A stretch of DNA of 64,000 nt from an uncultured Oscillospiraceae bacterium (GTDB lineage: Bacteria > Bacillota > Clostridia > Oscillospirales > Ruminococcaceae). Of the stretch, positions 1 to 64,000 are shown piece after piece. Under the pieces are notes generated by a model, which saw only the letters and a list, made by a program, of their open reading frames with translations, did not search any database and was not told the DNA's origin. Position numbers and translations under genes: made by a program. The DNA is taken from contig CASGAN010000004.1 in the NCBI GenBank assembly GCA_949299455.1, positions 51,602-115,601 on the forward strand, written 5' to 3'. How positions within the stretch are numbered: the first letter of the stretch is position 1; each line of letters starts with the position of its first letter.

Positions 1-38
1 ATCATCTGTATACCGCACAGACCGAAGGATAACAAAAA

Positions 39-70
39 AGAGGACTGAAGATTCAGTCCTCTTTTTTTCT
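39..70. terminator. Bidirectional intrinsic terminator
   Basis: An 11-bp inverted repeat (39-49 with 52-62) is flanked by T-runs on both strands (62-68 on plus, 34-39 read as T on minus). The stop codon of the minus-strand XRE gene lies inside the hairpin, so the gene ends in its own terminator. Confidence 0.8.
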
Positions 71-277
71 TGGATACGGCTGTTTTTCGTCGGTCAGTCC
101 CGCAAGATAGTCCATGCTCGTTTCGAGTGCGACTGCAAGTTTTCGGCATTGCTCGAATGTCAGATACCGTCTGCCGGTTTCGATTTTTGAATAGTCGCTT
201 TGGTCAATACCGGTCATCATCTGGATTTTTAACTGCGTATATCCCTTTTCTTTGCGCAGTGCGCGGATTCGGTTCAT
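53..277 (-). CDS. XRE-family (Cro/CI) small transcriptional regulator
   Basis: A 74-residue protein that is almost entirely one helix-turn-helix of the XRE/HTH_3 family. It opens with NRIRALRKEKGYTQ. The recognition-helix region is TGIDQSDYSKIETGRR, and the characteristic 'VALETSMDYLAGLTD' segment follows. There is no extra domain, so it should act as a dimeric DNA-binding regulator. The ATG at 277 follows a purine-rich GGGTGAAG ribosome binding site. It is divergent from the zinc-ribbon protein at 363. The 85-bp gap between them carries inverted and direct repeats over that gene's promoter, suggesting it controls its neighbour and itself (inference). The ligand is unknown. Confidence 0.85.
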   Translation of the reverse strand: MNRIRALRKEKGYTQLKIQMMTGIDQSDYSKIETGRRYLTFEQCRKLAVALETSMDYLAGLTDEKQPYPRKKED

Positions 278-310
278 ATTGCTTCACCCATTTTAGAGTA
301 TGGCAAATTC

Positions 311-334
311 CCCTATTGAAATTAGGGTGAAATT
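311..334. promoter_or_regulatory. Possible operator overlapping the 316-344 promoter
   Basis: An inverted repeat CCCTA (311-315) / TAGGG (323-327) brackets the -35 hexamer. In addition GAAATT occurs at 318-323 and again at 329-334, exactly one helical turn apart. Such symmetry placed on the -35 element fits a binding site for the divergently encoded XRE protein (inference). Confidence 0.4.
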
Positions 335-344
335 GACCTATTAT
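316..344 (+). promoter_or_regulatory. Promoter of the zinc-ribbon membrane protein gene
   Basis: TTGAAA (316-321), 17-bp spacer, TATTAT (339-344). The start site would leave only about a 10-nt leader before the GAGGTG ribosome binding site at 351. Confidence 0.65.
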
Positions 345-362
345 ATATTTGAGGTGATTCTT

Positions 363-662
363 ATGGCTTCCTTTTGTCTGGAATGTTGGAATAAAATAAA
401 CAACAGAAACGACCCGCCACGCAAATATATTATTTCAAAATCATTGGATTTATGCGAAGGATGTGGTGAATGGAAACACGTTCTTGTGATGGAGCGAAAA
501 TATTATTATTTACGCAAATTTCGATTCATTATTATTCCTGTGTATATTATATGGCGAATTATATTTTTACTCTTAAAACTCATATCATGGCCTTTTAGAA
601 AAATATTTTCAAAGTACCGCAACAAACAGTCTGTTTGTTCTGAAACCACTTCAAAAAAGTAG
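363..662 (+). CDS. Small zinc-ribbon membrane protein, function unknown
   Basis: A 99-residue protein. Two CxxC knuckles (C5-C8 and C31-C34) form a probable structural zinc site. They are followed by a basic stretch and one strongly hydrophobic segment at about residues 53-72 (FRFIIIPVYIIWRIIFLLLK), then a basic C-terminal tail. This suggests a zinc-ribbon head anchored in the membrane. The ATG at 363 is chosen because GAGGTG lies 7 nt upstream; the in-frame ATG at 300 has no ribosome binding site and lies upstream of the promoter. Small proteins with this CxxC layout are common hypothetical proteins in Clostridia, and I do not know a function. Confidence 0.7.
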   Translation: MASFCLECWNKINNRNDPPRKYIISKSLDLCEGCGEWKHVLVMERKYYYLRKFRFIIIPVYIIWRIIFLLLKLISWPFRKIFSKYRNKQSVCSETTSKK

Positions 663-697
663 CGCAATAATTGCGAAAAATTCATCCTCATTTCCTC

Positions 698-726
698 TTT
701 ACTTTTTAAAATCCCGCCCGTATAAT
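698..726 (+). promoter_or_regulatory. Promoter of the GH20-GH3 pair
   Basis: TTTACT (698-703), 17-bp spacer, perfect TATAAT (721-726). The predicted start is near 733. Confidence 0.6.
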
Positions 727-739
727 AAAGGCAGAGATT

Positions 740-754
740 GTGTGAAAATCACAC
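740..754 (+). promoter_or_regulatory. Inverted repeat in the leader of the GH20 gene
   Basis: GTGTGA (740-745), AAA, TCACAC (749-754), followed by CGATTTTTT. It sits between the predicted start site and the ribosome binding site. It may be an operator or a weak attenuator; the sequence alone does not decide. Confidence 0.35.
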
Positions 755-778
755 CGATTTTTTGGAGGAAGAAGACCA

Positions 779-2659
779 ATGCTTACTTTAAAACTTGATG
801 CCTCATCATCCCAATATGCACCGCAGATTGAATTGCTTTCCGCAATCGTTCCGGTGCGCCTTGCAGACGACGGGCTGACCCTTTCGTGCGAAGCCGGAAA
901 TGATGGCATGACTGTTATGAAACAAGACGGACACGCGCACATCGTGTTCGAAAAACCGTGCGAATTTTTCCGCGGTATTTTAACTCTCATGGAGCATGAA
1001 GCAGACGACACCGTTTCGCTCCATGAAAAAGCTCAGTTTGCGTTTAACGGCCACATGATCGACAACTCCCGCAACGCTGTGTTAAACATGAAAACAGCAA
1101 AAGAAGTCATCATGTACTCCGCACTCATGGGACTCGACAACATCCTGCTTTATAACGAGGAAACGTTTGAAGTGCCGGAGCATCCGTATTTCGGCTATAT
1201 GCGCATGGGCTACACGAAAAAAGACGTCCGCGAATTAAATGATTTCGGCAAACAGTTCGGCGTGACGATCGTTCCGTGCATTCAGACACTTGCACATTTA
1301 GCACAGACACTCCGCTGGGCATGCCACCGCGACATCTGCGACGCAGGCGACACCCTGCTCGTGGAGGAGGAGAAAACATACACGCTCATTGAAGATGTCA
1401 TCCGTTCGTGGCACGACTGCGTCGACACCGCTGTGTTCCACATCGGCATGGACGAGGCATATTACTTAGGCCGCGGCCAGTACTTGAACAAACACGGCTA
1501 CAAACCGCATTTCGAGCTGATGTGCAACCATCTGCGCCGTGTGCTCGACATCTGCAAAAAATACGATTTAAAACCGATGATCTGGAGCGACATGTTCTTT
1601 AACCTCATGTTCGGCGGCCTGTACGCAGACGGCGAGCTCGACCAGAACCTGCTCGACCTCGTCCCGAAAGACGTCACCCTGGTTTACTGGGACTACTACT
1701 CGACCTCGTATGAGCTGTATGACAAACGGTTAAAGAGCCATCTCAAATTCGACAACAAGATCGCATTTGCGGGCGGCGCTTGGAAATGGAGCAGTATCGT
1801 TCCGTCGACCGATCACAGCATGAACGTCACAAAACTCGCCCTCGATGCGTGCCGCGCAAACGGCATCGACACCGTATTTGCAACGGAGTGGGGAGATAAC
1901 GGCGGCGAGGCTTCGATCTATTCGATTCTGCCGGTGCTCTCGCTGTTCGCAGAGGAAAGCTACGGCACGCAGGACGTCGACGCACGCGTGAACAATGCCG
2001 TTTTGGCAATGACCGGCTACACCACCGAGGAGTTCTTAAAAATGTGCGACATCAACCGCACCACCAAAGTGGAGCCGATCGTACCGCACACAAACCCGGG
2101 CAAATACCTGTTCTTCCAGGATGTGCTCATGGGACTGTTCGACTGCCATGTAAACGAAACGTTCCCGGCACACTTTGCGCAGTGTGAGCGCACGCTCGCA
2201 GAGCTGGCTTCGCGCAATCTTCCGGTCTCGTATGTGTTCGACACACTTGCAAAACTCGCGCATGTGCTCGAAGTAAAATGCGACATCGGCATCCGCTTAA
2301 AAGCCGCATATGATAACGGGGACCGTGAAGCCCTTGCAAACATGGCAAACGAGGAATTTGACGAACTTCTTTGCCGCATTGAATCGTTCTATCACGCATT
2401 CCGCACCCAGTGGTACAACGAGAACCGTCCGGGCGGCTTCGATGTGCAGGACCTCCGCATCGGCGGCTTAAAACAGCGCATTGTCACCGCAAAAGATACC
2501 GTAAACGCATATCTTGCAGGCGATATCGACCGCATCGAGGAATTAGAAATCGAGCGTCTGCCGTTCGACTGCCGCACCCCGGGTGAAGACAAGGATGTAA
2601 ACGTCGACTGCAACTTCTGGAACTACATCTCGACGCCGAATGTCAACACTCAGTATTAA
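779..2659 (+). CDS. GH20-like glycoside hydrolase (beta-N-acetylhexosaminidase family)
   Basis: A 626-residue protein. The centre is a GH20 TIM barrel with the family's H-x-G-x-D-E signature (HIGMDEAYYL). D225-E226 are the expected polarising Asp and general acid Glu of substrate-assisted catalysis on N-acetylhexosaminides. A distal WS-D-M-F motif (IWSDMFFNLM) also fits. The N-terminal roughly 100 residues replace the usual GH20b domain. No signal peptide is visible, so it should act inside the cell on imported oligosaccharides. A GGAGGA site precedes the ATG. It is followed by a GH3 gene transcribed in the same direction. The exact substrate cannot be read from sequence, and distant GH20 relatives with other specificities are possible. 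Confidence 0.8.
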   Translation: MLTLKLDASSSQYAPQIELLSAIVPVRLADDGLTLSCEAGNDGMTVMKQDGHAHIVFEKPCEFFRGILTLMEHEADDTVSLHEKAQFAFNGHMIDNSRNAVLNMKTAKEVIMYSALMGLDNILLYNEETFEVPEHPYFGYMRMGYTKKDVRELNDFGKQFGVTIVPCIQTLAHLAQTLRWACHRDICDAGDTLLVEEEKTYTLIEDVIRSWHDCVDTAVFHIGMDEAYYLGRGQYLNKHGYKPHFELMCNHLRRVLDICKKYDLKPMIWSDMFFNLMFGGLYADGELDQNLLDLVPKDVTLVYWDYYSTSYELYDKRLKSHLKFDNKIAFAGGAWKWSSIVPSTDHSMNVTKLALDACRANGIDTVFATEWGDNGGEASIYSILPVLSLFAEESYGTQDVDARVNNAVLAMTGYTTEEFLKMCDINRTTKVEPIVPHTNPGKYLFFQDVLMGLFDCHVNETFPAHFAQCERTLAELASRNLPVSYVFDTLAKLAHVLEVKCDIGIRLKAAYDNGDREALANMANEEFDELLCRIESFYHAFRTQWYNENRPGGFDVQDLRIGGLKQRIVTAKDTVNAYLAGDIDRIEELEIERLPFDCRTPGEDKDVNVDCNFWNYISTPNVNTQY

Positions 2660-2673
2660 ATTATTCAAAAATT

Positions 2674-2700
2674 ACAAACCGGCGAATTTCGCCGGTTTGT
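2674..2700. terminator. Strong hairpin between GH20 and GH3 genes
   Basis: A perfect 13-bp stem (2674-2686 with 2688-2700). There is no T-run on the plus side, but ATTTTT on the minus side. On the mRNA it is more likely a processing or stability hairpin within the operon than an efficient plus-strand terminator. Confidence 0.5.
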
Positions 2701-2745
2701 GTTGCCGCCCGTGTGCGGACACATATTGAAAAAAGGAGCATTTCT

Positions 2746-4818
2746 ATGAAACAGGAACTGCATGAACTGTACTTACAAAAAGCAAAAGAGCTCGTTTCCA
2801 AGATGACAATCGAGGAGAAAACCTCTCAGCTCTGCTCGGAAGCACCGGCAATCGAGCGTCTGGGCATTCCGGCATATCACTGGTGGAACGAGGGTCTGCA
2901 CGGCGTGGCACGCGCCGGCATCGCAACCATTTTCCCGCAGTCGATCGCACTCGCCGCAACCTTTTCGCGCGAGGCACTGCGTGACTGCGGCCGCATCACC
3001 GCACTCGAGGGCCGTATCAAATACAATGCCGCAGCCGCAAAAGGCGACCGCACGATCTACAAGGGTCTGACCTTCTGGAGCCCGAACATCAACATCTACC
3101 GCGATCCGCGCTGGGGAAGAGGACAGGAAACCTACGGCGAAGATCCGGTGCTCACCAGTGTGTGCGGCGAGGAATACATTAAATCGCTGCAGGAGGGCGA
3201 TGACGACCGCTATCTGCATGCGGCAGCTTGTGCAAAACACTTTGCTGTACACAGCGGACCGGAGGGCGGCCGCCATGGATTCGACAGCGTAGTAAGTGAC
3301 TTTGACTTAAACGATACCTACCTCCCGGCATTCAAATGGTGCGTCGAGGAAGCCGACGTCCAGTCGGTCATGGGTGCATACAACATGATCAACGGCATTC
3401 CGTCGTGCGCACATCCGATGATTGAAGAAAAACTCCGCAAGGAATGGGGATTCACCGGCTATTTCGTTTCCGACTGCGGTGCACTGGCTGACATGCACAT
3501 GTTCTGCCTCGTGACCCACACGGCAATCGAGTCGGCAGCACTTGCATTAAAAGCCGGCTGTGACTTAAACTGCGGACAGGTTTACCTGCACGTATTGCAG
3601 GCATACAACGAGGGCCGCGTCACCGAAGAGGACATCGACCGCGCAGTCACCTGCCTGATGGCAATCCGCTATAAACTCGGCATGTTCGATCCGGAATGCA
3701 GCTACAACAAAGAAACCGATTATTCGCTCGTCGAATGCGACGCACACCGCAAACTCTCTTACGAAGCAGCAGTCCGCAGCGCCGTTCTGCTCAAAAACGA
3801 CGGTGTTCTGCCGCTCGATAAAAACACACTCAAAACCGTCGCAGTCATCGGTCCGAATGCAATCAGCACCAAAGTGCTCGAAGGCAACTACAACGGCCGT
3901 TCCGGCGACTACCGCACCGTGCTTGACGGTGTAAAACGTGTCTGCGGCGACGACGTACGTGTGCTGTATGCGGCAGGCTGTCCGCTGTGTGCACTGACTG
4001 ACGAGAGCTGTGCCGGCCCGCGCGATAACTTCGCAGAGGCGCTCACTGTTGCAGAAGCGGCAGACGTTGTGATTTTGTGCATGGGTCTTGACCCGACCAT
4101 CGAGGGTGAAGAGGGCGACGCAAACAACGAATACGGCGCAGGCGACAAATCAGGCGCATTCCCGGGACTTCAGCCGGAACTCATGGAGAAAATCGCCGCA
4201 CTCGGCAAACCGACCGTTCTTATTCCGTTTGCAGGCGGTGCGCTTGACTTAAACCGCGCAAGCGAAATCATGAATGCAATCCTGTTCGCATGGTATCCGG
4301 GCGTTATGGGCGGCGACGCAATCGCTGATCTTTTATTCGGCGTACGCAACCCAAGCGGCAAAACACCGGTCACATTCTACCGTTCGCTCGACGAACTGCC
4401 GGCATTCACCGATTACACAATGGAGGGCCGCACCTACCGCTATATGAAGAACGACGCGCTCTATCCGTTCGGCTTCGGTCTTTCCTACACGACGTTCTCG
4501 TTTGGTGCACCGCGTGTGACTGCAAACGACGAGCCGGGCCGCTATACGCTCGAGGTCGATGTGACAAACACCGGCGACAAAGCAGGCGAAACGGTTGTCG
4601 AGATCTATGCGACATACGGCAAAGAGCGTTACATCACACCAAACTGCAAGCTGTGCGCATTCGACCGCGTTTCTTTGGAGGCAGGCGAAACAAAAACCGT
4701 CACACTCGAGGTAGAGCCGACATTCATTCTGCTCACCGACAAAGACGGCAGCCGCTATCTGCCGGAGCATATCACATTCCACGCGCTGCCGTATGCAAAC
4801 GCATCGTTTGGCATGTAA
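2746..4818 (+). CDS. Glycoside hydrolase family 3 beta-glycosidase
   Basis: A 690-residue GH3 enzyme with three-part architecture: (alpha/beta)8 domain, alpha/beta sandwich (from about 330) and C-terminal FnIII-like domain (from about 580). The nucleophile is D243 in VSDCGAL. Upstream motifs PNINIYRDPRWGRGQETYGE and AKHF are typical of the beta-xylosidase/beta-glucosidase branch. There is no signal peptide, so it is cytoplasmic. The ATG at 2746 follows AAAAGGAGC; the alternative GTG at 2713 lacks a ribosome binding site. It is paired with a GH20-like gene under one promoter, suggesting intracellular trimming of a mixed or aminosugar-containing oligosaccharide (inference). Whether it removes xylose, glucose or another sugar is not decidable here. 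Confidence 0.88.
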   Translation: MKQELHELYLQKAKELVSKMTIEEKTSQLCSEAPAIERLGIPAYHWWNEGLHGVARAGIATIFPQSIALAATFSREALRDCGRITALEGRIKYNAAAAKGDRTIYKGLTFWSPNINIYRDPRWGRGQETYGEDPVLTSVCGEEYIKSLQEGDDDRYLHAAACAKHFAVHSGPEGGRHGFDSVVSDFDLNDTYLPAFKWCVEEADVQSVMGAYNMINGIPSCAHPMIEEKLRKEWGFTGYFVSDCGALADMHMFCLVTHTAIESAALALKAGCDLNCGQVYLHVLQAYNEGRVTEEDIDRAVTCLMAIRYKLGMFDPECSYNKETDYSLVECDAHRKLSYEAAVRSAVLLKNDGVLPLDKNTLKTVAVIGPNAISTKVLEGNYNGRSGDYRTVLDGVKRVCGDDVRVLYAAGCPLCALTDESCAGPRDNFAEALTVAEAADVVILCMGLDPTIEGEEGDANNEYGAGDKSGAFPGLQPELMEKIAALGKPTVLIPFAGGALDLNRASEIMNAILFAWYPGVMGGDAIADLLFGVRNPSGKTPVTFYRSLDELPAFTDYTMEGRTYRYMKNDALYPFGFGLSYTTFSFGAPRVTANDEPGRYTLEVDVTNTGDKAGETVVEIYATYGKERYITPNCKLCAFDRVSLEAGETKTVTLEVEPTFILLTDKDGSRYLPEHITFHALPYANASFGM

Positions 4819-4840
4819 TTTTTTGATTGCACTTTATACA

Positions 4841-4887
4841 AAAAACGCCCGAATGGAGCAGGAAAACGGCTTCATTCGGGCGTTTTT
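4841..4887 (+). terminator. Intrinsic terminator after the GH3 gene
   Basis: A 15-bp inverted repeat (4841-4855 with 4873-4887) with a 17-nt loop and terminal T-run. Confidence 0.8.
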
Positions 4888-4899
4888 GGCGTGATCGAA

Positions 4900-4928
4900 T
4901 TGACAGTGCGGCCAAAAAAGAATATAAT
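4900..4928 (+). promoter_or_regulatory. Perfect sigma-A-type consensus promoter of the glycan operon
   Basis: TTGACA (4900-4905), 17-bp spacer, TATAAT (4923-4928). This is an exact consensus match immediately after the preceding terminator. It should drive strong constitutive transcription of the six genes up to the terminator at 12721. Confidence 0.9.
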
Positions 4929-4999
4929 AAATAAAATCAGATTGTGTGTCGTTAGAAAAGAATAATATTGATTTTCCCGAATGGAATGGAGCCTGATCT

Positions 5000-6121
5000 A
5001 TGAATATAACGATTGTCGGAGGCGGAAACATCGGAACTGCAATGGCGGTGCAAATGGCCAAAAACGGTGCAGCTGTCACAATCATGACATCCAAACCATC
5101 CAAATTTCAACCCACACTGGTCATGACAGATCTCGATACAGACGTTCAAACAACGGTTTCAGGCGTCCGTATCACAGATGACCCAAAAATCGCAGCAGAT
5201 GCACAGATTGTCTTTTTCACCGTTCCATCTTCTGTTTTCCCGCAAAGCTTTGCACAAATTGCGCCGTATCTCAAAAACGAAACGGCGGTTGGCGTTGTCC
5301 CGGGGACAGGGGGAGCGGAATTTTTTTGCCGTTCTTTCATCGAGGCAGGCGGCACGTTTTTTGGCTTTGACCGTGTGCCGTTTATCAGCCGGCTGATTGA
5401 ATACGGCGCGCATGTGCGTGCGCAGAAAAAATCGTCCGTGCGCATCGCCGCATTTCCGGCAAGCCGGGCGTCATCGCTGTGCGCGGCGGTAAAAAAGCTA
5501 TTGTCGATCGACTGCACGGTGATAAAAAACTACCTCACGATCACATTCACGCCGTCAAATCCGATTCTTCACACCTCAAGGCTATATGCGATGTATGCAG
5601 GCCGTCCGATTGATGCGCTGTATGACCATAACATCCTGTTTTATGAAGAATGGGACGACGCTTCGTCCGAATTGCTGTTTGCATGCGACAGCGAACTGCA
5701 GTCGATCTGCCGCGCACTTTCCGATTTTGATTTAAGCGGTGTCATTCCGCTTTCTGTTCACTATGAATCCAAAACGCCGGCGCTGCTCACACAAAAAATC
5801 CGCAGTATCCGCTCATTCCGCGGCATCGGATCACCGATGAAACCGGCAAACGGCGGCTATACGGTCGATCTCTCGTCGCGCTATTTCACAGAGGATTTCC
5901 CGTTCGGGCTCTGCATTCTGCGCGGCTTCGGTGAGATTGCCGGTGTCAAAACGCCGCATATGGACAAAATACTCTCGTGGTATGAATCGATCGCCGGTGT
6001 GCATTATTTAAAGGACGGCGTACTGTGCGGCGCAGACTGCGCACAAACTGCAATTCCACAGCGGTTTTCTCTTGTGAGCGCAGATGATTTATATGCATTT
6101 TATCAGACCAGTATCGTATAA
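5000..6121 (+). CDS. NAD/NADP octopine/nopaline (opine) dehydrogenase family protein
   Basis: A 373-residue protein. An N-terminal Rossmann fold carries VGGGNIGTA (residues 6-14). The C-terminal opine dehydrogenase domain carries the family motif SNPILHTSRL with H191, the expected catalytic His, and a C-terminal YFTEDFPFGL. Family members reductively condense a 2-oxo acid with the amino group of a second molecule. As first gene of a glycan-assembly operon, followed after 18 nt by a fused cytidylyltransferase/PLP enzyme, it plausibly makes an N-carboxyalkyl amine used as a glycan substituent (inference). Free-living opine catabolism or an unrelated imine reduction are alternatives. Confidence 0.8.
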   Translation: MNITIVGGGNIGTAMAVQMAKNGAAVTIMTSKPSKFQPTLVMTDLDTDVQTTVSGVRITDDPKIAADAQIVFFTVPSSVFPQSFAQIAPYLKNETAVGVVPGTGGAEFFCRSFIEAGGTFFGFDRVPFISRLIEYGAHVRAQKKSSVRIAAFPASRASSLCAAVKKLLSIDCTVIKNYLTITFTPSNPILHTSRLYAMYAGRPIDALYDHNILFYEEWDDASSELLFACDSELQSICRALSDFDLSGVIPLSVHYESKTPALLTQKIRSIRSFRGIGSPMKPANGGYTVDLSSRYFTEDFPFGLCILRGFGEIAGVKTPHMDKILSWYESIAGVHYLKDGVLCGADCAQTAIPQRFSLVSADDLYAFYQTSIV

Positions 6122-6139
6122 CGAAAGGATGACGAATCA

Positions 6140-7957
6140 ATGCAAGCGATTATTTTGGCTGCCGGAATGGGCAAACGATTAAAGGAACTGACAAACAACG
6201 CAACCAAATGCATGGTAAAAGTAAACGGTGTCACGATGATTGAGCGGATGCTCACATCGCTTGACCGCCTCAGTTTAAACCGTATTATTCTCGTCGTCGG
6301 CTATGAGGGCGACAAGCTCAAAGAATATGTGGGAACGCTTTCGGTCAAAACACCGATCGAATTTGTCGAAAACAAGATCTATAACAAGACAAACAATATC
6401 TACTCGCTGTATCTTGCAAAAGATCATCTTTTAAACGAGGACACACTCCTGCTCGAATCGGATCTTGTGTTCGAGGATGCCGTGCTTGACCGCATTGTAA
6501 ACGACCCGCAGCCGTCTTTGGCGCTCGTTGCAAAATTTGAAAGCTGGATGGACGGCACGGTCGTCGAGCTTGACGACGAGGATAACATCGTCCGCTTCCG
6601 TTCGAAACGGGAATTCCGCTTTGAGGACATCAAAAACTATTATAAAACCGTCAACATCTATAAATTCTCAAAAGAGTTTTCGCGCTCGCACTATGTCCCG
6701 TTTTTGGAGGCATACTGCAAAGCACTCGGCAACAACGAGTATTACGAGCAGGTATTAAAAGTCATCACCCTGCTCGACAAACCGGATATCAAAGCGGTCC
6801 GCCTGCACGACGAAGCATGGTACGAAATTGACGACGTGCAGGATTTGGACATTGCAGAGTCGATCTTCACAAACGATAAAGACCGCCTCAAAAAACTTCA
6901 GAGCCGGTTCGGCGGTTATTGGCGTTATCCGCATCTGATTGATTTTTGCTATCTCGTCAATCCGTTTTATCCGTGCCAGAAGCTGATGGACGAAATCAAA
7001 GCGAATTTCGAAGTGCTTACTACCAACTATCCGTCGGGGATGCGTGTCAACAGCCTGCTTGCCGCAAAACTGTTCGGTCTGCGGGCATCGCATGTCGTTG
7101 TCGGAAACGGTGCGGCAGAGCTCATCAAATCACTCATGACCAAGCTGTCCGGTAAAATCGGCGTGATTTTCCCGACGTTTGAAGAATATCCGAACCGCAG
7201 AGATGGTGAGGAGATTGTCCCGTTTATGCCGCAAAACAGCGATTTTTCCTATACGGCGGATGATCTGATCGCGTTTTACACTGCACATCCGGTCAGTGTT
7301 TTGACGCTCATCAACCCGGACAACCCGTCGGGCAACTATATTGAAAAAGCGGATGTTCTGCGCCTTGCAAAATGGGCGGAACAGACCGGCACACGGCTGA
7401 TTGTGGACGAGTCCTTTGTCGATTTCTGCGACAAAGAGGAGTCGCCGTCGCTTCTGTCGACCGAGCTTCTGCTCTCGTATCCGCAGCTGATTGTCGTCAA
7501 GAGTATTTCGAAATCGTACGGTGTGCCGGGCGTTCGTCTTGGTATTTTAGCAAGCGCCGACGAATCGCTCATTTCGTTTATCAAACAGGATGTGGCAATC
7601 TGGAACATCAACTCGTTCGGCGAATTTTATATGCAGATTGCGGAAAAATATCAATCGGATTATCAAGCCGCACTGCGCCGGTTCTATGACGTGCGCCGGG
7701 ACTATGTATCCGCACTGCGCGAAATCAAAGGCCTGCGCGTGATTGATTCGCAGGCAAACTACCTGATGTGCGAGATTCTGCCGCCGCACACCGCCGCCGA
7801 AGTCACTGAGCATCTGCTGTGTGCACACAACATCCTCATCAAAGATCTCAGTACAAAACGCGGCTTTGACGGCGGACAGTATATCCGCATTGCCGTCAAA
7901 CGTCCCGAAGAAAACGATGTGCTCGTTCGTGCACTCAAACAGCTGTTAAGTGAGTAA
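6140..7957 (+). CDS. Fusion: LicC-like nucleotidyltransferase + PLP aminotransferase/decarboxylase
   Basis: A 605-residue two-domain enzyme. Residues 1-240 form a sugar-nucleotidyltransferase-like fold with LAAGMGKRL, a lysine-containing TKCMVKVNG segment, and a closing WYEIDDVQDLD typical of LicC/choline-phosphate cytidylyltransferases. Residues 265-605 form a fold-type I PLP enzyme of the HisC/CobD group, with NPDNPSGNY and VDESF motifs and the internal-aldimine lysine K458 in SISKSYG. No choline kinase or importer is present, so the PLP domain may itself make the phosphorylated amine that the first domain activates (inference). A LicD transferase lies in the same operon. The substrate could be ethanolamine-, aminopropanol- or aminoethyl-type; histidinol-phosphate aminotransferase annotation would be misleading. 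Confidence 0.8.
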   Translation: MQAIILAAGMGKRLKELTNNATKCMVKVNGVTMIERMLTSLDRLSLNRIILVVGYEGDKLKEYVGTLSVKTPIEFVENKIYNKTNNIYSLYLAKDHLLNEDTLLLESDLVFEDAVLDRIVNDPQPSLALVAKFESWMDGTVVELDDEDNIVRFRSKREFRFEDIKNYYKTVNIYKFSKEFSRSHYVPFLEAYCKALGNNEYYEQVLKVITLLDKPDIKAVRLHDEAWYEIDDVQDLDIAESIFTNDKDRLKKLQSRFGGYWRYPHLIDFCYLVNPFYPCQKLMDEIKANFEVLTTNYPSGMRVNSLLAAKLFGLRASHVVVGNGAAELIKSLMTKLSGKIGVIFPTFEEYPNRRDGEEIVPFMPQNSDFSYTADDLIAFYTAHPVSVLTLINPDNPSGNYIEKADVLRLAKWAEQTGTRLIVDESFVDFCDKEESPSLLSTELLLSYPQLIVVKSISKSYGVPGVRLGILASADESLISFIKQDVAIWNINSFGEFYMQIAEKYQSDYQAALRRFYDVRRDYVSALREIKGLRVIDSQANYLMCEILPPHTAAEVTEHLLCAHNILIKDLSTKRGFDGGQYIRIAVKRPEENDVLVRALKQLLSE

Positions 7958-8017
7958 CAGCCGCTTGTTCGTTTGATGATTTGTTTCGTTTTATCTATTT
8001 AAAGAGGTGCCTATTAT

Positions 8018-9451
8018 TTGACTAAAGACAGCAAGATTTTTTCCGTTTGTTCCCGTATCTTCGGCACAGAAGGCTTTGTGTGCGCACTGACTGCCGTGAT
8101 GATTGCGCAGTATCTGATTATCTTCCCGCCGGCACTTTGCTCCGTGCTGAATCTCATTCTCTATGCATGGGGTGCACCGCTCATGGCAGTGCATCTTGTG
8201 CGGCAACAATCATTTTCGAAAAAAAGCAACAAGCTATGGCTGCTTTTCTACCTCATCGTGTCGTTTTTTGCCGTTTCCATGGTGAGCATTCTGATTCATG
8301 TCCCGCAAAACATCGTGAGCAATCTTTCCGCGTGGTATTCGTGCGGCCTGCAGGTCTTTTTCTGCTGTTATGTGATTGCCTGTGCCAAAAAAGAACAGGC
8401 CCGGCGGCTGTTTTCGCTCATCATTTTAACAACAGTGCTTGTCACCCTTGCGGTCGCCGCCGCATGCCTTGTCATGCAGTTTTTGAATATCTACCCGCTC
8501 AAAGCCACGACCTCGCGCTTTACCGGACTGTTTTATAACCCAAACAACTGCTTTGTCTGTGCGATGTCCGTTCTGCTGAGCTTTTTATACTGGATGCTTT
8601 TTCATAAGCTTCGTGCGCTCATGATTGTAAACATGCTGCTGCAAGCGTCGCTTATCGGTTTGTCCGGGTCGCGGTCGCTTCTCATCCTGATGGGTGTGTT
8701 TATCGTCCTGATGCCGTGCATCTATGCGGCGCGCCGGTATCAAAAAAATCTCAAAAAAGCCGTCGGCTGTGCAGCACTGCTGATGGTTTCGGGTGTACTC
8801 GCTTTTCAAGTGATGTCATATGCCGGACAAGCGCTTCCGCAGATCGGCCACACCATTGAGACAACCGTTTCGTCCTGGTTTTCGTCCGAAGAAGGAGGTA
8901 GCTCATCCTCAAATGGAAGCGCCCAGTCACCGCCCGACACAAACCGCGCCGAAGGAAACACCGATGCGTCCGATTCGTTCCGGATGCTGCTTTTACAGTC
9001 GGGACTCAAAACATTTGCAAAATATCCGCTGTTCGGCGTAGGACCGCGCAACATTGCGGATGCTGTGCGCGCAACAGCGCCTGATGCCAACTTAAACGGT
9101 ATTGACGGCGGCGGTGTGCACAACACCTATTTGCAGCTGCTCATCAGCATCGGTATTGTCGGATTTTTGATCTTTGTGCTGATTCTTGTCTATTGTTTTG
9201 CCGCTTTTACAAAAGCCATGCGTGCCCAGCAAGAAAAAGACGGCACAATCTGCTTTGAACTGCTGTTTTTGCTCGCGGCAATTCTCTGTATCGGCGTATA
9301 CGGCGCGTTTGAATCGACGCTGTTTTTTGCAAACTCGCCGGCCGCTGTCACATTCTTCTCTATGACGGGATTTTTCCTGCACACCTGCTTTTGCCGCACT
9401 TCACCCGCTGTTTTTACGCGCAGACTGCATGAAAAAAAGGAGGTAAGCTGA
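8018..9451 (+). CDS. O-antigen ligase/polymerase (Wzy/WaaL-like) membrane protein
   Basis: A 477-residue polytopic membrane protein with about 10-12 hydrophobic segments and one large hydrophilic loop (about residues 285-370). The loop is rich in Ser/Gly and ends with GVGPRNIADAV and GGGVHNTYLQLL, the Wzy_C (PF04932) pattern with its conserved His. It would polymerise or transfer lipid-linked oligosaccharide units on the outer face of the membrane. Translation starts at a TTG (8018) 9 nt after AGAGGTG; no better start exists. Its stop overlaps the next start (TGATG), so translation is coupled to the GT2 gene. Confidence 0.8.
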   Translation: MTKDSKIFSVCSRIFGTEGFVCALTAVMIAQYLIIFPPALCSVLNLILYAWGAPLMAVHLVRQQSFSKKSNKLWLLFYLIVSFFAVSMVSILIHVPQNIVSNLSAWYSCGLQVFFCCYVIACAKKEQARRLFSLIILTTVLVTLAVAAACLVMQFLNIYPLKATTSRFTGLFYNPNNCFVCAMSVLLSFLYWMLFHKLRALMIVNMLLQASLIGLSGSRSLLILMGVFIVLMPCIYAARRYQKNLKKAVGCAALLMVSGVLAFQVMSYAGQALPQIGHTIETTVSSWFSSEEGGSSSSNGSAQSPPDTNRAEGNTDASDSFRMLLLQSGLKTFAKYPLFGVGPRNIADAVRATAPDANLNGIDGGGVHNTYLQLLISIGIVGFLIFVLILVYCFAAFTKAMRAQQEKDGTICFELLFLLAAILCIGVYGAFESTLFFANSPAAVTFFSMTGFFLHTCFCRTSPAVFTRRLHEKKEVS

Positions 9452-10443
9452 TGCTTTTCTCGATCATCGTTCCGGTCTATGGGGTGGAAGCGTATCTTGC
9501 ACAGACGGTTCATTCTGTGCGCTCCCAGGATTTTCACGACTGGGAACTCATTTTGGTGGATGACGGTGCAAAAGACCGTTCGGGTCAAATCGCCGACGAA
9601 TGCGCCGCACAGGATGACCGCATCCGTGTGATCCACAAGCAAAACGGCGGCGTTTCCTCGGCGCGCAACACGGGACTATTCGCCGCTAAAGGCGAATATA
9701 TCGTCTGGCTCGACGGCGACGACCTGCTTTTTAAAAACAGCCTCTCGCGCCTTGCACAGTATCTTGAAAAAAATCCGCACGCCGATATCATTCTGCAAAA
9801 CTATCAGACATATCAAAACAACGCAATACAGCCGGGAAGCGACTATTCGTTTGATTCTTCGAAGCTGACCGATGCAGATCACACGCTTTCCTATCTGTTT
9901 GGCACCTGGCCCGATTTCCCGTGGGCAATCTGGGCGAATGTCTACCGCAGAGAGATGCTCATCACACACAATCTGCTGTTTGACGAGACGATGAGCATGA
10001 ATGAGGACGGCAACTGGCTGTTGGATGCGTTTTTGCATGCGCGTACATTCGGCGCCGCAGACAACACGATGTATCTCTACCGCATCGATGTGTCTGGCTC
10101 GCTCGTTCACCAAAAAGCAAAGCTTTCGCACTATGAAAGCAGTTACAAGATGTATACCCGCTGGTTTTCGTTTTTTGCGTCTGCTGACAATCTGCCGCTT
10201 TCATCCCCGGTGATGACCGGCCGGCTTGCACGCGGCTATGTCAATATTGCAACTTCCATTTACGACATGGACAAATGCGACCGCAAAAAAGCCATCGAGC
10301 TGTTTGCCGCACACAAAGATATCTGCGCCCATTCCGCACAGCGCACACACCGGCCGTTTCTGCCGATTCTGCGGATTTTCGGCGTGCGATGCTATCTGCG
10401 CACCATCTGCATGGCATTCCACCTGAAAGAAAAACTGCATTGA
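9451..10443 (+). CDS. Family 2 glycosyltransferase
   Basis: A 330-residue GT-A fold enzyme. The start SIIVPVYGVEAYL, VDDGAKDRS (D37-D38) and the DXD-like LDGDDL (residues 87-92) are classic GT2 motifs for nucleotide-sugar and metal binding. The C-terminal third carries no clear extra domain but has a short amphipathic end. It shares one nucleotide with the upstream Wzy-like gene and is 16 nt from the flippase, so it is an integral part of the repeat-unit assembly operon. The sugar it adds cannot be told. Confidence 0.88.
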   Translation: MLFSIIVPVYGVEAYLAQTVHSVRSQDFHDWELILVDDGAKDRSGQIADECAAQDDRIRVIHKQNGGVSSARNTGLFAAKGEYIVWLDGDDLLFKNSLSRLAQYLEKNPHADIILQNYQTYQNNAIQPGSDYSFDSSKLTDADHTLSYLFGTWPDFPWAIWANVYRREMLITHNLLFDETMSMNEDGNWLLDAFLHARTFGAADNTMYLYRIDVSGSLVHQKAKLSHYESSYKMYTRWFSFFASADNLPLSSPVMTGRLARGYVNIATSIYDMDKCDRKKAIELFAAHKDICAHSAQRTHRPFLPILRIFGVRCYLRTICMAFHLKEKLH

Positions 10444-10459
10444 TTCAGAAAGGAAACGT

Positions 10460-11872
10460 ATGAACGAGATCAAAAAAATTGCGAAATCGACGGTCATCTA
10501 TCTGTTCGGCAGTGTCGGCACAAAAATCATCACGTTTTTCCTTCTGCCGATTCTCACCGCAAACATTCCCGAAGCCGATTTCGGTATCTATAACACCAGC
10601 TGTTCGTATGCCACGCTCATTTCCTCCGTGCTGTTTTTGGACGTTTGGGCGGGCATCATGCGCTTTATGTTCGATTACAAAGCGAAAAAAGAACAGTATC
10701 AGGTCATTTACAGCGGCATCGTGCTGTTTGTCTCCTCGCTTGCACTGTATATCGGCGCGTTTTTCATCTTCAATGCATTCACGCCGATGACATATCCATG
10801 GCTCGTGCTGTTATACGGCGCGTCGCTGTGCTTCCAGAATCTTTACAGCTATATTGCCCGCGCACTCGGAAACAATTCGCTGTTTGCCGTTTCCGGCATT
10901 GTATCAACGCTTGTCAATGCCGGTGTAACGTTTGTGCTCGTACTGCTGTTAAACTTCGATTACAGCGCGCTGTACATCGCATATGTGTTGGGTATTCTCG
11001 CTCAGTGCATCATTCTCGAAGCAAAGGTGCGCCTGTTTGCAAACTTTAAATCCGCCGGCATCAAAAAAGAACTGGTTCGTCAGATTCTGCGGTTTTCTCT
11101 GCCGCTGTGCATCAACTCCGCGTGCTACTGGATGCTAAACGGCTTCAACACGATTTTCGTCTTTGCACAGCTTGGCAGTGAACAGACCGGATATTATGGC
11201 ATGGCGGGCAAATTCGCCGTCATGATCAGCCTTGTCACCTCGTGTTTTTCGATGGCATGGCAGGAGCTTGCATTCAATAAATCCGACCAGAGCAAGGAAA
11301 CCTGTGCGTTTTACTCGACGGCTGTACAGCTTTACGCAAAAGCGCTGTTTTGCGGCTATCTGCTCTTGATGCCGTTTATTTCGATCATTTTCCCGTTTTT
11401 TATCCGCGGCACATACGGTCCGGTCAAGGCCATCATTCCGCTTTATATGCTCGCGACGATTGTGAGCATCATGAGCACGTTTTTGGGCAATATTTTAACC
11501 GCCTACAAACGAAATCAGACGATTTTTGTCTCCACACTGTGCGCCTGCACCGTAAACGTCGTGATCGCCGTTTTGCTCATTGACCTGATCGGCGTGCAGG
11601 CGGCTTCACTTGCAATGCTGTGCGGCTATTTTGTCTGCGATTTTGTCCGGATTCTGTTTATCAAACAGTCGATTCCGCTGCGGTTCGGCTGGAAGTCACT
11701 GCTGTATATGATTCCGCTGTGCGTGCTGTTCTCTGTGGTCTATTTGTACAGCGGCATCTGGCTCGACATTCTCATGTTCTTGTTGGCCGCGGCAATTACG
11801 CTGTTTTTGTTTAAAGACTATGTCCGCATTGCATATGCAAAGCTTATATCCATGATGAAAAAGACATCATAA
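10460..11872 (+). CDS. Wzx-like polysaccharide flippase (MOP/PST superfamily)
   Basis: A 470-residue membrane protein with about 12-14 hydrophobic segments spread over its length. It begins with the PST-type amphipathic entry and first helix (KSTVIYLFGSVGTKIITFFLLP). Proteins of this group move undecaprenyl-linked glycans across the cytoplasmic membrane. Its place between a GT2 and a LicD gene, with a Wzy-like protein upstream, fits a Wzx/Wzy-type route. The ribosome binding site AGAAAGGAAA precedes the ATG. Confidence 0.87.
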   Translation: MNEIKKIAKSTVIYLFGSVGTKIITFFLLPILTANIPEADFGIYNTSCSYATLISSVLFLDVWAGIMRFMFDYKAKKEQYQVIYSGIVLFVSSLALYIGAFFIFNAFTPMTYPWLVLLYGASLCFQNLYSYIARALGNNSLFAVSGIVSTLVNAGVTFVLVLLLNFDYSALYIAYVLGILAQCIILEAKVRLFANFKSAGIKKELVRQILRFSLPLCINSACYWMLNGFNTIFVFAQLGSEQTGYYGMAGKFAVMISLVTSCFSMAWQELAFNKSDQSKETCAFYSTAVQLYAKALFCGYLLLMPFISIIFPFFIRGTYGPVKAIIPLYMLATIVSIMSTFLGNILTAYKRNQTIFVSTLCACTVNVVIAVLLIDLIGVQAASLAMLCGYFVCDFVRILFIKQSIPLRFGWKSLLYMIPLCVLFSVVYLYSGIWLDILMFLLAAAITLFLFKDYVRIAYAKLISMMKKTS

Positions 11873-11898
11873 CCGGTCAGAATAGGGGAGTTTTTACC

Positions 11899-12714
11899 AT
11901 GAATCAGGCACTTACATTGGACGAATTAAAACAGATTGAGCTTGATATCCTCAAGCAGTTTCACGCGTTCTGCGAAGCGCACAATCTGCGCTATACACTG
12001 ACCTACGGCACACTGCTGGGCGCTGTGCGGCATAAAGGATTCATTCCGTGGGACGATGACATCGACGTCATGATGCCGCGTCCTGACTATGAGAAATTTG
12101 TATCGCTGACGTTAAACGGATTCGGCGATCATGTTAAAACCGTCTGCCACCAAAACGACGCAAAATATCCGTATCCGTTTGCAAAGGTCATCGACACGAA
12201 CACCCGTCTGATCGAAACGCTCGTGGCACCGGGCAGTTCGCTCGGCGTCTATATCGACATTTTCCCGATTGACGGCACACTCGATCCAAACGATCCGGCA
12301 TATGCGTCGTATGAAAAAAAGATAAACCGCAACTGGATGCTCGTTCAGATGGCATCGATGAAGCTTACAAAAGGCAAGAGCCTTGCACGCACAATCGTAA
12401 AATATCTGACTGTTCCGTTTGCACGGCTGATCGGCCCGCGCTATTTTGTCAAAAAGCAGACCAAACTGCTTTCGTCCTATCCGTATGACACCTCAAAGCT
12501 CGTTCATTTGTCGGCCATTGCAGGGCTCAACTGCACCGCACTGCCGCACGAAGTCTATGAAGAACGAATCCTTGCGCCGTTTGAGTCGGAGATGGTTTAT
12601 ATCCCTGCGCAGTACGACTTGTTCCTGCGCACCGTTTACGGCGACTATATGACGCCGCCGCCCAAAGAAAAACAGGTGACACAGCACACCTTCACGGCAT
12701 ATCGAATCAAATAA
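11899..12714 (+). CDS. LicD-family phosphotransferase (first copy)
   Basis: A 271-residue LicD domain (PF04991) protein. The N-terminus has YGTLLGAVRHKGFIPWDDDI, where D52-D54 and D56 form the metal-binding acidic cluster shared with nucleotidyltransferase-fold enzymes. C-terminal MTPPPKEKQ is the usual LicD end. LicD enzymes transfer phosphocholine-like groups from CDP-activated donors to glycans, which matches the LicC-like domain encoded in the same operon. It is the last gene before the terminator at 12721. A second, divergent LicD is at 32672-33472. Confidence 0.88.
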   Translation: MNQALTLDELKQIELDILKQFHAFCEAHNLRYTLTYGTLLGAVRHKGFIPWDDDIDVMMPRPDYEKFVSLTLNGFGDHVKTVCHQNDAKYPYPFAKVIDTNTRLIETLVAPGSSLGVYIDIFPIDGTLDPNDPAYASYEKKINRNWMLVQMASMKLTKGKSLARTIVKYLTVPFARLIGPRYFVKKQTKLLSSYPYDTSKLVHLSAIAGLNCTALPHEVYEERILAPFESEMVYIPAQYDLFLRTVYGDYMTPPPKEKQVTQHTFTAYRIK

Positions 12715-12720
12715 ACAGAT

Positions 12721-12756
12721 AACACCGGCGCGGGAAAATCCCGCGCCGGTGTTTTT
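12721..12756. terminator. Strong bidirectional terminator between convergent genes
   Basis: A 15-bp GC-rich stem (12721-12735 with 12739-12753), AAA loop, then TTTTT. The stop of the minus-strand lipoprotein gene lies at its edge (12755), so it probably serves both operons. Confidence 0.9.
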
Positions 12757-13783
12757 ACTGCACAGCTTTGATTGCATACGAAATAATGCGGCTGTTTTTT
12801 GCTGTGACGCGCCGCGTAACTGTCACGCCGAACGATTCGGCCGCCTGCGTGACTGCACGGTCTAACAGGGAAAGGGTTTTCTCGTTGACGCCCTTTATAA
12901 ACAAAAACTCCGCCGCACCGTTTCCGTGCGCTGATGATTGTGTGAGCGCTGTACGTGCCGCCTGCGCAAACGTATCCGGATCACCTGCACAAACCATGCC
13001 GGGATACGATTCTGTGTCGGCTGCCGGATAGGGAATACCGGTATCAGAAAGCGTATGTGTGCGAGAGATGTCGCGGTCATTGAGCCAAAAATACGCATAT
13101 GAGCCAAACGACGTCCCGTCCGTACACACAACATCGTCAAATGTGGGATCTACGTGCGCCCATGTACCGTTTTCGTCCTGCACCATCAGCCATGCGTGCG
13201 GGCCGTCTGCATCGCCGGTGACATAGTAAGCCGAAATCCCCGCACACATCAGCAGATACTGAAGCGCACGCGCATAACCCTCGCAGTTCGCACGTCCTGT
13301 CACCAACGCATCCAAAAGCGGCACATTCGACCCGCCCGTTTCATAGCACACCGACGCAATCAGCCGATCGTGAAGCAGCCGTGTGCGTTCGGCCACAGAC
13401 AGCGATTCGCTCACCGACAAGATGATCTCATCGGCGCGCTGTTTTAACTGTTCTGCTGTGCGCACGGCCTGTGCCTGCTCCATCCGATATGAAAAAAAGA
13501 CGCGCACCGTTTCGCCCTGTGCTTCATAGCGGTAATCAGGCGACAGCCAGAACAAATCGGCACGGCAACGAAGGAGATCAGAAAATATATTCGATACTTC
13601 CGCAGGCGTCGTTTCCGTAAGCACAGCAGACGGTGCAAACGACTCCGCCGCATGTAACAAAACCCGACTGTTTCGTTTCAAACAGTCGGGTTTTTCTTCG
13701 TCCTTTATTTGATTCGTTACCGCACATCCTGTGAGAAAAACGGCAGTCAGGAAACAGACAAGCCGCAAACACAGTCTGCGCAT
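12755..13783 (-). CDS. Lipoprotein with transglutaminase-like cysteine-protease domain
   Basis: A 342-residue exported lipoprotein. The signal peptide ends in the lipobox LTGC (Cys20). The mature part has a transglutaminase-core domain with an apparently intact triad: C167 in RANCEGYA, H196 in GPHAWL and D212 in HVDPTFDD. Bacterial proteins of this kind are thought to act as peptidases or in cell-wall protein turnover; the substrate is unknown. Its ATG shares one base with the stop of the upstream PPi-phosphofructokinase gene (TAATG), so translation is coupled to a central glycolytic enzyme, an odd pairing. Confidence 0.85.
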   Translation of the reverse strand: MRRLCLRLVCFLTAVFLTGCAVTNQIKDEEKPDCLKRNSRVLLHAAESFAPSAVLTETTPAEVSNIFSDLLRCRADLFWLSPDYRYEAQGETVRVFFSYRMEQAQAVRTAEQLKQRADEIILSVSESLSVAERTRLLHDRLIASVCYETGGSNVPLLDALVTGRANCEGYARALQYLLMCAGISAYYVTGDADGPHAWLMVQDENGTWAHVDPTFDDVVCTDGTSFGSYAYFWLNDRDISRTHTLSDTGIPYPAADTESYPGMVCAGDPDTFAQAARTALTQSSAHGNGAAEFLFIKGVNEKTLSLLDRAVTQAAESFGVTVTRRVTAKNSRIISYAIKAVQ

Positions 13784-15012
13784 TATGATCTTTCCTCGTG
13801 AATCGAGCGGATGTTCACATAGCGCGGGATACCGGTTTCATCACAGATCGGTGTCACACTGCCTTTGATGAGCGGCAAAAGATACGTGCAGATCTGCTGT
13901 TTGACCGATTCATCACGCAGATTGAACCACTCCTCCGGCACTTTCTTCTCAAGGTTTGCAACCTGTGCCACATCGACTGCGTCGATCTCAATCGTATATG
14001 GTGCATCGCTTGTACGGTGGTAGACCATCATGATACCGGTTTTTCCGTCCTCTGCTGCTTTGACAGCCGCTTTGCCGATCGAAACCGCTTCGTCGAGGTC
14101 TGTTTTCGATGCCAAATGCGATGCGCACCGCTGAAGCACGTTCAGCTCAATCGAACGCACTTTGCAGCCGATTTCACGCGAAACGAGCATCTCCAAATAT
14201 TTGCCGACGCCGCTTAAATACACATGTCCAAATGTGTCGACAGCGCCGCTTTTTGTTTCCATGCCGACATAACTGCCGTCTTTCGTACGCACACCCTCAC
14301 TGACCGCACAAATCACGGTGTGGCGCGTTTTTAATTCCTCGCGGATTGTGTCAAGGAAATCCTGCTCGTCAAACGGAACCTCCGGAATGGACACAATCTG
14401 CGGATACACGCCGCCCAAAAACATCGGCAGTCCGCCTGCAAGCGTGAGCCAGCCGCTGTTTCTGCCCATGATCTCGACGATCACGACGTTTTTCACCGGA
14501 TAGATCTCGCTGTCACGAACGATCTCGTGCATTGTGTGGTACAGATATTTCGCACTGCTGCCAAAGCCCGGTGTGTGGTCTGTGACAGGCAGGTCGTTGT
14601 CAATCGTTTTCGGCACGCCGACCACCTGAATCGGAGAGCCTTTTTCTTTTAAATAGCGGCTCAGCTTCAGCACCGTATCCATCGAATCGTTGCCGCCGAT
14701 ATAGAAAAACACGCCGATCTCATAGCGGCAGAGCACTTCTTCCACTTTCGGAAAATCATCGGGGGTAAGCTTTTTGCGGCAGGAACCGAGTGCCATCGCA
14801 GGGGTCTGAATCAGCAAGGAAAGCTGTTCGTCTGTGGAAAACGGGGAAAGGTCGATAATTTCACCGTTTAATACGCCCTCAACGCCGTGCAGTGCGCCGT
14901 ATACCTTGTCGTAATGCGATGATTCCACTGCGGCTTTTATCACACCTGCCATCGACGCATTGATCGCAACACTCGGGCCGCCGGACAATCCAATCAGAAT
15001 ATGTTGTTTCAT
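13783..15012 (-). CDS. pfp: Pyrophosphate-type 6-phosphofructokinase
   Basis: A 409-residue phosphofructokinase. Two diagnostic residues point to PPi rather than ATP as phosphoryl donor: GGNDS (106-110), with Asp where ATP enzymes have Gly, and PKTIDND (134-140), with Lys where ATP enzymes have Gly. It interconverts fructose-6-phosphate and fructose-1,6-bisphosphate reversibly in glycolysis/gluconeogenesis. The start at 15012 follows GAGGAATT, and the in-frame upstream extension has no ribosome binding site and overlaps the promoter. It leads a two-gene transcript with the transglutaminase-like lipoprotein. Confidence 0.9.
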   Translation of the reverse strand: MKQHILIGLSGGPSVAINASMAGVIKAAVESSHYDKVYGALHGVEGVLNGEIIDLSPFSTDEQLSLLIQTPAMALGSCRKKLTPDDFPKVEEVLCRYEIGVFFYIGGNDSMDTVLKLSRYLKEKGSPIQVVGVPKTIDNDLPVTDHTPGFGSSAKYLYHTMHEIVRDSEIYPVKNVVIVEIMGRNSGWLTLAGGLPMFLGGVYPQIVSIPEVPFDEQDFLDTIREELKTRHTVICAVSEGVRTKDGSYVGMETKSGAVDTFGHVYLSGVGKYLEMLVSREIGCKVRSIELNVLQRCASHLASKTDLDEAVSIGKAAVKAAEDGKTGIMMVYHRTSDAPYTIEIDAVDVAQVANLEKKVPEEWFNLRDESVKQQICTYLLPLIKGSVTPICDETGIPRYVNIRSIHEERS

Positions 15013-15061
15013 AATTCCTCCACGCAATGTATTCGTTTCATTGTATCCGTTACTACTCTTC

Positions 15062-15090
15062 AGTATACTTATTTTTAACAAGTTGCGCAA
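15062..15090 (-). promoter_or_regulatory. Promoter of pfp
   Basis: Read on the minus strand: TTGCGC (15090-15085), 17-bp spacer, TATACT (15067-15062). It ends about 50 nt before the pfp start. Confidence 0.65.
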
Positions 15091-15160
15091 GGAATTGACG
15101 GAATGTCGAATCAAAAATCATGACATTCCCTATATTTTTTCGAATAAATTGCCGCCGTGC

Positions 15161-15613
15161 TCAGACACGCGCCAGATTATCATAAAACTGCACATACATC
15201 ACGACGAGCGAAAGCCACGCAAGCACGCGGAAAAAAATCGTCCAGCTTTCGCTTAAATACCGATCCGGCTTGCCGCGTTTGCGCAGAATCATCCGATACA
15301 CCCGGTCATACGGGAAGAAAAACAGCACTGCGCACGGAATGAAAAACGGCAAAAGGATCAGCAATCGATTCAAATTGCCGTATGTTGCAAGGCATGCCGG
15401 TATCATGCATGCGCCAAGTAAAAAATAAATCGCAATAAACAACAGCATGTGAATGAGATTTTTGCGCTGTGTTTTTTTCGCTACCTCTTCCACACTCTGT
15501 TTGGCATACGAGCTGTCACCGGTCACTTTCACCGCACCGATATAAGACTGACACTCGGCGCAGATCACACGCTCATCCTTGTTCACCGTGCCGCATTTCG
15601 GACAAACACGCAT
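15161..15613 (-). CDS. Zinc-ribbon membrane protein, function unknown
   Basis: A 150-residue protein. The N-terminal zinc ribbon has CPKC (residues 4-7) and CAEC (18-21). A basic linker follows, then three hydrophobic segments at about 52-75, 80-100 and 125-143. The last residues are hydrophilic. A membrane-anchored zinc ribbon is all that can be read; no recognised family. It has its own promoter (15647-15675). No terminator is seen before the pfp promoter 70 nt downstream, so read-through into pfp is possible. Confidence 0.65.
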   Translation of the reverse strand: MRVCPKCGTVNKDERVICAECQSYIGAVKVTGDSSYAKQSVEEVAKKTQRKNLIHMLLFIAIYFLLGACMIPACLATYGNLNRLLILLPFFIPCAVLFFFPYDRVYRMILRKRGKPDRYLSESWTIFFRVLAWLSLVVMYVQFYDNLARV

Positions 15614-15646
15614 AAAACATCCCTCTCTCTTTGTCCTTTTTTTAAA

Positions 15647-15675
15647 AGTATAGCGTGTTTTTTTGCCGTTTACAA
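15647..15675 (-). promoter_or_regulatory. Promoter of the zinc-ribbon gene at 15161-15613
   Basis: Minus strand TTGTAA (15675-15670), 17-bp spacer, TATACT (15652-15647). Confidence 0.55.
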
Positions 15676-15737
15676 GTGTGTTTTTTCTGCCGGCTTGCTA
15701 ATCAAAAAAAATGTTTTGTTTTTTTTCGAAAATGTTC

Positions 15738-15766
15738 TTTACAAATTGGATTTTCTGTGCTATTCT
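15738..15766 (+). promoter_or_regulatory. Promoter of the lacI-family gene
   Basis: TTTACA (15738-15743), 17-bp spacer, TATTCT (15761-15766). Start predicted near 15773, immediately before the palindrome at 15776. Confidence 0.65.
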
Positions 15767-15775
15767 AAACGCGTG

Positions 15776-15791
15776 ATGTAACGGATTACAT
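15776..15791. promoter_or_regulatory. LacI/GalR-type operator
   Basis: A perfect inverted repeat ATGTAA-CGGA-TTACAT. It has the TGTAA...TTACA arms typical of LacI-family operators and lies just after the predicted start site of a lacI-family gene. This fits negative autoregulation by roadblock (inference). Confidence 0.65.
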
Positions 15792-15805
15792 GAACGCTTT
15801 GGGAG

Positions 15806-16813
15806 GTGAGAATCATCGCAACGATCAAAGATGTGGCAAAGCTTGCGGGCGTATCGGTTGCAACCGTTTCGCGTGTGTTAAACAAAGAGGGAAACGTGCT
15901 TCCGCAGACAAAGCTCCGCGTGCAGGACGCCATCGCAAAGCTTCACTATTCGCCGAATCTCTTAGGACGGAATCTGCGGCAGGGCGCAACGAAAAAAATC
16001 CTTGTGCTCTTAAACACGATTTCAAACCCGTTTTATTCGCAGGTCGTACGCGGTATTGAGGAATGCGCCGCAAAGGAGCACTACACGGTGATGCTTTGCA
16101 TGACGCACGGTGATCCCATACTCGAACAGCAGTCAATCACGCTGTTACAGACGAAGCTGGTCGACGGTGCGGTGTTTTTATCGGCGGAGCAGGAGGGCAC
16201 AGCGCTCACCGAAGCGTGCCGCGGCATCCCTGTGGTACAGGCATGTGAGCCGCGGGACGGATTTTTAGCGGCGTCGGTTTCGATCGACAACAAAAAGGCC
16301 GCCTACGACGCAATTTCGTACCTCATTCAAAACGGGCACAAGCGGATTGCGTTTTTCGGTGCGAGCGATACGCTTTCGTCGTCGATCTGCCGCAAGGACG
16401 GCTATCTGCAAGCGCTCTTAGACTACGAACTCACCCCGAATCCCGACTGGATCATCGAAGAGGGCTTTTCGATCAACGCAGGCGTGCGTGCGGCAAAGCG
16501 GCTTATATCCTGCAAAGAACTGCCTGACGCGGTGTTCTGCATTTCCGATTCGTGCGCGATCGGTGCAATCCGCACACTCGTTGAAGCAGGCATCTCCGTT
16601 CCCGGTGATATTTCCGTCATGGGATTCGATAACGCCGAAATTTCAAAGGCGTTTCTGCCCGCTGTGACAACGGTGCAGCAGCCGCGCTATGAAATCGGTT
16701 ACAAAGCGGCATCGCTTCTGCTTGACGCGATGCGCGGCGAGGAAAACCGTGCGGTCAAAATCACACTGCCGCACGAAATCATCGAGCGAAGCTCGGTGCA
16801 AAAACACACTTAA
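15806..16813 (+). CDS. LacI-family transcriptional regulator
   Basis: About 335 residues. The N-terminal LacI helix-turn-helix (IKDVAKLAGVSVATVSRVLN) and hinge helix are followed by a periplasmic-binding-protein-like sensor domain. It probably senses a sugar from the downstream dehydrogenase/isomerase operon. Start choice is unusual. GTG 15806 is the only canonical candidate but lies directly against GGGAG. ATC 15815 sits 8 nt after GGAGG and would give exactly the usual M-A-T-I-K-D-V-A start of this family. Coordinates given use the GTG. The palindrome at 15776-15791 is its likely autoregulatory site. Confidence 0.9.
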   Translation: MRIIATIKDVAKLAGVSVATVSRVLNKEGNVLPQTKLRVQDAIAKLHYSPNLLGRNLRQGATKKILVLLNTISNPFYSQVVRGIEECAAKEHYTVMLCMTHGDPILEQQSITLLQTKLVDGAVFLSAEQEGTALTEACRGIPVVQACEPRDGFLAASVSIDNKKAAYDAISYLIQNGHKRIAFFGASDTLSSSICRKDGYLQALLDYELTPNPDWIIEEGFSINAGVRAAKRLISCKELPDAVFCISDSCAIGAIRTLVEAGISVPGDISVMGFDNAEISKAFLPAVTTVQQPRYEIGYKAASLLLDAMRGEENRAVKITLPHEIIERSSVQKHT

Positions 16814-16878
16814 ACCAAACGTCCATTAAACGCCGGAGCATTTCCGGCTCGTCTATAAAAAAAGGAGAGGTTTTTATC

Positions 16879-17970
16879 ATGGAAAAAGTCAGAATTGGTA
16901 TCATCGGCTGCGGCGGCATTGCAAACGGCAAACATCTGCCGGCGCTCAAAAAAGTCAAAGAGGTGGAGCTCGTTGCATTCTGCGACATCATTGAAGAACG
17001 CGCAGTGAAAGCCGCAAAAGAATACGGCGTCGAGGGCGCAGCAGTCTACACCGACTACAAAGAGCTGTTAAAAGACGAGACAATCGACGCAGTTCACGTG
17101 CTGACACCGAACCGTTCGCACAGCTTTATCTCGATTGACGCAATGCGTGCTGACAAACACGTTATGTGCGAAAAACCGATGGCAAAAACATATTTGGAAG
17201 CAAAAGAGATGGTCAAAGTCGCAAAAGAGACCGGCAAAATCCTCACCATCGGCTATCAGAACCGTTACCGCCCGGATTCTCAGTACTTAAAACGCGCTTG
17301 TGAAAACGGCGAGCTCGGCGAGATCTACTTCGCAAAAGCACACGCAATCCGCCGCCGTGCCGTTCCGACCTGGGGTGTATTCTTAAACGAATACGAACAG
17401 GGCGGCGGTCCGCTGATCGACATCGGCACCCACGCACTCGACCTGACCTTGTGGATGATGAACAACTACAAACCGAAAATGGTTGTCGGTACCACTTACA
17501 AAAAGTTAGGCGATCAGAAAGAAGCAGGCAATGCTTGGGGCGACTGGGATCCGGAGAAATTCACCGTTGAGGATTCCGCATTCGGCTTCATTACCATGGA
17601 AGACGGCGCAACCATCATTCTCGAGTCCTCCTGGGCTTTAAACTCCCTCGACGTGGATGAGGCAAAAACATCGCTCTGCGGCACAAAAGCAGGCGCAGAC
17701 ATGAAAGGCGGCCTGCGCATCAACGGCGTGAAATACAACAAACAGTACGTCGAAGAGCCGAACCTGCAGTCGGGCGGCGTTGACTACTTTGACGGTGACC
17801 TGGGCGGCGAGCCGCAGGACTTCGAGTGCCGCACCTGGATCAACGCAATCACAAAAGGTACGCCGCTCACCGTTTTGCCGGAGCAGGCAGCTGTTGTCAC
17901 CGAGATTCTCGAAGCAATCTACGAATCTGCAAAAACAGGCAAACCGGTTTATTTGAACAATGAAGACTGA
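16879..17970 (+). CDS. Gfo/Idh/MocA-family oxidoreductase (first copy)
   Basis: A 363-residue NAD(P)-dependent dehydrogenase. The N-terminal Rossmann fold has IIGCGGIA (8-15). The EKP motif has catalytic K99. The C-terminal alpha/beta domain has GGGPLIDIGTH, where D181 and H185 complete the catalytic set. The family oxidises or reduces sugars, inositols and glycosides. AAAGGAGAGG precedes the ATG. It leads a dense run of co-directional genes downstream of a LacI regulator. A second MocA homologue ends the set, suggesting oxidation and later reduction of the same carbohydrate, as in inositol or 3-keto-glycoside pathways (inference). Confidence 0.88.
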   Translation: MEKVRIGIIGCGGIANGKHLPALKKVKEVELVAFCDIIEERAVKAAKEYGVEGAAVYTDYKELLKDETIDAVHVLTPNRSHSFISIDAMRADKHVMCEKPMAKTYLEAKEMVKVAKETGKILTIGYQNRYRPDSQYLKRACENGELGEIYFAKAHAIRRRAVPTWGVFLNEYEQGGGPLIDIGTHALDLTLWMMNNYKPKMVVGTTYKKLGDQKEAGNAWGDWDPEKFTVEDSAFGFITMEDGATIILESSWALNSLDVDEAKTSLCGTKAGADMKGGLRINGVKYNKQYVEEPNLQSGGVDYFDGDLGGEPQDFECRTWINAITKGTPLTVLPEQAAVVTEILEAIYESAKTGKPVYLNNED

Positions 17971-18559
17971 GAAAAGCCGCACTGTCCGCCCGCTGATCGT
18001 CGCGGTCGGCGGCGGGACGTGTTCGGGGAAAACGACGCTGTGCAATCAGATTGAGGAGCGGTTTTCACACCTTAACGTATGTGTGCTCCATATGGATCAC
18101 TATTTTAAGAAAAACCCGCCTACTGTGATCGCACCGTTTACGAAAAAGGTCTATCCCGAGCATAACCACCCGGATACGCTCGAACTGCCGCGGCTGTTTG
18201 CCGACTGCAAAGAAGCATTTTCCGGCCCTTACGATTTGGTTTTGGTCGAGGGACTGTTTGCGCTCTATTTTCCCGAAATTTACGAACAAAGCGACTTATC
18301 CGTCTTTGTCGATCTGCGTGCAGAGGAGCGGTTTTGCCGCCGCATCCGCCGCCATATGGCAATGGGGCAGACGTTTGACGAAATCACCGACCGGTATTTG
18401 GACACCGTCTGTTTTCGTCATGACGAGCTTGTCGAACCCACCAAAAACCGCGCAGATCTCATGTTGTCCGGTACATTCCGGCACAGGGGCGTCGATTGGC
18501 TGTGTGATGCCATCGCTGCCCGCCTTTCATCAAGGAAAACGAGGGAGGAACCCACATGA
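17960..18559 (+). CDS. Uridine-kinase-like P-loop kinase
   Basis: A 199-residue NTPase with P-loop GGGTCSGKTT (17-26), substrate-binding MDHYF motif and a lid region rich in Arg (RRIRRHMAMG). It belongs to the uridine kinase/phosphoribulokinase group, but is shorter than classical Udk and has unusual context. It overlaps the upstream MocA gene by 11 nt and the downstream isomerase by 4 nt (ATGA). In this operon it more likely phosphorylates a pathway sugar or cyclitol than uridine (inference); no direct evidence of substrate. Confidence 0.8.
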   Translation: MKTEKSRTVRPLIVAVGGGTCSGKTTLCNQIEERFSHLNVCVLHMDHYFKKNPPTVIAPFTKKVYPEHNHPDTLELPRLFADCKEAFSGPYDLVLVEGLFALYFPEIYEQSDLSVFVDLRAEERFCRRIRRHMAMGQTFDEITDRYLDTVCFRHDELVEPTKNRADLMLSGTFRHRGVDWLCDAIAARLSSRKTREEPT

Positions 18560-19353
18560 AACTTGGAATTATCAGCTACAGCTTTGAACGCGAAAGCTTT
18601 GAAAAAGTAAAAGCACTCGGTCTTGATTTTGTGGAATTCTGCGTCAATGCAGACGCCGACAACCGCTATGCGGAGTTTGGCGCACGCGCTGCCGAAATCA
18701 AGAAAAACCTCGATGAACTGGGTCTGTTCACCGGCTCGGTCGGCCGCTGGGCAGGCAAAAAAACGCTGCCGGACGGCAGCGTCAACGAGGCAGAACGCAT
18801 TGCCGACCACACACTCATCGAAGCGGCTGCAACACTCGGCTGCGGCGTTTATGTGCTGGGTGTCGACTATGTCGAGGAGCTTTCGCTCTATGAAAACTAC
18901 ACCTGTGCAATCAACTATCTTTCGGAACTGATTGAGTTTGCAAAACCGCTCGGCATTAAAATTGCAACCTGCAACTGCCACTGGGGCAACTTCATTCATT
19001 CCGATCCGGCATGGAGCGTCATTCACGGCCATCTTAAAGACCTGTGGATCAAATACGACCCGTCGCATTCGGTATATGCAAACGGCGAGAACTATCTTTC
19101 CGAGATGAAAAAATGGGGCAAACGCTTTGCACACGTGCACATCAAGGGAAGCCTCATGATCGACGGCGAGCGGTTTGACGATCCGCCGGCAGGTTTAGAC
19201 GGTACAAACTGGGGTGCATTTATGGCAGTGCTCTATGCAAACGGCTATGACGGAACACTGTCCATCGAGCCGCACTCGCCGGTATGGCAGGGCGAGCTCG
19301 GCGACAAGGGTGTGGAATATACAATCAAATATATCCGCAGCCTGATGTTTTAA
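18556..19353 (+). CDS. Sugar phosphate isomerase/epimerase (AP endonuclease 2 fold), first
   Basis: A 265-residue TIM-barrel protein of the xylose-isomerase-like/IolE-IolI superfamily. Expected divalent-metal ligands are visible: His in CNCHWGN, Asp/His in YDPSH, His in HVHIKG and Glu in SIEPHS. Reactions in the family include inosose dehydration, ketose epimerisation and keto-glycoside elimination. The start overlaps the kinase stop by 4 nt with GAGGGAGG upstream, so expression is coupled. Confidence 0.82.
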   Translation: MKLGIISYSFERESFEKVKALGLDFVEFCVNADADNRYAEFGARAAEIKKNLDELGLFTGSVGRWAGKKTLPDGSVNEAERIADHTLIEAAATLGCGVYVLGVDYVEELSLYENYTCAINYLSELIEFAKPLGIKIATCNCHWGNFIHSDPAWSVIHGHLKDLWIKYDPSHSVYANGENYLSEMKKWGKRFAHVHIKGSLMIDGERFDDPPAGLDGTNWGAFMAVLYANGYDGTLSIEPHSPVWQGELGDKGVEYTIKYIRSLMF

Positions 19354-19371
19354 GAGTAAGGAGTGTTTTTC

Positions 19372-20094
19372 ATGAAATACGGCGTACAAATGTATGCGAT
19401 CCGCACACTGTGCAAAGAGGATCTCCACGCAGGTCTGCGTGCCGTCTCGGACATCGGCTATGACGGTGTGGAATTTGCAGGATTCTTCGGCCACAGCGCA
19501 GACGACGTTGCCGCTTGGCTCAAAGAAACCGGTCTTTGCGCAATGGGCGCGCACATCCCGCTTGAAGAAATCTGCGGCGATACCGACAACATGATCGCAT
19601 TCCACGAAGCAATCGGCAACCACCGCATCATCTGCCCGTGGTCGGATATCAAAACAGCGGCAGACACCCGCGCAGTTGCAAAACAACTGGCAGAAGCACT
19701 GCCGAAAATTAAAGCGGCAGGCATGGAGCTTTACTACCATAACCACAACCACGAATTCGCAAAAGACGAAGATCAGTATCTGATCGATATTCTCGCAGAA
19801 GAAGTGCCGGAGTTAAAGCTCGAATTCGACGTCTACTGGGTATACCGCGGCGGCGAAGACCCGATCAAATATCTGTCCCTCTATGAGGGCCGCACCGGCA
19901 TTTTCCATGCAAAAGACGGCACAATGGAAGAGGGCACTCTTGCCGGAAAAGGCAATGTCGATTTAAAAGCAGTGTTTGACTACGCAAAAGCGCACGATTT
20001 TTCGTGGGCAGTCGTCGAAAGCGAAGCCACCGAAGAAAAAGATGAGCAGATCGAAGCCATCCGCGCAGACTTTGCATATGTAACATCCCTGTGA
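19372..20094 (+). CDS. Sugar phosphate isomerase/epimerase, second
   Basis: A 240-residue TIM-barrel protein of the same superfamily. Metal-site candidates are visible in YYHNHNHEF, FDVYWVY, IFHAKDG and VVESEA. It starts at ATG 19372, 8 nt after AAGGAG; an in-frame GTG at 19363 overlaps the Shine-Dalgarno. Proteins of this sub-type are annotated as inosose dehydratase-like or as 3-keto-glycoside-processing enzymes. It is 18 nt from the previous gene and in the same operon. Confidence 0.82.
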   Translation: MKYGVQMYAIRTLCKEDLHAGLRAVSDIGYDGVEFAGFFGHSADDVAAWLKETGLCAMGAHIPLEEICGDTDNMIAFHEAIGNHRIICPWSDIKTAADTRAVAKQLAEALPKIKAAGMELYYHNHNHEFAKDEDQYLIDILAEEVPELKLEFDVYWVYRGGEDPIKYLSLYEGRTGIFHAKDGTMEEGTLAGKGNVDLKAVFDYAKAHDFSWAVVESEATEEKDEQIEAIRADFAYVTSL

Positions 20095-20115
20095 GGAAAA
20101 AAGGAGCGTAACAGT

Positions 20116-21087
20116 ATGAAACTTGGTGTATTGACCAATCTGATGGGCGACAAACCATTGGATGAAGTATTGGCATATTTAAAACCGAAGGGCATCGAGG
20201 CAGTCGAGATCGGCTGCGGCGGCTATCCGGGCAAAGCACACGCTGACCCGAAAGTGCTCTTAAATGATGAAGCAAAACTCAACGAATTCAAAGCAACAAT
20301 CGAAAAATACGGTATGATCATCAGCGCTTTGTCGGCACACGGCAACCCGCTCCATCCGAACAAAGAGATCGCAAAACAGTTCGACGACGATCTGACCGAC
20401 GCCATCCTTCTCGCAGAAAAACTGGGTGTCGAAGTCATCAACTGCTTCTCCGGCTGTCCGGGCGACTGCGAAACCTCGAAACATCCGAACTGGGTCGTCT
20501 GCCCGTGGCCGGATGATTTCACCGAGGTAGTCAACTGGCAGTGGAACGAAAAACTGATTCCGTACTGGAAAGAGAAAGTTGCGTTCGCAAAACAGCACGG
20601 CGTACATAAATTCGCACTCGAAATGCACCCGGGCTTCTGTGTTTACAATCCGGAGACAGCACTCCGTCTGCGTGCGGCTGTCGGCGAGGAAATCGGCGTC
20701 AACTTCGACCCGTCTCACCTCATTTGGCAGGGCATTGACCCGGCATATGCAATCCGCATTCTCGGCAAAGAAGGCGCTATTTTCCACTTCCACGCAAAAG
20801 ACACGAAAGTCGACAAATATAACACGATGGCAAACGGCGTGCTCGACACGAAACACTACGGCGACGAAATCAACAGAAGCTGGATCTTCCGTTCCTGCGG
20901 CTACGGCAACGACTATGCATACTGGAAAGACATGATCTCGAACCTCGTGATGACCGGCTATGACCACGTTCTCTCGATCGAGCATGAGGATTCGCTCATG
21001 TCCGTCAACGAAGGTCTTACCAAAGCAATCGACTTTTTACAAGAAGTACTGACCCACGAAAAGCTCGGCGCAATGTGGTGGGCATAA
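20116..21087 (+). CDS. Sugar phosphate isomerase/epimerase, third
   Basis: A 323-residue, longer member of the same TIM-barrel superfamily. Metal ligands are E in LEMHPGF, D/H in FDPSHL, H in FHFHAKD and E in SIEHED. The extra length comes from insertions around FSGCPGDCETS and the linker following FHAKD. This longer type commonly neighbours Gfo/Idh/MocA dehydrogenases in gut bacteria. It sits between the second isomerase and the second MocA gene. The reaction is not determined by sequence alone. Confidence 0.82.
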   Translation: MKLGVLTNLMGDKPLDEVLAYLKPKGIEAVEIGCGGYPGKAHADPKVLLNDEAKLNEFKATIEKYGMIISALSAHGNPLHPNKEIAKQFDDDLTDAILLAEKLGVEVINCFSGCPGDCETSKHPNWVVCPWPDDFTEVVNWQWNEKLIPYWKEKVAFAKQHGVHKFALEMHPGFCVYNPETALRLRAAVGEEIGVNFDPSHLIWQGIDPAYAIRILGKEGAIFHFHAKDTKVDKYNTMANGVLDTKHYGDEINRSWIFRSCGYGNDYAYWKDMISNLVMTGYDHVLSIEHEDSLMSVNEGLTKAIDFLQEVLTHEKLGAMWWA

Positions 21088-21108
21088 GAGAAAAGAGGCA
21101 AAACGACC

Positions 21109-22161
21109 ATGGCAAAACACAGACTTGGCATCGTGGGATTCGGCGGCATGGGCAACTGGCACCGTGAGCTGATTGAATCAGGCATTGAAAACCTGGAAAT
21201 CGCCGGCATGTTCGATATCAAAGAAGAACGTCAGGAAGCGGCACGCGAACTCGGCTACCGCGCATATGAGAGCCTTGACGCACTGCTCGCAGACGAAACC
21301 GTCGACATGATTTTAATTTCCACACCGAACGACTGCCACAAACCGATTGCAGTCAAAGCAATGGAAGCCGGCAAAAATGTCGTGAGTGAAAAACCGGTCA
21401 CGCTTTCGAGCGAAGATCTGCTCGAAATGATCGACGCGTCGAAACGCACCGGAAAAATTTTCACCGTGCATCAGAACCGCCGTTGGGATGAGGATTTCCT
21501 GACCGTCAAAAAGCTGTATGACGAAAACGCACTCGGCGATGTGTTCAACATTGAATCGCGCGTACACGGCTCCCGCGGCATTCCGGGCGACTGGCGCGGC
21601 AAAAAAGAGCACGGCGGCGGCATGATGCTTGACTGGGGCGTTCATATCATCGACCAGATGCTTTTGATGGTCAAAGAGAAGATCACCTCGATTTACTGCA
21701 AAGTAAACCATGTCACAAACTACGAAGTCGATGACGGTTTTACGCTGATTCTCACCTTCGAGAGCGGCAAAACCGCACTGCTTGAAGTCGGCACCAGCAA
21801 CTTCATCGAACTGCCGCGCTGGTATATGCTCGGTGAAAACGGCAGTGTGCAGATCGACGACTTTTTGGTTCACGGCAAAATCGTGCGCATCACCGACTGG
21901 GACAAAAACGACGCCGTTCCAGTCAAAACTGCGGCTGGCCTGACCAAAACGATGGCACCGCGCACCGATGACACGATTCACACCGAGCCGGTTGTCAAAG
22001 TCGATTCCGACATCAAAGATTTCTATCGCAACGTCATGGCTGCCATCGAGGGCAGAGAAGAACAGCTCATCAAACACGACGAGCTTCTGCGCGTGATGCG
22101 TGTGATGGAAACGGCACTGCGTTCGGCAGAGCTCAATCAGGTTTTGCCGTTTGAAGCGTAA
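21109..22161 (+). CDS. Gfo/Idh/MocA-family oxidoreductase (second copy)
   Basis: A 350-residue dehydrogenase with IVGFGGMG (8-15), SEKPV (K95) and GGGMMLDWGVH (D175, H179). All three family signatures are intact. It is clearly divergent from the copy at 16879, so the two probably handle different intermediates. It is the last enzyme of the run before the ribbon-helix-helix protein. Confidence 0.87.
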   Translation: MAKHRLGIVGFGGMGNWHRELIESGIENLEIAGMFDIKEERQEAARELGYRAYESLDALLADETVDMILISTPNDCHKPIAVKAMEAGKNVVSEKPVTLSSEDLLEMIDASKRTGKIFTVHQNRRWDEDFLTVKKLYDENALGDVFNIESRVHGSRGIPGDWRGKKEHGGGMMLDWGVHIIDQMLLMVKEKITSIYCKVNHVTNYEVDDGFTLILTFESGKTALLEVGTSNFIELPRWYMLGENGSVQIDDFLVHGKIVRITDWDKNDAVPVKTAAGLTKTMAPRTDDTIHTEPVVKVDSDIKDFYRNVMAAIEGREEQLIKHDELLRVMRVMETALRSAELNQVLPFEA

Positions 22162-22185
22162 TACAAAGCGAGAAAGGAGACCGCC

Positions 22186-22341
22186 ATGAAACCGTTAAAA
22201 CAAAAAGTCAGCATTACACTCGATGAGGATATCGTCAAAAAGCTGCGTGTTCTTGCGGAGGATTGTGACCGCTCCCTTTCGCAATATATTAACCTCGTGC
22301 TAAAAGCCTATCTGCAAAAACACGACACAAAAATCAAATGA
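22186..22341 (+). CDS. Ribbon-helix-helix (CopG/Arc-like) small DNA-binding protein
   Basis: A 51-residue ORF, M-K-P-L-K-Q-K-V-S-I-T-L-D-E-D-I and onwards. It shows the RHH pattern: an N-terminal beta strand with alternating residues (KVSITLDED), then two helices with LRVLAEDCDRSLSQYINLVL. A very strong AGAAAGGAGA ribosome binding site lies 6-8 nt upstream. It follows the MocA gene by 24 nt and ends 3 nt before a terminator, so it is the last gene of the operon. It could be an operon-specific repressor. No toxin partner is adjacent. Confidence 0.75.
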   Translation: MKPLKQKVSITLDEDIVKKLRVLAEDCDRSLSQYINLVLKAYLQKHDTKIK

Positions 22342-22343
22342 AC

Positions 22344-22370
22344 AAACGCCCCGTATCAACGGGGCGTTTT
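22344..22370 (+). terminator. Intrinsic terminator of the LacI/MocA operon
   Basis: An 11-bp stem (22344-22354 with 22359-22369), loop ATCA, then TTTTGCTTTTT. Confidence 0.85.
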
Positions 22371-22440
22371 GCTTTTTGCCGCATAAATAAACGCGTTTCT
22401 CCCCATACTACTTTTAAAAACAAAAGGGAGATGGCCTGTT

Positions 22441-23622
22441 TTGAAACCGTCTGTTTACACCCGTCCGCCATGGACATTAAACGAAGACATTCCGCAGTAT
22501 CCGTGGATGCAGGCAAACGCATCATGCGATACCGTCATTCTGGGCGGCACGCTTGCCGCATGCCTCACTGCCTATGAACTTATAAAAAAAGGCGTAGACG
22601 TCACATTGCTTGCACCCGTCGAAATCGGTGCGGAAGATGTGTCGTTTCCGCCTGCGATGACACGGCTTGCCGCCGCATCGCTTTCCCGCCTTGCAAAACG
22701 CATCACCACCGCGAATGCTGTACGCGTATTCCATGACTATCAGGACGCAATCGAGTCGCTTGCATCGTTTTGTGAGCACCACGACATTCCGTTTGTCCGC
22801 CGGGATGCGCTCTTATTCGCCAAAAATCGTATGGAGCAGTCCTTCTTGGAGGAAGAATACCGCATCCGCCGCCACAACGGCTTTGCGGTCGAATGGATGA
22901 GCGCCGACACGCTCCGCGATATCACTTCCGTTTCGTGCAGCAGTGCGCTGCTGCTCCCGCACGCCTGCGCCGTCTGCGACCCCTGTGCGCTCGCGCACGC
23001 GCTCTTGGTGGAAGCAGTGAATTTGGGCGCCCGTGTATTCGAACACACGCCTGTGACGCTTCTGACCGGCTCCTGCGGCCGTTTCGTCCTCACAACCGAG
23101 GCACAGCGTCAGCTCAAAGCAAAACGCATCGTCTGCGCAGGGGAAGTGCCGCGGTCGTTTGCGCCGTCACTTTCGAAAATTACGCGTGTCGTACGCATGG
23201 CAGTTTCTTCTCCGGTGTCCGATTTTTCAGGCTACGAGGATAAACCCGTTTTACTGCCTGCGATGGGTCAGCCGATGATTCTGTGCACCCATGACGACCG
23301 TGTCGCTGTCATTTCGTCCGCGCTGTCCTCTCCGGTCAAGGATTCGCCTGATGCACCGTGCTATACACAGCTTGAAAAACAATGCAGCGAGATGCTGTGC
23401 GGTGTACGGCCGTCGTTTCCCGATGTGCGCACAAGTGAAAACTACCTTTTGGCACCAAACGGTCTGCCGTACTGTGCGCCTGCCAAAGAGGAGGACGGCG
23501 TCTTTGTGCTGTCGTCCGGCTCGCCCGATATTTTAACAGCCGCATTTGTGACTGCACCGATTGTATCGTCACTGTGTGTAGGCTCTCATCCGTTCCATCT
23601 GTATGACGGAATGCTCAAATAA
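22441..23622 (+). CDS. FAD-dependent oxidoreductase (DAO-like)
   Basis: A 393-residue protein with an N-terminal dinucleotide-binding fold: TVILGGTLAACLTAYEL, with G-G-T replacing the usual GxGxxG first glycines. The body resembles DadA/GlpO-type FAD amine oxidases. After about 30 residues of leader (PPWTLNEDIPQYPWM), the flavin fold begins. It starts at TTG 22441 after GGGAGA. It stands alone between two terminators. Sequence drift in FAD motifs (C-terminal GSPDILTAAFVTAPI instead of a strong G-x-G) leaves open whether activity is retained; substrate unknown. Confidence 0.7.
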   Translation: MKPSVYTRPPWTLNEDIPQYPWMQANASCDTVILGGTLAACLTAYELIKKGVDVTLLAPVEIGAEDVSFPPAMTRLAAASLSRLAKRITTANAVRVFHDYQDAIESLASFCEHHDIPFVRRDALLFAKNRMEQSFLEEEYRIRRHNGFAVEWMSADTLRDITSVSCSSALLLPHACAVCDPCALAHALLVEAVNLGARVFEHTPVTLLTGSCGRFVLTTEAQRQLKAKRIVCAGEVPRSFAPSLSKITRVVRMAVSSPVSDFSGYEDKPVLLPAMGQPMILCTHDDRVAVISSALSSPVKDSPDAPCYTQLEKQCSEMLCGVRPSFPDVRTSENYLLAPNGLPYCAPAKEEDGVFVLSSGSPDILTAAFVTAPIVSSLCVGSHPFHLYDGMLK

Positions 23623-23626
23623 CGAC

Positions 23627-23664
23627 AAAAAACGCATTGTTTCATATGAAACAATGCGTTTTTT
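23627..23664. terminator. Bidirectional terminator shared with groEL
   Basis: A perfect 19-bp inverted repeat with no spacer (23627-23645 with 23646-23664), flanked by A-run and T-run. It ends both the FAD-oxidoreductase transcript (plus) and the groESL transcript (minus). Its centre is a near-parS sequence. Confidence 0.85.
23638..23653. promoter_or_regulatory. parS-like 16-mer inside the groEL/FAD terminator
   Basis: TGTTTCATATGAAACA differs from the consensus parS (TGTTTCACGTGAAACA) only in the central CG to TA. It may be coincidental with the terminator palindrome, but it is a fully symmetric 16-mer. Confidence 0.35.
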
Positions 23665-23696
23665 CTGTTTGTTTGGCTTTTCTTACAAGCTGGGGA

Positions 23697-25355
<1,659 letters not shown>

Positions 25356-25367
25356 TTAAATATGGGA

Positions 25368-25749
<382 letters not shown>

Positions 25750-25852
25750 CCCGTACTTTATGAACAATTTGCTAATCGTCATTTTTTATAATTAACACTC
25801 TTTTACATATTTATTGTTTATCGAATCTGACGAAGATTTTTTCGCTTTCCCG

Positions 25853-25881
25853 TTGAATTTCTTCTGTGATTCCGATATAAT
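25853..25881 (+). promoter_or_regulatory. Promoter of the DegV-family gene
   Basis: TTGAAT (25853-25858), 17-bp spacer, TATAAT (25876-25881). Confidence 0.75.
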
Positions 25882-25915
25882 AAAAGAAAAAAGCAAGAAT
25901 AAAGAGGTGTCATTT

Positions 25916-26803
25916 ATGCGTGATTTTGTCATCCTGACCGACGTGACCTGCGATCTTCCGCAGAGCTACTATGAGAAAAACAATATTCCCGTCGTTCCGT
26001 TTATGTATACGATCGATGACGTCGATTATGACGGAACATTTGAACATTCCTTAAATCCGCATCTGTTTTATGAAAAGTTAAAATCCGGTTCGATGGCAAA
26101 AACAGCGGCTGTCCCGCCCGACACGCTCTGCCGCTTTTTTGAACACGCATTAAAAGCCGGAAAAGACGTCGTATATCTCGGTTTTTCGTCGGGACTTTCA
26201 AGCACCTATCAAAACGCCTGCATTGCACGCGACGAAATTCTCCCCGCTTATGACGGCGCAGTGATCCGCTGTGTTGATTCGCTGTGCGCATCGCTCGGAC
26301 AAGGATTGTTCGTCGACCTCGTTTTACGCAAAGCCGGCGAGCCAGGCCTCGACGCAAATGCACTCGCCGACTATGCCGAATCGATCAAGCAAAACGTCTG
26401 CCACTACTTCACGGTCGACGATCTGCATCACCTGTACCGCGGCGGCCGCGTTTCCAAAACGGCGGCGATTTTCGGCACAATGCTCGGTATTAAACCGGTG
26501 CTCCACGTCGACGAGGAGGGACACCTGATTCCGATCGGCAAAGTCCGCGGCAGAAAAGCTTCGCTCGATGCGCTCGTTACAAAAATGGGCACGAAAATTG
26601 AGGGACAGGAAAACCCGTACGTGTTCATTTCGCACGGCGACTGTAAAAAGGACGCCGAATATGTCGCAAAGCAGATTAAAGAAAAATACAACATCAAAAC
26701 AAAGATCATCAATCCGATCGGCCCGGTCATCGGCACGCATTCCGGTCCCGGCACGGTGGCGCTGTTCTTTGTCGGCAATGACCGCAGTGAGAAAAAACTA
26801 TAA
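25916..26803 (+). CDS. DegV-family fatty-acid-binding protein
   Basis: A 295-residue protein of the DegV/FakB family. The N-terminus ILTDVTCDLPQSYY carries the conserved Asp/Ser-Thr site, GFSSGLSSTYQNA binds the acyl carboxylate, and HSGPGTVALFF is the usual end. FakB proteins present fatty acids to a FakA kinase for phospholipid synthesis; no fakA is nearby, which is normal for DegV paralogues. Start 25916 follows AGAGGTG; the upstream in-frame extension overlaps the promoter. Confidence 0.88.
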   Translation: MRDFVILTDVTCDLPQSYYEKNNIPVVPFMYTIDDVDYDGTFEHSLNPHLFYEKLKSGSMAKTAAVPPDTLCRFFEHALKAGKDVVYLGFSSGLSSTYQNACIARDEILPAYDGAVIRCVDSLCASLGQGLFVDLVLRKAGEPGLDANALADYAESIKQNVCHYFTVDDLHHLYRGGRVSKTAAIFGTMLGIKPVLHVDEEGHLIPIGKVRGRKASLDALVTKMGTKIEGQENPYVFISHGDCKKDAEYVAKQIKEKYNIKTKIINPIGPVIGTHSGPGTVALFFVGNDRSEKKL

Positions 26804-26813
26804 TGTGAAAAAT

Positions 26814-26850
26814 AAAAAATCCTGTTGGGGAAGTCCCAACAGGATTTTTT
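26814..26850. terminator. Bidirectional terminator between degV-like and GT4 genes
   Basis: A 16-bp inverted repeat (26814-26829 with 26835-26850), 5-nt loop, with A-run before and T-run after, serving two convergent transcripts. Confidence 0.88.
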
Positions 26851-28037
26851 TATCCAAGCAGTTCATGATAAAGCGAAAGATACTTTTGAAACCGCTCATT
26901 TTTGTCATATAATTTTCCACGCGAAACGCACGCCTCTGTTGAAAACGCAGCCGACTGCACAGCATCCGCGAGTGCTTTCACATTTCCTTGTTCGACCACC
27001 ATGCCGCAGGTATCGTCAATGCTCTCGGGACTGCCGCCGGTGCGGTAGGTGATGACCGGCGTGCCGCAGGCAAGCGCTTCTAAATTGGTCGTCGGGAACG
27101 TGTCCTCATAGGTGGGATTCACAAACGCGTGTGCCGCCGTATACAGTGCGGCAAGCTCATGCGCGTTGTTTGTCCGCGTGATGCCAATCACCCGCTCGGG
27201 CAGTGCATCTTTCTGCGCCTGAGTCACACCCACGATGACGACGGAGAAGGAATCGTCGAGCAATTCGCTCAATGCAATCAGATCATCAAAGCCTTTCTGC
27301 TTGGTCCACACACTCGCCACACCGAGGACGATTTTCTTGCCCTTTGGCAGGGAAGCGGAGAGCGGCGCATCGTGTACCGGATGAAAGACCGAGAGGTCAA
27401 TCCCGTTTTCGATGACGCGCACCGGCGTATCTTTGAAAAACGACTGCGATGCAAGGGAACCGAGCCACGCAGACGGTGTGACGATTGTGAGGTTAGAAAG
27501 CGACGTAAACAGCCGTTTTTTCTGCGCATAGTTCCATGCGGAACGGTCAAACACCATGCTCGCCGGATATTCGCCCTTCTGCGCGCAGGTATGACAGCCG
27601 GTTTTCCACTTTTCACAGCCGATCCGGTCAAAATGCGCACAGTGTCCCGTAAATGCCCAGCAGTCGTGCAGTGTCCACACAACCGGCTTATTCTGCGATT
27701 TGAGCCATTCAAACAGCAATTCGATATTCACATAATAGCCGTGGATATTGTGCAGGTGAATGAGATCCGGAGAGAACGCTTGCGCCTCTTTCAAAAACGC
27801 ACGGGTCGCCTGTATCGAATAAAACCCGTGTTTGTCGCTTACACGCGAAAGCACACCGTGCAGATTCACACCAAGCTCCGAACCGATGCGGATGGTATCG
27901 CAGTCGTCGGGCGCTGTGCCGCGTCCATACGCGATTTTGCATAAAAAGCCGTCTTTTTCTGCCGCGCGGGCAAGGTCGGCGGCAATCCGTCCCGTACTGC
28001 CATAGCCGCAGACGGAATTGACTTGCAAAAGCTTCAC
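26850..28037 (-). CDS. Family 4 glycosyltransferase
   Basis: About 395 residues, GT-B fold. N-terminal VNSVCGYGSTGRIA binds the acceptor/donor phosphate. Mid-protein cysteines (CAHFDRIGCEKWKTGCHTC) are a feature of a WcaC-like subgroup. The C-terminal donor site has ENGIDLSVF and the E-x7-E-like EDTFPTTNLEALACGTP. GTG 28037 is preferred because it gives the usual M-K-L-L-Q-V-N start 8 nt after GGGGG; the ATG at 28052 is the alternative. It overlaps the end of fnlC and is last in the fnl operon. Confidence 0.85.
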   Translation of the reverse strand: MKLLQVNSVCGYGSTGRIAADLARAAEKDGFLCKIAYGRGTAPDDCDTIRIGSELGVNLHGVLSRVSDKHGFYSIQATRAFLKEAQAFSPDLIHLHNIHGYYVNIELLFEWLKSQNKPVVWTLHDCWAFTGHCAHFDRIGCEKWKTGCHTCAQKGEYPASMVFDRSAWNYAQKKRLFTSLSNLTIVTPSAWLGSLASQSFFKDTPVRVIENGIDLSVFHPVHDAPLSASLPKGKKIVLGVASVWTKQKGFDDLIALSELLDDSFSVVIVGVTQAQKDALPERVIGITRTNNAHELAALYTAAHAFVNPTYEDTFPTTNLEALACGTPVITYRTGGSPESIDDTCGMVVEQGNVKALADAVQSAAFSTEACVSRGKLYDKNERFQKYLSLYHELLG

Positions 28038-29164
28038 ATCGTTTTCCCCCATGTGGTGATGTTGACGATTTTTGCATAGCTTTGAATGAGCTTCACGACC
28101 TTCACCGACACGTTTGTATCCGCATAGTCCTCTGCCATGACGACTTCTTCGTTGTTTTCACGCATAGAAACCGCCAGCTCGAGTGCTTGTTCAACGTCGT
28201 CGCCTGTAATTCCGCCAATGACGACCGAACCTTTATCAAGCACCTCCGGCCGCTCCGTCGAGGTACGGATCAGCACGCCTGCAAAGTGGAGCATTGCCGA
28301 TTCTTCGGACAAGGTGCCGCTGTCGGACAGCACGCAGTATGCGTTCATCTGGAGTTTGTTATAGTCCATGAAGCCGAACGGCTTTAAGCTCTGCACGAGC
28401 GGATGGAATTTGAAATCGCGCTGTTCGATGAATTTGCGGCTGCGCGGATGCGTCGAATAGATGACCGGCATCTGATACCGCTCGGCAATGCGGTTGACCG
28501 CATTCATCAGCGAGAGAAAATGCGCTTCATTGTCGATATTTTCCTCACGGTGTGCGGAAACCAAGATATATTTGCCCGCTGTCAGATTCATGCGCTCAAG
28601 TACATCACTTGCTTCGATTTTGTCCATATGATCGCGCAGAACCTCGCGCATCGGCGAACCCGTCACGAAAATCGTCTTGCCGTCGATGCCCTCGCTCAAC
28701 AGATAGCGGCGGGAATGCTCGGTGTAGGGGAGGTTGATGTCGGAAATATGATCGACGATCTTGCGGTTGATCATCTCGGACACATTCCAGTCCCAGCAGC
28801 GGTTGCCGGCTTCCATGTGGAAAATCGGAATTTTTGACCGTTTTGCCGAAACTGCCGCGAGCGCCGAGTTGGTATCACCCAGAATCAGCACGGCGTCCGG
28901 ACGCTCTTTTTCCATGACTTCATACGATTTGGCGATGATGTTTCCCATTGTTTCGCCTAAATTTTTGCCGACGCTGTCTAAATAATAATCCGGCTCGCGC
29001 AGGCCGAGGTCCTCAAAAAAGACCTGGTTTAAGGTGTAGTCCCAGTTTTGGCCGGTGTGCACCAAAATATGGTCAAAGTATTTGTCGCACGCTTTGATGC
29101 ACGCCGACAGACGGATGATCTCCGGCCGTGTGCCCAAAACGGTCATGACTTTTAACTTGTTCAT
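28034..29164 (-). CDS. fnlC: UDP-2-acetamido-2,6-dideoxy-talose 2-epimerase, FnlC/WbjD/CapG type
   Basis: A 376-residue UDP-GlcNAc 2-epimerase-family enzyme. N-terminal VLGTRPEIIRLS, HTGQNWD, and HREENIDN are family motifs. Adjacent to fnlB and fnlA it would catalyse the last step, C2 epimerisation to UDP-N-acetyl-L-fucosamine. Plain UDP-GlcNAc 2-epimerase (MnaA) is the alternative, but the full fnlABC order and the cysteine-free His-rich core (FHMEAGNRCWD) favour FnlC. Confidence 0.87.
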   Translation of the reverse strand: MNKLKVMTVLGTRPEIIRLSACIKACDKYFDHILVHTGQNWDYTLNQVFFEDLGLREPDYYLDSVGKNLGETMGNIIAKSYEVMEKERPDAVLILGDTNSALAAVSAKRSKIPIFHMEAGNRCWDWNVSEMINRKIVDHISDINLPYTEHSRRYLLSEGIDGKTIFVTGSPMREVLRDHMDKIEASDVLERMNLTAGKYILVSAHREENIDNEAHFLSLMNAVNRIAERYQMPVIYSTHPRSRKFIEQRDFKFHPLVQSLKPFGFMDYNKLQMNAYCVLSDSGTLSEESAMLHFAGVLIRTSTERPEVLDKGSVVIGGITGDDVEQALELAVSMRENNEEVVMAEDYADTNVSVKVVKLIQSYAKIVNITTWGKTM

Positions 29165-29187
29165 TCGTATTCTCTCCGTTTCTCTGC

Positions 29188-30300
29188 TTACTCGATGACC
29201 GGCAAAAAGAACGTATCCGGTTTTTGGGGGTCAAACGGCTCGTTTGCCCACATGACGGTCACAAGATCGGTCTGGCCAACGTTTTGAATGCTGTGGGTAT
29301 AGCCGGTCGGAATGTCGACGACGGTCAGCTCCTCGCCGCTTACACGGTATTCAATCACTTCGTCGCTGTCGATTTTGCGGAAGCGGATCGATGCCTCACC
29401 CGACACGACTAAAAATTTCTCGTTTTTCGTGTGATGCCAGTGGTTGCCCTTTGTAATGCCCGGTTTTGCCACATTGACAGACACCTGTCCGCGGTCCGGT
29501 GTGCGGAGCATCTCTGTAAACGAGCCGCGCTCGTCTTTGTGCATCGTAAGCGGATAGGAAAATTCGTCTGTCGGCAGATAGCTTAAATAGGTGCTGTAGA
29601 GCTTTTTGGCAAGCGGATCGGATAAATCCGGAAGACCGAGTGTTTTGCGGTTTTCAGCAAATGAGGTAATGAGCGATGCAAGGAGGCCGAGTGTTGCCTC
29701 ATGCGTAACCGGCACACAGCAGAAATCGCCGTCGCGCGTCGGATTGCCCGAAACGGCACGGCAGAGCTCATCCACCACATCGTCGATATAGCAAAGTGTC
29801 AGCTTCACCGACGGGTCATTGACGGTGATCGGTTCATGATGGGCGATGTTATGGCAAAACGTTGCGATGACGCTGTTATAGTTCGGGCGGCACCATTTGC
29901 CGAACAAATTCGGAAAGCGGTACACAAGCACCGGCGCGCCGGTTTCCTTTCCGTAAGCGAACAGGAGGTCTTCGCCGGCTTTTTTGCTCTCGCCGTACGG
30001 ATTTTGGCGTTCTGCCTGGATCGAGGAGGCGAGCATCACCGGCGCTTTGTTTCCTGCGGCTTTGAGCGCATCGAGCAAAGTCGACGTAAAGCCGAAATTT
30101 CCCTTCATGAATTCGTCGTCCGTTTTCGGGCGGTTTACACCCGCCAGATGAAATACAAAATCACACGATGCGGCATATTGCGTGAGTAAAGCAGGGTCGG
30201 TGTCGATGTCATACGAGAGCACCTCAAACCCGCGGTTTAAAAGCTCTGCTTTTAAGTTTTTGCCCACAAATCCGTTTGCACCGGTAATGAGGATCTTCAT
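29188..30300 (-). CDS. fnlB: FnlB/WbjC/CapF bifunctional epimerase-reductase with cupin domain
   Basis: A 370-residue protein with two domains. Residues 1-245 are an SDR fold (ITGANGFVGKNL, the tyrosine-containing NPYGESKKAGED). Residues 250-370 are a cupin with GNHWHHTKNEKFLV metal-binding histidines. CapF-type enzymes epimerise at C3 through the zinc-cupin and reduce C4 with NADPH. The start at 30300 follows AAAGGAG; the first 11 in-frame residues of a longer reading overlap the intergenic gap. Between fnlA and fnlC. Confidence 0.92.
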   Translation of the reverse strand: MKILITGANGFVGKNLKAELLNRGFEVLSYDIDTDPALLTQYAASCDFVFHLAGVNRPKTDDEFMKGNFGFTSTLLDALKAAGNKAPVMLASSIQAERQNPYGESKKAGEDLLFAYGKETGAPVLVYRFPNLFGKWCRPNYNSVIATFCHNIAHHEPITVNDPSVKLTLCYIDDVVDELCRAVSGNPTRDGDFCCVPVTHEATLGLLASLITSFAENRKTLGLPDLSDPLAKKLYSTYLSYLPTDEFSYPLTMHKDERGSFTEMLRTPDRGQVSVNVAKPGITKGNHWHHTKNEKFLVVSGEASIRFRKIDSDEVIEYRVSGEELTVVDIPTGYTHSIQNVGQTDLVTVMWANEPFDPQKPDTFFLPVIE

Positions 30301-30317
30301 GTTGTTTGCTCCTTTGC

Positions 30318-31352
30318 TCATTTTTGCTCCCATGCGGCAATCTCATCCTGAATATAAGAAAGCGACAGCAGTTTTTCTTTGACCTGCTCAACTGTCAAAA
30401 GCTCGGTATTGCTCGAGTCAAACTCGACGAGCGTTTTGCGGTTTTCGTCGCCCTGTTTGAAATATTTTTCGTAGTTTAAGTCACGCTTGTCCGCCGGCAC
30501 ACGGTAGAAATTGCCCATATCGATCGCATGCGCGCACTCCTCATTGGTGAGCAGTGTTTCATACATTTTTTCACCGTGGCGGATGCCGATGATTTTAATC
30601 GGGTTGTCTGCATGGAACAGTTCTTTGACTGCCTGTGCGAGTGTTTCGATGGTGCACGACGGTGCTTTCTGCACCATAATATCGCCGCTCTCTGCATGCT
30701 CGAATGCAAAAATGACAAGCTCCACCGCTTCCTCAAGGCTCATGATAAACCGTGTCATGGTCGGCTCTGTAACCGTGAGCGGCTGGCCTGCTTTGATCTG
30801 CTCGATAAACAGCGGAATGACCGAGCCGCGCGAGCACATGACGTTGCCGTAGCGTGTGCCGCAGATGAGCGTTTTATCCGGCGAAACGGTGCGCGATTTT
30901 GCGACAAACACCTTTTCCATCATTGCTTTGGACGTACCCATTGCATTGACCGGATATGCGGCTTTGTCGGTCGAAAGGCAGATAACCTTTTTAACGCCGC
31001 ATTCGATGCAGGCGGTCAGCACGTTATCCGTGCCGATGACGTTTGTATACACGGCTTCCAGCGGGAAAAACTCACACGACGGCACCTGTTTCAATGCCGC
31101 GGCATGGAACACATAGTCTACGCCATACATCGCGTTTTTGATGCTCTGAAGATTTCTGACGTCGCCGATATAATATTTGATTTTGTCGTTGTTGTAAGTG
31201 TGGCGCATATCGTCCTGTTTTTTCTCATCACGCGAGAAAATACGGATTTCCTTGATGTCGGTGTCGAGAAAGCGTTTTAAGACCGCGTTGCCGAACGAGC
31301 CGGTGCCGCCGGTGATGAGCAGTGTTTTTCCGTTAAAAATTGATTCTGCCAT
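30318..31352 (-). CDS. fnlA: FnlA/WbjB/CapE UDP-GlcNAc 4,6-dehydratase / 5-epimerase
   Basis: A 344-residue SDR enzyme of the FlaA1/CapE group. Dinucleotide motif TGGTGSFG (14-21), and STDKAAYPVNAMGTSK, where D-K and the MGxSK replace the classical YxxxK, as in inverting 4,6-dehydratases. It starts L-FucNAc synthesis from UDP-GlcNAc. A GGAGGAAT ribosome binding site precedes the ATG. It lies 6 nt after the glycosyltransferase gene. Confidence 0.93.
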   Translation of the reverse strand: MAESIFNGKTLLITGGTGSFGNAVLKRFLDTDIKEIRIFSRDEKKQDDMRHTYNNDKIKYYIGDVRNLQSIKNAMYGVDYVFHAAALKQVPSCEFFPLEAVYTNVIGTDNVLTACIECGVKKVICLSTDKAAYPVNAMGTSKAMMEKVFVAKSRTVSPDKTLICGTRYGNVMCSRGSVIPLFIEQIKAGQPLTVTEPTMTRFIMSLEEAVELVIFAFEHAESGDIMVQKAPSCTIETLAQAVKELFHADNPIKIIGIRHGEKMYETLLTNEECAHAIDMGNFYRVPADKRDLNYEKYFKQGDENRKTLVEFDSSNTELLTVEQVKEKLLSLSYIQDEIAAWEQK

Positions 31353-31358
31353 AATGAC

Positions 31359-32552
31359 TTATTCCTCCAGCAATTTGATAAATGTATTCATAAAGATTTC
31401 TTTTGTGTAATGCTGTTCGTAGTAAACCCGGCCGTTTTCGCCTTTTTTCCGGTACTGTTTTGGATTTTCGATGATCTTTTGCATGACAGCACCAAGACCT
31501 TCTGCATCGCCTGCACGCACGCATTCGCCGCAGTCCGATTCTTCGATCATTTGTGCGGCGGCGCCGTCAATCGCACCCGCAATCGGTTTGCCGGCGCTTA
31601 AATATCCCTGCGCTTTTGCCGGCAGTGTCATGCCGATAAAATCGCCGCCGCGCAGTGTGAGCAGAAAACAGTCGGCAAGCTTATAAAACCGCTCCATTTC
31701 CGCAAGGGGAAACCGCCCGTGAAACGTGATATGATCCGTCACATGAAGCGATTCGCTCAGTTCTTTGCACGCAGAAAGCTCCGAGCCGTCGCCCACAATG
31801 TGCACCATGAACGGCTTGTCCGTTTGAATGTGGGGAATTGCCTTGATGATGCAGTCCACGTTCTGAACCGCGCCGATATTTCCCGCGAACAAGAAGTCCA
31901 CACATTCATTTTCTTCATAAACGCCGCAGATATCCGCATACAAATCCTCCGCATGCTGGGGAAGATCGAAAATGCGGTCATTGACGTCGTCGCCGCACAA
32001 ATCGGTGAGATATGTGTGAAACGGCGCTGAGGTGACAGCGATTTTATCGCACGCCCGGTAAAGCTTGCGGCTGATGCGTTTTACCACGTGAAACAGCGGA
32101 TGTGATTCGCCGACATGAAACGCCTTTAATGACTCGGGCCACAGATCACAGCAGTAAAGCACGAGCGGCTTTTTGGTGCGGTGTTTTAACCGTCTTGCCG
32201 CATACGCCTGAAGCACCGGAGATGTCTGATAACAGAAAATCACGTCGATGTCCTTTTTCTTGCAAAACGACGCATAGAGCCACGAGGACACAACAAACGA
32301 TGCGTAATTGAGCGCACGGAACAGCACACCTTTGTGTCGTGCGATAATCGGCACGCGGACAACCTGCACGCCGTTTATCGATTCTCTGCGGCGGCGAAAC
32401 CACCGGTATTCCTTGGGCACCTTCGAGGTGGCATAGTCGGGCAGTCCGGTCAGCACCCGCACCTGATGTCCCATCGAAACAAGCGACTGCGCAATGTCGT
32501 TGATCCGAAAATTGTCGGGATAAAAACACTGCGACACAATCAAAATATTCAA
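31359..32552 (-). CDS. WbuB-like family 4 glycosyltransferase (probable L-fucosaminyltransferase)
   Basis: A 397-residue GT-B enzyme. The opening NILIVSQCFYPDNFRINDIA, CCDLWPESL and the C-terminal E-x-D-x-G region resemble WbuB-type transferases that often accompany fnlABC. It would use the UDP-L-FucNAc made by the next three genes (inference from context). Start is a TTG at 32552, 7 nt after AAGGG; the longer in-frame reading begins upstream of the promoter's -10. Confidence 0.82.
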   Translation of the reverse strand: MNILIVSQCFYPDNFRINDIAQSLVSMGHQVRVLTGLPDYATSKVPKEYRWFRRRRESINGVQVVRVPIIARHKGVLFRALNYASFVVSSWLYASFCKKKDIDVIFCYQTSPVLQAYAARRLKHRTKKPLVLYCCDLWPESLKAFHVGESHPLFHVVKRISRKLYRACDKIAVTSAPFHTYLTDLCGDDVNDRIFDLPQHAEDLYADICGVYEENECVDFLFAGNIGAVQNVDCIIKAIPHIQTDKPFMVHIVGDGSELSACKELSESLHVTDHITFHGRFPLAEMERFYKLADCFLLTLRGGDFIGMTLPAKAQGYLSAGKPIAGAIDGAAAQMIEESDCGECVRAGDAEGLGAVMQKIIENPKQYRKKGENGRVYYEQHYTKEIFMNTFIKLLEE

Positions 32553-32589
32553 AATAGAACCCTTCCGATCTGCATAATACTGTAATTTC

Positions 32590-32618
32590 ATTTTACTACA
32601 GCGCACCTGTTTTCGCAA
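32590..32618 (-). promoter_or_regulatory. Promoter of the fnl operon
   Basis: Minus strand TTGCGA (32618-32613), 17-bp spacer, TAAAAT (32595-32590). It lies 38 nt before the TTG start and after the terminator of the licD gene upstream. Confidence 0.65.
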
Positions 32619-32640
32619 GTCTATGTTCATACAGACACGC

Positions 32641-32668
32641 AAAAAACGGCACCGAAGTGCCGTTTTTT
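32641..32668. terminator. Terminator separating the second licD from the fnl operon
   Basis: A 12-bp stem (32641-32652 with 32657-32668), stable tetraloop (CGAA on plus, TTCG on minus), A/T runs at both ends. Confidence 0.85.
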
Positions 32669-32671
32669 CTG

Positions 32672-33472
32672 TTAGTCCATCTTGTATTTTGAAAGTTCCA
32701 CACGCGTGATCCCGTGATAATTTTCGCGCTTGTCCTCAGGCGGCGGTGTCATGTAATCACCGTATGTGACAGTCAGATACTCGTCGTATGAGGAAAAACT
32801 CAAAAATGCATCGTCCTCAAACGGGATCGGTATAAGCGACTCCGTCAGCGACGATTGAATGGGCCGTTCATAATGATCGCACAGATATGCACAGTCAGAT
32901 CCGTTGTCTTTCATACTGCTCTTTTGCAGTGTACGCTGAATCGACGCACGCGAAAAAAACAGCGAAACCGCTTTGATGCCGGCATAGACTGCCTTTTTTA
33001 ACATACCGCCGTCGTGCGCAATGTCATAGCCGTTTTTCATGAGTAGAAGCCGCTGATAAAACGCTGTTTTGACTTGCCTTTTGTCCGGATTTTTACATCC
33101 GTCAAACGGGAACAGATCGACAAAGATGCCGTCTTCGACAAGATGCGCTTTGCCGGTGTTTTTCTCGACAAAATGCGTGCCTTTTAACCGGATTTTTGCA
33201 AACGGCAGTGCATATTCGGGATCAGTGTCCCATGTCTGCAAAAAATATTCGTCGGGAAGATCCGTTTTGCAGGCTTCTAAAAAGCGTTCATAATCGCTTC
33301 TTACAAATCCGAAATCCAAGTCATCGTCCCACGGAATAAATCCCTTGTGACGAACGGCACCCAGCAGTGTGCCCGCAATCATAAAATATTGGATCTTGTG
33401 AAGTTCACAAATGCGTTTGACCTCTTTTGCGATCATCAGCTGCAAAAGTTGGATATTCCGAAGTTCTGTCAT
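32672..33472 (-). CDS. LicD-family phosphotransferase (second copy)
   Basis: A 266-residue LicD protein: MIAGTLLGAVRHKGFIPWDD then a DLDFGF acidic cluster and C-terminal YMTPPPEDKREN. It would transfer a phospho-amino-alcohol from a CDP donor to glycan, possibly fed by the activating enzyme at 6140-7957 (inference). It has its own promoter and terminator, so it is expressed independently of the fnl genes. Start 33472 follows GGTGG; the longer reading overlaps the promoter. Confidence 0.87.
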   Translation of the reverse strand: MTELRNIQLLQLMIAKEVKRICELHKIQYFMIAGTLLGAVRHKGFIPWDDDLDFGFVRSDYERFLEACKTDLPDEYFLQTWDTDPEYALPFAKIRLKGTHFVEKNTGKAHLVEDGIFVDLFPFDGCKNPDKRQVKTAFYQRLLLMKNGYDIAHDGGMLKKAVYAGIKAVSLFFSRASIQRTLQKSSMKDNGSDCAYLCDHYERPIQSSLTESLIPIPFEDDAFLSFSSYDEYLTVTYGDYMTPPPEDKRENYHGITRVELSKYKMD

Positions 33473-33506
33473 GCTGCCACCTGCTTGTCTTTTTATCGTA
33501 TCTTTA

Positions 33507-33534
33507 ATGATACACGATACGAAAAAAAAGTCAA
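33507..33534 (-). promoter_or_regulatory. Promoter of the second licD gene
   Basis: Minus strand TTGACT (33534-33529), 16-bp spacer with an 8-T tract, TATCAT (33512-33507). Confidence 0.6.
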
Positions 33535-33615
33535 GAACAGCGCAAAAAAGGCGAATCTGCATCGTATTTGTTTTTGAAAAAGAGTTTTTTTTTGGTTTTC
33601 TTTTTTAAAAAAACA

Positions 33616-33624
33616 TGGTATAAT
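33616..33624 (+). promoter_or_regulatory. Extended -10 promoter of the PPK2-type gene
   Basis: TGGTATAAT: a perfect TATAAT with the TGn extension. The region upstream is a T-rich tract without a good -35, as allowed for extended -10 promoters. Confidence 0.55.
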
Positions 33625-33658
33625 AACAATAAATAATTCAAAAAGGTGGGATTTTATC

Positions 33659-35149
33659 ATGCTGCTCCATTCCTATCAAAAACCAGAGCCGCAGGACAAA
33701 GACGCACAAAAGCAAGCGATTGATGCACTGCGGCAAAAGCTGTTCGTTTCACAGCAGACCATCAAAGAAGCAAAGCTTCCCGTACTCGTTCTGATTGAGG
33801 GATGGGGTGCCGCGGGAAAGGGCAGTGTGATCGGAAAAGTCATTTCGTCGATCGATCCGCGCTCATTCCGTGTGTCAAAAGTCGGCGCGCCCACCGATGA
33901 AGAGCGCCGCAAGCCGTTTTTGTGGCGTCATTTCGTCAACATCCCGGAAGCCGGAAACTTTTTGTTCTTGGACTCCGGCTGGATGAAGGAAACGGTCCAG
34001 ATGCGCCTGTTTGACCGTTTGGACGACAAAAAATATGCAGAACGCCTGCAGGCAATCAACACGTTTGAACGCCAGCTGGTCGACAATGGCTATCTTTTAT
34101 TAAAACTCTTTTTCCACATTGACAAAAAAGAGCAGAAAAAGCGGATCGAAAAGCTTCTAAAGAGCAAAGACACTGCTTGGCGCGTGGGCGACTATGATCT
34201 ATGGCAAACCGAACATTACAGCGAATGCTTCGACTGCTTTGACGACTATCTGCATCAGACAAATACACCGGATGCACCGTGGCACATCATCGACGGCAGC
34301 GACAAAAAACAAGCGGAATATGAGATGCTCTCGATTCTGACTGACGCCATCGACAAAGCGATCAAAGCAAAACAAGAGAAAAAGCCGCGTCCGATCATCC
34401 AAAAGGACTACCCGCTCGAGCCGATGCCGCTGCTTTCCGAAATTGATTTAAACAAATCGGTCACGCTCGAAGAATACGAAACGCTCAAGCGGTATTATCA
34501 GAAAAAGCTGCGCACGCTCCACAACCGGATCTACCGTCAGAAAATCCCGGTCATCATCGCCTATGAGGGATGGGACGCGGCAGGCAAGGGCGGCAACATC
34601 AAACGCATTGCCAGCGCACTCGATCCGCGCGGCTATGAGGTGATTCCGATTGCGAGCCCGAAGCCGTTTGAGCTTTCGCGTCACTATCTGTGGCGGTTTT
34701 ATAACCGTCTGCCGAAAACGGGACACATCACGATCTTTGACCGCACCTGGTACGGCCGTGTCATGGTGGAACGGCTCGAGGGCTTTTGCAGTGAAGCGGA
34801 CTGGAAGCGCGCGTATAACGAGATCAACGAGTTCGAGCGCGAGCTCACGGACTGGGGGGCTGTGCTGTTAAAATTCTGGATTCACATCGACAAGAATACC
34901 CAGCTTGCACGCTTCACCGAACGCCAGAACACACCCGAAAAGAAGTGGAAAATCACCGAGGAAGACTGGCGCAACCGTGAAAAATGGGATCTTTATGAGG
35001 AAGCCGTCAACGAGATGATTCAAAAGACAAGCACCAAGACAGCACCATGGCACATCATCGAATCAAACGACAAAAAATATGCCCGCATCAAAACGTTAAA
35101 GCTCGTGACCGAAGCGCTTGAGGAGGCACTCAAAAAACGGGAGAAATAA
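33659..35149 (+). CDS. pap: Polyphosphate:AMP phosphotransferase (tandem PPK2 domains)
   Basis: A 496-residue protein made of two PPK2 domains. Domain 1 (about 15-235) has Walker A EGWGAAGKGS (47-56) but Walker B DSGW (D105), lacking the Arg of the DRxW lid motif. Domain 2 (about 270-490) has EGWDAAGKGG (303-312) and an intact FDRTWYGR (D361). The two-domain form is typical of class II PPK2, which phosphorylates AMP to ADP with polyphosphate, with only the C-terminal half active. It stands alone with its own extended -10 promoter and terminator. Confidence 0.88.
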   Translation: MLLHSYQKPEPQDKDAQKQAIDALRQKLFVSQQTIKEAKLPVLVLIEGWGAAGKGSVIGKVISSIDPRSFRVSKVGAPTDEERRKPFLWRHFVNIPEAGNFLFLDSGWMKETVQMRLFDRLDDKKYAERLQAINTFERQLVDNGYLLLKLFFHIDKKEQKKRIEKLLKSKDTAWRVGDYDLWQTEHYSECFDCFDDYLHQTNTPDAPWHIIDGSDKKQAEYEMLSILTDAIDKAIKAKQEKKPRPIIQKDYPLEPMPLLSEIDLNKSVTLEEYETLKRYYQKKLRTLHNRIYRQKIPVIIAYEGWDAAGKGGNIKRIASALDPRGYEVIPIASPKPFELSRHYLWRFYNRLPKTGHITIFDRTWYGRVMVERLEGFCSEADWKRAYNEINEFERELTDWGAVLLKFWIHIDKNTQLARFTERQNTPEKKWKITEEDWRNREKWDLYEEAVNEMIQKTSTKTAPWHIIESNDKKYARIKTLKLVTEALEEALKKREK

Positions 35150-35162
35150 CCGTAAAAAAGGC

Positions 35163-35196
35163 AAAAAAACACCCTGCGTTTGCAGGGTGTTTTTTT
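35163..35196. terminator. Bidirectional terminator between pap and the P-type ATPase
   Basis: A 15-bp stem (35163-35177 with 35182-35196), loop GTTT, terminal T-run on plus and A-run read as T on minus. Confidence 0.88.
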
Positions 35197-35198
35197 AC

Positions 35199-37853
35199 TT
35201 AGTTTTCGTGTTTTCTGCGTTCGATAGAGCGTACAATCCATTTGATGAGTTCCACAATCGGAATGACCAAAAAGGCAAGGCCGAGTGCGACGATATACTC
35301 CACAAACGAAATATGCGTAAATTCGAATGCATCCGAAAGGCCCGGCAGATAAATCACCGCCGTGGTCAAAAGCAGGGAGAGGAGCATTGCGCCCCACAGG
35401 AATTTGTTCTGTTTTTTGATCTTGAACACGGAATCTTTGCGCGAACGCATATTGAACGAATGGAACATCTCCGCCATCGACATCGTCAAAAATGCCATCG
35501 TCATGCCGTCCGGGCTGTTTGTAAACTCCCAGACACCGGCTTCGATATAGTGACCGATTAAATATGCCGCAACCGTGAGGACTGCCACCAGAATGCCCTG
35601 GTACACGATCGAGAAGCCGAGACCGCCGGCAAAAATGCCCTCTTTCGGGTCACGCGGCGCACGTTTCATGACGTTTTCTTCCGCCGGCTCCATGCCGAGT
35701 GCGAGTGCCGGGAACGTATCGGTGATAAGGTTGATCCAAAGAAGATGCACCGGTTTTAAAATCACAAAACCGAACAGCGTTGCCATGAAAATGGCGACAA
35801 CCTCACTTAAATTCGACGAAAGCAGGAACTGAATTGCTTTGCGGATGTTGTCGTAAATGCGGCGGCCTTCCTCGACTGCCGAAACGATTGTTGCAAAGTT
35901 GTCATCTGCAAGCACCATGTCCGCGACGTTTTTCGTCACGTCCGTGCCGGTGATGCCCATGCCCACACCGATGTCTGCATTTTTGATCGACGGTGCATCG
36001 TTGACGCCGTCGCCGGTCATTGCGGTGATCTTGCCGTTTTTGCGCCATGCGTTGACAATGCGGACTTTGTGCTCCGGCTGAACACGCGCATAGACGGAAT
36101 AATTCTGAACAGTGCGGTCGAATGTTTCGTCGTCAATATCGTTTAACTGTGCGCCGGTCAGCGCTTCGTCTGCGCTTTCGATCATGCCCAAATCCTTTGC
36201 AATCGCAACGGCGGTATCCTTGTGGTCACCGGTAATCATGACCGGACGGATACCTGCTTCGCGGCACTCTGCGATTGCCGCTTTGACTTCGGGACGAATC
36301 GGATCGATCATACCGGTCAGACCGATATAGACAAGCGACTGCTCGAGCGATTCCGGTGCGTTGTCCGGCAAGGTATTGCCGTGGACACGGAACGCTGCGC
36401 ACAGCACACGCAGCGCACGGTCAGCAAACGCTTTGTTCTGGCTTAAAATCTCGGCACGGCGGCTGTCATCAAGCGGTAATACCTCGCTGCCGTTCCAATA
36501 CGACACACACCGTTTGAGCACCTCATCCGGTGCACCTTTTGTATACTGGATATAGCTGCCGTCCGCTTGTTTATGGACGGTGGACATCATTTTGCGCATC
36601 GAATCAAACGGCGCTTCTGTCACACGCGGCAATTCTGCTTTTAACTGCGGTTTCGGCATCGACAAAGAATACGCATAGTTGACAAGCGCACATTCGGTCG
36701 GTTCACCGGTTGCTTCGTTCTTTTCGTCGAGTTCTGCATCGCTGCACAGCGCCATTGCCTTTGCAAGCAATGCTTCATCGTCGCCCGCATGCTCAACAAC
36801 GGTCATGCGGTTTTGGGTAAGTGTACCGGTTTTATCCGAGCAGATGATCTGCGCACAGCCGAGCGTTTCAACTGCGGTGAGTTTTCGGATGACCGCGTTG
36901 CGCTTCGACATATTTGTGACACCAATCGAGAGCACGATGGTCACAACGGTTGCAAGTCCCTCCGGAATTGCCGCAACGGCAAGGCTGACTGCCACCATGA
37001 ACGTATCAATGAGCGTTGTACCCGACAAATCGGGGTATGCCTTAAACAGGTTAAAGCCAAAGATAAACACACAGATACCGAGCACCAGCACGGAAAGCAC
37101 TTTGCTCAGCTGACCAAGCTTTAACTGAAGCGGTGTCTGGCCGTCCTCTGCTTTTGCGAGTGCGTCGGCGATTTTACCCATCTCAGTCTGCATGCCGGTA
37201 CCGGTGACGATCGCTTTTCCGCGGCCGTATACAACGGTACTGCCCATGTAGATCATGTTTTTGCGGTCACCGAGCGGCACATCTTTTTCGCCCTCTTTGA
37301 CCGTGAGGGTATCCGTCTTTTTGCCAACCGGCACACTTTCACCGGTGAGCGCCGCTTCCTCGACCTTTAAGCTTGCACTCTCAATGACACGCGCATCGGC
37401 AGGAACTGCGTCGCCTGCTTCCAAGAGCACCACGTCACCCGGCACAAGCTCTTCACTTTTGACCATGCGCATCATGCCGTCGCGCAGGACTTTCGAGGTG
37501 GCGGCAGTCATCTCCTGCAAAGCGGCAATCGCTTTTTCGGCTTTGCTCTCCTGATAGACGCCTAAAACCGCGTTGATGATAACAACTGCCAGAATGATGA
37601 ACACATCGGCAAACGATTCGTTTGCATATGCCGCTGTCACACCCGAAACAGCCGCAGCCGCCAGCAGAATAATAATCATCGGATCGGCAAGTTCTTTTAA
37701 GAACCGGACGATAAGCGGTGTTTTTTTCGCTTCGGCAAGCTTGTTTTTTCCGACCTTTAACAGTCGTTCTTCGGCTGTTTTCGCCGAAAGCCCGTTTTCG
37801 GTGGTCTGCTGTTCAAGTATGACCTCTTCGGCGCTTTTTAGATAGTCGTTCAT
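35199..37853 (-). CDS. P2A-type cation-transporting P-type ATPase, probable Mn2+ exporter
   Basis: An 884-residue P-type ATPase with N-terminal cation-ATPase domain and about 10 membrane helices. Phosphorylation site DKTGTLT has D340. M4 has AVAAIPEGLATVV, M6 has NLITDTFPALALG, and TGDGVNDAPS is the hinge. The sequence alone would be called Ca2+-transporting. The leader carries a yybP-ykoY riboswitch, which senses Mn2+, so Mn2+ export is the more likely job (inference from regulation). Start 37853 follows GGAAGGAGAG; the longer in-frame reading covers the riboswitch terminator and is not coding. Confidence 0.9.
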   Translation of the reverse strand: MNDYLKSAEEVILEQQTTENGLSAKTAEERLLKVGKNKLAEAKKTPLIVRFLKELADPMIIILLAAAAVSGVTAAYANESFADVFIILAVVIINAVLGVYQESKAEKAIAALQEMTAATSKVLRDGMMRMVKSEELVPGDVVLLEAGDAVPADARVIESASLKVEEAALTGESVPVGKKTDTLTVKEGEKDVPLGDRKNMIYMGSTVVYGRGKAIVTGTGMQTEMGKIADALAKAEDGQTPLQLKLGQLSKVLSVLVLGICVFIFGFNLFKAYPDLSGTTLIDTFMVAVSLAVAAIPEGLATVVTIVLSIGVTNMSKRNAVIRKLTAVETLGCAQIICSDKTGTLTQNRMTVVEHAGDDEALLAKAMALCSDAELDEKNEATGEPTECALVNYAYSLSMPKPQLKAELPRVTEAPFDSMRKMMSTVHKQADGSYIQYTKGAPDEVLKRCVSYWNGSEVLPLDDSRRAEILSQNKAFADRALRVLCAAFRVHGNTLPDNAPESLEQSLVYIGLTGMIDPIRPEVKAAIAECREAGIRPVMITGDHKDTAVAIAKDLGMIESADEALTGAQLNDIDDETFDRTVQNYSVYARVQPEHKVRIVNAWRKNGKITAMTGDGVNDAPSIKNADIGVGMGITGTDVTKNVADMVLADDNFATIVSAVEEGRRIYDNIRKAIQFLLSSNLSEVVAIFMATLFGFVILKPVHLLWINLITDTFPALALGMEPAEENVMKRAPRDPKEGIFAGGLGFSIVYQGILVAVLTVAAYLIGHYIEAGVWEFTNSPDGMTMAFLTMSMAEMFHSFNMRSRKDSVFKIKKQNKFLWGAMLLSLLLTTAVIYLPGLSDAFEFTHISFVEYIVALGLAFLVIPIVELIKWIVRSIERRKHEN

Positions 37854-37881
37854 GTTTTCTCTCCTTCCTTTTGCCACAAGC

Positions 37882-37927
37882 AAAAAACAAAAGACCCATG
37901 CAAAGCAATTTTTGCCCTGCATGAGTC
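37882..37927 (-). terminator. Riboswitch-controlled intrinsic terminator
   Basis: Minus-strand 16-bp stem with G-T wobbles (37927-37912 with 37908-37893), then TTTTGTTTTTT (37892-37882). Its 5' strand includes CTCATG, which is also the 3' strand of riboswitch helix P1. The two structures therefore exclude each other, giving metal-induced antitermination. Confidence 0.85.
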
Positions 37928-38008
37928 TCGCTTTTTAAGACAAACCAGGCCAAAACGCCATGTATGTTGATTTGCCACACAATCACTTGTGAAAACTACT
38001 CCCTCATG
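37920..38008 (-). ncRNA. yybP-ykoY (manganese) riboswitch aptamer
   Basis: On the minus strand: P1 CATGAG (38008-38003) pairs with CTCATG (37925-37920). The first loop is GGAGTAG, a hallmark of the family. A short CACAA/TTGTG hairpin follows. P3 GGCAAA/TTTGTC then encloses TCAACATACATGG and GCCTGG, matching the conserved UCnnCA/CCnGG cross-docking loop. It ends with AGCGAGAC before P1, equal to the family's AGCAAGAC. Mn2+ binding should stabilise P1 and prevent the overlapping terminator, turning on the ATPase. Confidence 0.87.
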
Positions 38009-38031
38009 AACTTTTCTATGTGATTCATTTC

Positions 38032-38060
38032 ATTGTACCCGTTTTTTTCCTGTTCGTCAA
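38032..38060 (-). promoter_or_regulatory. Promoter of the riboswitch-ATPase transcript
   Basis: Minus strand TTGACG (38060-38055), 17-bp spacer, TACAAT (38037-38032). Start predicted near 38025, about 17 nt before the riboswitch P1. Confidence 0.8.
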
Positions 38061-38096
38061 TCAAAACAAAAAACGTTTACATTCCGTTCATGCCTT

Positions 38097-38702
38097 TTAA
38101 TCGACAAGGATCATATCCTCGAAAAATTCCGGCCGGTGGAAGTCCGGGTCTTCCCAAATGATTTTTGTAAAGCTGCCATAGTGCGGAATTTCAGTGTCGT
38201 CGCCGCATTTATAGAAGTTGCCGCGGATGAGTGTGCCCTCTTCAAACGACACATCACCGTATACGCCTTGTAATAAGGACAGCGGAATCAACAATTCGTA
38301 TCCCCAGCAGTTGGCTTCTTTAAACGGAACAGCCGTCGGGTGAACAAGTCCCATTTCCTCGATGGTACGGCGGTCATAACGGTTTTCACCGTAGCAGCAG
38401 AGCAGTGCACCGTTTGCATTTGCTTCAAAGTTGATATAGCCGCTGTGTTCTTTCTGCAGCGCAAAGTTTGCGAAAAATTCAAGACAGCTGTCACGGCATA
38501 CACCCTCGTTTTTACCGGTAAACGTTGCACGCGGGCGGAATTCCTCGCTCCAGATTTTCAAAAGAAAGCCTTCGTTTTTCAAAAAGCACAGGATGGCTTT
38601 CGATACGGGCTGGTACGCACCGCCCCAGTTATATACGGAAATATCTGCAATATTGCCTTTTGTAATTTCTTCTCGTTTTTCAATAATTTGAACCTCATAC
38701 AT
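38097..38702 (-). CDS. Carbohydrate-binding family 9-like protein
   Basis: A 201-residue single-domain beta-sandwich protein resembling CBM9-like (CBM9_2) modules. Features include YINFEANANGALLCCYGENR and GYELLIPLSLLQGVYG, both with the alternating pattern of the fold. There is no signal peptide and no linked catalytic domain, so it is probably cytosolic. Start 38702 follows GGAGGG; a longer reading has no ribosome binding site. Transcribed alone from 38724-38752; no terminator is evident before the ATPase promoter. Its role is unclear. Confidence 0.72.
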   Translation of the reverse strand: MYEVQIIEKREEITKGNIADISVYNWGGAYQPVSKAILCFLKNEGFLLKIWSEEFRPRATFTGKNEGVCRDSCLEFFANFALQKEHSGYINFEANANGALLCCYGENRYDRRTIEEMGLVHPTAVPFKEANCWGYELLIPLSLLQGVYGDVSFEEGTLIRGNFYKCGDDTEIPHYGSFTKIIWEDPDFHRPEFFEDMILVD

Positions 38703-38723
38703 ATGCCAATCCCTCCTTTTGGT

Positions 38724-38752
38724 ATTATGACACATCGCACGCATTTGTGCAA
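38724..38752 (-). promoter_or_regulatory. Promoter of the CBM9-like gene
   Basis: Minus strand TTGCAC (38752-38747), 17-bp spacer, CATAAT (38729-38724), preceded by TGT. Confidence 0.55.
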
Positions 38753-38756
38753 GAGC

Positions 38757-38790
38757 AAAAACAGCGAAACCAAACGGTTTCGCTGTTTTT
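38757..38790. terminator. Terminator of the gyrA transcript
   Basis: A 15-bp stem (38757-38771 with 38776-38790), 4-nt loop, A-run and T-run at the two ends; placed 22 nt after the gyrA stop on the minus strand. Confidence 0.82.
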
Positions 38791-38812
38791 TTTGATGGGG
38801 AAGATCCCGTGT

Positions 38813-41365
38813 TTATTCCTCTGTTTCGTCATCGAGCGGCGCATCCTCTTCCTGCAAAGATGCTTCGAGCGCTTCGATCTCAGCGGCATCTGCATCTTCT
38901 GTGCTGTCCGCCTGTTCGACCTGTGCGGTTTCCTCTTCTTCATCATGCTCTGCGCGGGCAAAGGTGACGACCTTGCTGCCCTCGGAGAGACGCATCACGC
39001 GCACACCCGACGCATACCGCGACATGAGATTTACATCGCTCACGCGAATACGGATGATGACGCCGTCATCGGCAATCAGGATCAGATCCTCGTCCTCATC
39101 GACGACGCGCACGCCGGCAACCTCGCCGCGCTGCTCAATCTGCTTATAGTTGATCTTGCCGTAGCCGCCGCGTGCCTGCAAACGGTATTCCTCCGGCGAT
39201 GTACGGCGTCCCTGGCCGAGTGTTGTGATCGTCATGACCGATGCACCCTCACGCAGTCTTGCCATGCTCACAACGGTATCGTCGTCGCGCAGGTGAATGC
39301 CGCGCACACCGCGTGCCGTACGGGAAAGCGGACGAATCTGCTGTTCATCGAGACGAATGCACATGCCCTTGCGTGTTGCAAGCAGCAGCTGGCTTACACC
39401 GTCGGTGAGCCGCACGGACGCAAGCTCGTCGCCCTCGTTTAGACCGATTGCAATCAGTCCGTTTTTGCGCACATTTTTGTATGCATCAAGCTTCGTGCGT
39501 TTAATCAGACCGTTCTTTGTTGCCATCACAAGGAAGTGATCCTCGTCAAACTGCTTGACTTTGATCATATAGGCGACTTTTTCGTCCGCCTCGAGCGGCA
39601 GGAGATTCACGACGTTTACGCCGCGGGATGTCCGGCTGCCCTCCGGAATTTCGTAGCATTTAAGCTTATACATCTTGCCGAGGTTTGTGATAAACAGCAC
39701 GTTTTCGTGCGTCGACGAAATAAACAGCTCCTCGACAAAATCCTCCTCACGGTGCTTCATTCCTGCAACGCCGCGGCCGCCGCGTTTTTGCAGCTTATAC
39801 GTATCGACCGGCTGGCGTTTGATATAGCCGAAGTGGGTGAGGGTAACGACACAGTCCTCCTCAGGAATGAGATCCTCGATGTCGACCTCGCCGCTTACCT
39901 GCTGAATCTCAGTACGGCGGTCATCGCCGAATTTATCGCGGATTGCAGTGATCTCTGTTTTTAAGATACCCAAAATCAGCTGCTCGTCTGCAAGCACTTC
40001 TAAAAGATGTGCAATTTTTGCTTTGAGTGCGGCGAGTTCGTCCTCAATTTTCTGGCGTTCAAGACCGGATAGACGGCCAAGCTGCATCTGCACGATTGCA
40101 GTCGCCTGAATTTCCGACAGACCGAACCGCTCCATCAAGTTGAGTTTTGCCTGCGGCTGATCCTTCGACGAACGAATCAGTGCAATGACCTCGTCGATAA
40201 AATCGAGCGCGATTTTTAAACCTTCCAAAATGTGCTCGCGTTCCCGCGCTTTTTTGAGTTCATACTCGGTGCGGCGGCGGATGACCTGCGACTGGAAGTC
40301 GATATAGTGACGCAGGCATTCTTTTAAGGTGAGCACCTTCGGCTGTCCGTCAACGAGGGCGAGCATAATGACACCGACGGTTTCCTGCATCTGCGTGTAG
40401 CTGTACAGCTGATTTAAAACAACCTGCGGGTTTGCGTCGCGTTTTAACTCGATGACAAAGTGCATGCCGTTGCGGTCAGATTCGTCGCGCAGGTCGGAAA
40501 TGCCCTCAATGCGTTTGTTTTTGACATGATCTGCAATGCTTTCGATCAGACGTGCTTTGTTGACCATGTAAGGAAGCTCCGTTACAACGATGCGGAACCG
40601 TCCCGGTTTAAATTCCTGAATCTCCGCACGCGAACGCAGCGTAATTTTGCCGCGGCCTGTTGCATATGCCGCACGGATGCCGGATAATCCCATGATGATG
40701 CCGGCAGTCGGGAAGTCCGGTCCCTTGATGCACTCCATCAGCTCCGGCAGTGTCACATCGGGGTTGTCGATCATCAAATTGATGCCGTCAATGACCTCGC
40801 GCAGGTTGTGCGGCGGAATATTCGTTGCCATACCGACGGCGATACCGGTCGAACCGTTTACAAGCAGGTTCGGGAAACGCGACGGGAGCATGACCGGTTC
40901 TTTTAAGCGGTCGTCGTAGTTTGATGTGAAATCGACAGTGTCTTTGTCGATATCGGTGAGCATTTCGAGCGAAATTTTGCTCATGCGCGCCTCGGTATAA
41001 CGGTAAGCAGCCGCCGGGTCACCGTCGACCGAACCGAAGTTGCCGTGGCCGTCTACGAGCGGATACCGAAGCGAAAAGTCCTGTGCCAAGCGCACCAGTG
41101 CGTCATACACAGACGCGTCACCGTGCGGATGATACCGGCCGAGCACCGCACCGACGGTGTCCGCACATTTGCGGTATGCCTTGTCGGGGGTCAGTCCGTT
41201 TTCGTGCATCGTATATAAAATGCGGCGGTGTACCGGCTTTAAGCCGTCGCGCACATCGGGGAGCGCACGCGACACAATGACCGACATCGAATAGTCAAGA
41301 AACGATTTGCGCATCTCTTTTTCGATGTCACGCTGTATAATCCGTCCTTCTTCTCTGATTTCCAA
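38813..41365 (-). CDS. gyrA: DNA gyrase subunit A
   Basis: An 850-residue subunit A: winged-helix/tower breakage-reunion domain with catalytic Tyr123 in YRYTEAR, coiled coil, and C-terminal beta-pinwheel with the GyrA-box-like [11 protein letters not shown]. The quinolone-determining region reads [14 protein letters not shown], with Ala84 where E. coli has Ser83. An acidic C-terminal tail (about 45 residues, Glu/Asp-rich) follows. It starts at TTG 41365, 8 nt after AGAGGTG. Downstream of gyrB on the same strand, separated by the YcxB-like gene. Confidence 0.97.
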
Positions 41366-41417
41366 TGTATTTTCACCTCTGTTTTTTCAAAAGAGCAGGG
41401 AAGTCCCCGCAGGAGAT

Positions 41418-42104
41418 TTAGGCTTTCACCAAGTATTTTTCTTCGCCGATGCCAGCTTTCAGTACGTCGCGCACCGCGTCGGTGTCATCGCCCGTGCACC
41501 GTTTCGGCACGACAAACAGGCGCTCTTTTCCGGCACACAGCAAGAAAAGCGCATCGGTTTCAATGACTTTCGTGATCTCTTTTCCGTAATGCAGCACAAA
41601 CGAGCCGTTTTCCTCGCGGATGCGCACGCCGGTATCAAAAATCTCCATCGAAAACTCCATGACTGGGTTTTCGTCGATTGCTTTTGCTGTTTTGCTCACA
41701 TGCACAAGCGGCAGATACCACAAAAGCGCAATCAGCGACACACACATCACACAGATAAACGCGGTAAAGCCGCTTATAGTGCCCTGTGTTGCCATGCCGA
41801 TCATATAGACGCCGAAAATTGCCGCCAGAATGAGCGAATAGATGATGTTTTTCTTATAGACGGTTTCTTTCTGGAACAGCTTTAAGCCGGTGCGCACCTC
41901 ATCGCCGGTAAACGTATAATCGACGCGGATGCCCTCTTTTCCTAAAAATTCGTCTGCTTCCTCCTCGGGAGTCTCCGGTTCCATGTCATAGCTGTCGCCG
42001 GTCACACCGCCGTGTGAAACAGGGGAGGAGGTCTCTTCTGCGTCATTCTCCGAAGAAACGACTGCTTGTTCCTGTTCGGTTTTTTCCATGTTGTTTGCTT
42101 CCAT
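41418..42104 (-). CDS. YcxB-like membrane protein
   Basis: A 228-residue protein. Acidic, low-complexity N-terminus (1-58), beta-strand segment GIRVDYTFTGDEVRTGLKLF, two hydrophobic segments at about 88-108 and 113-133, then a C-terminal PH-like domain (MEFSMEIFDTGVRIREENG). This topology is that of the YcxB-like family (PF14317), whose function is unknown. It lies between gyrB and gyrA, 17 nt from gyrB's stop, so it is co-transcribed with gyrase. Confidence 0.72.
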   Translation of the reverse strand: MEANNMEKTEQEQAVVSSENDAEETSSPVSHGGVTGDSYDMEPETPEEEADEFLGKEGIRVDYTFTGDEVRTGLKLFQKETVYKKNIIYSLILAAIFGVYMIGMATQGTISGFTAFICVMCVSLIALLWYLPLVHVSKTAKAIDENPVMEFSMEIFDTGVRIREENGSFVLHYGKEITKVIETDALFLLCAGKERLFVVPKRCTGDDTDAVRDVLKAGIGEEKYLVKA

Positions 42105-42121
42105 GTTGTTCTCCTTTTGAC

Positions 42122-44119
<1,998 letters not shown>

Positions 44120-44371
44120 TCAGCGCAGTCCGGCGCGTTTTTTGAGTGTTGCAGTTGAAATCTGCGAGATATAGACGATGCATTCGCTGTTTTGCATCGT
44201 CACGATAAACGATTTCGGCATTTCATAGGACACCGTCACGACGCGGTGTTCGTGGGTGGCTTTCGCCAAAAAATCCTTCGTATGTTTTGAAAGCGTGGCT
44301 TTTTCGAGGTCAAAAATCCCGACAATATCCGAAAACCGCACGACGACTTCCTGTCCCAAATGCAGATACAC
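44120..44371 (-). CDS. remB: RemB-like extracellular matrix regulator (DUF370)
   Basis: An 83-residue DUF370/RemB protein: YLHLGQEVVVRFSDIVGIFD at the start and a closing IVTMQNSECIVYIS. The recF-remB-gyrB position is that of Bacillus yaaB (remB), a biofilm-matrix-associated regulator; its role in Clostridia is uncertain. Starts at GTG 44371, 9 nt after GGAGG. Ends 4 nt after recF, so the two are co-transcribed. Confidence 0.87.
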   Translation of the reverse strand: MYLHLGQEVVVRFSDIVGIFDLEKATLSKHTKDFLAKATHEHRVVTVSYEMPKSFIVTMQNSECIVYISQISTATLKKRAGLR

Positions 44372-44375
44372 CGTT

Positions 44376-45494
44376 TTATTCCTCCGTTTTTTGTGTGAGT
44401 GCGCCGTCTTTCATGAAAAAGACGGTTCCGCCGAACCGTTCTTCGACACTTGCTTCGTCACAGCAAGTAATAAACACCTGCAAATCGCGCACATGATGTA
44501 AAATATAGTGCTGTCTTGACGGGTCAAGCTCGCTCATGACGTCGTCGAGCAAGAGCACCGGCGATTCACCGACCGCTTTTTTTAAAAGCTTTGCCTCCGC
44601 AAGCTTTAGCGCGATGACACAGCTTCGCTGCTGTCCCTGCGAGCCGTAAAGCCGTGCGGAGCGGTCCGACAGCGTAAACGACAAATCATCACGGTGCGGG
44701 CCTACCGACGTAAAGCCCTGCTTGCGGTCTGTTAAAAACGATTCCTCGAGTGCTTTTTGATACGCTTCAATGTGGCGTTCTTCATATGACGTCACGTCCT
44801 CAGGATGTGAGAACACGGTCGAATCGTACGACACGGCAAACGGCTCCTTTTGACCTGACAGCCCGTCATACACCTGCGCGGCAATGCGACTGAGCTTAGT
44901 TATATAATCGTTCCTGTAACTCGTCAAAATCGTCCCGATTTTGGAAATCTGCTCATCCCACACCGAAAGATAGGTGCGTAAGATATCGTCGCCGTACGGC
45001 TGTTTTAACAGTGCGTTTCGCTGATCGATCAGTTTTTCATAGCGGGATAAGTACGCGCCGTACTGCGGACGAATCTGCGAGATGGCAATATCCAAAAAAC
45101 GGCGGCGGTAAACCGGCCCCTCCTGCACGAGCGACAGATGCGCCGGCGAAAACACCACGGCATAAAAACGGCCGCAGAACTCCGACGAAGAAGAAAGCGG
45201 CACACCGTTTAGCCGCATTTCCTTTTTTTCGCCGATCGAAATGAATGCATCCTGTATTCTCACGCTGTCCTCAAACTGAATCGAAACGGACGCTGTTTTT
45301 TTGTCAAAAGCGATCATCTGCGACGGTTTTGACCCGCGGAACGACGCATTGCCCGTAAACATCCAGATCGCTTCGATGAGGTTTGTTTTGCCCTGTGCAT
45401 TTTCGCCGCAGATCACATTGACGCCGTCGCCGAACGACAATTCACCCGATGAAAGGTTGCGAAACCCGTTCGCCGAAAGATTTGTAAGCTTCAA
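44376..45494 (-). CDS. recF: DNA replication and repair protein RecF
   Basis: A 372-residue SMC-like ATPase: Walker A GENAQGKTNLIE, signature GSQGQQRS, and Walker B LLLDDVMSELD. It loads RecA at gaps via RecOR. It starts with TTG 45494 after GGAGGGAA. In the dnaA-dnaN-yaaA-recF order of Firmicutes. Confidence 0.96.
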   Translation of the reverse strand: MKLTNLSANGFRNLSSGELSFGDGVNVICGENAQGKTNLIEAIWMFTGNASFRGSKPSQMIAFDKKTASVSIQFEDSVRIQDAFISIGEKKEMRLNGVPLSSSSEFCGRFYAVVFSPAHLSLVQEGPVYRRRFLDIAISQIRPQYGAYLSRYEKLIDQRNALLKQPYGDDILRTYLSVWDEQISKIGTILTSYRNDYITKLSRIAAQVYDGLSGQKEPFAVSYDSTVFSHPEDVTSYEERHIEAYQKALEESFLTDRKQGFTSVGPHRDDLSFTLSDRSARLYGSQGQQRSCVIALKLAEAKLLKKAVGESPVLLLDDVMSELDPSRQHYILHHVRDLQVFITCCDEASVEERFGGTVFFMKDGALTQKTEE

Positions 45495-45519
45495 GCAGTT
45501 CCCTCCAGCGTCTGACTGT

Positions 45520-45735
45520 TTATTCTGCGGCGTCTACTGTGAATGTTTCGCCCGCAAACGTCACGGTGTCGCCGGGGGTGAGTTTTTTTCCCCGCATGGT
45601 GCAGACTTCGCCGTTTACCTTGACTTCGCCTGCGGCAATGCGAAGCTTTGATTCACCGCCGGATGCGACACAGTTTGCAAATTTCAAAAATTGATCGAGC
45701 TTGATAAATGGAGTGTTGATCGAAATATGATTCAT
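45520..45735 (-). CDS. yaaA: S4-domain RNA-binding protein YaaA
   Basis: A 71-residue S4-domain protein: KLDQFLKFANCVASGGESK, VNGEVCTMRGKKL. Homologue of Bacillus yaaA, linked to ribosome assembly. The start at 45735 follows AAAGGA by 7 nt. A longer reading to 45864 lies within dnaN and is a shadow. Confidence 0.87.
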   Translation of the reverse strand: MNHISINTPFIKLDQFLKFANCVASGGESKLRIAAGEVKVNGEVCTMRGKKLTPGDTVTFAGETFTVDAAE

Positions 45736-45746
45736 ACCGATTCCTT

Positions 45747-46862
45747 TCATGAGTTGAGCCGTACCGGCAGGACGAGATACAAGAAGCTGTCGTCGTCGAT
45801 CGGCTTGATTTTGATCGGGGAGATCGGGCCGTTCATACGAAGGCAGATATTTTCGCATTCGCATGCTTTGAGTGCGTCTGCCATATAGCGGTTGTTAAAG
45901 CCGATGACGACCTCCGGACCGTCGCACGAAGCGTGCACCGAATCGCTGATTTTGCCGAGCGCCGTTTCACAGAACACTTTGATCTCGCTGTCCAAGAACG
46001 AGCAGCGGATATGGCTTTTTGCACGCTCGTTGATGATGATGGATGCACGGTTGATGCTGTCCAAAAATGCTTTTGTTTCGACCTGTACGGTGGTAAGGCT
46101 CTCTTTCGGGATAGCGTTTTTATAGTTGATAAATTCGCCCTCCAACAGTCTTGAGATCACCTGATATCCGCCGACGGAGAAGCAGATATGCTTTTTTGAC
46201 ACATGGACGCCGACTTGATCGTCGTCATCATCGCCGGTGATTTTCGAGAGAAGCTTCACAATCTCCGAGAGTGTTTTTCCCGGAACGACGAATTTTAACT
46301 GATTCATCAGATTGATTTTTTCTTTGCGCATTGCCAGACGATAGCCGTCGACCGAAACGACATGCAAGATACCGTCGTTTAAATCAAACAGCGAACCGGT
46401 ATGGACCGGGTTTTGATCGTTTTGGGAGATGGCAAACAGCGTTTTGCTGATCATGCTCTTTAATAAAAATGCAGGCAGAGAGAATGACTGATCGCCTTCG
46501 ACTGCCGGCATATCCGGAAACTCTGCGGCATTTAGTCCGAGGATTGTAAATTCGACCTCGTTGCAGGAAATGACCGTCAGAAGCTTTTCGTCACAGGTGA
46601 TTGTGACCATGCCGTTCGGCATTTTATTGACAATATTCGAAAGCAGCGACGCATTTAAAATCACAGCGCCGTCTTCCGATGATTGTACTTCGATGGTTTT
46701 CGAAATACCGAGCTCCAAGTTATAGCTTGTGCAGGTGAGTTCCTGATTTTTACAGGAAATTAAAATACCCTCAAGCGCAATGAGCGTCGATTTCGAAGAA
46801 ACAGCCGGAAGAACGTTATTGATTGCTTCACAGAGCAAAGCTTTTTCGCAAGTAAATTTCAT
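45747..46862 (-). CDS. dnaN: DNA polymerase III beta clamp
   Basis: A 371-residue sliding clamp of three tandem clamp domains, starting MKFTCEKALLCEAINNV and ending LPVRLNS. The start at 46862 leaves 8 nt after the GGA of AAAAAAGGA; the in-frame ATG at 46871 overlaps that ribosome binding site. Lies downstream of dnaA with the oriC element in the gap. Confidence 0.96.
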   Translation of the reverse strand: MKFTCEKALLCEAINNVLPAVSSKSTLIALEGILISCKNQELTCTSYNLELGISKTIEVQSSEDGAVILNASLLSNIVNKMPNGMVTITCDEKLLTVISCNEVEFTILGLNAAEFPDMPAVEGDQSFSLPAFLLKSMISKTLFAISQNDQNPVHTGSLFDLNDGILHVVSVDGYRLAMRKEKINLMNQLKFVVPGKTLSEIVKLLSKITGDDDDDQVGVHVSKKHICFSVGGYQVISRLLEGEFINYKNAIPKESLTTVQVETKAFLDSINRASIIINERAKSHIRCSFLDSEIKVFCETALGKISDSVHASCDGPEVVIGFNNRYMADALKACECENICLRMNGPISPIKIKPIDDDSFLYLVLPVRLNS

Positions 46863-46929
46863 CGAAAACATCCTTTTTTATTCGTTTCGTTTTTTATCCG
46901 GAAAGAACACGCTTTATATTCGGTCCTAT

Positions 46930-47228
46930 TATGATGATATTATCATATCAATAAATAATAAAATAAATAGTAGTAGTAATAGTAGGGGGTGTGGATTTCG
47001 GGGAAAAGGGCGCAAATGCCCAATATACCTCGCTTTGTCCGGAATTTTCGTTGTTTATCCCGCGTTTATTTTGCGTTTAACGATGTTTAAAAAAACGAGG
47101 GCAACGTGCATTCCACAAAAAAACGGGTGGAAAACGAAAAACATGTTGAAAACTTCGTTGAAAATGTGGAAAACTCAAACGCGCGTTTTTTCCGCTGTTT
47201 TTTCTGTGGAAAACCCGGATGTTGAAAC
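46930..47228. other. oriC, dnaA-dnaN part: AT-rich DUE, DnaA-trios, DnaA-boxes
   Basis: This gap holds no gene. From left: a 38-bp A/T-rich stretch (46930-46967) with an ATGATA-T-TATCAT palindrome; six TAG/TAA triplets (46968-46985), i.e. the DnaA-trio; GGGG (46986-46989); then TGTGGATTT (46990-46998), close to a DnaA-box. Further right lie TGTGGAAAA at 47165-47173 and 47215-47223, GGTGGAAAA at 47127-47135, and TGTTGAAAA-type copies at 47144 and 47156. The box, GC, trio, AT order equals the Bacillus basal unwinding system. Confidence 0.85.
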
Positions 47229-48635
47229 TTATTTATTTTTAATATTTTTGATGATATCGTCAATGATGGCTTTTTGATGCGGTTCTTTTTCAATTTGCTG
47301 TTCCACCTGGCGCAGTGCATACGAAATGGTGGAGTGATCGCGGCCGCCGAATTCGTTGCCGATGAGCTCTAAAGACATCTGCGTGACTTCTTTAATAATG
47401 TAGATGGCGACCTGGCGCGCATAGGAGATCTGTGCGGCGCGTTTTTTCGAGCGCAGGTCATCCGGCGTGATCGAATATGTCTTTGCGACCTCTTCGATGA
47501 TGCGTTCGATTGTGACCGGCACCGGCTGGTTGTCGTTTAAAATCTCCTTGATGACCGTCTGTGCGACGTTTAAAGACGGCGGCGAGCCGGTGAACAGCTT
47601 GTACGCACGGATTTTCTTGACCGCACCTTCTAACTGACGGATGTTTGTCTTTAACCGGTTTGCGATATATTCGGTCACATCCGGCGGAATTTCAATCTGC
47701 AAAAGATCCGCCTTGCGGTTGATGATGGCGATTCTCGTTTCAAAGTTTGGCGGGGAGATATCGGTTAAAAGTCCCGATTCAAACCGGTTTTTCAGACGGT
47801 CCTCGAGCGTTTTGATGTCTTTTGGCGGACGGTCGGAAACAAGCACGATCTGCTTGCCGACCTTATACAGCTCGTTGAACGTGTGGAAAAACTCCTCCTG
47901 CGTACTCTCTTTGCCGGAGATGAACTGGATATCGTCGACCAACAGAATGTCCGCTTTGCGGTATTTGTTGTGGAACGCGTCGATGGTGCGCGAAGAAATC
48001 GCCGCAATCAGCTCGTTTGTGAACGTTTCACTGCTGACGGAGATGATGTTGCGCTCCGGGTGATTTTTCTTGATCTCGTACGCAATTGCGGAAAGCAGGT
48101 GGGTTTTGCCAAGACCGGACGGGCCGTAGATAAACAGCGGGTTATACGAGCCGATCTGGTTGTCGGTGGTGATGGCTTTGCACGCTGCATAGGCAAAGTT
48201 ATTCGACGGTCCGACGATAAAGGTGTCGAATGTGTATTCGTAATTGCCGGAATTGTCGCCGGATGCTTCGTCGATCTGTGCGTTTCCGCCGGCGACCGGC
48301 AAAACCTCCGGCACATCAGAAGGTTCTTCAGCGGTCGGAAGCGTCGGCACAGCGGCAGTGTCACCGTCCGTGATATAGGTGTTCAGCTCATTTTCCGTCA
48401 CAATCAGCACTTCTACCGGAAAGCCCAGAACCGCCTCGAACGCTTCTTCGATTTTTGAAAGATATTGTTTGAGCAATACATCGCGCTGGAACGGCGTTTT
48501 GATGTATAAAACGGCTTTGTTTCCTTCAAACTTCACCGGTTCAATCACATTGATCCACACGTTATAGGCGATGTCGGAAATCTGTTCCTTGATTTGCTCT
48601 TTGACAAGGTTTACGACTTCGTTAAACGATTCCAT
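47229..48635 (-). CDS. dnaA: Chromosomal replication initiator DnaA
   Basis: A 468-residue initiator with four domains. Domain I is at about 1-80 (DIAYNVWINVIEP). The variable linker is 90-135. The AAA+ domain has Walker A YGPSGLGKTHL and Walker B LLVDDIQFI, plus the initiator-specific motif. Domain IV has the box-binding GGRDHSTISYALRQVE. It assembles on DnaA-boxes in the two flanking non-coding regions and opens the DUE. Its promoter lies 250 nt upstream, with box-like sites in the leader suggesting autoregulation. Confidence 0.98.
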   Translation of the reverse strand: MESFNEVVNLVKEQIKEQISDIAYNVWINVIEPVKFEGNKAVLYIKTPFQRDVLLKQYLSKIEEAFEAVLGFPVEVLIVTENELNTYITDGDTAAVPTLPTAEEPSDVPEVLPVAGGNAQIDEASGDNSGNYEYTFDTFIVGPSNNFAYAACKAITTDNQIGSYNPLFIYGPSGLGKTHLLSAIAYEIKKNHPERNIISVSSETFTNELIAAISSRTIDAFHNKYRKADILLVDDIQFISGKESTQEEFFHTFNELYKVGKQIVLVSDRPPKDIKTLEDRLKNRFESGLLTDISPPNFETRIAIINRKADLLQIEIPPDVTEYIANRLKTNIRQLEGAVKKIRAYKLFTGSPPSLNVAQTVIKEILNDNQPVPVTIERIIEEVAKTYSITPDDLRSKKRAAQISYARQVAIYIIKEVTQMSLELIGNEFGGRDHSTISYALRQVEQQIEKEPHQKAIIDDIIKNIKNK

Positions 48636-48884
48636 GAATGTCCTGCTCCTTTATGAGAATGGATGCACGCAGTGTCAGAAAAAACCGGCCTTATTTTTGG
48701 CTGTGGAAAACAATTCCCCGAAAAAAAAGCCGGAATCACGAGAAAAACGCAAGTTTTCAACAATACTCCCCCGGTTTTCAACAACGGTTCGGGTAAAACA
48801 TGGGGAAGATGTTGAAAACATGTGCAAAGGGTGCGGAAGCACAGTTGAAACAAGCGTGTAAACGTGCATTAAAATACAGTATTT
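48636..48884. other. oriC, dnaA leader part with DnaA-box-like sites
   Basis: Between the dnaA start and its promoter. TGTGGAAAA on plus at 48712-48720; TTTTCAACA at 48754-48762 and 48775-48783 and TGTTGAAAA at 48810-48818. The same unusual nonamer (TGTKGAAAA) is found in the other gap, so it may be this organism's DnaA-box variant. Together with 46930-47228 it makes a bipartite origin. From 48914 to 49026 there is A/T-rich DNA (TATATATATAAT at about 48935-48947) with no gene. Confidence 0.6.
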
Positions 48885-48913
48885 ATTATAGCGCAAACCG
48901 CATTTGTTTTCAA
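48885..48913 (-). promoter_or_regulatory. Promoter of dnaA
   Basis: Minus strand TTGAAA (48913-48908), 17-bp spacer, TATAAT (48890-48885). It leaves a leader of about 240 nt. Confidence 0.8.
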
Positions 48914-49026
48914 GTTTTTCGCAAACAAAATTGAGTATATATATAATGTAACTCTTTTTGAATATGCACAAGGCAAAAAAAGTGCCGCGGCACGGCAGTT
49001 TACGGGGAGAAAATATGTGTTTTTGC

Positions 49027-49055
49027 TTGACAAATAAAAAAAAGCCCAGTATAAT
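49027..49055 (+). promoter_or_regulatory. Perfect consensus promoter of rpmH
   Basis: TTGACA (49027-49032), 17-bp spacer, TATAAT (49050-49055). A leader of about 135 nt follows with two small inverted repeats; no gene in it. Confidence 0.92.
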
Positions 49056-49195
49056 ACTAACTTGCAGGGTTTTGCCCTGATTCTTATGCGTTTAAGCCAT
49101 GCCGTTTCGGCAGGTCTTAATCATGACAAAGCCGTATTTTGTTCGGTTTTGTTTATAAACCATCACCATGAAGTTAAAAAAAGGGGGTTTACTCG

Positions 49196-49330
49196 ATGAA
49201 AAGAACCTATCAGCCGAAAAAACTGCAGCGCAAAAAAGTACACGGCTTTATGAAAAGAATGGCTGACAAAAACGGCAGAAAAGTGCTGGCTCGCCGCCGT
49301 GCAAAGGGCAGAAAAAGACTGACCCACTAA
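49196..49330 (+). CDS. rpmH: 50S ribosomal protein L34
   Basis: A 44-residue basic protein, [19 protein letters not shown], ending with KGRKRLTH. Normal length for bL34. AAAGGGGGT ribosome binding site upstream. Divergent from dnaA, as in nearly all bacteria with this origin arrangement, and driven by a perfect promoter. Confidence 0.97.
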
Positions 49331-49404
49331 GTTTTTTAAAAAATGAACCACATGGTATTTTGGCGTTGTGGGAATGCGTTTTTATGAAAAAACTTAAAAA
49401 TGAC

Positions 49405-49445
49405 AGACCACCTATTTTCTAAGAAGAAATGGTGGTCTTTATTTT
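49405..49445 (+). terminator. Attenuator/terminator between rpmH and rnpA
   Basis: An 8-bp stem AGACCACC/GGTGGTCT (49405-49412 with 49431-49438) with an inner A/T-rich helix, followed by TTATTTTT. It probably lowers rnpA-operon expression relative to the abundant rpmH message. Confidence 0.7.
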
Positions 49446-49467
49446 TAAAAAAAGGTGCGTTTTTAAG

Positions 49468-49809
49468 ATGCAACAGGTGATTACACTCAAACTGAATAAA
49501 GAATTTAAACGGGCCTATTTTCAGGGAAAATTCAAGGCGCATCCGCTGCTTGTCACCTACCGGGTGAAAAACAGGGCAAAAACGCCGCGGATCGGCATTA
49601 CCACGTCGAAAAAAATCGGATGTGCGGTCAAGCGCAACCGTGCCCGCCGTGTGATCATGGCAGCATACCGGATGCTGTTAAACGAAGATCCTGCACTGTT
49701 TTCCTCATGTGACTATGTATTTGTCGCAAGACCTCAAACCCCCGATGCAACCTCCGCAGAGGTCATGCGGATTATGAAAAAGCATGTGCAGGTGTTAAGC
49801 CGCGGATGA
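49468..49809 (+). CDS. rnpA: Ribonuclease P protein component
   Basis: A 113-residue protein with [18 protein letters not shown] and the RNR motif [14 protein letters not shown], binding the P RNA. The 14-residue in-frame upstream extension is rejected because the terminator hairpin lies there. AAAGGTG precedes the ATG at 49468 by 12 nt, a longer gap than usual. Its end overlaps yidD by 4 nt. Confidence 0.94.
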
Positions 49810-50051
49810 AGACGATTTTTCTTTTGCTGATCCGTGTGTATCAAAAATGTATCTCACCGCTGTTTTTGCCCTCTTGCCGGTTTTATCCGACATGTTCGGC
49901 ATATGCATATGAGGCGGTGAAAAAATTCGGCGCATTAAAAGGCGGATATCTTGCTGTCCGCCGGATTCTTCGCTGTCACCCGTTTTCAAAAGGCGGTGTT
50001 GACCCGGTGCCGGATTCGTTTTCATGGAAAAAACAGAACAAGAAGAACTAA
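49806..50051 (+). CDS. yidD: Membrane protein insertion efficiency factor YidD
   Basis: An 81-residue protein with the family cysteines: [20 protein letters not shown] and [17 protein letters not shown]. It assists YidC at the membrane. Overlaps rnpA by ATGA, sits 33 nt before yidC. Confidence 0.95.
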
Positions 50052-50084
50052 CAAGCCGTTTTTTGCGGTGTATGGAGGAGTCGT

Positions 50085-51143
50085 ATGAACTTTTTGGGCG
50101 TTCCGTTCGGCTACGTCATGTCGTTTATCTACAACATTGTGCATGACTATGGCTGGGCGCTGATTTTATTTATTTTACTGACCAGAATTTTGCAGTTCCC
50201 GCTTGGTATCAAACAGCAGAAAAGCACTGCGCGTATGGCTGCATTTCAGCCGAAATTAAACCAGATTAAAAAACAGTTTGCCAAAGACAAACAGCGCATG
50301 AATCAGGAGACAATGAAGCTTTACGAGGAAGAGGGCATCAACCCGACCGCCGGCTGTCTTCCGATGCTGATTACATTTGTTTTGCTCTTTGGTATCATCG
50401 ACGTTATCTATAATCCGCTTGTACACATTCTGCACGTGGATCAGAATCTGATTACACAGGCAATCACTGCACTCGGCAGTCATGCCGGCGGTGCGCCGCA
50501 GCTGACCATTATCAGCCAGATTCAGAGCGGCGGCCAGTATGCACAGGAACTTACCGGCATTTTCGGCGCAGATATTGTCGCACAGATCCAGGCATTCAAC
50601 ATGAACTTCTTGGGACTTAACTTAGGTGCGATTCCGCAGGAAAATCTTTTAAGCCCGATCATCATTGTACCGATTCTTTCGTTCGGCACACAGATTCTCT
50701 CGACGCTGATCATGATGAAAACACAAAAGCAAAACGGCATGGAAATGATGGGCGGCATGAAATGGACGATGCTTTTGATGCCGCTTTTATCGCTTTGGTT
50801 TGCGATTACGCTGCCGGCAGGCGTCGGTCTTTACTGGACTGTTTCGAACGTTCTGATGATTGCGCAGTCGATTCTCCTGCAGAAAATGTATCCGCCGGAA
50901 AAAGTGGCTGCAATGTCGCAGAAGGATATTGAGAAAACACGCGAAAAAATGCGTTTAAAACGCGCAAAAATGGATGAGCTGTCTGCGCGTATGAACGAGA
51001 AAAAAGGCGCCGCACCGAGCGCACAGCCGAAAAAAGCGGAGAAGCTTGATGCCGCAGAAGAACGTGCCCGCGTGAATAAACGAATTGCAGAAGCACGTCG
51101 CCGTATGGCCGAAAAATACGGTGATGAATATAAAGAGGATTGA
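50085..51143 (+). CDS. yidC: Membrane insertase YidC/OxaA
   Basis: A 352-residue, Gram-positive-type insertase with five membrane helices. Groove arginine in KQQKSTARM and the cytoplasmic hairpin (LNQIKKQFAKDKQRMNQE) are conserved. A basic, coiled C-terminal tail (about 280-352) is likely to bind the ribosome. No lipobox is seen at the N-terminus. Strong GGAGGAG site. Confidence 0.94.
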   Translation: MNFLGVPFGYVMSFIYNIVHDYGWALILFILLTRILQFPLGIKQQKSTARMAAFQPKLNQIKKQFAKDKQRMNQETMKLYEEEGINPTAGCLPMLITFVLLFGIIDVIYNPLVHILHVDQNLITQAITALGSHAGGAPQLTIISQIQSGGQYAQELTGIFGADIVAQIQAFNMNFLGLNLGAIPQENLLSPIIIVPILSFGTQILSTLIMMKTQKQNGMEMMGGMKWTMLLMPLLSLWFAITLPAGVGLYWTVSNVLMIAQSILLQKMYPPEKVAAMSQKDIEKTREKMRLKRAKMDELSARMNEKKGAAPSAQPKKAEKLDAAEERARVNKRIAEARRRMAEKYGDEYKED

Positions 51144-51162
51144 CGGAAGGGGACTTGTCGTT

Positions 51163-52026
51163 ATGACAAAAGAAGTGATTATTAAAGCGGCAACGATTGA
51201 AGAAGCGCTTGCACAGGGTGCCGCACAGCTTGGCGTCGAAGAAGCTGCCTGCACATATGAAGTAATGGAAGCGCCGAAAAAGCTGTTTTCATCGAAATTA
51301 AAATATGCAGTGCTCAAAGTGACCGCAGAAGTGGCAGAGGTCAACAAACCGGCAGAGTTTCAGATGACCGAGTCGGTCGAAGAGCCGGAGAGTGCATTAA
51401 CCAGCGCAGAAGAGAAAAAAATCACCGTTGCAAAAGAGTATCTTTCGTCGATTCTCTCGGCAATGGGTATTGAAAATGTCAATTTGAAAGTGGAAACGTC
51501 GGAAGACGGCGCAGTCATCACCTTTGAGGGCGAGGACATTGCGGTTCTGATCGGCCATCACGGCGAGACACTCGATGCGCTTCAGTACCTTGTAGCGCTC
51601 GCTTGCAATCGTGTGGACGGCGAATATTTCCGCATTACACTCGACTGCGGCAACTACCGTGAAAAACGTGAGGAAACACTCAAAGCGCTTGCTGCACGCA
51701 TCGCCGCAAAGGTCAAACGCACCGGCAGAAGCCAGCTTTTAGAGCCGATGAATCCGTATGAGCGCCGCATCATTCACGCGGTTGTGTCGGAGATCCCGGG
51801 CGTGTTCTCGAAATCGAAAGGCGAAGAGCCGAACCGCCGTGTCGTGATTTTAAGCGAAACGCCGAAACCGCGCAATAACAACAATCGCCGCGGCGGCCGT
51901 TCGAACGGCGGATATCAGAAAAAATCGTATCAGAATAAGCCGGAGCGCACAATGGAGGACATCTTAAAAGATGAATTCCGCAAAAAAGAAGAGAGCGCAG
52001 AGCTGTATTCGAAAATTGAACTGTAA
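51163..52026 (+). CDS. khpB: KH/R3H RNA-binding protein KhpB (Jag, EloR)
   Basis: A 287-residue protein. Jag-N domain (1-50, KEVIIKAATIEEALAQGAAQ), a KH domain with LIGHHGETLDALQYLV, and R3H with NPYERRIIHAVVSE. A low-complexity Asn/Arg/Gly tail (250-275) then a short acidic helix follow. Partner KhpA is elsewhere. It regulates cell elongation and RNA-related processes in related species. Start 51163 follows GGAAGGGG; a longer reading overlaps yidC. Confidence 0.9.
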   Translation: MTKEVIIKAATIEEALAQGAAQLGVEEAACTYEVMEAPKKLFSSKLKYAVLKVTAEVAEVNKPAEFQMTESVEEPESALTSAEEKKITVAKEYLSSILSAMGIENVNLKVETSEDGAVITFEGEDIAVLIGHHGETLDALQYLVALACNRVDGEYFRITLDCGNYREKREETLKALAARIAAKVKRTGRSQLLEPMNPYERRIIHAVVSEIPGVFSKSKGEEPNRRVVILSETPKPRNNNNRRGGRSNGGYQKKSYQNKPERTMEDILKDEFRKKEESAELYSKIEL

Positions 52027-52127
52027 GAAAAAACAAGCCCCGTAAGGGTGTTTGCATGATTCTTGAGCGGGAGGATCGGGCGGCAGGCTCGGTCCTTTTG
52101 TTTTGTTTAAAGAAAGGAGAACGTATC

Positions 52128-53492
52128 ATGGCACAGACGATTGCGGCAGTAGCAACGGCCGTGGCGCCGGCAGGCGTTTCGATGATCCGTATTTCGGGTG
52201 ATGAAGCGCTCGAGGTGGCATCGCGCGTGTTTGTTCCGGCGGGAAAGAAAACGCTGTTTGACTGCAAGGGCTATGAAGCGCTGTTTGGTACGGTGCAACA
52301 AGACGATGCGGTGATCGACCAGGCAGTGGCGCTTGTGTTTTTGACGCCGCACAGCTATACAGGGGAAACGGTCGTGGAGCTTTCGTGCCACGGCGGTATT
52401 TATGTGACAAGAGCGGTTCTGCGTGCTGTGCTCGAAAGCGGTGCACGCCTTGCGGAGCCGGGTGAATTTACAAAACGCGCCTTTTTAAACGGAAAACTGA
52501 GCCTCACCCAGGCAGAGGCGGTCATCGATTTGATCGAAGCGAAAACACGCGATGCGTCGAAGGCGGCAACGAGTCAGCTTTCGGGCGTGCTCGGCAAAAA
52601 AATCAACAGCGTCAAAGATCAGTTGTTGAAACTTGCGGCACATTTATCGGCGTGGGTCGACTATCCTGAGGATGAAATTCCTGAGGTGGATGAGAGCGAA
52701 ATCGTCGAAACAGCACAGACATGTTATGATGAAATCTGTGCATTGCTCGATACGTATGACGCGGGACGGCTCATCCGGGAGGGCATTGATACCGTCATTG
52801 TCGGCAAACCGAACGTCGGTAAATCGACGCTCATGAATACGCTTGCGCGCTATGAGCGCAGTATTGTCACCGATATTGCCGGCACAACGCGTGACGTGGT
52901 GGAGGAGTCGGTGCGGCTCGGCGATTTGCTTTTGCGGCTGTCGGATACGGCAGGCATCCGCGAAACGGACGACCGTGTGGAACAGATCGGTGTTTCGATT
53001 GCAAAACAGCGGCTTATGGAAGCATCGCTCGTGCTGGCAGTGTTTGACGGATCGTCCGACTGGAGCGAAGAGGACGAGGAGCTGATTTTAATGACTGCAG
53101 ACCGTCCGACCGTTGCGATCGTCAATAAAAATGATCTGCCATCGAAAACGAACATGGAAAAGATTCAACAATCGTTCGATTCGATTGTTGAAATCTCGGC
53201 GCGTGAGGAATCGGCGGCAAAGAGTCTCGAAGAAGCAATCCGTAAAAAGCTGTCGATGGAGCAAATCGATCCGACTGCACCGATGCTTGCAAACGAGCGT
53301 CAGAGAAGCTGTGCGATTGCGGCAAAAGAATCGCTTGCAGGTGTGCTTGCGGCAGTGCATGACGGTATGACGTTTGACGCAGTGACCGTCTTGGTCGAGG
53401 AGGCCATTGAAGCGATTCTGACGCTCTCGGGCGAACGTGTGACCGAAGCGGTTGTCGATCAGGTCTTTTCGAATTTCTGTGTGGGAAAGTGA
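52128..53492 (+). CDS. mnmE: tRNA-modification GTPase MnmE
   Basis: A 454-residue protein: N-terminal folate-binding domain (IAAVATAVAPAGVSMIRISG), helical domain, inserted G domain (GKPNVGKST, DIAGTTRD, NKND) and C-terminal FCVGK with the catalytic Cys. With MnmG it modifies U34 of tRNAs. AGAAAGGAGA precedes ATG 52128. Confidence 0.95.
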   Translation: MAQTIAAVATAVAPAGVSMIRISGDEALEVASRVFVPAGKKTLFDCKGYEALFGTVQQDDAVIDQAVALVFLTPHSYTGETVVELSCHGGIYVTRAVLRAVLESGARLAEPGEFTKRAFLNGKLSLTQAEAVIDLIEAKTRDASKAATSQLSGVLGKKINSVKDQLLKLAAHLSAWVDYPEDEIPEVDESEIVETAQTCYDEICALLDTYDAGRLIREGIDTVIVGKPNVGKSTLMNTLARYERSIVTDIAGTTRDVVEESVRLGDLLLRLSDTAGIRETDDRVEQIGVSIAKQRLMEASLVLAVFDGSSDWSEEDEELILMTADRPTVAIVNKNDLPSKTNMEKIQQSFDSIVEISAREESAAKSLEEAIRKKLSMEQIDPTAPMLANERQRSCAIAAKESLAGVLAAVHDGMTFDAVTVLVEEAIEAILTLSGERVTEAVVDQVFSNFCVGK

Positions 53493-53501
53493 GGAAACGT
53501 T

Positions 53502-55385
53502 ATGTCATATCCAATGGGAACGTATGATATCGCGGTGATTGGTGCAGGACATGCCGGTGTGGAAGCGGCGCTTGCAGCATCGCGGCTTGGACTGCGTACC
53601 ATTTTGTTTACATTGACGCTCGATGCGGTGGCAAATATGCCGTGCAATCCGTCGATCGGCGGTACGGCAAAAGGACATTTGGTTCGTGAAATTGACGCAC
53701 TGGGCGGCGAAATGGGCAAAGCGGCTGATGCGACGTTTTTGATGAGCCGTATGCTCAACCGCGGAAAAGGTCCCGCTGTGCACAGTTTGCGTGTGCAGAG
53801 TGACCGGCGTGCGTATCACGTTTATATGAAACAAAAAATTGAAGAACAGGAAAATTTATGGCTGAAACAGGACGAGATTACTGCCGTTCATGTGGATGAC
53901 GCCCATCATGTCTGTGCTGTGGAAACGAAGCTGGGTGCCGTTTATGAAGTAAAAGCGGCGATTGTTTGCAGCGGAACGTATCAGCGGGCGATGATTCACG
54001 TCGGTGAAGTGTCGTATGCAAGCGGTCCGGATGCTGTCGCACCGAGTATCGGTCTTACCGATTGCCTGCGGGAGCTTGGTATTACAATTCGGCGGTTTAA
54101 GACGGGAACACCGTGCCGCATCAATCGCAGAAGCATTGATTTTTCCAAATTGGAAGTACAGGAGGGCGACGATCCGGTTGTGCCGTTTTCGTTTGAAACG
54201 AAACAGCCGCTTCACAACCAGGTGGTCTGCCACATGGGTTATACAAATGCGCAGACGCACGAGGTGATCCGGCAGAATCTGCATCGGTCGCCGATTTACA
54301 GCGGACGTATCTCCGGCATCGGCCCGCGGTATTGTCCGAGCTTTGAGGATAAAGTCGTCCGCTTTGCGGAAAAGCCGCGTCATCAGCTGTTTGTTGAGCC
54401 GATGGGCCTGGATACCGACGAGATGTATATGCAGGGCATGTCATCCTCATTGCCGGAGGATGTGCAGCTGGCATTCATCCGCACGATTGCAGGATTTGAG
54501 CACGCGGAAATCATGCGCAACGCCTATGCGATCGAATACGACTGCTGTGATCCGCTGGAACTGCTGCCGACGCTTGAGTTTAAAGCTGTGAAAGGCTTGT
54601 ACGGTGCGGGACAGTTCAACGGTACTTCCGGCTATGAGGAGGCGGCAGCACAGGGACTGATTGCGGGCATCAATGCGGCGCGTACGATTCAGGGAAAAGA
54701 ACCGGTGGTGCTTGACCGTGCAAGTTCGTATATCGGAACACTGATTGACGATCTGACGGTGAAAGGTTGTTCCGACCCGTATCGTATGATGACATCGCGC
54801 AGTGAGTACCGCTTGATTCTGCGGCAGGACAATGCCGATAAGCGGCTGACACCGCTTGGCTATGAGATCGGACTGATCAGCAAGGAACGGTATGAAGCGT
54901 TTGAAGAAAAAGTGCGCCAAATCGACGCGGAGATTGCTCGCGTGGAAAAGCAGACGATTTCGCCGAGTGACGCGCTCAATGCAATGCTTGTTTCACGTGA
55001 AACATCACCGGTGTCGACCGGCGTGCGTGCCGCTGATTTGATTCGCCGGCCGCAGCTCTCTTATCGCGATGTGATGCAGTTTGATCCGAACGCGCCGGAG
55101 CTGTCCGCCGATGTGTGCGAACAGGTTGAAATTGAATTAAAATATGCAGGCTATATTCAAAAACAGCTTTCGCAGGTGAATGAAATGCGGAAGCTGGAAG
55201 CACGAAAACTGCCGCAAGATGTGGATTACAATACGCTGATCGGATTGAGCCTTGAGGCACGGGAAAAGCTTCAGAAGGTGAAGCCACTCAATATTGGACA
55301 GGCATCGCGTATTTCGGGTGTGAGTCCGGCGGATATTTCGGTGCTTTTGGTGTGGTTACAGCAGAGAGGAGGACATCAGCAATGA
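53502..55385 (+). CDS. mnmG: tRNA uridine-5-carboxymethylaminomethyl modification enzyme MnmG
   Basis: A 627-residue FAD protein: [35 protein letters not shown] and C-terminal [14 protein letters not shown]. Partner of MnmE, encoded 9 nt upstream. Its 3' part holds a perfect parS at 54989-55004, so the coding sequence also serves chromosome segregation. Its stop overlaps rsmG's start by 4 nt. Confidence 0.96.
54989..55004. promoter_or_regulatory. parS: parS centromere site inside mnmG
   Basis: TGTTTCACGTGAAACA, identical to the consensus 16-bp ParB/Spo0J site and about 7.9 kb right of the unwinding element. Confidence 0.93.
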
Positions 55386-56095
55386 TCGATCAGAAGAAAT
55401 TGATTGCGCTGTTTGGTGAAGAGAATATCCCGGTAATGCCGGAACAGGCGGTGCAGTTTGACGCATATGCGCAGATTTTGGTGGAGTGGAACGAAAAAAT
55501 GAATCTGACGGCGATTACTGCGCCGGATGAAATCATCGTCAAGCATTTTCTCGACAGTGCTTTGCTTCTTTCCCATGCCGCAGTTGCAGATCATGCGTCG
55601 ATGATTGATGTGGGTACCGGTGCGGGATTTCCGTCCGTTCCGTGTGCAATTTTGCGCCCGGACATAAAACTCACACTGCTCGACAGCCTCAATAAACGCA
55701 TTACGTTTTTAAGTCACTTGACTGCTTCCATCGGCGTGCAGGCAGAATGCATTCATGCACGTGCAGAGGAGGGCGGCCGTCAGAAAGAACTGCGGGAACA
55801 GTTTGATGTGGCAACTGCACGTGCAGTTGCACATTTGCGGGAGCTGAGTGAATACTGCTTACCATTTGTAAAGGTCGGCGGCATGTTTTTAGCGCTTAAA
55901 GGTCCGGAAATGGAACAGGAACTGACCGAAGCAAAAACGGCAATTCGACTGCTCGGCGGAAAAATCAAAGAGGTCAAGTCGTATACATTGCCGGACGGTA
56001 GTGGCAGAACGCTTGTGATGATTGAAAAAATATCGCAGACACCGACAAAATATCCGCGTCCCAGCGCAAAAATCAAAAAGCAGCCGCTTGTTTGA
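55382..56095 (+). CDS. rsmG: 16S rRNA m7G527 methyltransferase RsmG
   Basis: A 237-residue SAM methyltransferase: [15 protein letters not shown] for [17 protein letters not shown], and [12 protein letters not shown]. It methylates G527. ATG 55382 shares bases with mnmG's TGA and follows GGAGGA; the N-terminal extension is rejected. Confidence 0.95.
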
Positions 56096-56140
56096 CATAC
56101 TGATTGTCGAAAAAGCGTAAGCAATGTAAATAGAAAATAC

Positions 56141-56169
56141 TGGAAATTATAACACTTCTGTGGTATACT
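56141..56169 (+). promoter_or_regulatory. Extended -10 promoter of noc
   Basis: TGGAAA (56141-56146), 17-bp spacer, TGG-TATACT (-10 at 56164-56169). Same extended form as the parA promoter. Confidence 0.6.
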
Positions 56170-56214
56170 CTGCATTGTAGAAAGGACAAGCAGGGTACAC
56201 GGAGGTGTTTTTTT

Positions 56215-57015
56215 ATGAAAGGAATCGGACTTAAAACAATCAATCGCGTGGTATTGATTCCGCCCGAACAGGTGGAACCGAATCCTGCACAGCCGCGTGT
56301 TGATTTTTCCGAAGAAGAATTGCATGCGCTTTCTGACAGTATTAAACAAAACGGCTTGCTGCAGCCGATCACCGTCCGGCGGATTACAGGCGGAAAATAT
56401 CAGCTGATTTCAGGGGAACGCCGGCTTCGTGCCAGCATATTGGCAGGACTTTCGGCAATTCCGAGTATTATCATGGATACATCGGACCGCCAGGCGGCTA
56501 TTTTTGCGCTGATTGAAAATATTGAGCGGCAAAACCTCAATTATTTTGAAGAAGCGGCTGCGATTAAAAACCTCATCACCGAATGGGGTGTGTCACAGCA
56601 GGAGGTGGGCGAGCGGCTCGGAAAAGCGCAGCCGACGATTGCAAATAAAATCAGACTACTCCGATTTACAGAAGAAGAACGTGCAGCACTGCTTACAAAC
56701 CGAATTCCCGAACGGCATGCGCGCGCACTGATTTGTTTGTCTGGTACACCGCAGTTTTTGCAGGCAGTCACGCGCATTGCCGAGCATAACCTGTCAGCAG
56801 AGGAAGCCGAGCATATGGCAAAGCTGCTCGAACAGCAGCTTGAACAGCCCAAAGTGCATCGAAAACGAAAAAAACCAATTATCAAGGATGTCCGCATCTT
56901 TCTGAATACAATCGACCGCGCCATCACGACCATGAGTGAAAGCGGCGTGGATGTGACATACGAGCGAAACGATTCCGATACTTGTATCGAATATGTCGTC
57001 CGCATTCCCATTTGA
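56215..57015 (+). CDS. noc: ParB-family nucleoid occlusion protein Noc
   Basis: A 266-residue ParB-type CTPase: QPRVDFSEEEL, GERRLRAS with the nucleotide-binding arginines, and a helix-turn-helix (WGVSQQEVGERLGKAQPTIANKIRLL). A short dimerisation end follows. Position between rsmG and parA identifies noc rather than parB, of which a separate copy follows. The Bacillus-like membrane-targeting amphipathic N-terminus is not clear (MKGIGLKTINRVV), so it may be only partly Noc-like in function. Confidence 0.85.
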   Translation: MKGIGLKTINRVVLIPPEQVEPNPAQPRVDFSEEELHALSDSIKQNGLLQPITVRRITGGKYQLISGERRLRASILAGLSAIPSIIMDTSDRQAAIFALIENIERQNLNYFEEAAAIKNLITEWGVSQQEVGERLGKAQPTIANKIRLLRFTEEERAALLTNRIPERHARALICLSGTPQFLQAVTRIAEHNLSAEEAEHMAKLLEQQLEQPKVHRKRKKPIIKDVRIFLNTIDRAITTMSESGVDVTYERNDSDTCIEYVVRIPI

Positions 57016-57066
57016 TTTCGAGGAAACTCCTTGAAATAGATAAAACTACCCATTCCCCAAACCGAC

Positions 57067-57100
57067 AAAATGCGTCCGGAAACATCCGGACGCATTTTGT
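57067..57100 (+). terminator. Intrinsic terminator of noc
   Basis: A 14-bp stem (57067-57080 with 57085-57098), loop AACA, ending in TTTTGTTTTG. Confidence 0.85.
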
Positions 57101-57102
57101 TT

Positions 57103-57143
57103 TGTTTCACATGAAACATTTTTTGATTGTTTCATGTGAAACA
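57103..57143. promoter_or_regulatory. parS: Inverted pair of parS-like sites upstream of parA
   Basis: TGTTTCACATGAAACA (57103-57118) and its exact reverse complement, TGTTTCATGTGAAACA (57128-57143), 25 bp start to start. Each differs by one base from the perfect parS in mnmG. The second abuts the -35 of the parA promoter, so ParB binding could both load at the centromere and repress parAB. Confidence 0.87.
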
Positions 57144-57145
57144 TC

Positions 57146-57174
57146 TTTTCATTCAAAACGAAGTGTGGTATACT
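57146..57174 (+). promoter_or_regulatory. Promoter of parAB
   Basis: TTTTCA (57146-57151), 17-bp spacer, TGTGG-TATACT (-10 at 57169-57174), extended -10 type. Confidence 0.6.
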
Positions 57175-57203
57175 GAACAAAGAACAAACAAAGGAGGAGA
57201 ACC

Positions 57204-57986
57204 ATGGGAAAAATTATTGCGGTAGCAAATCAGAAAGGCGGCGTCGGAAAAACGACATCGACTGTGAATTTGGCCGCATGTGTGGGACAGCTCAGAAAAA
57301 AAGTCCTGCTGATCGATATTGATCCGCAGGGAAACGCAACGAGTGGTGTCGGAATCAATAAACGTGCCGTGGAAGCGTCTTCCTATGATTTGTTGATCGG
57401 TACGGCAAAGGCGGAGGACGTGATTTTAAAAACATCATTCAAAAATTTGTCAGTGATTCCGTCGAATATTCAGCTGGCCGGCGCCGAGATTGAACTTGTG
57501 GATATGGAAGACCGCGTGAATATGCTCAAAAAGGCGATTGCCGCACAGAAAGAGCGGTTTGACTATATCTTCATCGACTGTCCGCCGTCACTCGGACTGA
57601 TCACACTGAATGCGCTGACTGCGTGTGATACACTGTTTATTCCGATTCAGTGTGAATATTACGCACTCGAAGGTCTGTCTCAGCTGATGGCAACCGTGCG
57701 TCAGGTCAAGCGGCTGTATAATCCGAATATTGATTTGGAAGGCGTACTGCTTACAATGTATGACGGACGATTAAACTTGACGGCACAGGTACTGTCCGAA
57801 GTCAAAAAATATTACGGGGAAAAGGTCTACAAAACGACAATTCCGCGGAATGTGCGTCTGTCGGAGGCACCAAGCTATGGACAGCCGGTCTTTTATTACG
57901 ACAAATCTTCGTCGGGAACAAGAGCATATATGGAACTTGCGAATGAATTCATGAAACGAAATAAGGAGGCGAGCAAATGGCAGTAA
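57204..57986 (+). CDS. parA: Chromosome-partitioning ATPase ParA (Soj)
   Basis: A 260-residue deviant-Walker ATPase: NQKGGVGKTTSTVNLA with the signature lysine, DIDPQGNATSGVG, and FIDCPPSLGL. No extra N-terminal helix-turn-helix, as in chromosomal type Ib. Overlaps parB by 10 nt. Works with ParB on the parS sites noted. Confidence 0.96.
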   Translation: MGKIIAVANQKGGVGKTTSTVNLAACVGQLRKKVLLIDIDPQGNATSGVGINKRAVEASSYDLLIGTAKAEDVILKTSFKNLSVIPSNIQLAGAEIELVDMEDRVNMLKKAIAAQKERFDYIFIDCPPSLGLITLNALTACDTLFIPIQCEYYALEGLSQLMATVRQVKRLYNPNIDLEGVLLTMYDGRLNLTAQVLSEVKKYYGEKVYKTTIPRNVRLSEAPSYGQPVFYYDKSSSGTRAYMELANEFMKRNKEASKWQ

Positions 57987-58846
57987 AAAAGGGACTTGGA
58001 AAAGGGTTGGATGCACTGTTTTTAGACAATGCGACAGAGTCATCTGAAGGCGGCGTGCAGACCATTTTGCTGAGTGACATTACACCGAACCGCTCGCAGC
58101 CGCGAAAAGTATTTGAAGACGAACCGCTTCAGGAACTGGCGGAATCGATTCGTGAGCACGGACTCATTCAGCCGCTTTTGGTACGTCCGCTGCCTGAGGG
58201 CGGTTATCAGATCGTTGCAGGCGAGCGACGTTACCGTGCGAGCCGGATGGCAGGACTGCGGGAAGTGCCGGTGATTATCCGTGAGCTTGACGATCAAAAA
58301 ACGATGGAACTCGCACTGATTGAAAACCTGCAGCGCGAAAACTTAAATCCGATGGAGGAAGCCGCAGGCTATCAGGAACTCATGGAAACATACGGCATGA
58401 CACAGGCAGATGTGGCAAAAAGCGTTGGAAAATCGCGGTCTGCCGTTGCAAATACACTGCGTCTTTTGAATTTGCCGCAAAAGGTCATGGATTATGTGAA
58501 AAACGGACAGCTCTCTTCCGGTCATGCACGTGCGATTTTAGCGTTTGAAGAAGAAGAACGCATGTGCAAAGTCGCAGAAGAAGCCGTGCAGAAGGGATTA
58601 AATGTCCGTGAAATTGAGCGGATGAGCAAAAAAGCTGCATCTTCAGAGAAAAAGAATCCTGCGCCCGCATTTCGGGACAGCTTTTTTGATGAAATGGAGA
58701 TTGCACTGCGCGAGGAGCTCCATCGAAGCATTAAAATTACAAGCGACGGAGAAAAAGGAACGCTTACGATTTCGTTTTACAGCAAAGAGGAGCTTAGCGA
58801 TATTGCTTCCCGGCTTGCTTTAATCAAACAGTATAAACCATATTAA
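57977..58846 (+). CDS. parB: Chromosome-partitioning protein ParB (Spo0J)
   Basis: A 289-residue ParB: opening KKGLGKGLDALF, the arginine-rich CTPase motif GERRYRAS, helix-turn-helix (YGMTQADVAKSVGKSRSAVANTL) and C-terminal dimerisation domain (HRSIKITSDGEKGTLTISF). Overlaps parA by 10 nt; serS follows by 20 nt, too short for a T-box, so serS is probably read from the parA transcript. Confidence 0.96.
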   Translation: MAVKKGLGKGLDALFLDNATESSEGGVQTILLSDITPNRSQPRKVFEDEPLQELAESIREHGLIQPLLVRPLPEGGYQIVAGERRYRASRMAGLREVPVIIRELDDQKTMELALIENLQRENLNPMEEAAGYQELMETYGMTQADVAKSVGKSRSAVANTLRLLNLPQKVMDYVKNGQLSSGHARAILAFEEEERMCKVAEEAVQKGLNVREIERMSKKAASSEKKNPAPAFRDSFFDEMEIALREELHRSIKITSDGEKGTLTISFYSKEELSDIASRLALIKQYKPY

Positions 58847-58866
58847 AAAAAGGAAGGTTATCAGTT

Positions 58867-60150
58867 ATGCTGGATATTCGAATGATCCGCGAAAACCCGG
58901 AAAAAGTAAAACAAGGAATGAAAAAACGCTGCTTGGAACTCGATTCTGTAGTCGACAGCATTTTGGAAATTGACGTGAAACGCCGTGAACTCTCGACAAA
59001 GACCGATCAGATGAAGAGTGAGCAGAACAGCGCAAGCAAACAGATCCCGATGCTCAAAAAACAGGGACAGGACGTTTCTGAAATTCTTGCAAAGATGAAA
59101 ACACTGTCGGATGAGATCACCAAAAATGCGGCAGAGGTCGCAAAACTTGAAGAACAGCAGAAAGAACTGCTTTTAAGCCTTGCAAATATGCCGGATGAGG
59201 ATTTGAAAGAAGGCGGCAAAGAGAACAACGTGCCGATTCGCACCTTCCTTGAAAAACCGGAATTTTCGTTTGAGCCGAAAAACCATGTCGAGCTGTGTGA
59301 ATCCCTTGGTCTGATTGACTATGAGCGCGGCGCAAAACTGGCAGGCGCAGGCTCCTGGGTATACCGCGGATGGGGTGCACGGCTTGAATGGGCGCTCTTA
59401 AACTTCTTTATTGAAGAACACCTCGCTGACGGCTATGAGTTTATTTTGCCGCCGCATATGCTCAACTATGAGTGCGGTTACACTGCCGGCCAGTTCCCGA
59501 AATTTGCCGATGAGGTATATAAAATCGCAAACCCGACAAGCGAAGTGGCAAAATTCATGCTGCCGACCGCAGAAACAGCACTTGTCAACCTGCACCGCGA
59601 CGAAATTCTCAATCTTTCGGATCTGCCCTGCAAATATATCGCATATACACCGTGCTACCGCAGAGAAGCCGGCAGCTATCGTTCGGAAGAACGCGGCATG
59701 ATCCGCGGCCACCAGTTCAACAAAGTGGAAATGGTGCAGTATACAACAGAGGACGGCTCGGATGCAGCATTTGAAGAGCTCGTCGGCAAAGCAGAGCGCC
59801 TTGTGCAGAAGCTTGGGCTTCATCATCAGGTATCGAAGCTTGCAGCAGGCGACGTTTCCTTCTCGATGGCACGCACCTATGATATCGAAGTCTGGATTCC
59901 GAGCATGGGCATCTATAAGGAAGTCAGCTCTGCATCGAATGCACGTGATTATCAAGCACGGCGAGGCAATATGCGTTATCGTGGTGAAGATAAAAAACTG
60001 CATTTTGTTCATACGCTCAATGCATCTGGTCTTGCAACCAGCCGTTTGATTCCGGCAATCGTTGAGCAGTATCAGAACGAAGACGGCTCTGTCACCGTTC
60101 CGGAAGTGCTGCGCAAATACATGGGTATTGATCGCATTACAAAAGAATAA
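58867..60150 (+). CDS. serS: Seryl-tRNA synthetase
   Basis: A 427-residue class II synthetase. N-terminal long coiled coil (about 27-100). Motif 2 is YRREAGSYRSEERGMIRGHQ and motif 3 is SSASNARDYQARR with its class II arginines. No T-box leader is found. It ends 2 nt before a strong terminator. Confidence 0.97.
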   Translation: MLDIRMIRENPEKVKQGMKKRCLELDSVVDSILEIDVKRRELSTKTDQMKSEQNSASKQIPMLKKQGQDVSEILAKMKTLSDEITKNAAEVAKLEEQQKELLLSLANMPDEDLKEGGKENNVPIRTFLEKPEFSFEPKNHVELCESLGLIDYERGAKLAGAGSWVYRGWGARLEWALLNFFIEEHLADGYEFILPPHMLNYECGYTAGQFPKFADEVYKIANPTSEVAKFMLPTAETALVNLHRDEILNLSDLPCKYIAYTPCYRREAGSYRSEERGMIRGHQFNKVEMVQYTTEDGSDAAFEELVGKAERLVQKLGLHHQVSKLAAGDVSFSMARTYDIEVWIPSMGIYKEVSSASNARDYQARRGNMRYRGEDKKLHFVHTLNASGLATSRLIPAIVEQYQNEDGSVTVPEVLRKYMGIDRITKE

Positions 60151-60151
60151 T

Positions 60152-60187
60152 AAAAAGCGTCTATGGAATGTTCCATAGACGCTTTTT
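60152..60187. terminator. Terminator of serS
   Basis: A 17-bp stem (60152-60168 with 60171-60187), 2-nt centre, A-run and T-run on the two sides. The following 90 bases up to 60276 hold nothing recognisable. Confidence 0.88.
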
Positions 60188-60276
60188 TCAACAACAATGC
60201 AATTTGATTGTGGAAAATTAGAGCTTTAACCTTGGTAATCTCAATAAAGATCCTTTATTTTTGAAAAATATGCTGT

Positions 60277-60783
60277 TTATATTTTGGTGTCAAAAAAATT
60301 ATTTACGAGAGATTGAAATGAATCATAACGCTCAAATGAACCAATGAAATTTTTTACGTCACCATTTTGAGAATACATTCCAATATATCCACGATAGCTT
60401 TCGTCTTCTTGATTACAAGTGAGAATTAAAAAATCGTCATTTTCATAAGAGAGTTGGATACAAAAGCCGTTGGGAGAATCAAAAGCATAGTATTCACTTA
60501 ATATGGAAACTTCGGAAAGTTGTTCAATAAACTCGGAATGTCTTTCTTTACTCAGCACCTCAACTACAGTGGAATTGGAAGATTCAAAAGGAACGAGTTT
60601 GGAAAAGTAATTCGGAATCCATGAAATAAATTGTTTTTGTTCGGGATTTTCATAATCAATCAGTGAAATCTCCACGAGATTTTCCTTTAAATCCAGTGTA
60701 TCAAATTGGGATATCGCTGGATCGCATGAGGAAAAAAGAAAACAGCAAAAAATCATACTAAGGAATAAAGAAAATTTTTTCAT
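60277..60783 (-). CDS. AT-rich lipoprotein, function unknown
   Basis: A 168-residue protein with an N-terminal signal peptide and lipobox FSSC (Cys20). The rest is an acidic, beta-rich domain rich in F/Y/N with no recognised motif. Codon and base use are A/T-rich, unlike all genes to its left, so it was probably acquired. Its neighbours on the right are repeats and recombinases. Confidence 0.65.
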   Translation of the reverse strand: MKKFSLFLSMIFCCFLFSSCDPAISQFDTLDLKENLVEISLIDYENPEQKQFISWIPNYFSKLVPFESSNSTVVEVLSKERHSEFIEQLSEVSILSEYYAFDSPNGFCIQLSYENDDFLILTCNQEDESYRGYIGMYSQNGDVKNFIGSFERYDSFQSLVNNFFDTKI

Positions 60784-61236
60784 AAAAATACTTCCTTAAA
60801 AAATGAAAGTGTAACTGTTCTGAGATCCAGCAAAGAATCTTTGGTGCCTAAGGCACATTGATTCGCCTCCGGCGCGGGCATCTTCATTAACTAATAAAAA
60901 AAGAGCCCGGAGCGCGGTGCCTAAGGCGCATTGATTCGCCTCCGGCGCGGGTAGATTACTGAAAATAAAGAAAAAACCTGCGGCCGCGAATTGCTGACCG
61001 GTGCCTAAGGCACATTGATTCATTTTCGACGCGAGCGAACAATGAAACTAAATAAAAAGAGTCCGAACGCGAACTGCGTCCAGACTCAGTCTGGTGTAAC
61101 CAGGGACTAAAAAAGATGCCGTACATTTTTTGTCTGTGGGACTTGAACCCCCACAGTTTTTGTGCTGAAAATATTGTACCATATAATCAAGCCAAACACA
61201 ACTCAATATATAAATCATCTTTGTTTCCTTTTTGTT
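60784..61236. repeat. Gene-free repeat region with three GC-rich direct repeats
   Basis: A 36-bp sequence beginning GGTGCCTAAGGC and ending CCTCCGGCGCGGG occurs at 60843-60878 and 60916-60951, with a diverged copy at 61000-61036. Units are separated by A-rich spacers of 37-48 bp containing AATAAAAAAAGAG-like segments, giving a period of 73-84 bp. Each unit starts with a small GTGCC/GGCAC inverted repeat. An apparent 75-residue ORF on the minus strand (60796-61023) is built only from the repeats and is not accepted as a gene. 61157-61236 holds only A/T-rich DNA. Confidence 0.75.
61134..61156. other. tRNA T-arm-like relic or small hairpin
   Basis: CTGTGGG (61134-61140) and CCCACAG (61150-61156) enclose ACTTGAACC. 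On the minus strand the centre reads GTTCAAGTCC, as in a tRNA T-arm. No anticodon arm or CCA end is present, so at most the 3' part of an integrated-over tRNA remains. On plus it is followed by five T, so a terminator is possible. Confidence 0.35.
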
Positions 61237-62868
61237 TTACAGGTCTGCCGTCATCTCAGTACCGTCTTTGAAGAGGATAAGGATTTGTTCTGCGGAGATT
61301 ACCTTGATGCTGCTAATCAGCTGACGAACGATTTGCTCGTTATATTCTACCGGATGGTTTTTCAGTCCGTACATAACAGTGGTCATTTCGTCTATCCGGT
61401 TCACCGCTGTATCCAGCTTCGCGTTTGTCTTTTCCGCATCTTCAAGTTCATCTTTTATGGCGTACATTTCTGTGTACAGGCTTTCGAACAGTTCGTCAAA
61501 ATCTCCGTTCTGAGCGGATTCGCTGTCCATGCCGGTTAACTCATCAATTCTTTGTCTCAGAGATACCAGCCGTTCCTGTTTTTCTTTAAGATCCGAATTG
61601 CCTTTTCTGTTCAGGTACATTTCAATGTGTTCCCTGATACGCTGAACATTCGCCCCTTCCGTTTGTGCTTTCCGGGTGATAGCAGCAGCGATCGCATTCT
61701 GCAGAACTCCTTCTTCAATTGACGGTGAATTTTTACAGTATTTCGTGCCGTAGTCCAATCGGCTGATGCATCGCCAAACGATCTTTTTCCTGCCGTTCTT
61801 TGACCATGTTGTTCTGCGGTACGGTGTTCCGCAGTTTCCGCAGAAGAGCAGCTCGGTCAACGCATACTTTCCTGAATATTTGCCAAGCTCGGTTTTTGTA
61901 CCGACATCTTTGACCTTGCGCTTACTGTTGCGCCGTGATACTTCCTCCTGAACCCGGTCGAATACTGCCCGTTCTATAATCGCAGGATGATTATTTTCCA
62001 CATAGTACATCGGGAGTTCACCGGTATTCTTTTTTGACTTTTTGCTGATGCAGTCCACAATGTAGGTCTTTTGCAGCAGTGCGTCGCCTTTATATTTTTC
62101 ATTTGTCAGTATCGAGAGGACACCTTTTGTTGTCCAGTTGTTTTTTCCTTTAGGAGTGAGAATGCCGTCTCTTATCAGACCATTAGCGATATCTGAAAGG
62201 CTTGCTCCTGCAAGATACTCCGCGTAGATTCGCTTGATTATTTCTGCTTCTTCCGGTACAATTTCAGGTTTGCCGTCCGCACCTTTCCGATATCCGAGGA
62301 AGGAACTGTAGCAGAATGATACATTTCCGTTTTTGATGCTTTGCCGTTTTCCTATTTTAACATTCATACTGATGGATTCGCTCTCAGCCTGTGACAGGCC
62401 GCTGAAGAGCGTTATCAGAAGTTCGCTAGATACCTGCAGTGTGTTGATGCCTTCCTTTTCGAACAGAATGGGAATTCCGCGTTCTTTCAGTTCGCGCACA
62501 TACTGCAGACAGTCGAGATTGTTTCTTGAGAACCGGGAAACCGATTTGGTAATGACCATATCAATTTTTCCCTTGCGGCAGTCTTCAATCATGCGCATGA
62601 AGTCGGGGCGTTTTTTAGCGATTGTTCCGGTGATTCCTTCATCTGCATAGATCCCTGCCATCTGCCAGTTGGGTTTCATCATGATCATATCGGTGTACAT
62701 CTCTTTTTGTGTTTCAAAGCTGTGTTCCTGTTCTTCCTTGTCTGTAGATACACGGCAGTATGCTGCAACACGCTTTGGACGAAAGTCCGAATTGCTTTTA
62801 CCGCTGTATTCCGGCTTGGCAGGAATCACTCTGACTGCTTTAGGTATTGTCACTGCTTGCGCTGACAT
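61237..62868 (-). CDS. Large serine recombinase (catalytic member of the set)
   Basis: A 543-residue recombinase. Resolvase domain (about 33-180) with catalytic Ser41 in AYCRVSTDK and the SRFSRNNLD motif. Recombinase domain follows (about 200-310). A zinc ribbon has CGNCG and a further Cys pair (LLFCGNCGTPYRR). A coiled coil (about 430-490) is typical of phiC31-like integrases and TnpX. It could excise or integrate DNA without a tRNA target. Its start lies inside the end of the next gene (29-nt overlap). Confidence 0.9.
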   Translation of the reverse strand: MSAQAVTIPKAVRVIPAKPEYSGKSNSDFRPKRVAAYCRVSTDKEEQEHSFETQKEMYTDMIMMKPNWQMAGIYADEGITGTIAKKRPDFMRMIEDCRKGKIDMVITKSVSRFSRNNLDCLQYVRELKERGIPILFEKEGINTLQVSSELLITLFSGLSQAESESISMNVKIGKRQSIKNGNVSFCYSSFLGYRKGADGKPEIVPEEAEIIKRIYAEYLAGASLSDIANGLIRDGILTPKGKNNWTTKGVLSILTNEKYKGDALLQKTYIVDCISKKSKKNTGELPMYYVENNHPAIIERAVFDRVQEEVSRRNSKRKVKDVGTKTELGKYSGKYALTELLFCGNCGTPYRRTTWSKNGRKKIVWRCISRLDYGTKYCKNSPSIEEGVLQNAIAAAITRKAQTEGANVQRIREHIEMYLNRKGNSDLKEKQERLVSLRQRIDELTGMDSESAQNGDFDELFESLYTEMYAIKDELEDAEKTNAKLDTAVNRIDEMTTVMYGLKNHPVEYNEQIVRQLISSIKVISAEQILILFKDGTEMTADL

Positions 62869-63733
62869 TTTTGTTTTTCTCCTTTCCGATGATATTTCCG
62901 TTTTTCAGAAGCAAGCTGACTGCACCGTTTTTCGTGAGAAGTACGGCAGTCACTGTTTTGCTGAAAAACTCTGCATTGAATACAGAAAGCGGACTTGATT
63001 TCTCAAAATCCGCTTTAAGCCGATCCGTAATGTGTTTTTGACTTTTCTCTTTCTCATACCGTTTGGAAGCACACTGCAGAATTAAGTTCTGAATGGTTTC
63101 TTTATCAAAGTCAATCTGTCCGAGCGCCCGTTCTATTTCATTCTCCATGCGTTTGACTTCGATCGGTGTTTCACTTTTGGGTGAGATGTATTCCTTTCCG
63201 GCAAGATCGGGATTTTGAATGACAGAGTTGAGAAGCTCTGTTATCTCGTCTTCCAGTACAGCAACAGTCTTTCTGATGACCGTCTTGCAGTCTTTATTTT
63301 TGCAGTACCAGCTTTCTGTATTTTTTCTGGAGTTATCGGTTTTATGAACCAGCCTGTCGCCGCATTCGGCGCATCGGACGGTATATATCACTTCTTTGTT
63401 TTCTGAATGCACTACGCAGTTGTCGGTTGTACATCTGTCTGATTTAATTGTATTTGCTTCCTTCAAGATGCTCTCCTGCAGTATTTGAGGATAGGTGCTG
63501 TCTCCGAGGTAGCGCTTGTCTTCAATCATCCGCTTGATCCGGCTTTTGTTCCAATTGCTTTCGCCGGGGAGATATTCCACTTTCAGAGCAGTGAGTTTTT
63601 CGGCAATATCTTTCAGTCCTTTGCCGTCAACATAGTCACGGAATATGGTTTGGACAATATCCGCTTCTGTTTGGCAGATTACGATTTCACCGTCTCTCAT
63701 TTCGTAGCCATACGGGAATCTTCTGTTTTTCAT
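62840..63733 (-). CDS. Serine recombinase lacking the catalytic domain
   Basis: A 297-residue protein that begins directly in the recombinase domain (KNRRFPYGYEMRDGEI) and continues into a zinc ribbon (CAECGDR, CKNKDC) and coiled coil. The whole N-terminal resolvase domain with its Ser is absent, without sign of frameshift at the start. GGAGG 11 nt before ATG 63733 shows it is a real start. It overlaps both neighbours, so it is probably a DNA-binding partner of a catalytic recombinase. Confidence 0.82.
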   Translation of the reverse strand: MKNRRFPYGYEMRDGEIVICQTEADIVQTIFRDYVDGKGLKDIAEKLTALKVEYLPGESNWNKSRIKRMIEDKRYLGDSTYPQILQESILKEANTIKSDRCTTDNCVVHSENKEVIYTVRCAECGDRLVHKTDNSRKNTESWYCKNKDCKTVIRKTVAVLEDEITELLNSVIQNPDLAGKEYISPKSETPIEVKRMENEIERALGQIDFDKETIQNLILQCASKRYEKEKSQKHITDRLKADFEKSSPLSVFNAEFFSKTVTAVLLTKNGAVSLLLKNGNIIGKEKNKNVSASSDNT

Positions 63734-64000
63734 TTTCTTCTGCACCTCCTTTGTTCAGGAATTTTTTCCGTCAGGTTAAGACCGCCGATCAGATGGAAGC
63801 AGATGCTTGTATGCGAAGGTGCGGTGATCTGCTGCACAATCTCTTGAAAAATCGTCTCATCGAACGCTGTGACGGGTTCGGTCAATTCTGCAAAAACAGC
63901 ATGCAGCCTTCGCAATCCGCACAGAATACTGTCATCATCCTGTTCTCTCAGAAGGCGGCAGCGTTCACTGCGCAGACCGTTTACCATGCTTCGTATTCCG
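63730..64000 (-). CDS. C-terminal part of a third serine recombinase (runs off the window)
   Basis: The visible 90 residues end with EIVQQITAPSHTSICFHLIGGLNLTEKI, the C-terminal closing strand pattern of large serine recombinases. The reading frame is open to the window edge, so the start and catalytic region lie beyond 64000. Stop overlaps the next gene's ATG by 4 nt (ATGA). It is the first of three tightly coupled genes. Confidence 0.7.
   Translation of the reverse strand, partial: GIRSMVNGLRSERCRLLREQDDDSILCGLRRLHAVFAELTEPVTAFDETIFQEIVQQITAPSHTSICFHLIGGLNLTEKIPEQRRCRRK

Follow-up and report, generated by a model that had tools for sequence, protein, structure and literature searches.

A glycan operon that combines an opine dehydrogenase-like enzyme, a cytidylyltransferase fused to a PLP enzyme and a LicD-type phosphotransferase raises the question of which compound these proteins would make and attach. 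The operon lies in the window (the whole stretch of 64,000 nucleotides analysed here), for which a sequence-only reading had described one perfect promoter, six co-directional genes and one strong terminator. All of these were found where it had put them, including all six open reading frames on the plus strand at the coordinates it had given, and the Pfam matches agree with its gene families for all six genes. The sigma-70 type promoter (TTGACA-17-TATAAT; 4900..4928, plus strand) has 12 of 12 consensus bases; from the base make-up of the window, 0.023 exact matches with spacers of 16-18 bases would be expected, versus two found (at 4900 and 49027), and a looser scan of the window yielded 10 promoter-like sites versus 10.8 in shuffled sequences, i.e., no enrichment. 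An upstream hairpin with a T run (approximately 4841..4887, plus strand; fold -32.3 kcal/mol, z -7.0) is likely the terminator of the upstream GH3 gene and sets the operon apart from that gene. The first gene (5000..6121) encodes the opine dehydrogenase-like enzyme (Octopine_DH, PF02317, 5e-32; 111 bits against a Pfam cut-off of 30; PDB 3c7a, 2.8e-35) and the second (6140..7957) the fusion, a single frame of 605 amino acids with NTP_transf_3 (3.5e-11) and Aminotran_1_2 (2.1e-30) domains. These are followed by genes for a Wzy-like polymerase or ligase (Wzy_C, PF04932, 3.6e-18; 8018..9451, TTG start), a family 2 glycosyltransferase (Glycos_transf_2, PF00535, 6.9e-37; 9451..10443), a Wzx-like flippase (Polysacc_synt, PF01943, 2.8e-14; 10460..11872) and the LicD-type phosphotransferase (PF04991, 6.2e-47; 161 bits against a cut-off of 22.6; 11899..12714), all on the plus strand and separated by 18, 60, -1, 16 and 26 bases. 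An intrinsic terminator hairpin that is T-rich on both sides (12721..12753, plus strand; 15 pairs, -33.1 kcal/mol, z -8.7) closes the operon.

An assembly artefact can be discounted, because the fusion recurs near full length (at least 592 of 605 residues; 59-98% identity over the best segment) at 80 loci in other genomes (the best 80 of 180 relatives), among which Merdimmobilis hominis is the closest named one (98%). Within the family, it is present in two of 148 genomes, its own and one of the same genus; in both, the opine gene adjoins the fusion, with 33 bases between the matched stretches. Across the best 80 of 180 relatives, an opine dehydrogenase adjoins the fusion in 31 loci and lies farther off in one, whereas an OCD/mu-crystallin enzyme adjoins it in 15 and lies farther off in two (in locus L034, the adjoining OCD gene is a 136-aa fragment only). 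A DUF1015 gene replaces the opine gene beside the fusion in three loci, and the remaining 28 carry none of the three, and in six of these the contig breaks off no more than 1.2 kb from the fusion. Opine and OCD enzymes occur together in none of these 80 loci, versus 6.8 expected (p 4e-5, related loci not being independent). LicD was seen within the examined flanks of 42 of the same 80 loci and not in the other 38; by locus type, it accompanies 22 of 32 fusions with an opine gene, 12 of 17 with OCD, one of three with DUF1015 and seven of 28 with none. When both reductase types are pooled, LicD accompanies 34 of 49 fusions, versus seven of the 28 that lack all three genes (p 3e-4). The neighbourhood search that the sequence-only reading had proposed for the opine dehydrogenase, fusion and LicD trio ties the opine enzyme to the fusion and often places LicD nearby.

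The reductases appear to have been exchanged repeatedly. The starred branches of a tree of 81 fusions require the opine label to change at least 13 times and the OCD label at least 11 times (at least 12 and nine times, respectively, if L034 is labelled as having none), and sister pairs can carry different reductase labels (e.g. L026/L048 and L006/L007). Clustering of the OCD label is hardly above chance (69 of 500 shuffles were as low), a result compatible with frequent exchange and likewise with a weak signal. The OCD representative is closest in the PDB to pyrroline-2-carboxylate reductase, ketimine reductase, mu-crystallin, SbnB, alanine dehydrogenase and iminosuccinate reductase; as a rule, such enzymes act on a C=N bond next to a carboxylate. 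The repeated presence of two imine reductase families beside the fusion is the best sign that the product of the fusion is the amine that they modify. Among 18 proteins encoded next to fusions without a reductase, Pfam searches brought no other amine-tailoring family to prominence; these neighbours are a mixed set, including glycosyltransferases, flippase-like proteins, regulators, a pseudouridine synthase and a ROK protein, among others.

The opine enzyme itself resembles the octopine dehydrogenase family in its family model, its His-Asp pair and its conserved Arg, and differs in its genomic setting, its gene being part of a glycan operon and next to that of a cytidylyltransferase fusion. Its His191, Arg294 and Asp299 align with H212, R324 and D329 of octopine dehydrogenase, the His and Arg being conserved in all 30 aligned rows and the Asp in 28; these are presumably the catalytic residues, as in octopine dehydrogenase. 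At the level of the whole family there is no tie to the fusion: PF02317 is found in 31 of 196 genomes of the class, and in none of the 29 loci examined, among 43 listed matches besides the window's own, does a fusion lie within 1.5 kb of the PF02317 gene. Most of these 29 enzymes score low against the window's opine enzyme, and two belong to its close subfamily, also with no fusion nearby. That subfamily (profile A2) is present, own genome included, in three of 148 genomes of the family and, at E 1e-50, in three of 398 genomes of the phylum, with at most five candidates scored per genome in the phylum search (genome G304 reached 174 bits).

The third family genome with a close opine relative is G142. 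Its operon, at locus L143, has no fusion of the window's type and carries both reductases, in the order LicD, LicD, class V aminotransferase, OCD enzyme and opine dehydrogenase, together with a different fused enzyme composed of a glycerol-phosphate cytidylyltransferase and a GFO/IDH/MocA dehydrogenase; this cytidylyltransferase is unrelated to the one in the window. The occurrence of OCD and opine enzymes together in L143 speaks against their being strict alternatives. Furthermore, a cytidylyltransferase, a PLP enzyme, an opine enzyme and LicD are common to L143 and the window operon, suggesting that the opine enzyme acts at the level of the CDP compound. The L143-type fusion is present in eight of 398 phylum genomes; LicD is encoded in four of the seven such regions besides L143, some of which are cut by contig ends, and none of the seven yielded an opine or OCD match at 1e-5.

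The C-terminal half of the window's fusion (6875..7957, plus strand) is most similar in the PDB to 6oux (3e-46), followed by two CobD- or HisC-named chains and Salmonella CobD (1lc5, 2e-23), and then by HisC (8bj1, 2.5e-19). We take 6oux to be SMUL_1544, an L-serine O-phosphate decarboxylase for norcobamide; a search of openly licensed PMC papers for 6oux in the role of a phosphoserine decarboxylase returned none. In a tree of 51 rows, 18 fusions form a single clade (100/100) that is sister to 6oux (100/100) inside the CobD side, and a 99/98 branch splits the 17 HisC-like rows from CobD and the fusions. Within the CobD/HisC family, sequence comparison thus assigns the PLP half to the part that holds CobD and 6oux, away from HisC. 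The 18 fusions have 94 invariant residues, of which C270, Y271, L272, S299 and S425 are also those of 6oux and are found in fewer than 10% of the 11 CobD and 17 HisC rows; conversely, seven others are common to most CobD proteins and absent from 6oux, one of them being a gap there. Identity to 6oux is 32%, and alignment points to K458 as the Schiff-base lysine. Beyond its fusion to a cytidylyltransferase and its presence in glycan loci, the PLP half differs from CobD and 6oux at K568, which is Lys in 56 of 56 fusions and Arg in twelve comparison rows of CobD, 6oux, 3ftb and HisC (R323 of CobD), so that substrate binding should differ in some way. Neither NCBIfam model reaches its cut-off: CobD (TIGR01140), the best one, gives 165.4 bits against 290.55 and HisC (TIGR01141) 137.4 against 276.55. 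Given that the genome encodes one CobD-like protein (289.4 bits, narrowly missing the cut-off) and one HisC-like protein at other loci, the PLP half would be free for another job. An ordinary HisC or CobD identity is disfavoured by the tree, the model scores and these separate copies, and the histidinol-phosphate aminotransferase that the sequence-only reading had named as the outcome that would undo its proposal finds no backing in either the tree or the TIGR01141 score.

The N-terminal half (6140..6874, plus strand) is closest in the PDB to Treponema PntC (6pd1, 7e-16) and then to pneumococcal LicC (1jyk, 3e-15). Two residues, E106 and E203, are present in 56 of 56 fusions (the second position being placed by reading of the alignment) and align with Glu104 and Glu196 of PntC, not with Asp105 and Asp192 of LicC. 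In the passage of PMC6697681 that treats these positions, the PntC glutamates are described as positioned to bind the amino group of 2-aminoethylphosphonate; the same source cites earlier work in which LicC prefers phosphocholine 2700-fold over phosphoethanolamine. The selectivity residues of the fusion therefore look suited to a small primary amine, and the nearest phosphate counterpart of 2-aminoethylphosphonate would be ethanolamine phosphate. The operon resembles the Lic-1 system (LicA, LicB, LicC and LicD), which decorates a glycan with a phospho-amino-alcohol, in having a LicC-like domain and LicD, but differs from it in the Glu rather than Asp contacts, in the added opine enzyme and in the source of the amino alcohol, which here would be made by the cell. 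The genome (99.76% complete) gave no match to choline kinase (LicA, PF01633; five of 14 control genomes positive, two of them above the cut-off), so that the lack of this kinase, previously noted for the operon, extends to the genome-wide search, and no LicB permease is encoded among the operon genes. A pathway from host choline to phosphocholine is thus unsupported; most likely, imported choline would not be needed, because the operon would build its donor from an amino acid.

We give about an even chance to the full chain from phosphoserine to LicD, by which the operon would produce an N-carboxyalkylated phosphoethanolamine and attach it. The PLP half would decarboxylate L-phosphoserine, a normal serine intermediate here given the presence of SerC (527 bits), to ethanolamine phosphate, which the cytidylyltransferase half of the same polypeptide would convert with CTP to CDP-ethanolamine. 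The opine dehydrogenase would then condense the amine, most likely that of the CDP compound, with a 2-oxo acid (e.g. pyruvate) and reduce the imine, and LicD, to judge from its family, would place the resulting phospho-(N-carboxyalkyl)-ethanolamine on a glycan unit assembled, flipped and polymerised by the glycosyltransferase, Wzx and Wzy proteins. In other loci, an OCD-family C=N reductase would take the reductase slot, with DUF1015, a possible serine kinase, filling it in a few. The pathway outlined in the sequence-only reading thus appears largely right, being supported indirectly, in part and with changes. The predicted decarboxylation of a phospho-amino acid by the PLP domain agrees with its position on the CobD side, away from HisC. 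The role given to the opine enzyme is favoured by its place beside the fusion, and the order has changed: N-carboxyalkylation, previously put before cytidylation, may follow it, because the cytidylyltransferase residues fit a primary amine and L143 has an unrelated cytidylyltransferase. The same reading had leaned on N-carboxyethyl-phosphoethanolamine as a constituent of Gram-negative O-antigens, for which we found no description in openly licensed PMC papers; this compound is part of Proteus O14. The first step has a reported parallel in Campylobacter jejuni, where the PLP enzyme Cj1436 converts serine phosphate to ethanolamine phosphate for the capsule, according to the part of PMC12409886 on this pathway; unlike in the operon, the amine there is amide-linked to glucuronic acid with removal of the phosphate, and that part names no CDP donor.

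The same capsule offers a precedent for a different product. If the PLP half were an aminotransferase converting dihydroxyacetone phosphate to serinol phosphate, as reported for C. jejuni Cj1437 in the corresponding part of PMC12409886, CDP-serinol would be passed to the opine enzyme and LicD. The lysine in place of the CobD arginine would be compatible with such a change, and the gene set of L143, with its glycerol-phosphate cytidylyltransferase-dehydrogenase, class V aminotransferase, OCD and opine enzymes and LicD, would fit an aminated CDP-glycerol. However, the sister relationship to 6oux rather than to HisC and the fit of the cytidylyltransferase residues to a small amine make this unlikely, and DUF1015 beside the fusion, if indeed a serine kinase, hints that phosphoserine is the substrate. 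Searches of the PDB by sequence and by profile and of NCBIfam gave no match bearing on the function of DUF1015. A passage of PMC12704722 names 'DU1015' among the domains fused to the ParB-CTPase fold, which is the fold of SerK and SbnI; this does not make DUF1015 itself a kinase.

We regard as rather unlikely a split in which CDP-ethanolamine or a closely related compound comes from the fusion and the opine enzyme works on another part of the glycan, for instance an amino sugar or free amino acid. N-carboxyethyl-lysine and N-carboxyethyl-alanine are O-antigen components, as noted in the pertinent part of PMC10609480, and at locus L144 a close relative of the opine enzyme lies by genes of the sugar aminotransferase and Wzx-like types; no fusion is present there, and no cytidylyltransferase was seen within 18 kb (three of 15 other frames scanned with Pfam, the rest by look). 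The adjacency of opine or OCD genes to the fusion across the best 80 of 180 relatives, with many switches on the tree, speaks against this reading. Decarboxylation of phosphothreonine, leading as in CobD to CDP-aminopropanol, is improbable: CobD is the top NCBIfam model, but the score falls far below its cut-off, the closest relative of the PLP half in the tree is 6oux and not one of the CobD rows, and the genome already has a CobD-like gene. A phosphonate pathway, in which the N-terminal half would act as PntC on 2-aminoethylphosphonate, is most improbable despite the PDB ranking and the two shared Glu contacts, because the genome has no match to PEP mutase (PF13714; 11 of 14 control genomes positive), so that a phosphate rather than a phosphonate is expected, and because the fused PLP domain belongs to class I/II (Aminotran_1_2, CobD side) and not to the class V of the transaminase (Aminotran_5) fused to PntC, even though both proteins join an N-terminal cytidylyltransferase for a small amine to a C-terminal PLP enzyme.

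The proposed N-carboxyalkylated phosphoethanolamine would amount to a variant of Lic-like decoration with a self-made, opine-modified amino alcohol rather than to a separate category of system. We found no description of such a route in openly licensed PMC papers, and the words aminotransferase, fusion, decarboxyl and opine do not occur in the main text of a phosphocholine gene survey (PMC10434233). Tentatively, and with somewhat less assurance, the loci may be viewed as a widespread, horizontally moving cassette, in which one bifunctional enzyme would turn phosphoserine into CDP-ethanolamine and pass it to an exchangeable amine-tailoring enzyme. The hosts would then possibly span gut Bacillota, Bacteroidota, Akkermansia, Treponema and, more distantly, Fusobacterium, and the tailoring enzymes might comprise opine dehydrogenase, OCD-type imine reductase and, in the one case seen, a methyltransferase. 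If so, there would be a hidden class of opine-like phosphodiester glycan decorations, whose charge and handedness are set by the plugged-in reductase; phospho-amino-alcohol decoration of surface glycans would not depend on choline or ethanolamine from the host, and many gut bacteria would make use of a rare opine chemistry. The combination of the fusion, an opine or OCD gene and LicD could serve as a genome marker for glycans otherwise not looked for.

Distant relatives of the fusion have partly comparable surroundings. A plasmid search returned 18 records that contain distant fusions or portions of them, and six neighbourhoods were opened. In Fusobacterium vincentii, LicD is encoded upstream of the fusion (49% identity), which is followed by an overlapping DUF1015 gene and then a flippase-like gene (named by look), and in Gloeothece the fusion is followed by a methyltransferase and then by LicD. 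In Rahnella, the next gene encodes a CDP-alcohol phosphatidyltransferase, and in Mesorhizobium both a phosphocholine cytidylyltransferase and a CDP-alcohol phosphatidyltransferase are encoded near the fusion. These four neighbourhoods fit a CDP-ethanolamine-like product for LicD or CDP-alcohol transferases, and the other two, of Priestia and Pseudonocardia fusions (about 33% identity) in other gene contexts, are uninformative. A phage search gave five records, all of which match the PLP half only.

Neighbouring genes vary among relatives of the cytidylyltransferase-PLP fusion in other genomes. In the plasmid of Gloeothece (L163:6977-10439), the fusion is followed consecutively by genes for a SAM methyltransferase and LicD, a row of which the product could be a methylated phosphoethanolamine. 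In Fusobacterium vincentii (L160:10001-12869), the gene for the fusion shares a 14-base overlap with a DUF1015 gene. At a further locus, L034, a 136-aa frame adjoining the fusion (10901-11311) matches the OCD-family C=N reductase (3.6e-48) and, judging from its length, is a fragment, because the relatives measure about 310 aa. Locus L050 carries an additional, weaker relative of the fusion at 16103-18139 (1e-25).

A related operon without this fusion (L143:3883-10350) encodes two LicD proteins, a class V aminotransferase, the OCD enzyme together with the opine enzyme, and a fusion of a glycerol-phosphate cytidylyltransferase with a GFO/IDH/MocA dehydrogenase; it perhaps represents a second route to a CDP-amino-alcohol. 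The same cytidylyltransferase-dehydrogenase fusion is encoded in L166:6828-10062 on the minus strand, where it is adjoined by a free-standing HisC/CobD-like PLP enzyme and LicD. A CobD/HisC-like PLP stretch is also present in four records named Listeria phage (H12-H15), with 27% identity to the PLP half of the fusion in the window.

Within the window, GH20C and GH3 glycosidase genes (779-4818), followed on their 3' side by a hairpin, lie immediately 5' of the main operon. A further surface-glycan operon on the minus strand (26850-33562) has its own LicD (32672-33562, minus strand) and includes two glycosyltransferases and putative UDP-L-FucNAc pathway genes, the glycosyltransferases and pathway genes being named by appearance. 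An exact TTGACA-17-TATAAT promoter, the second in the window, is found at 49027.
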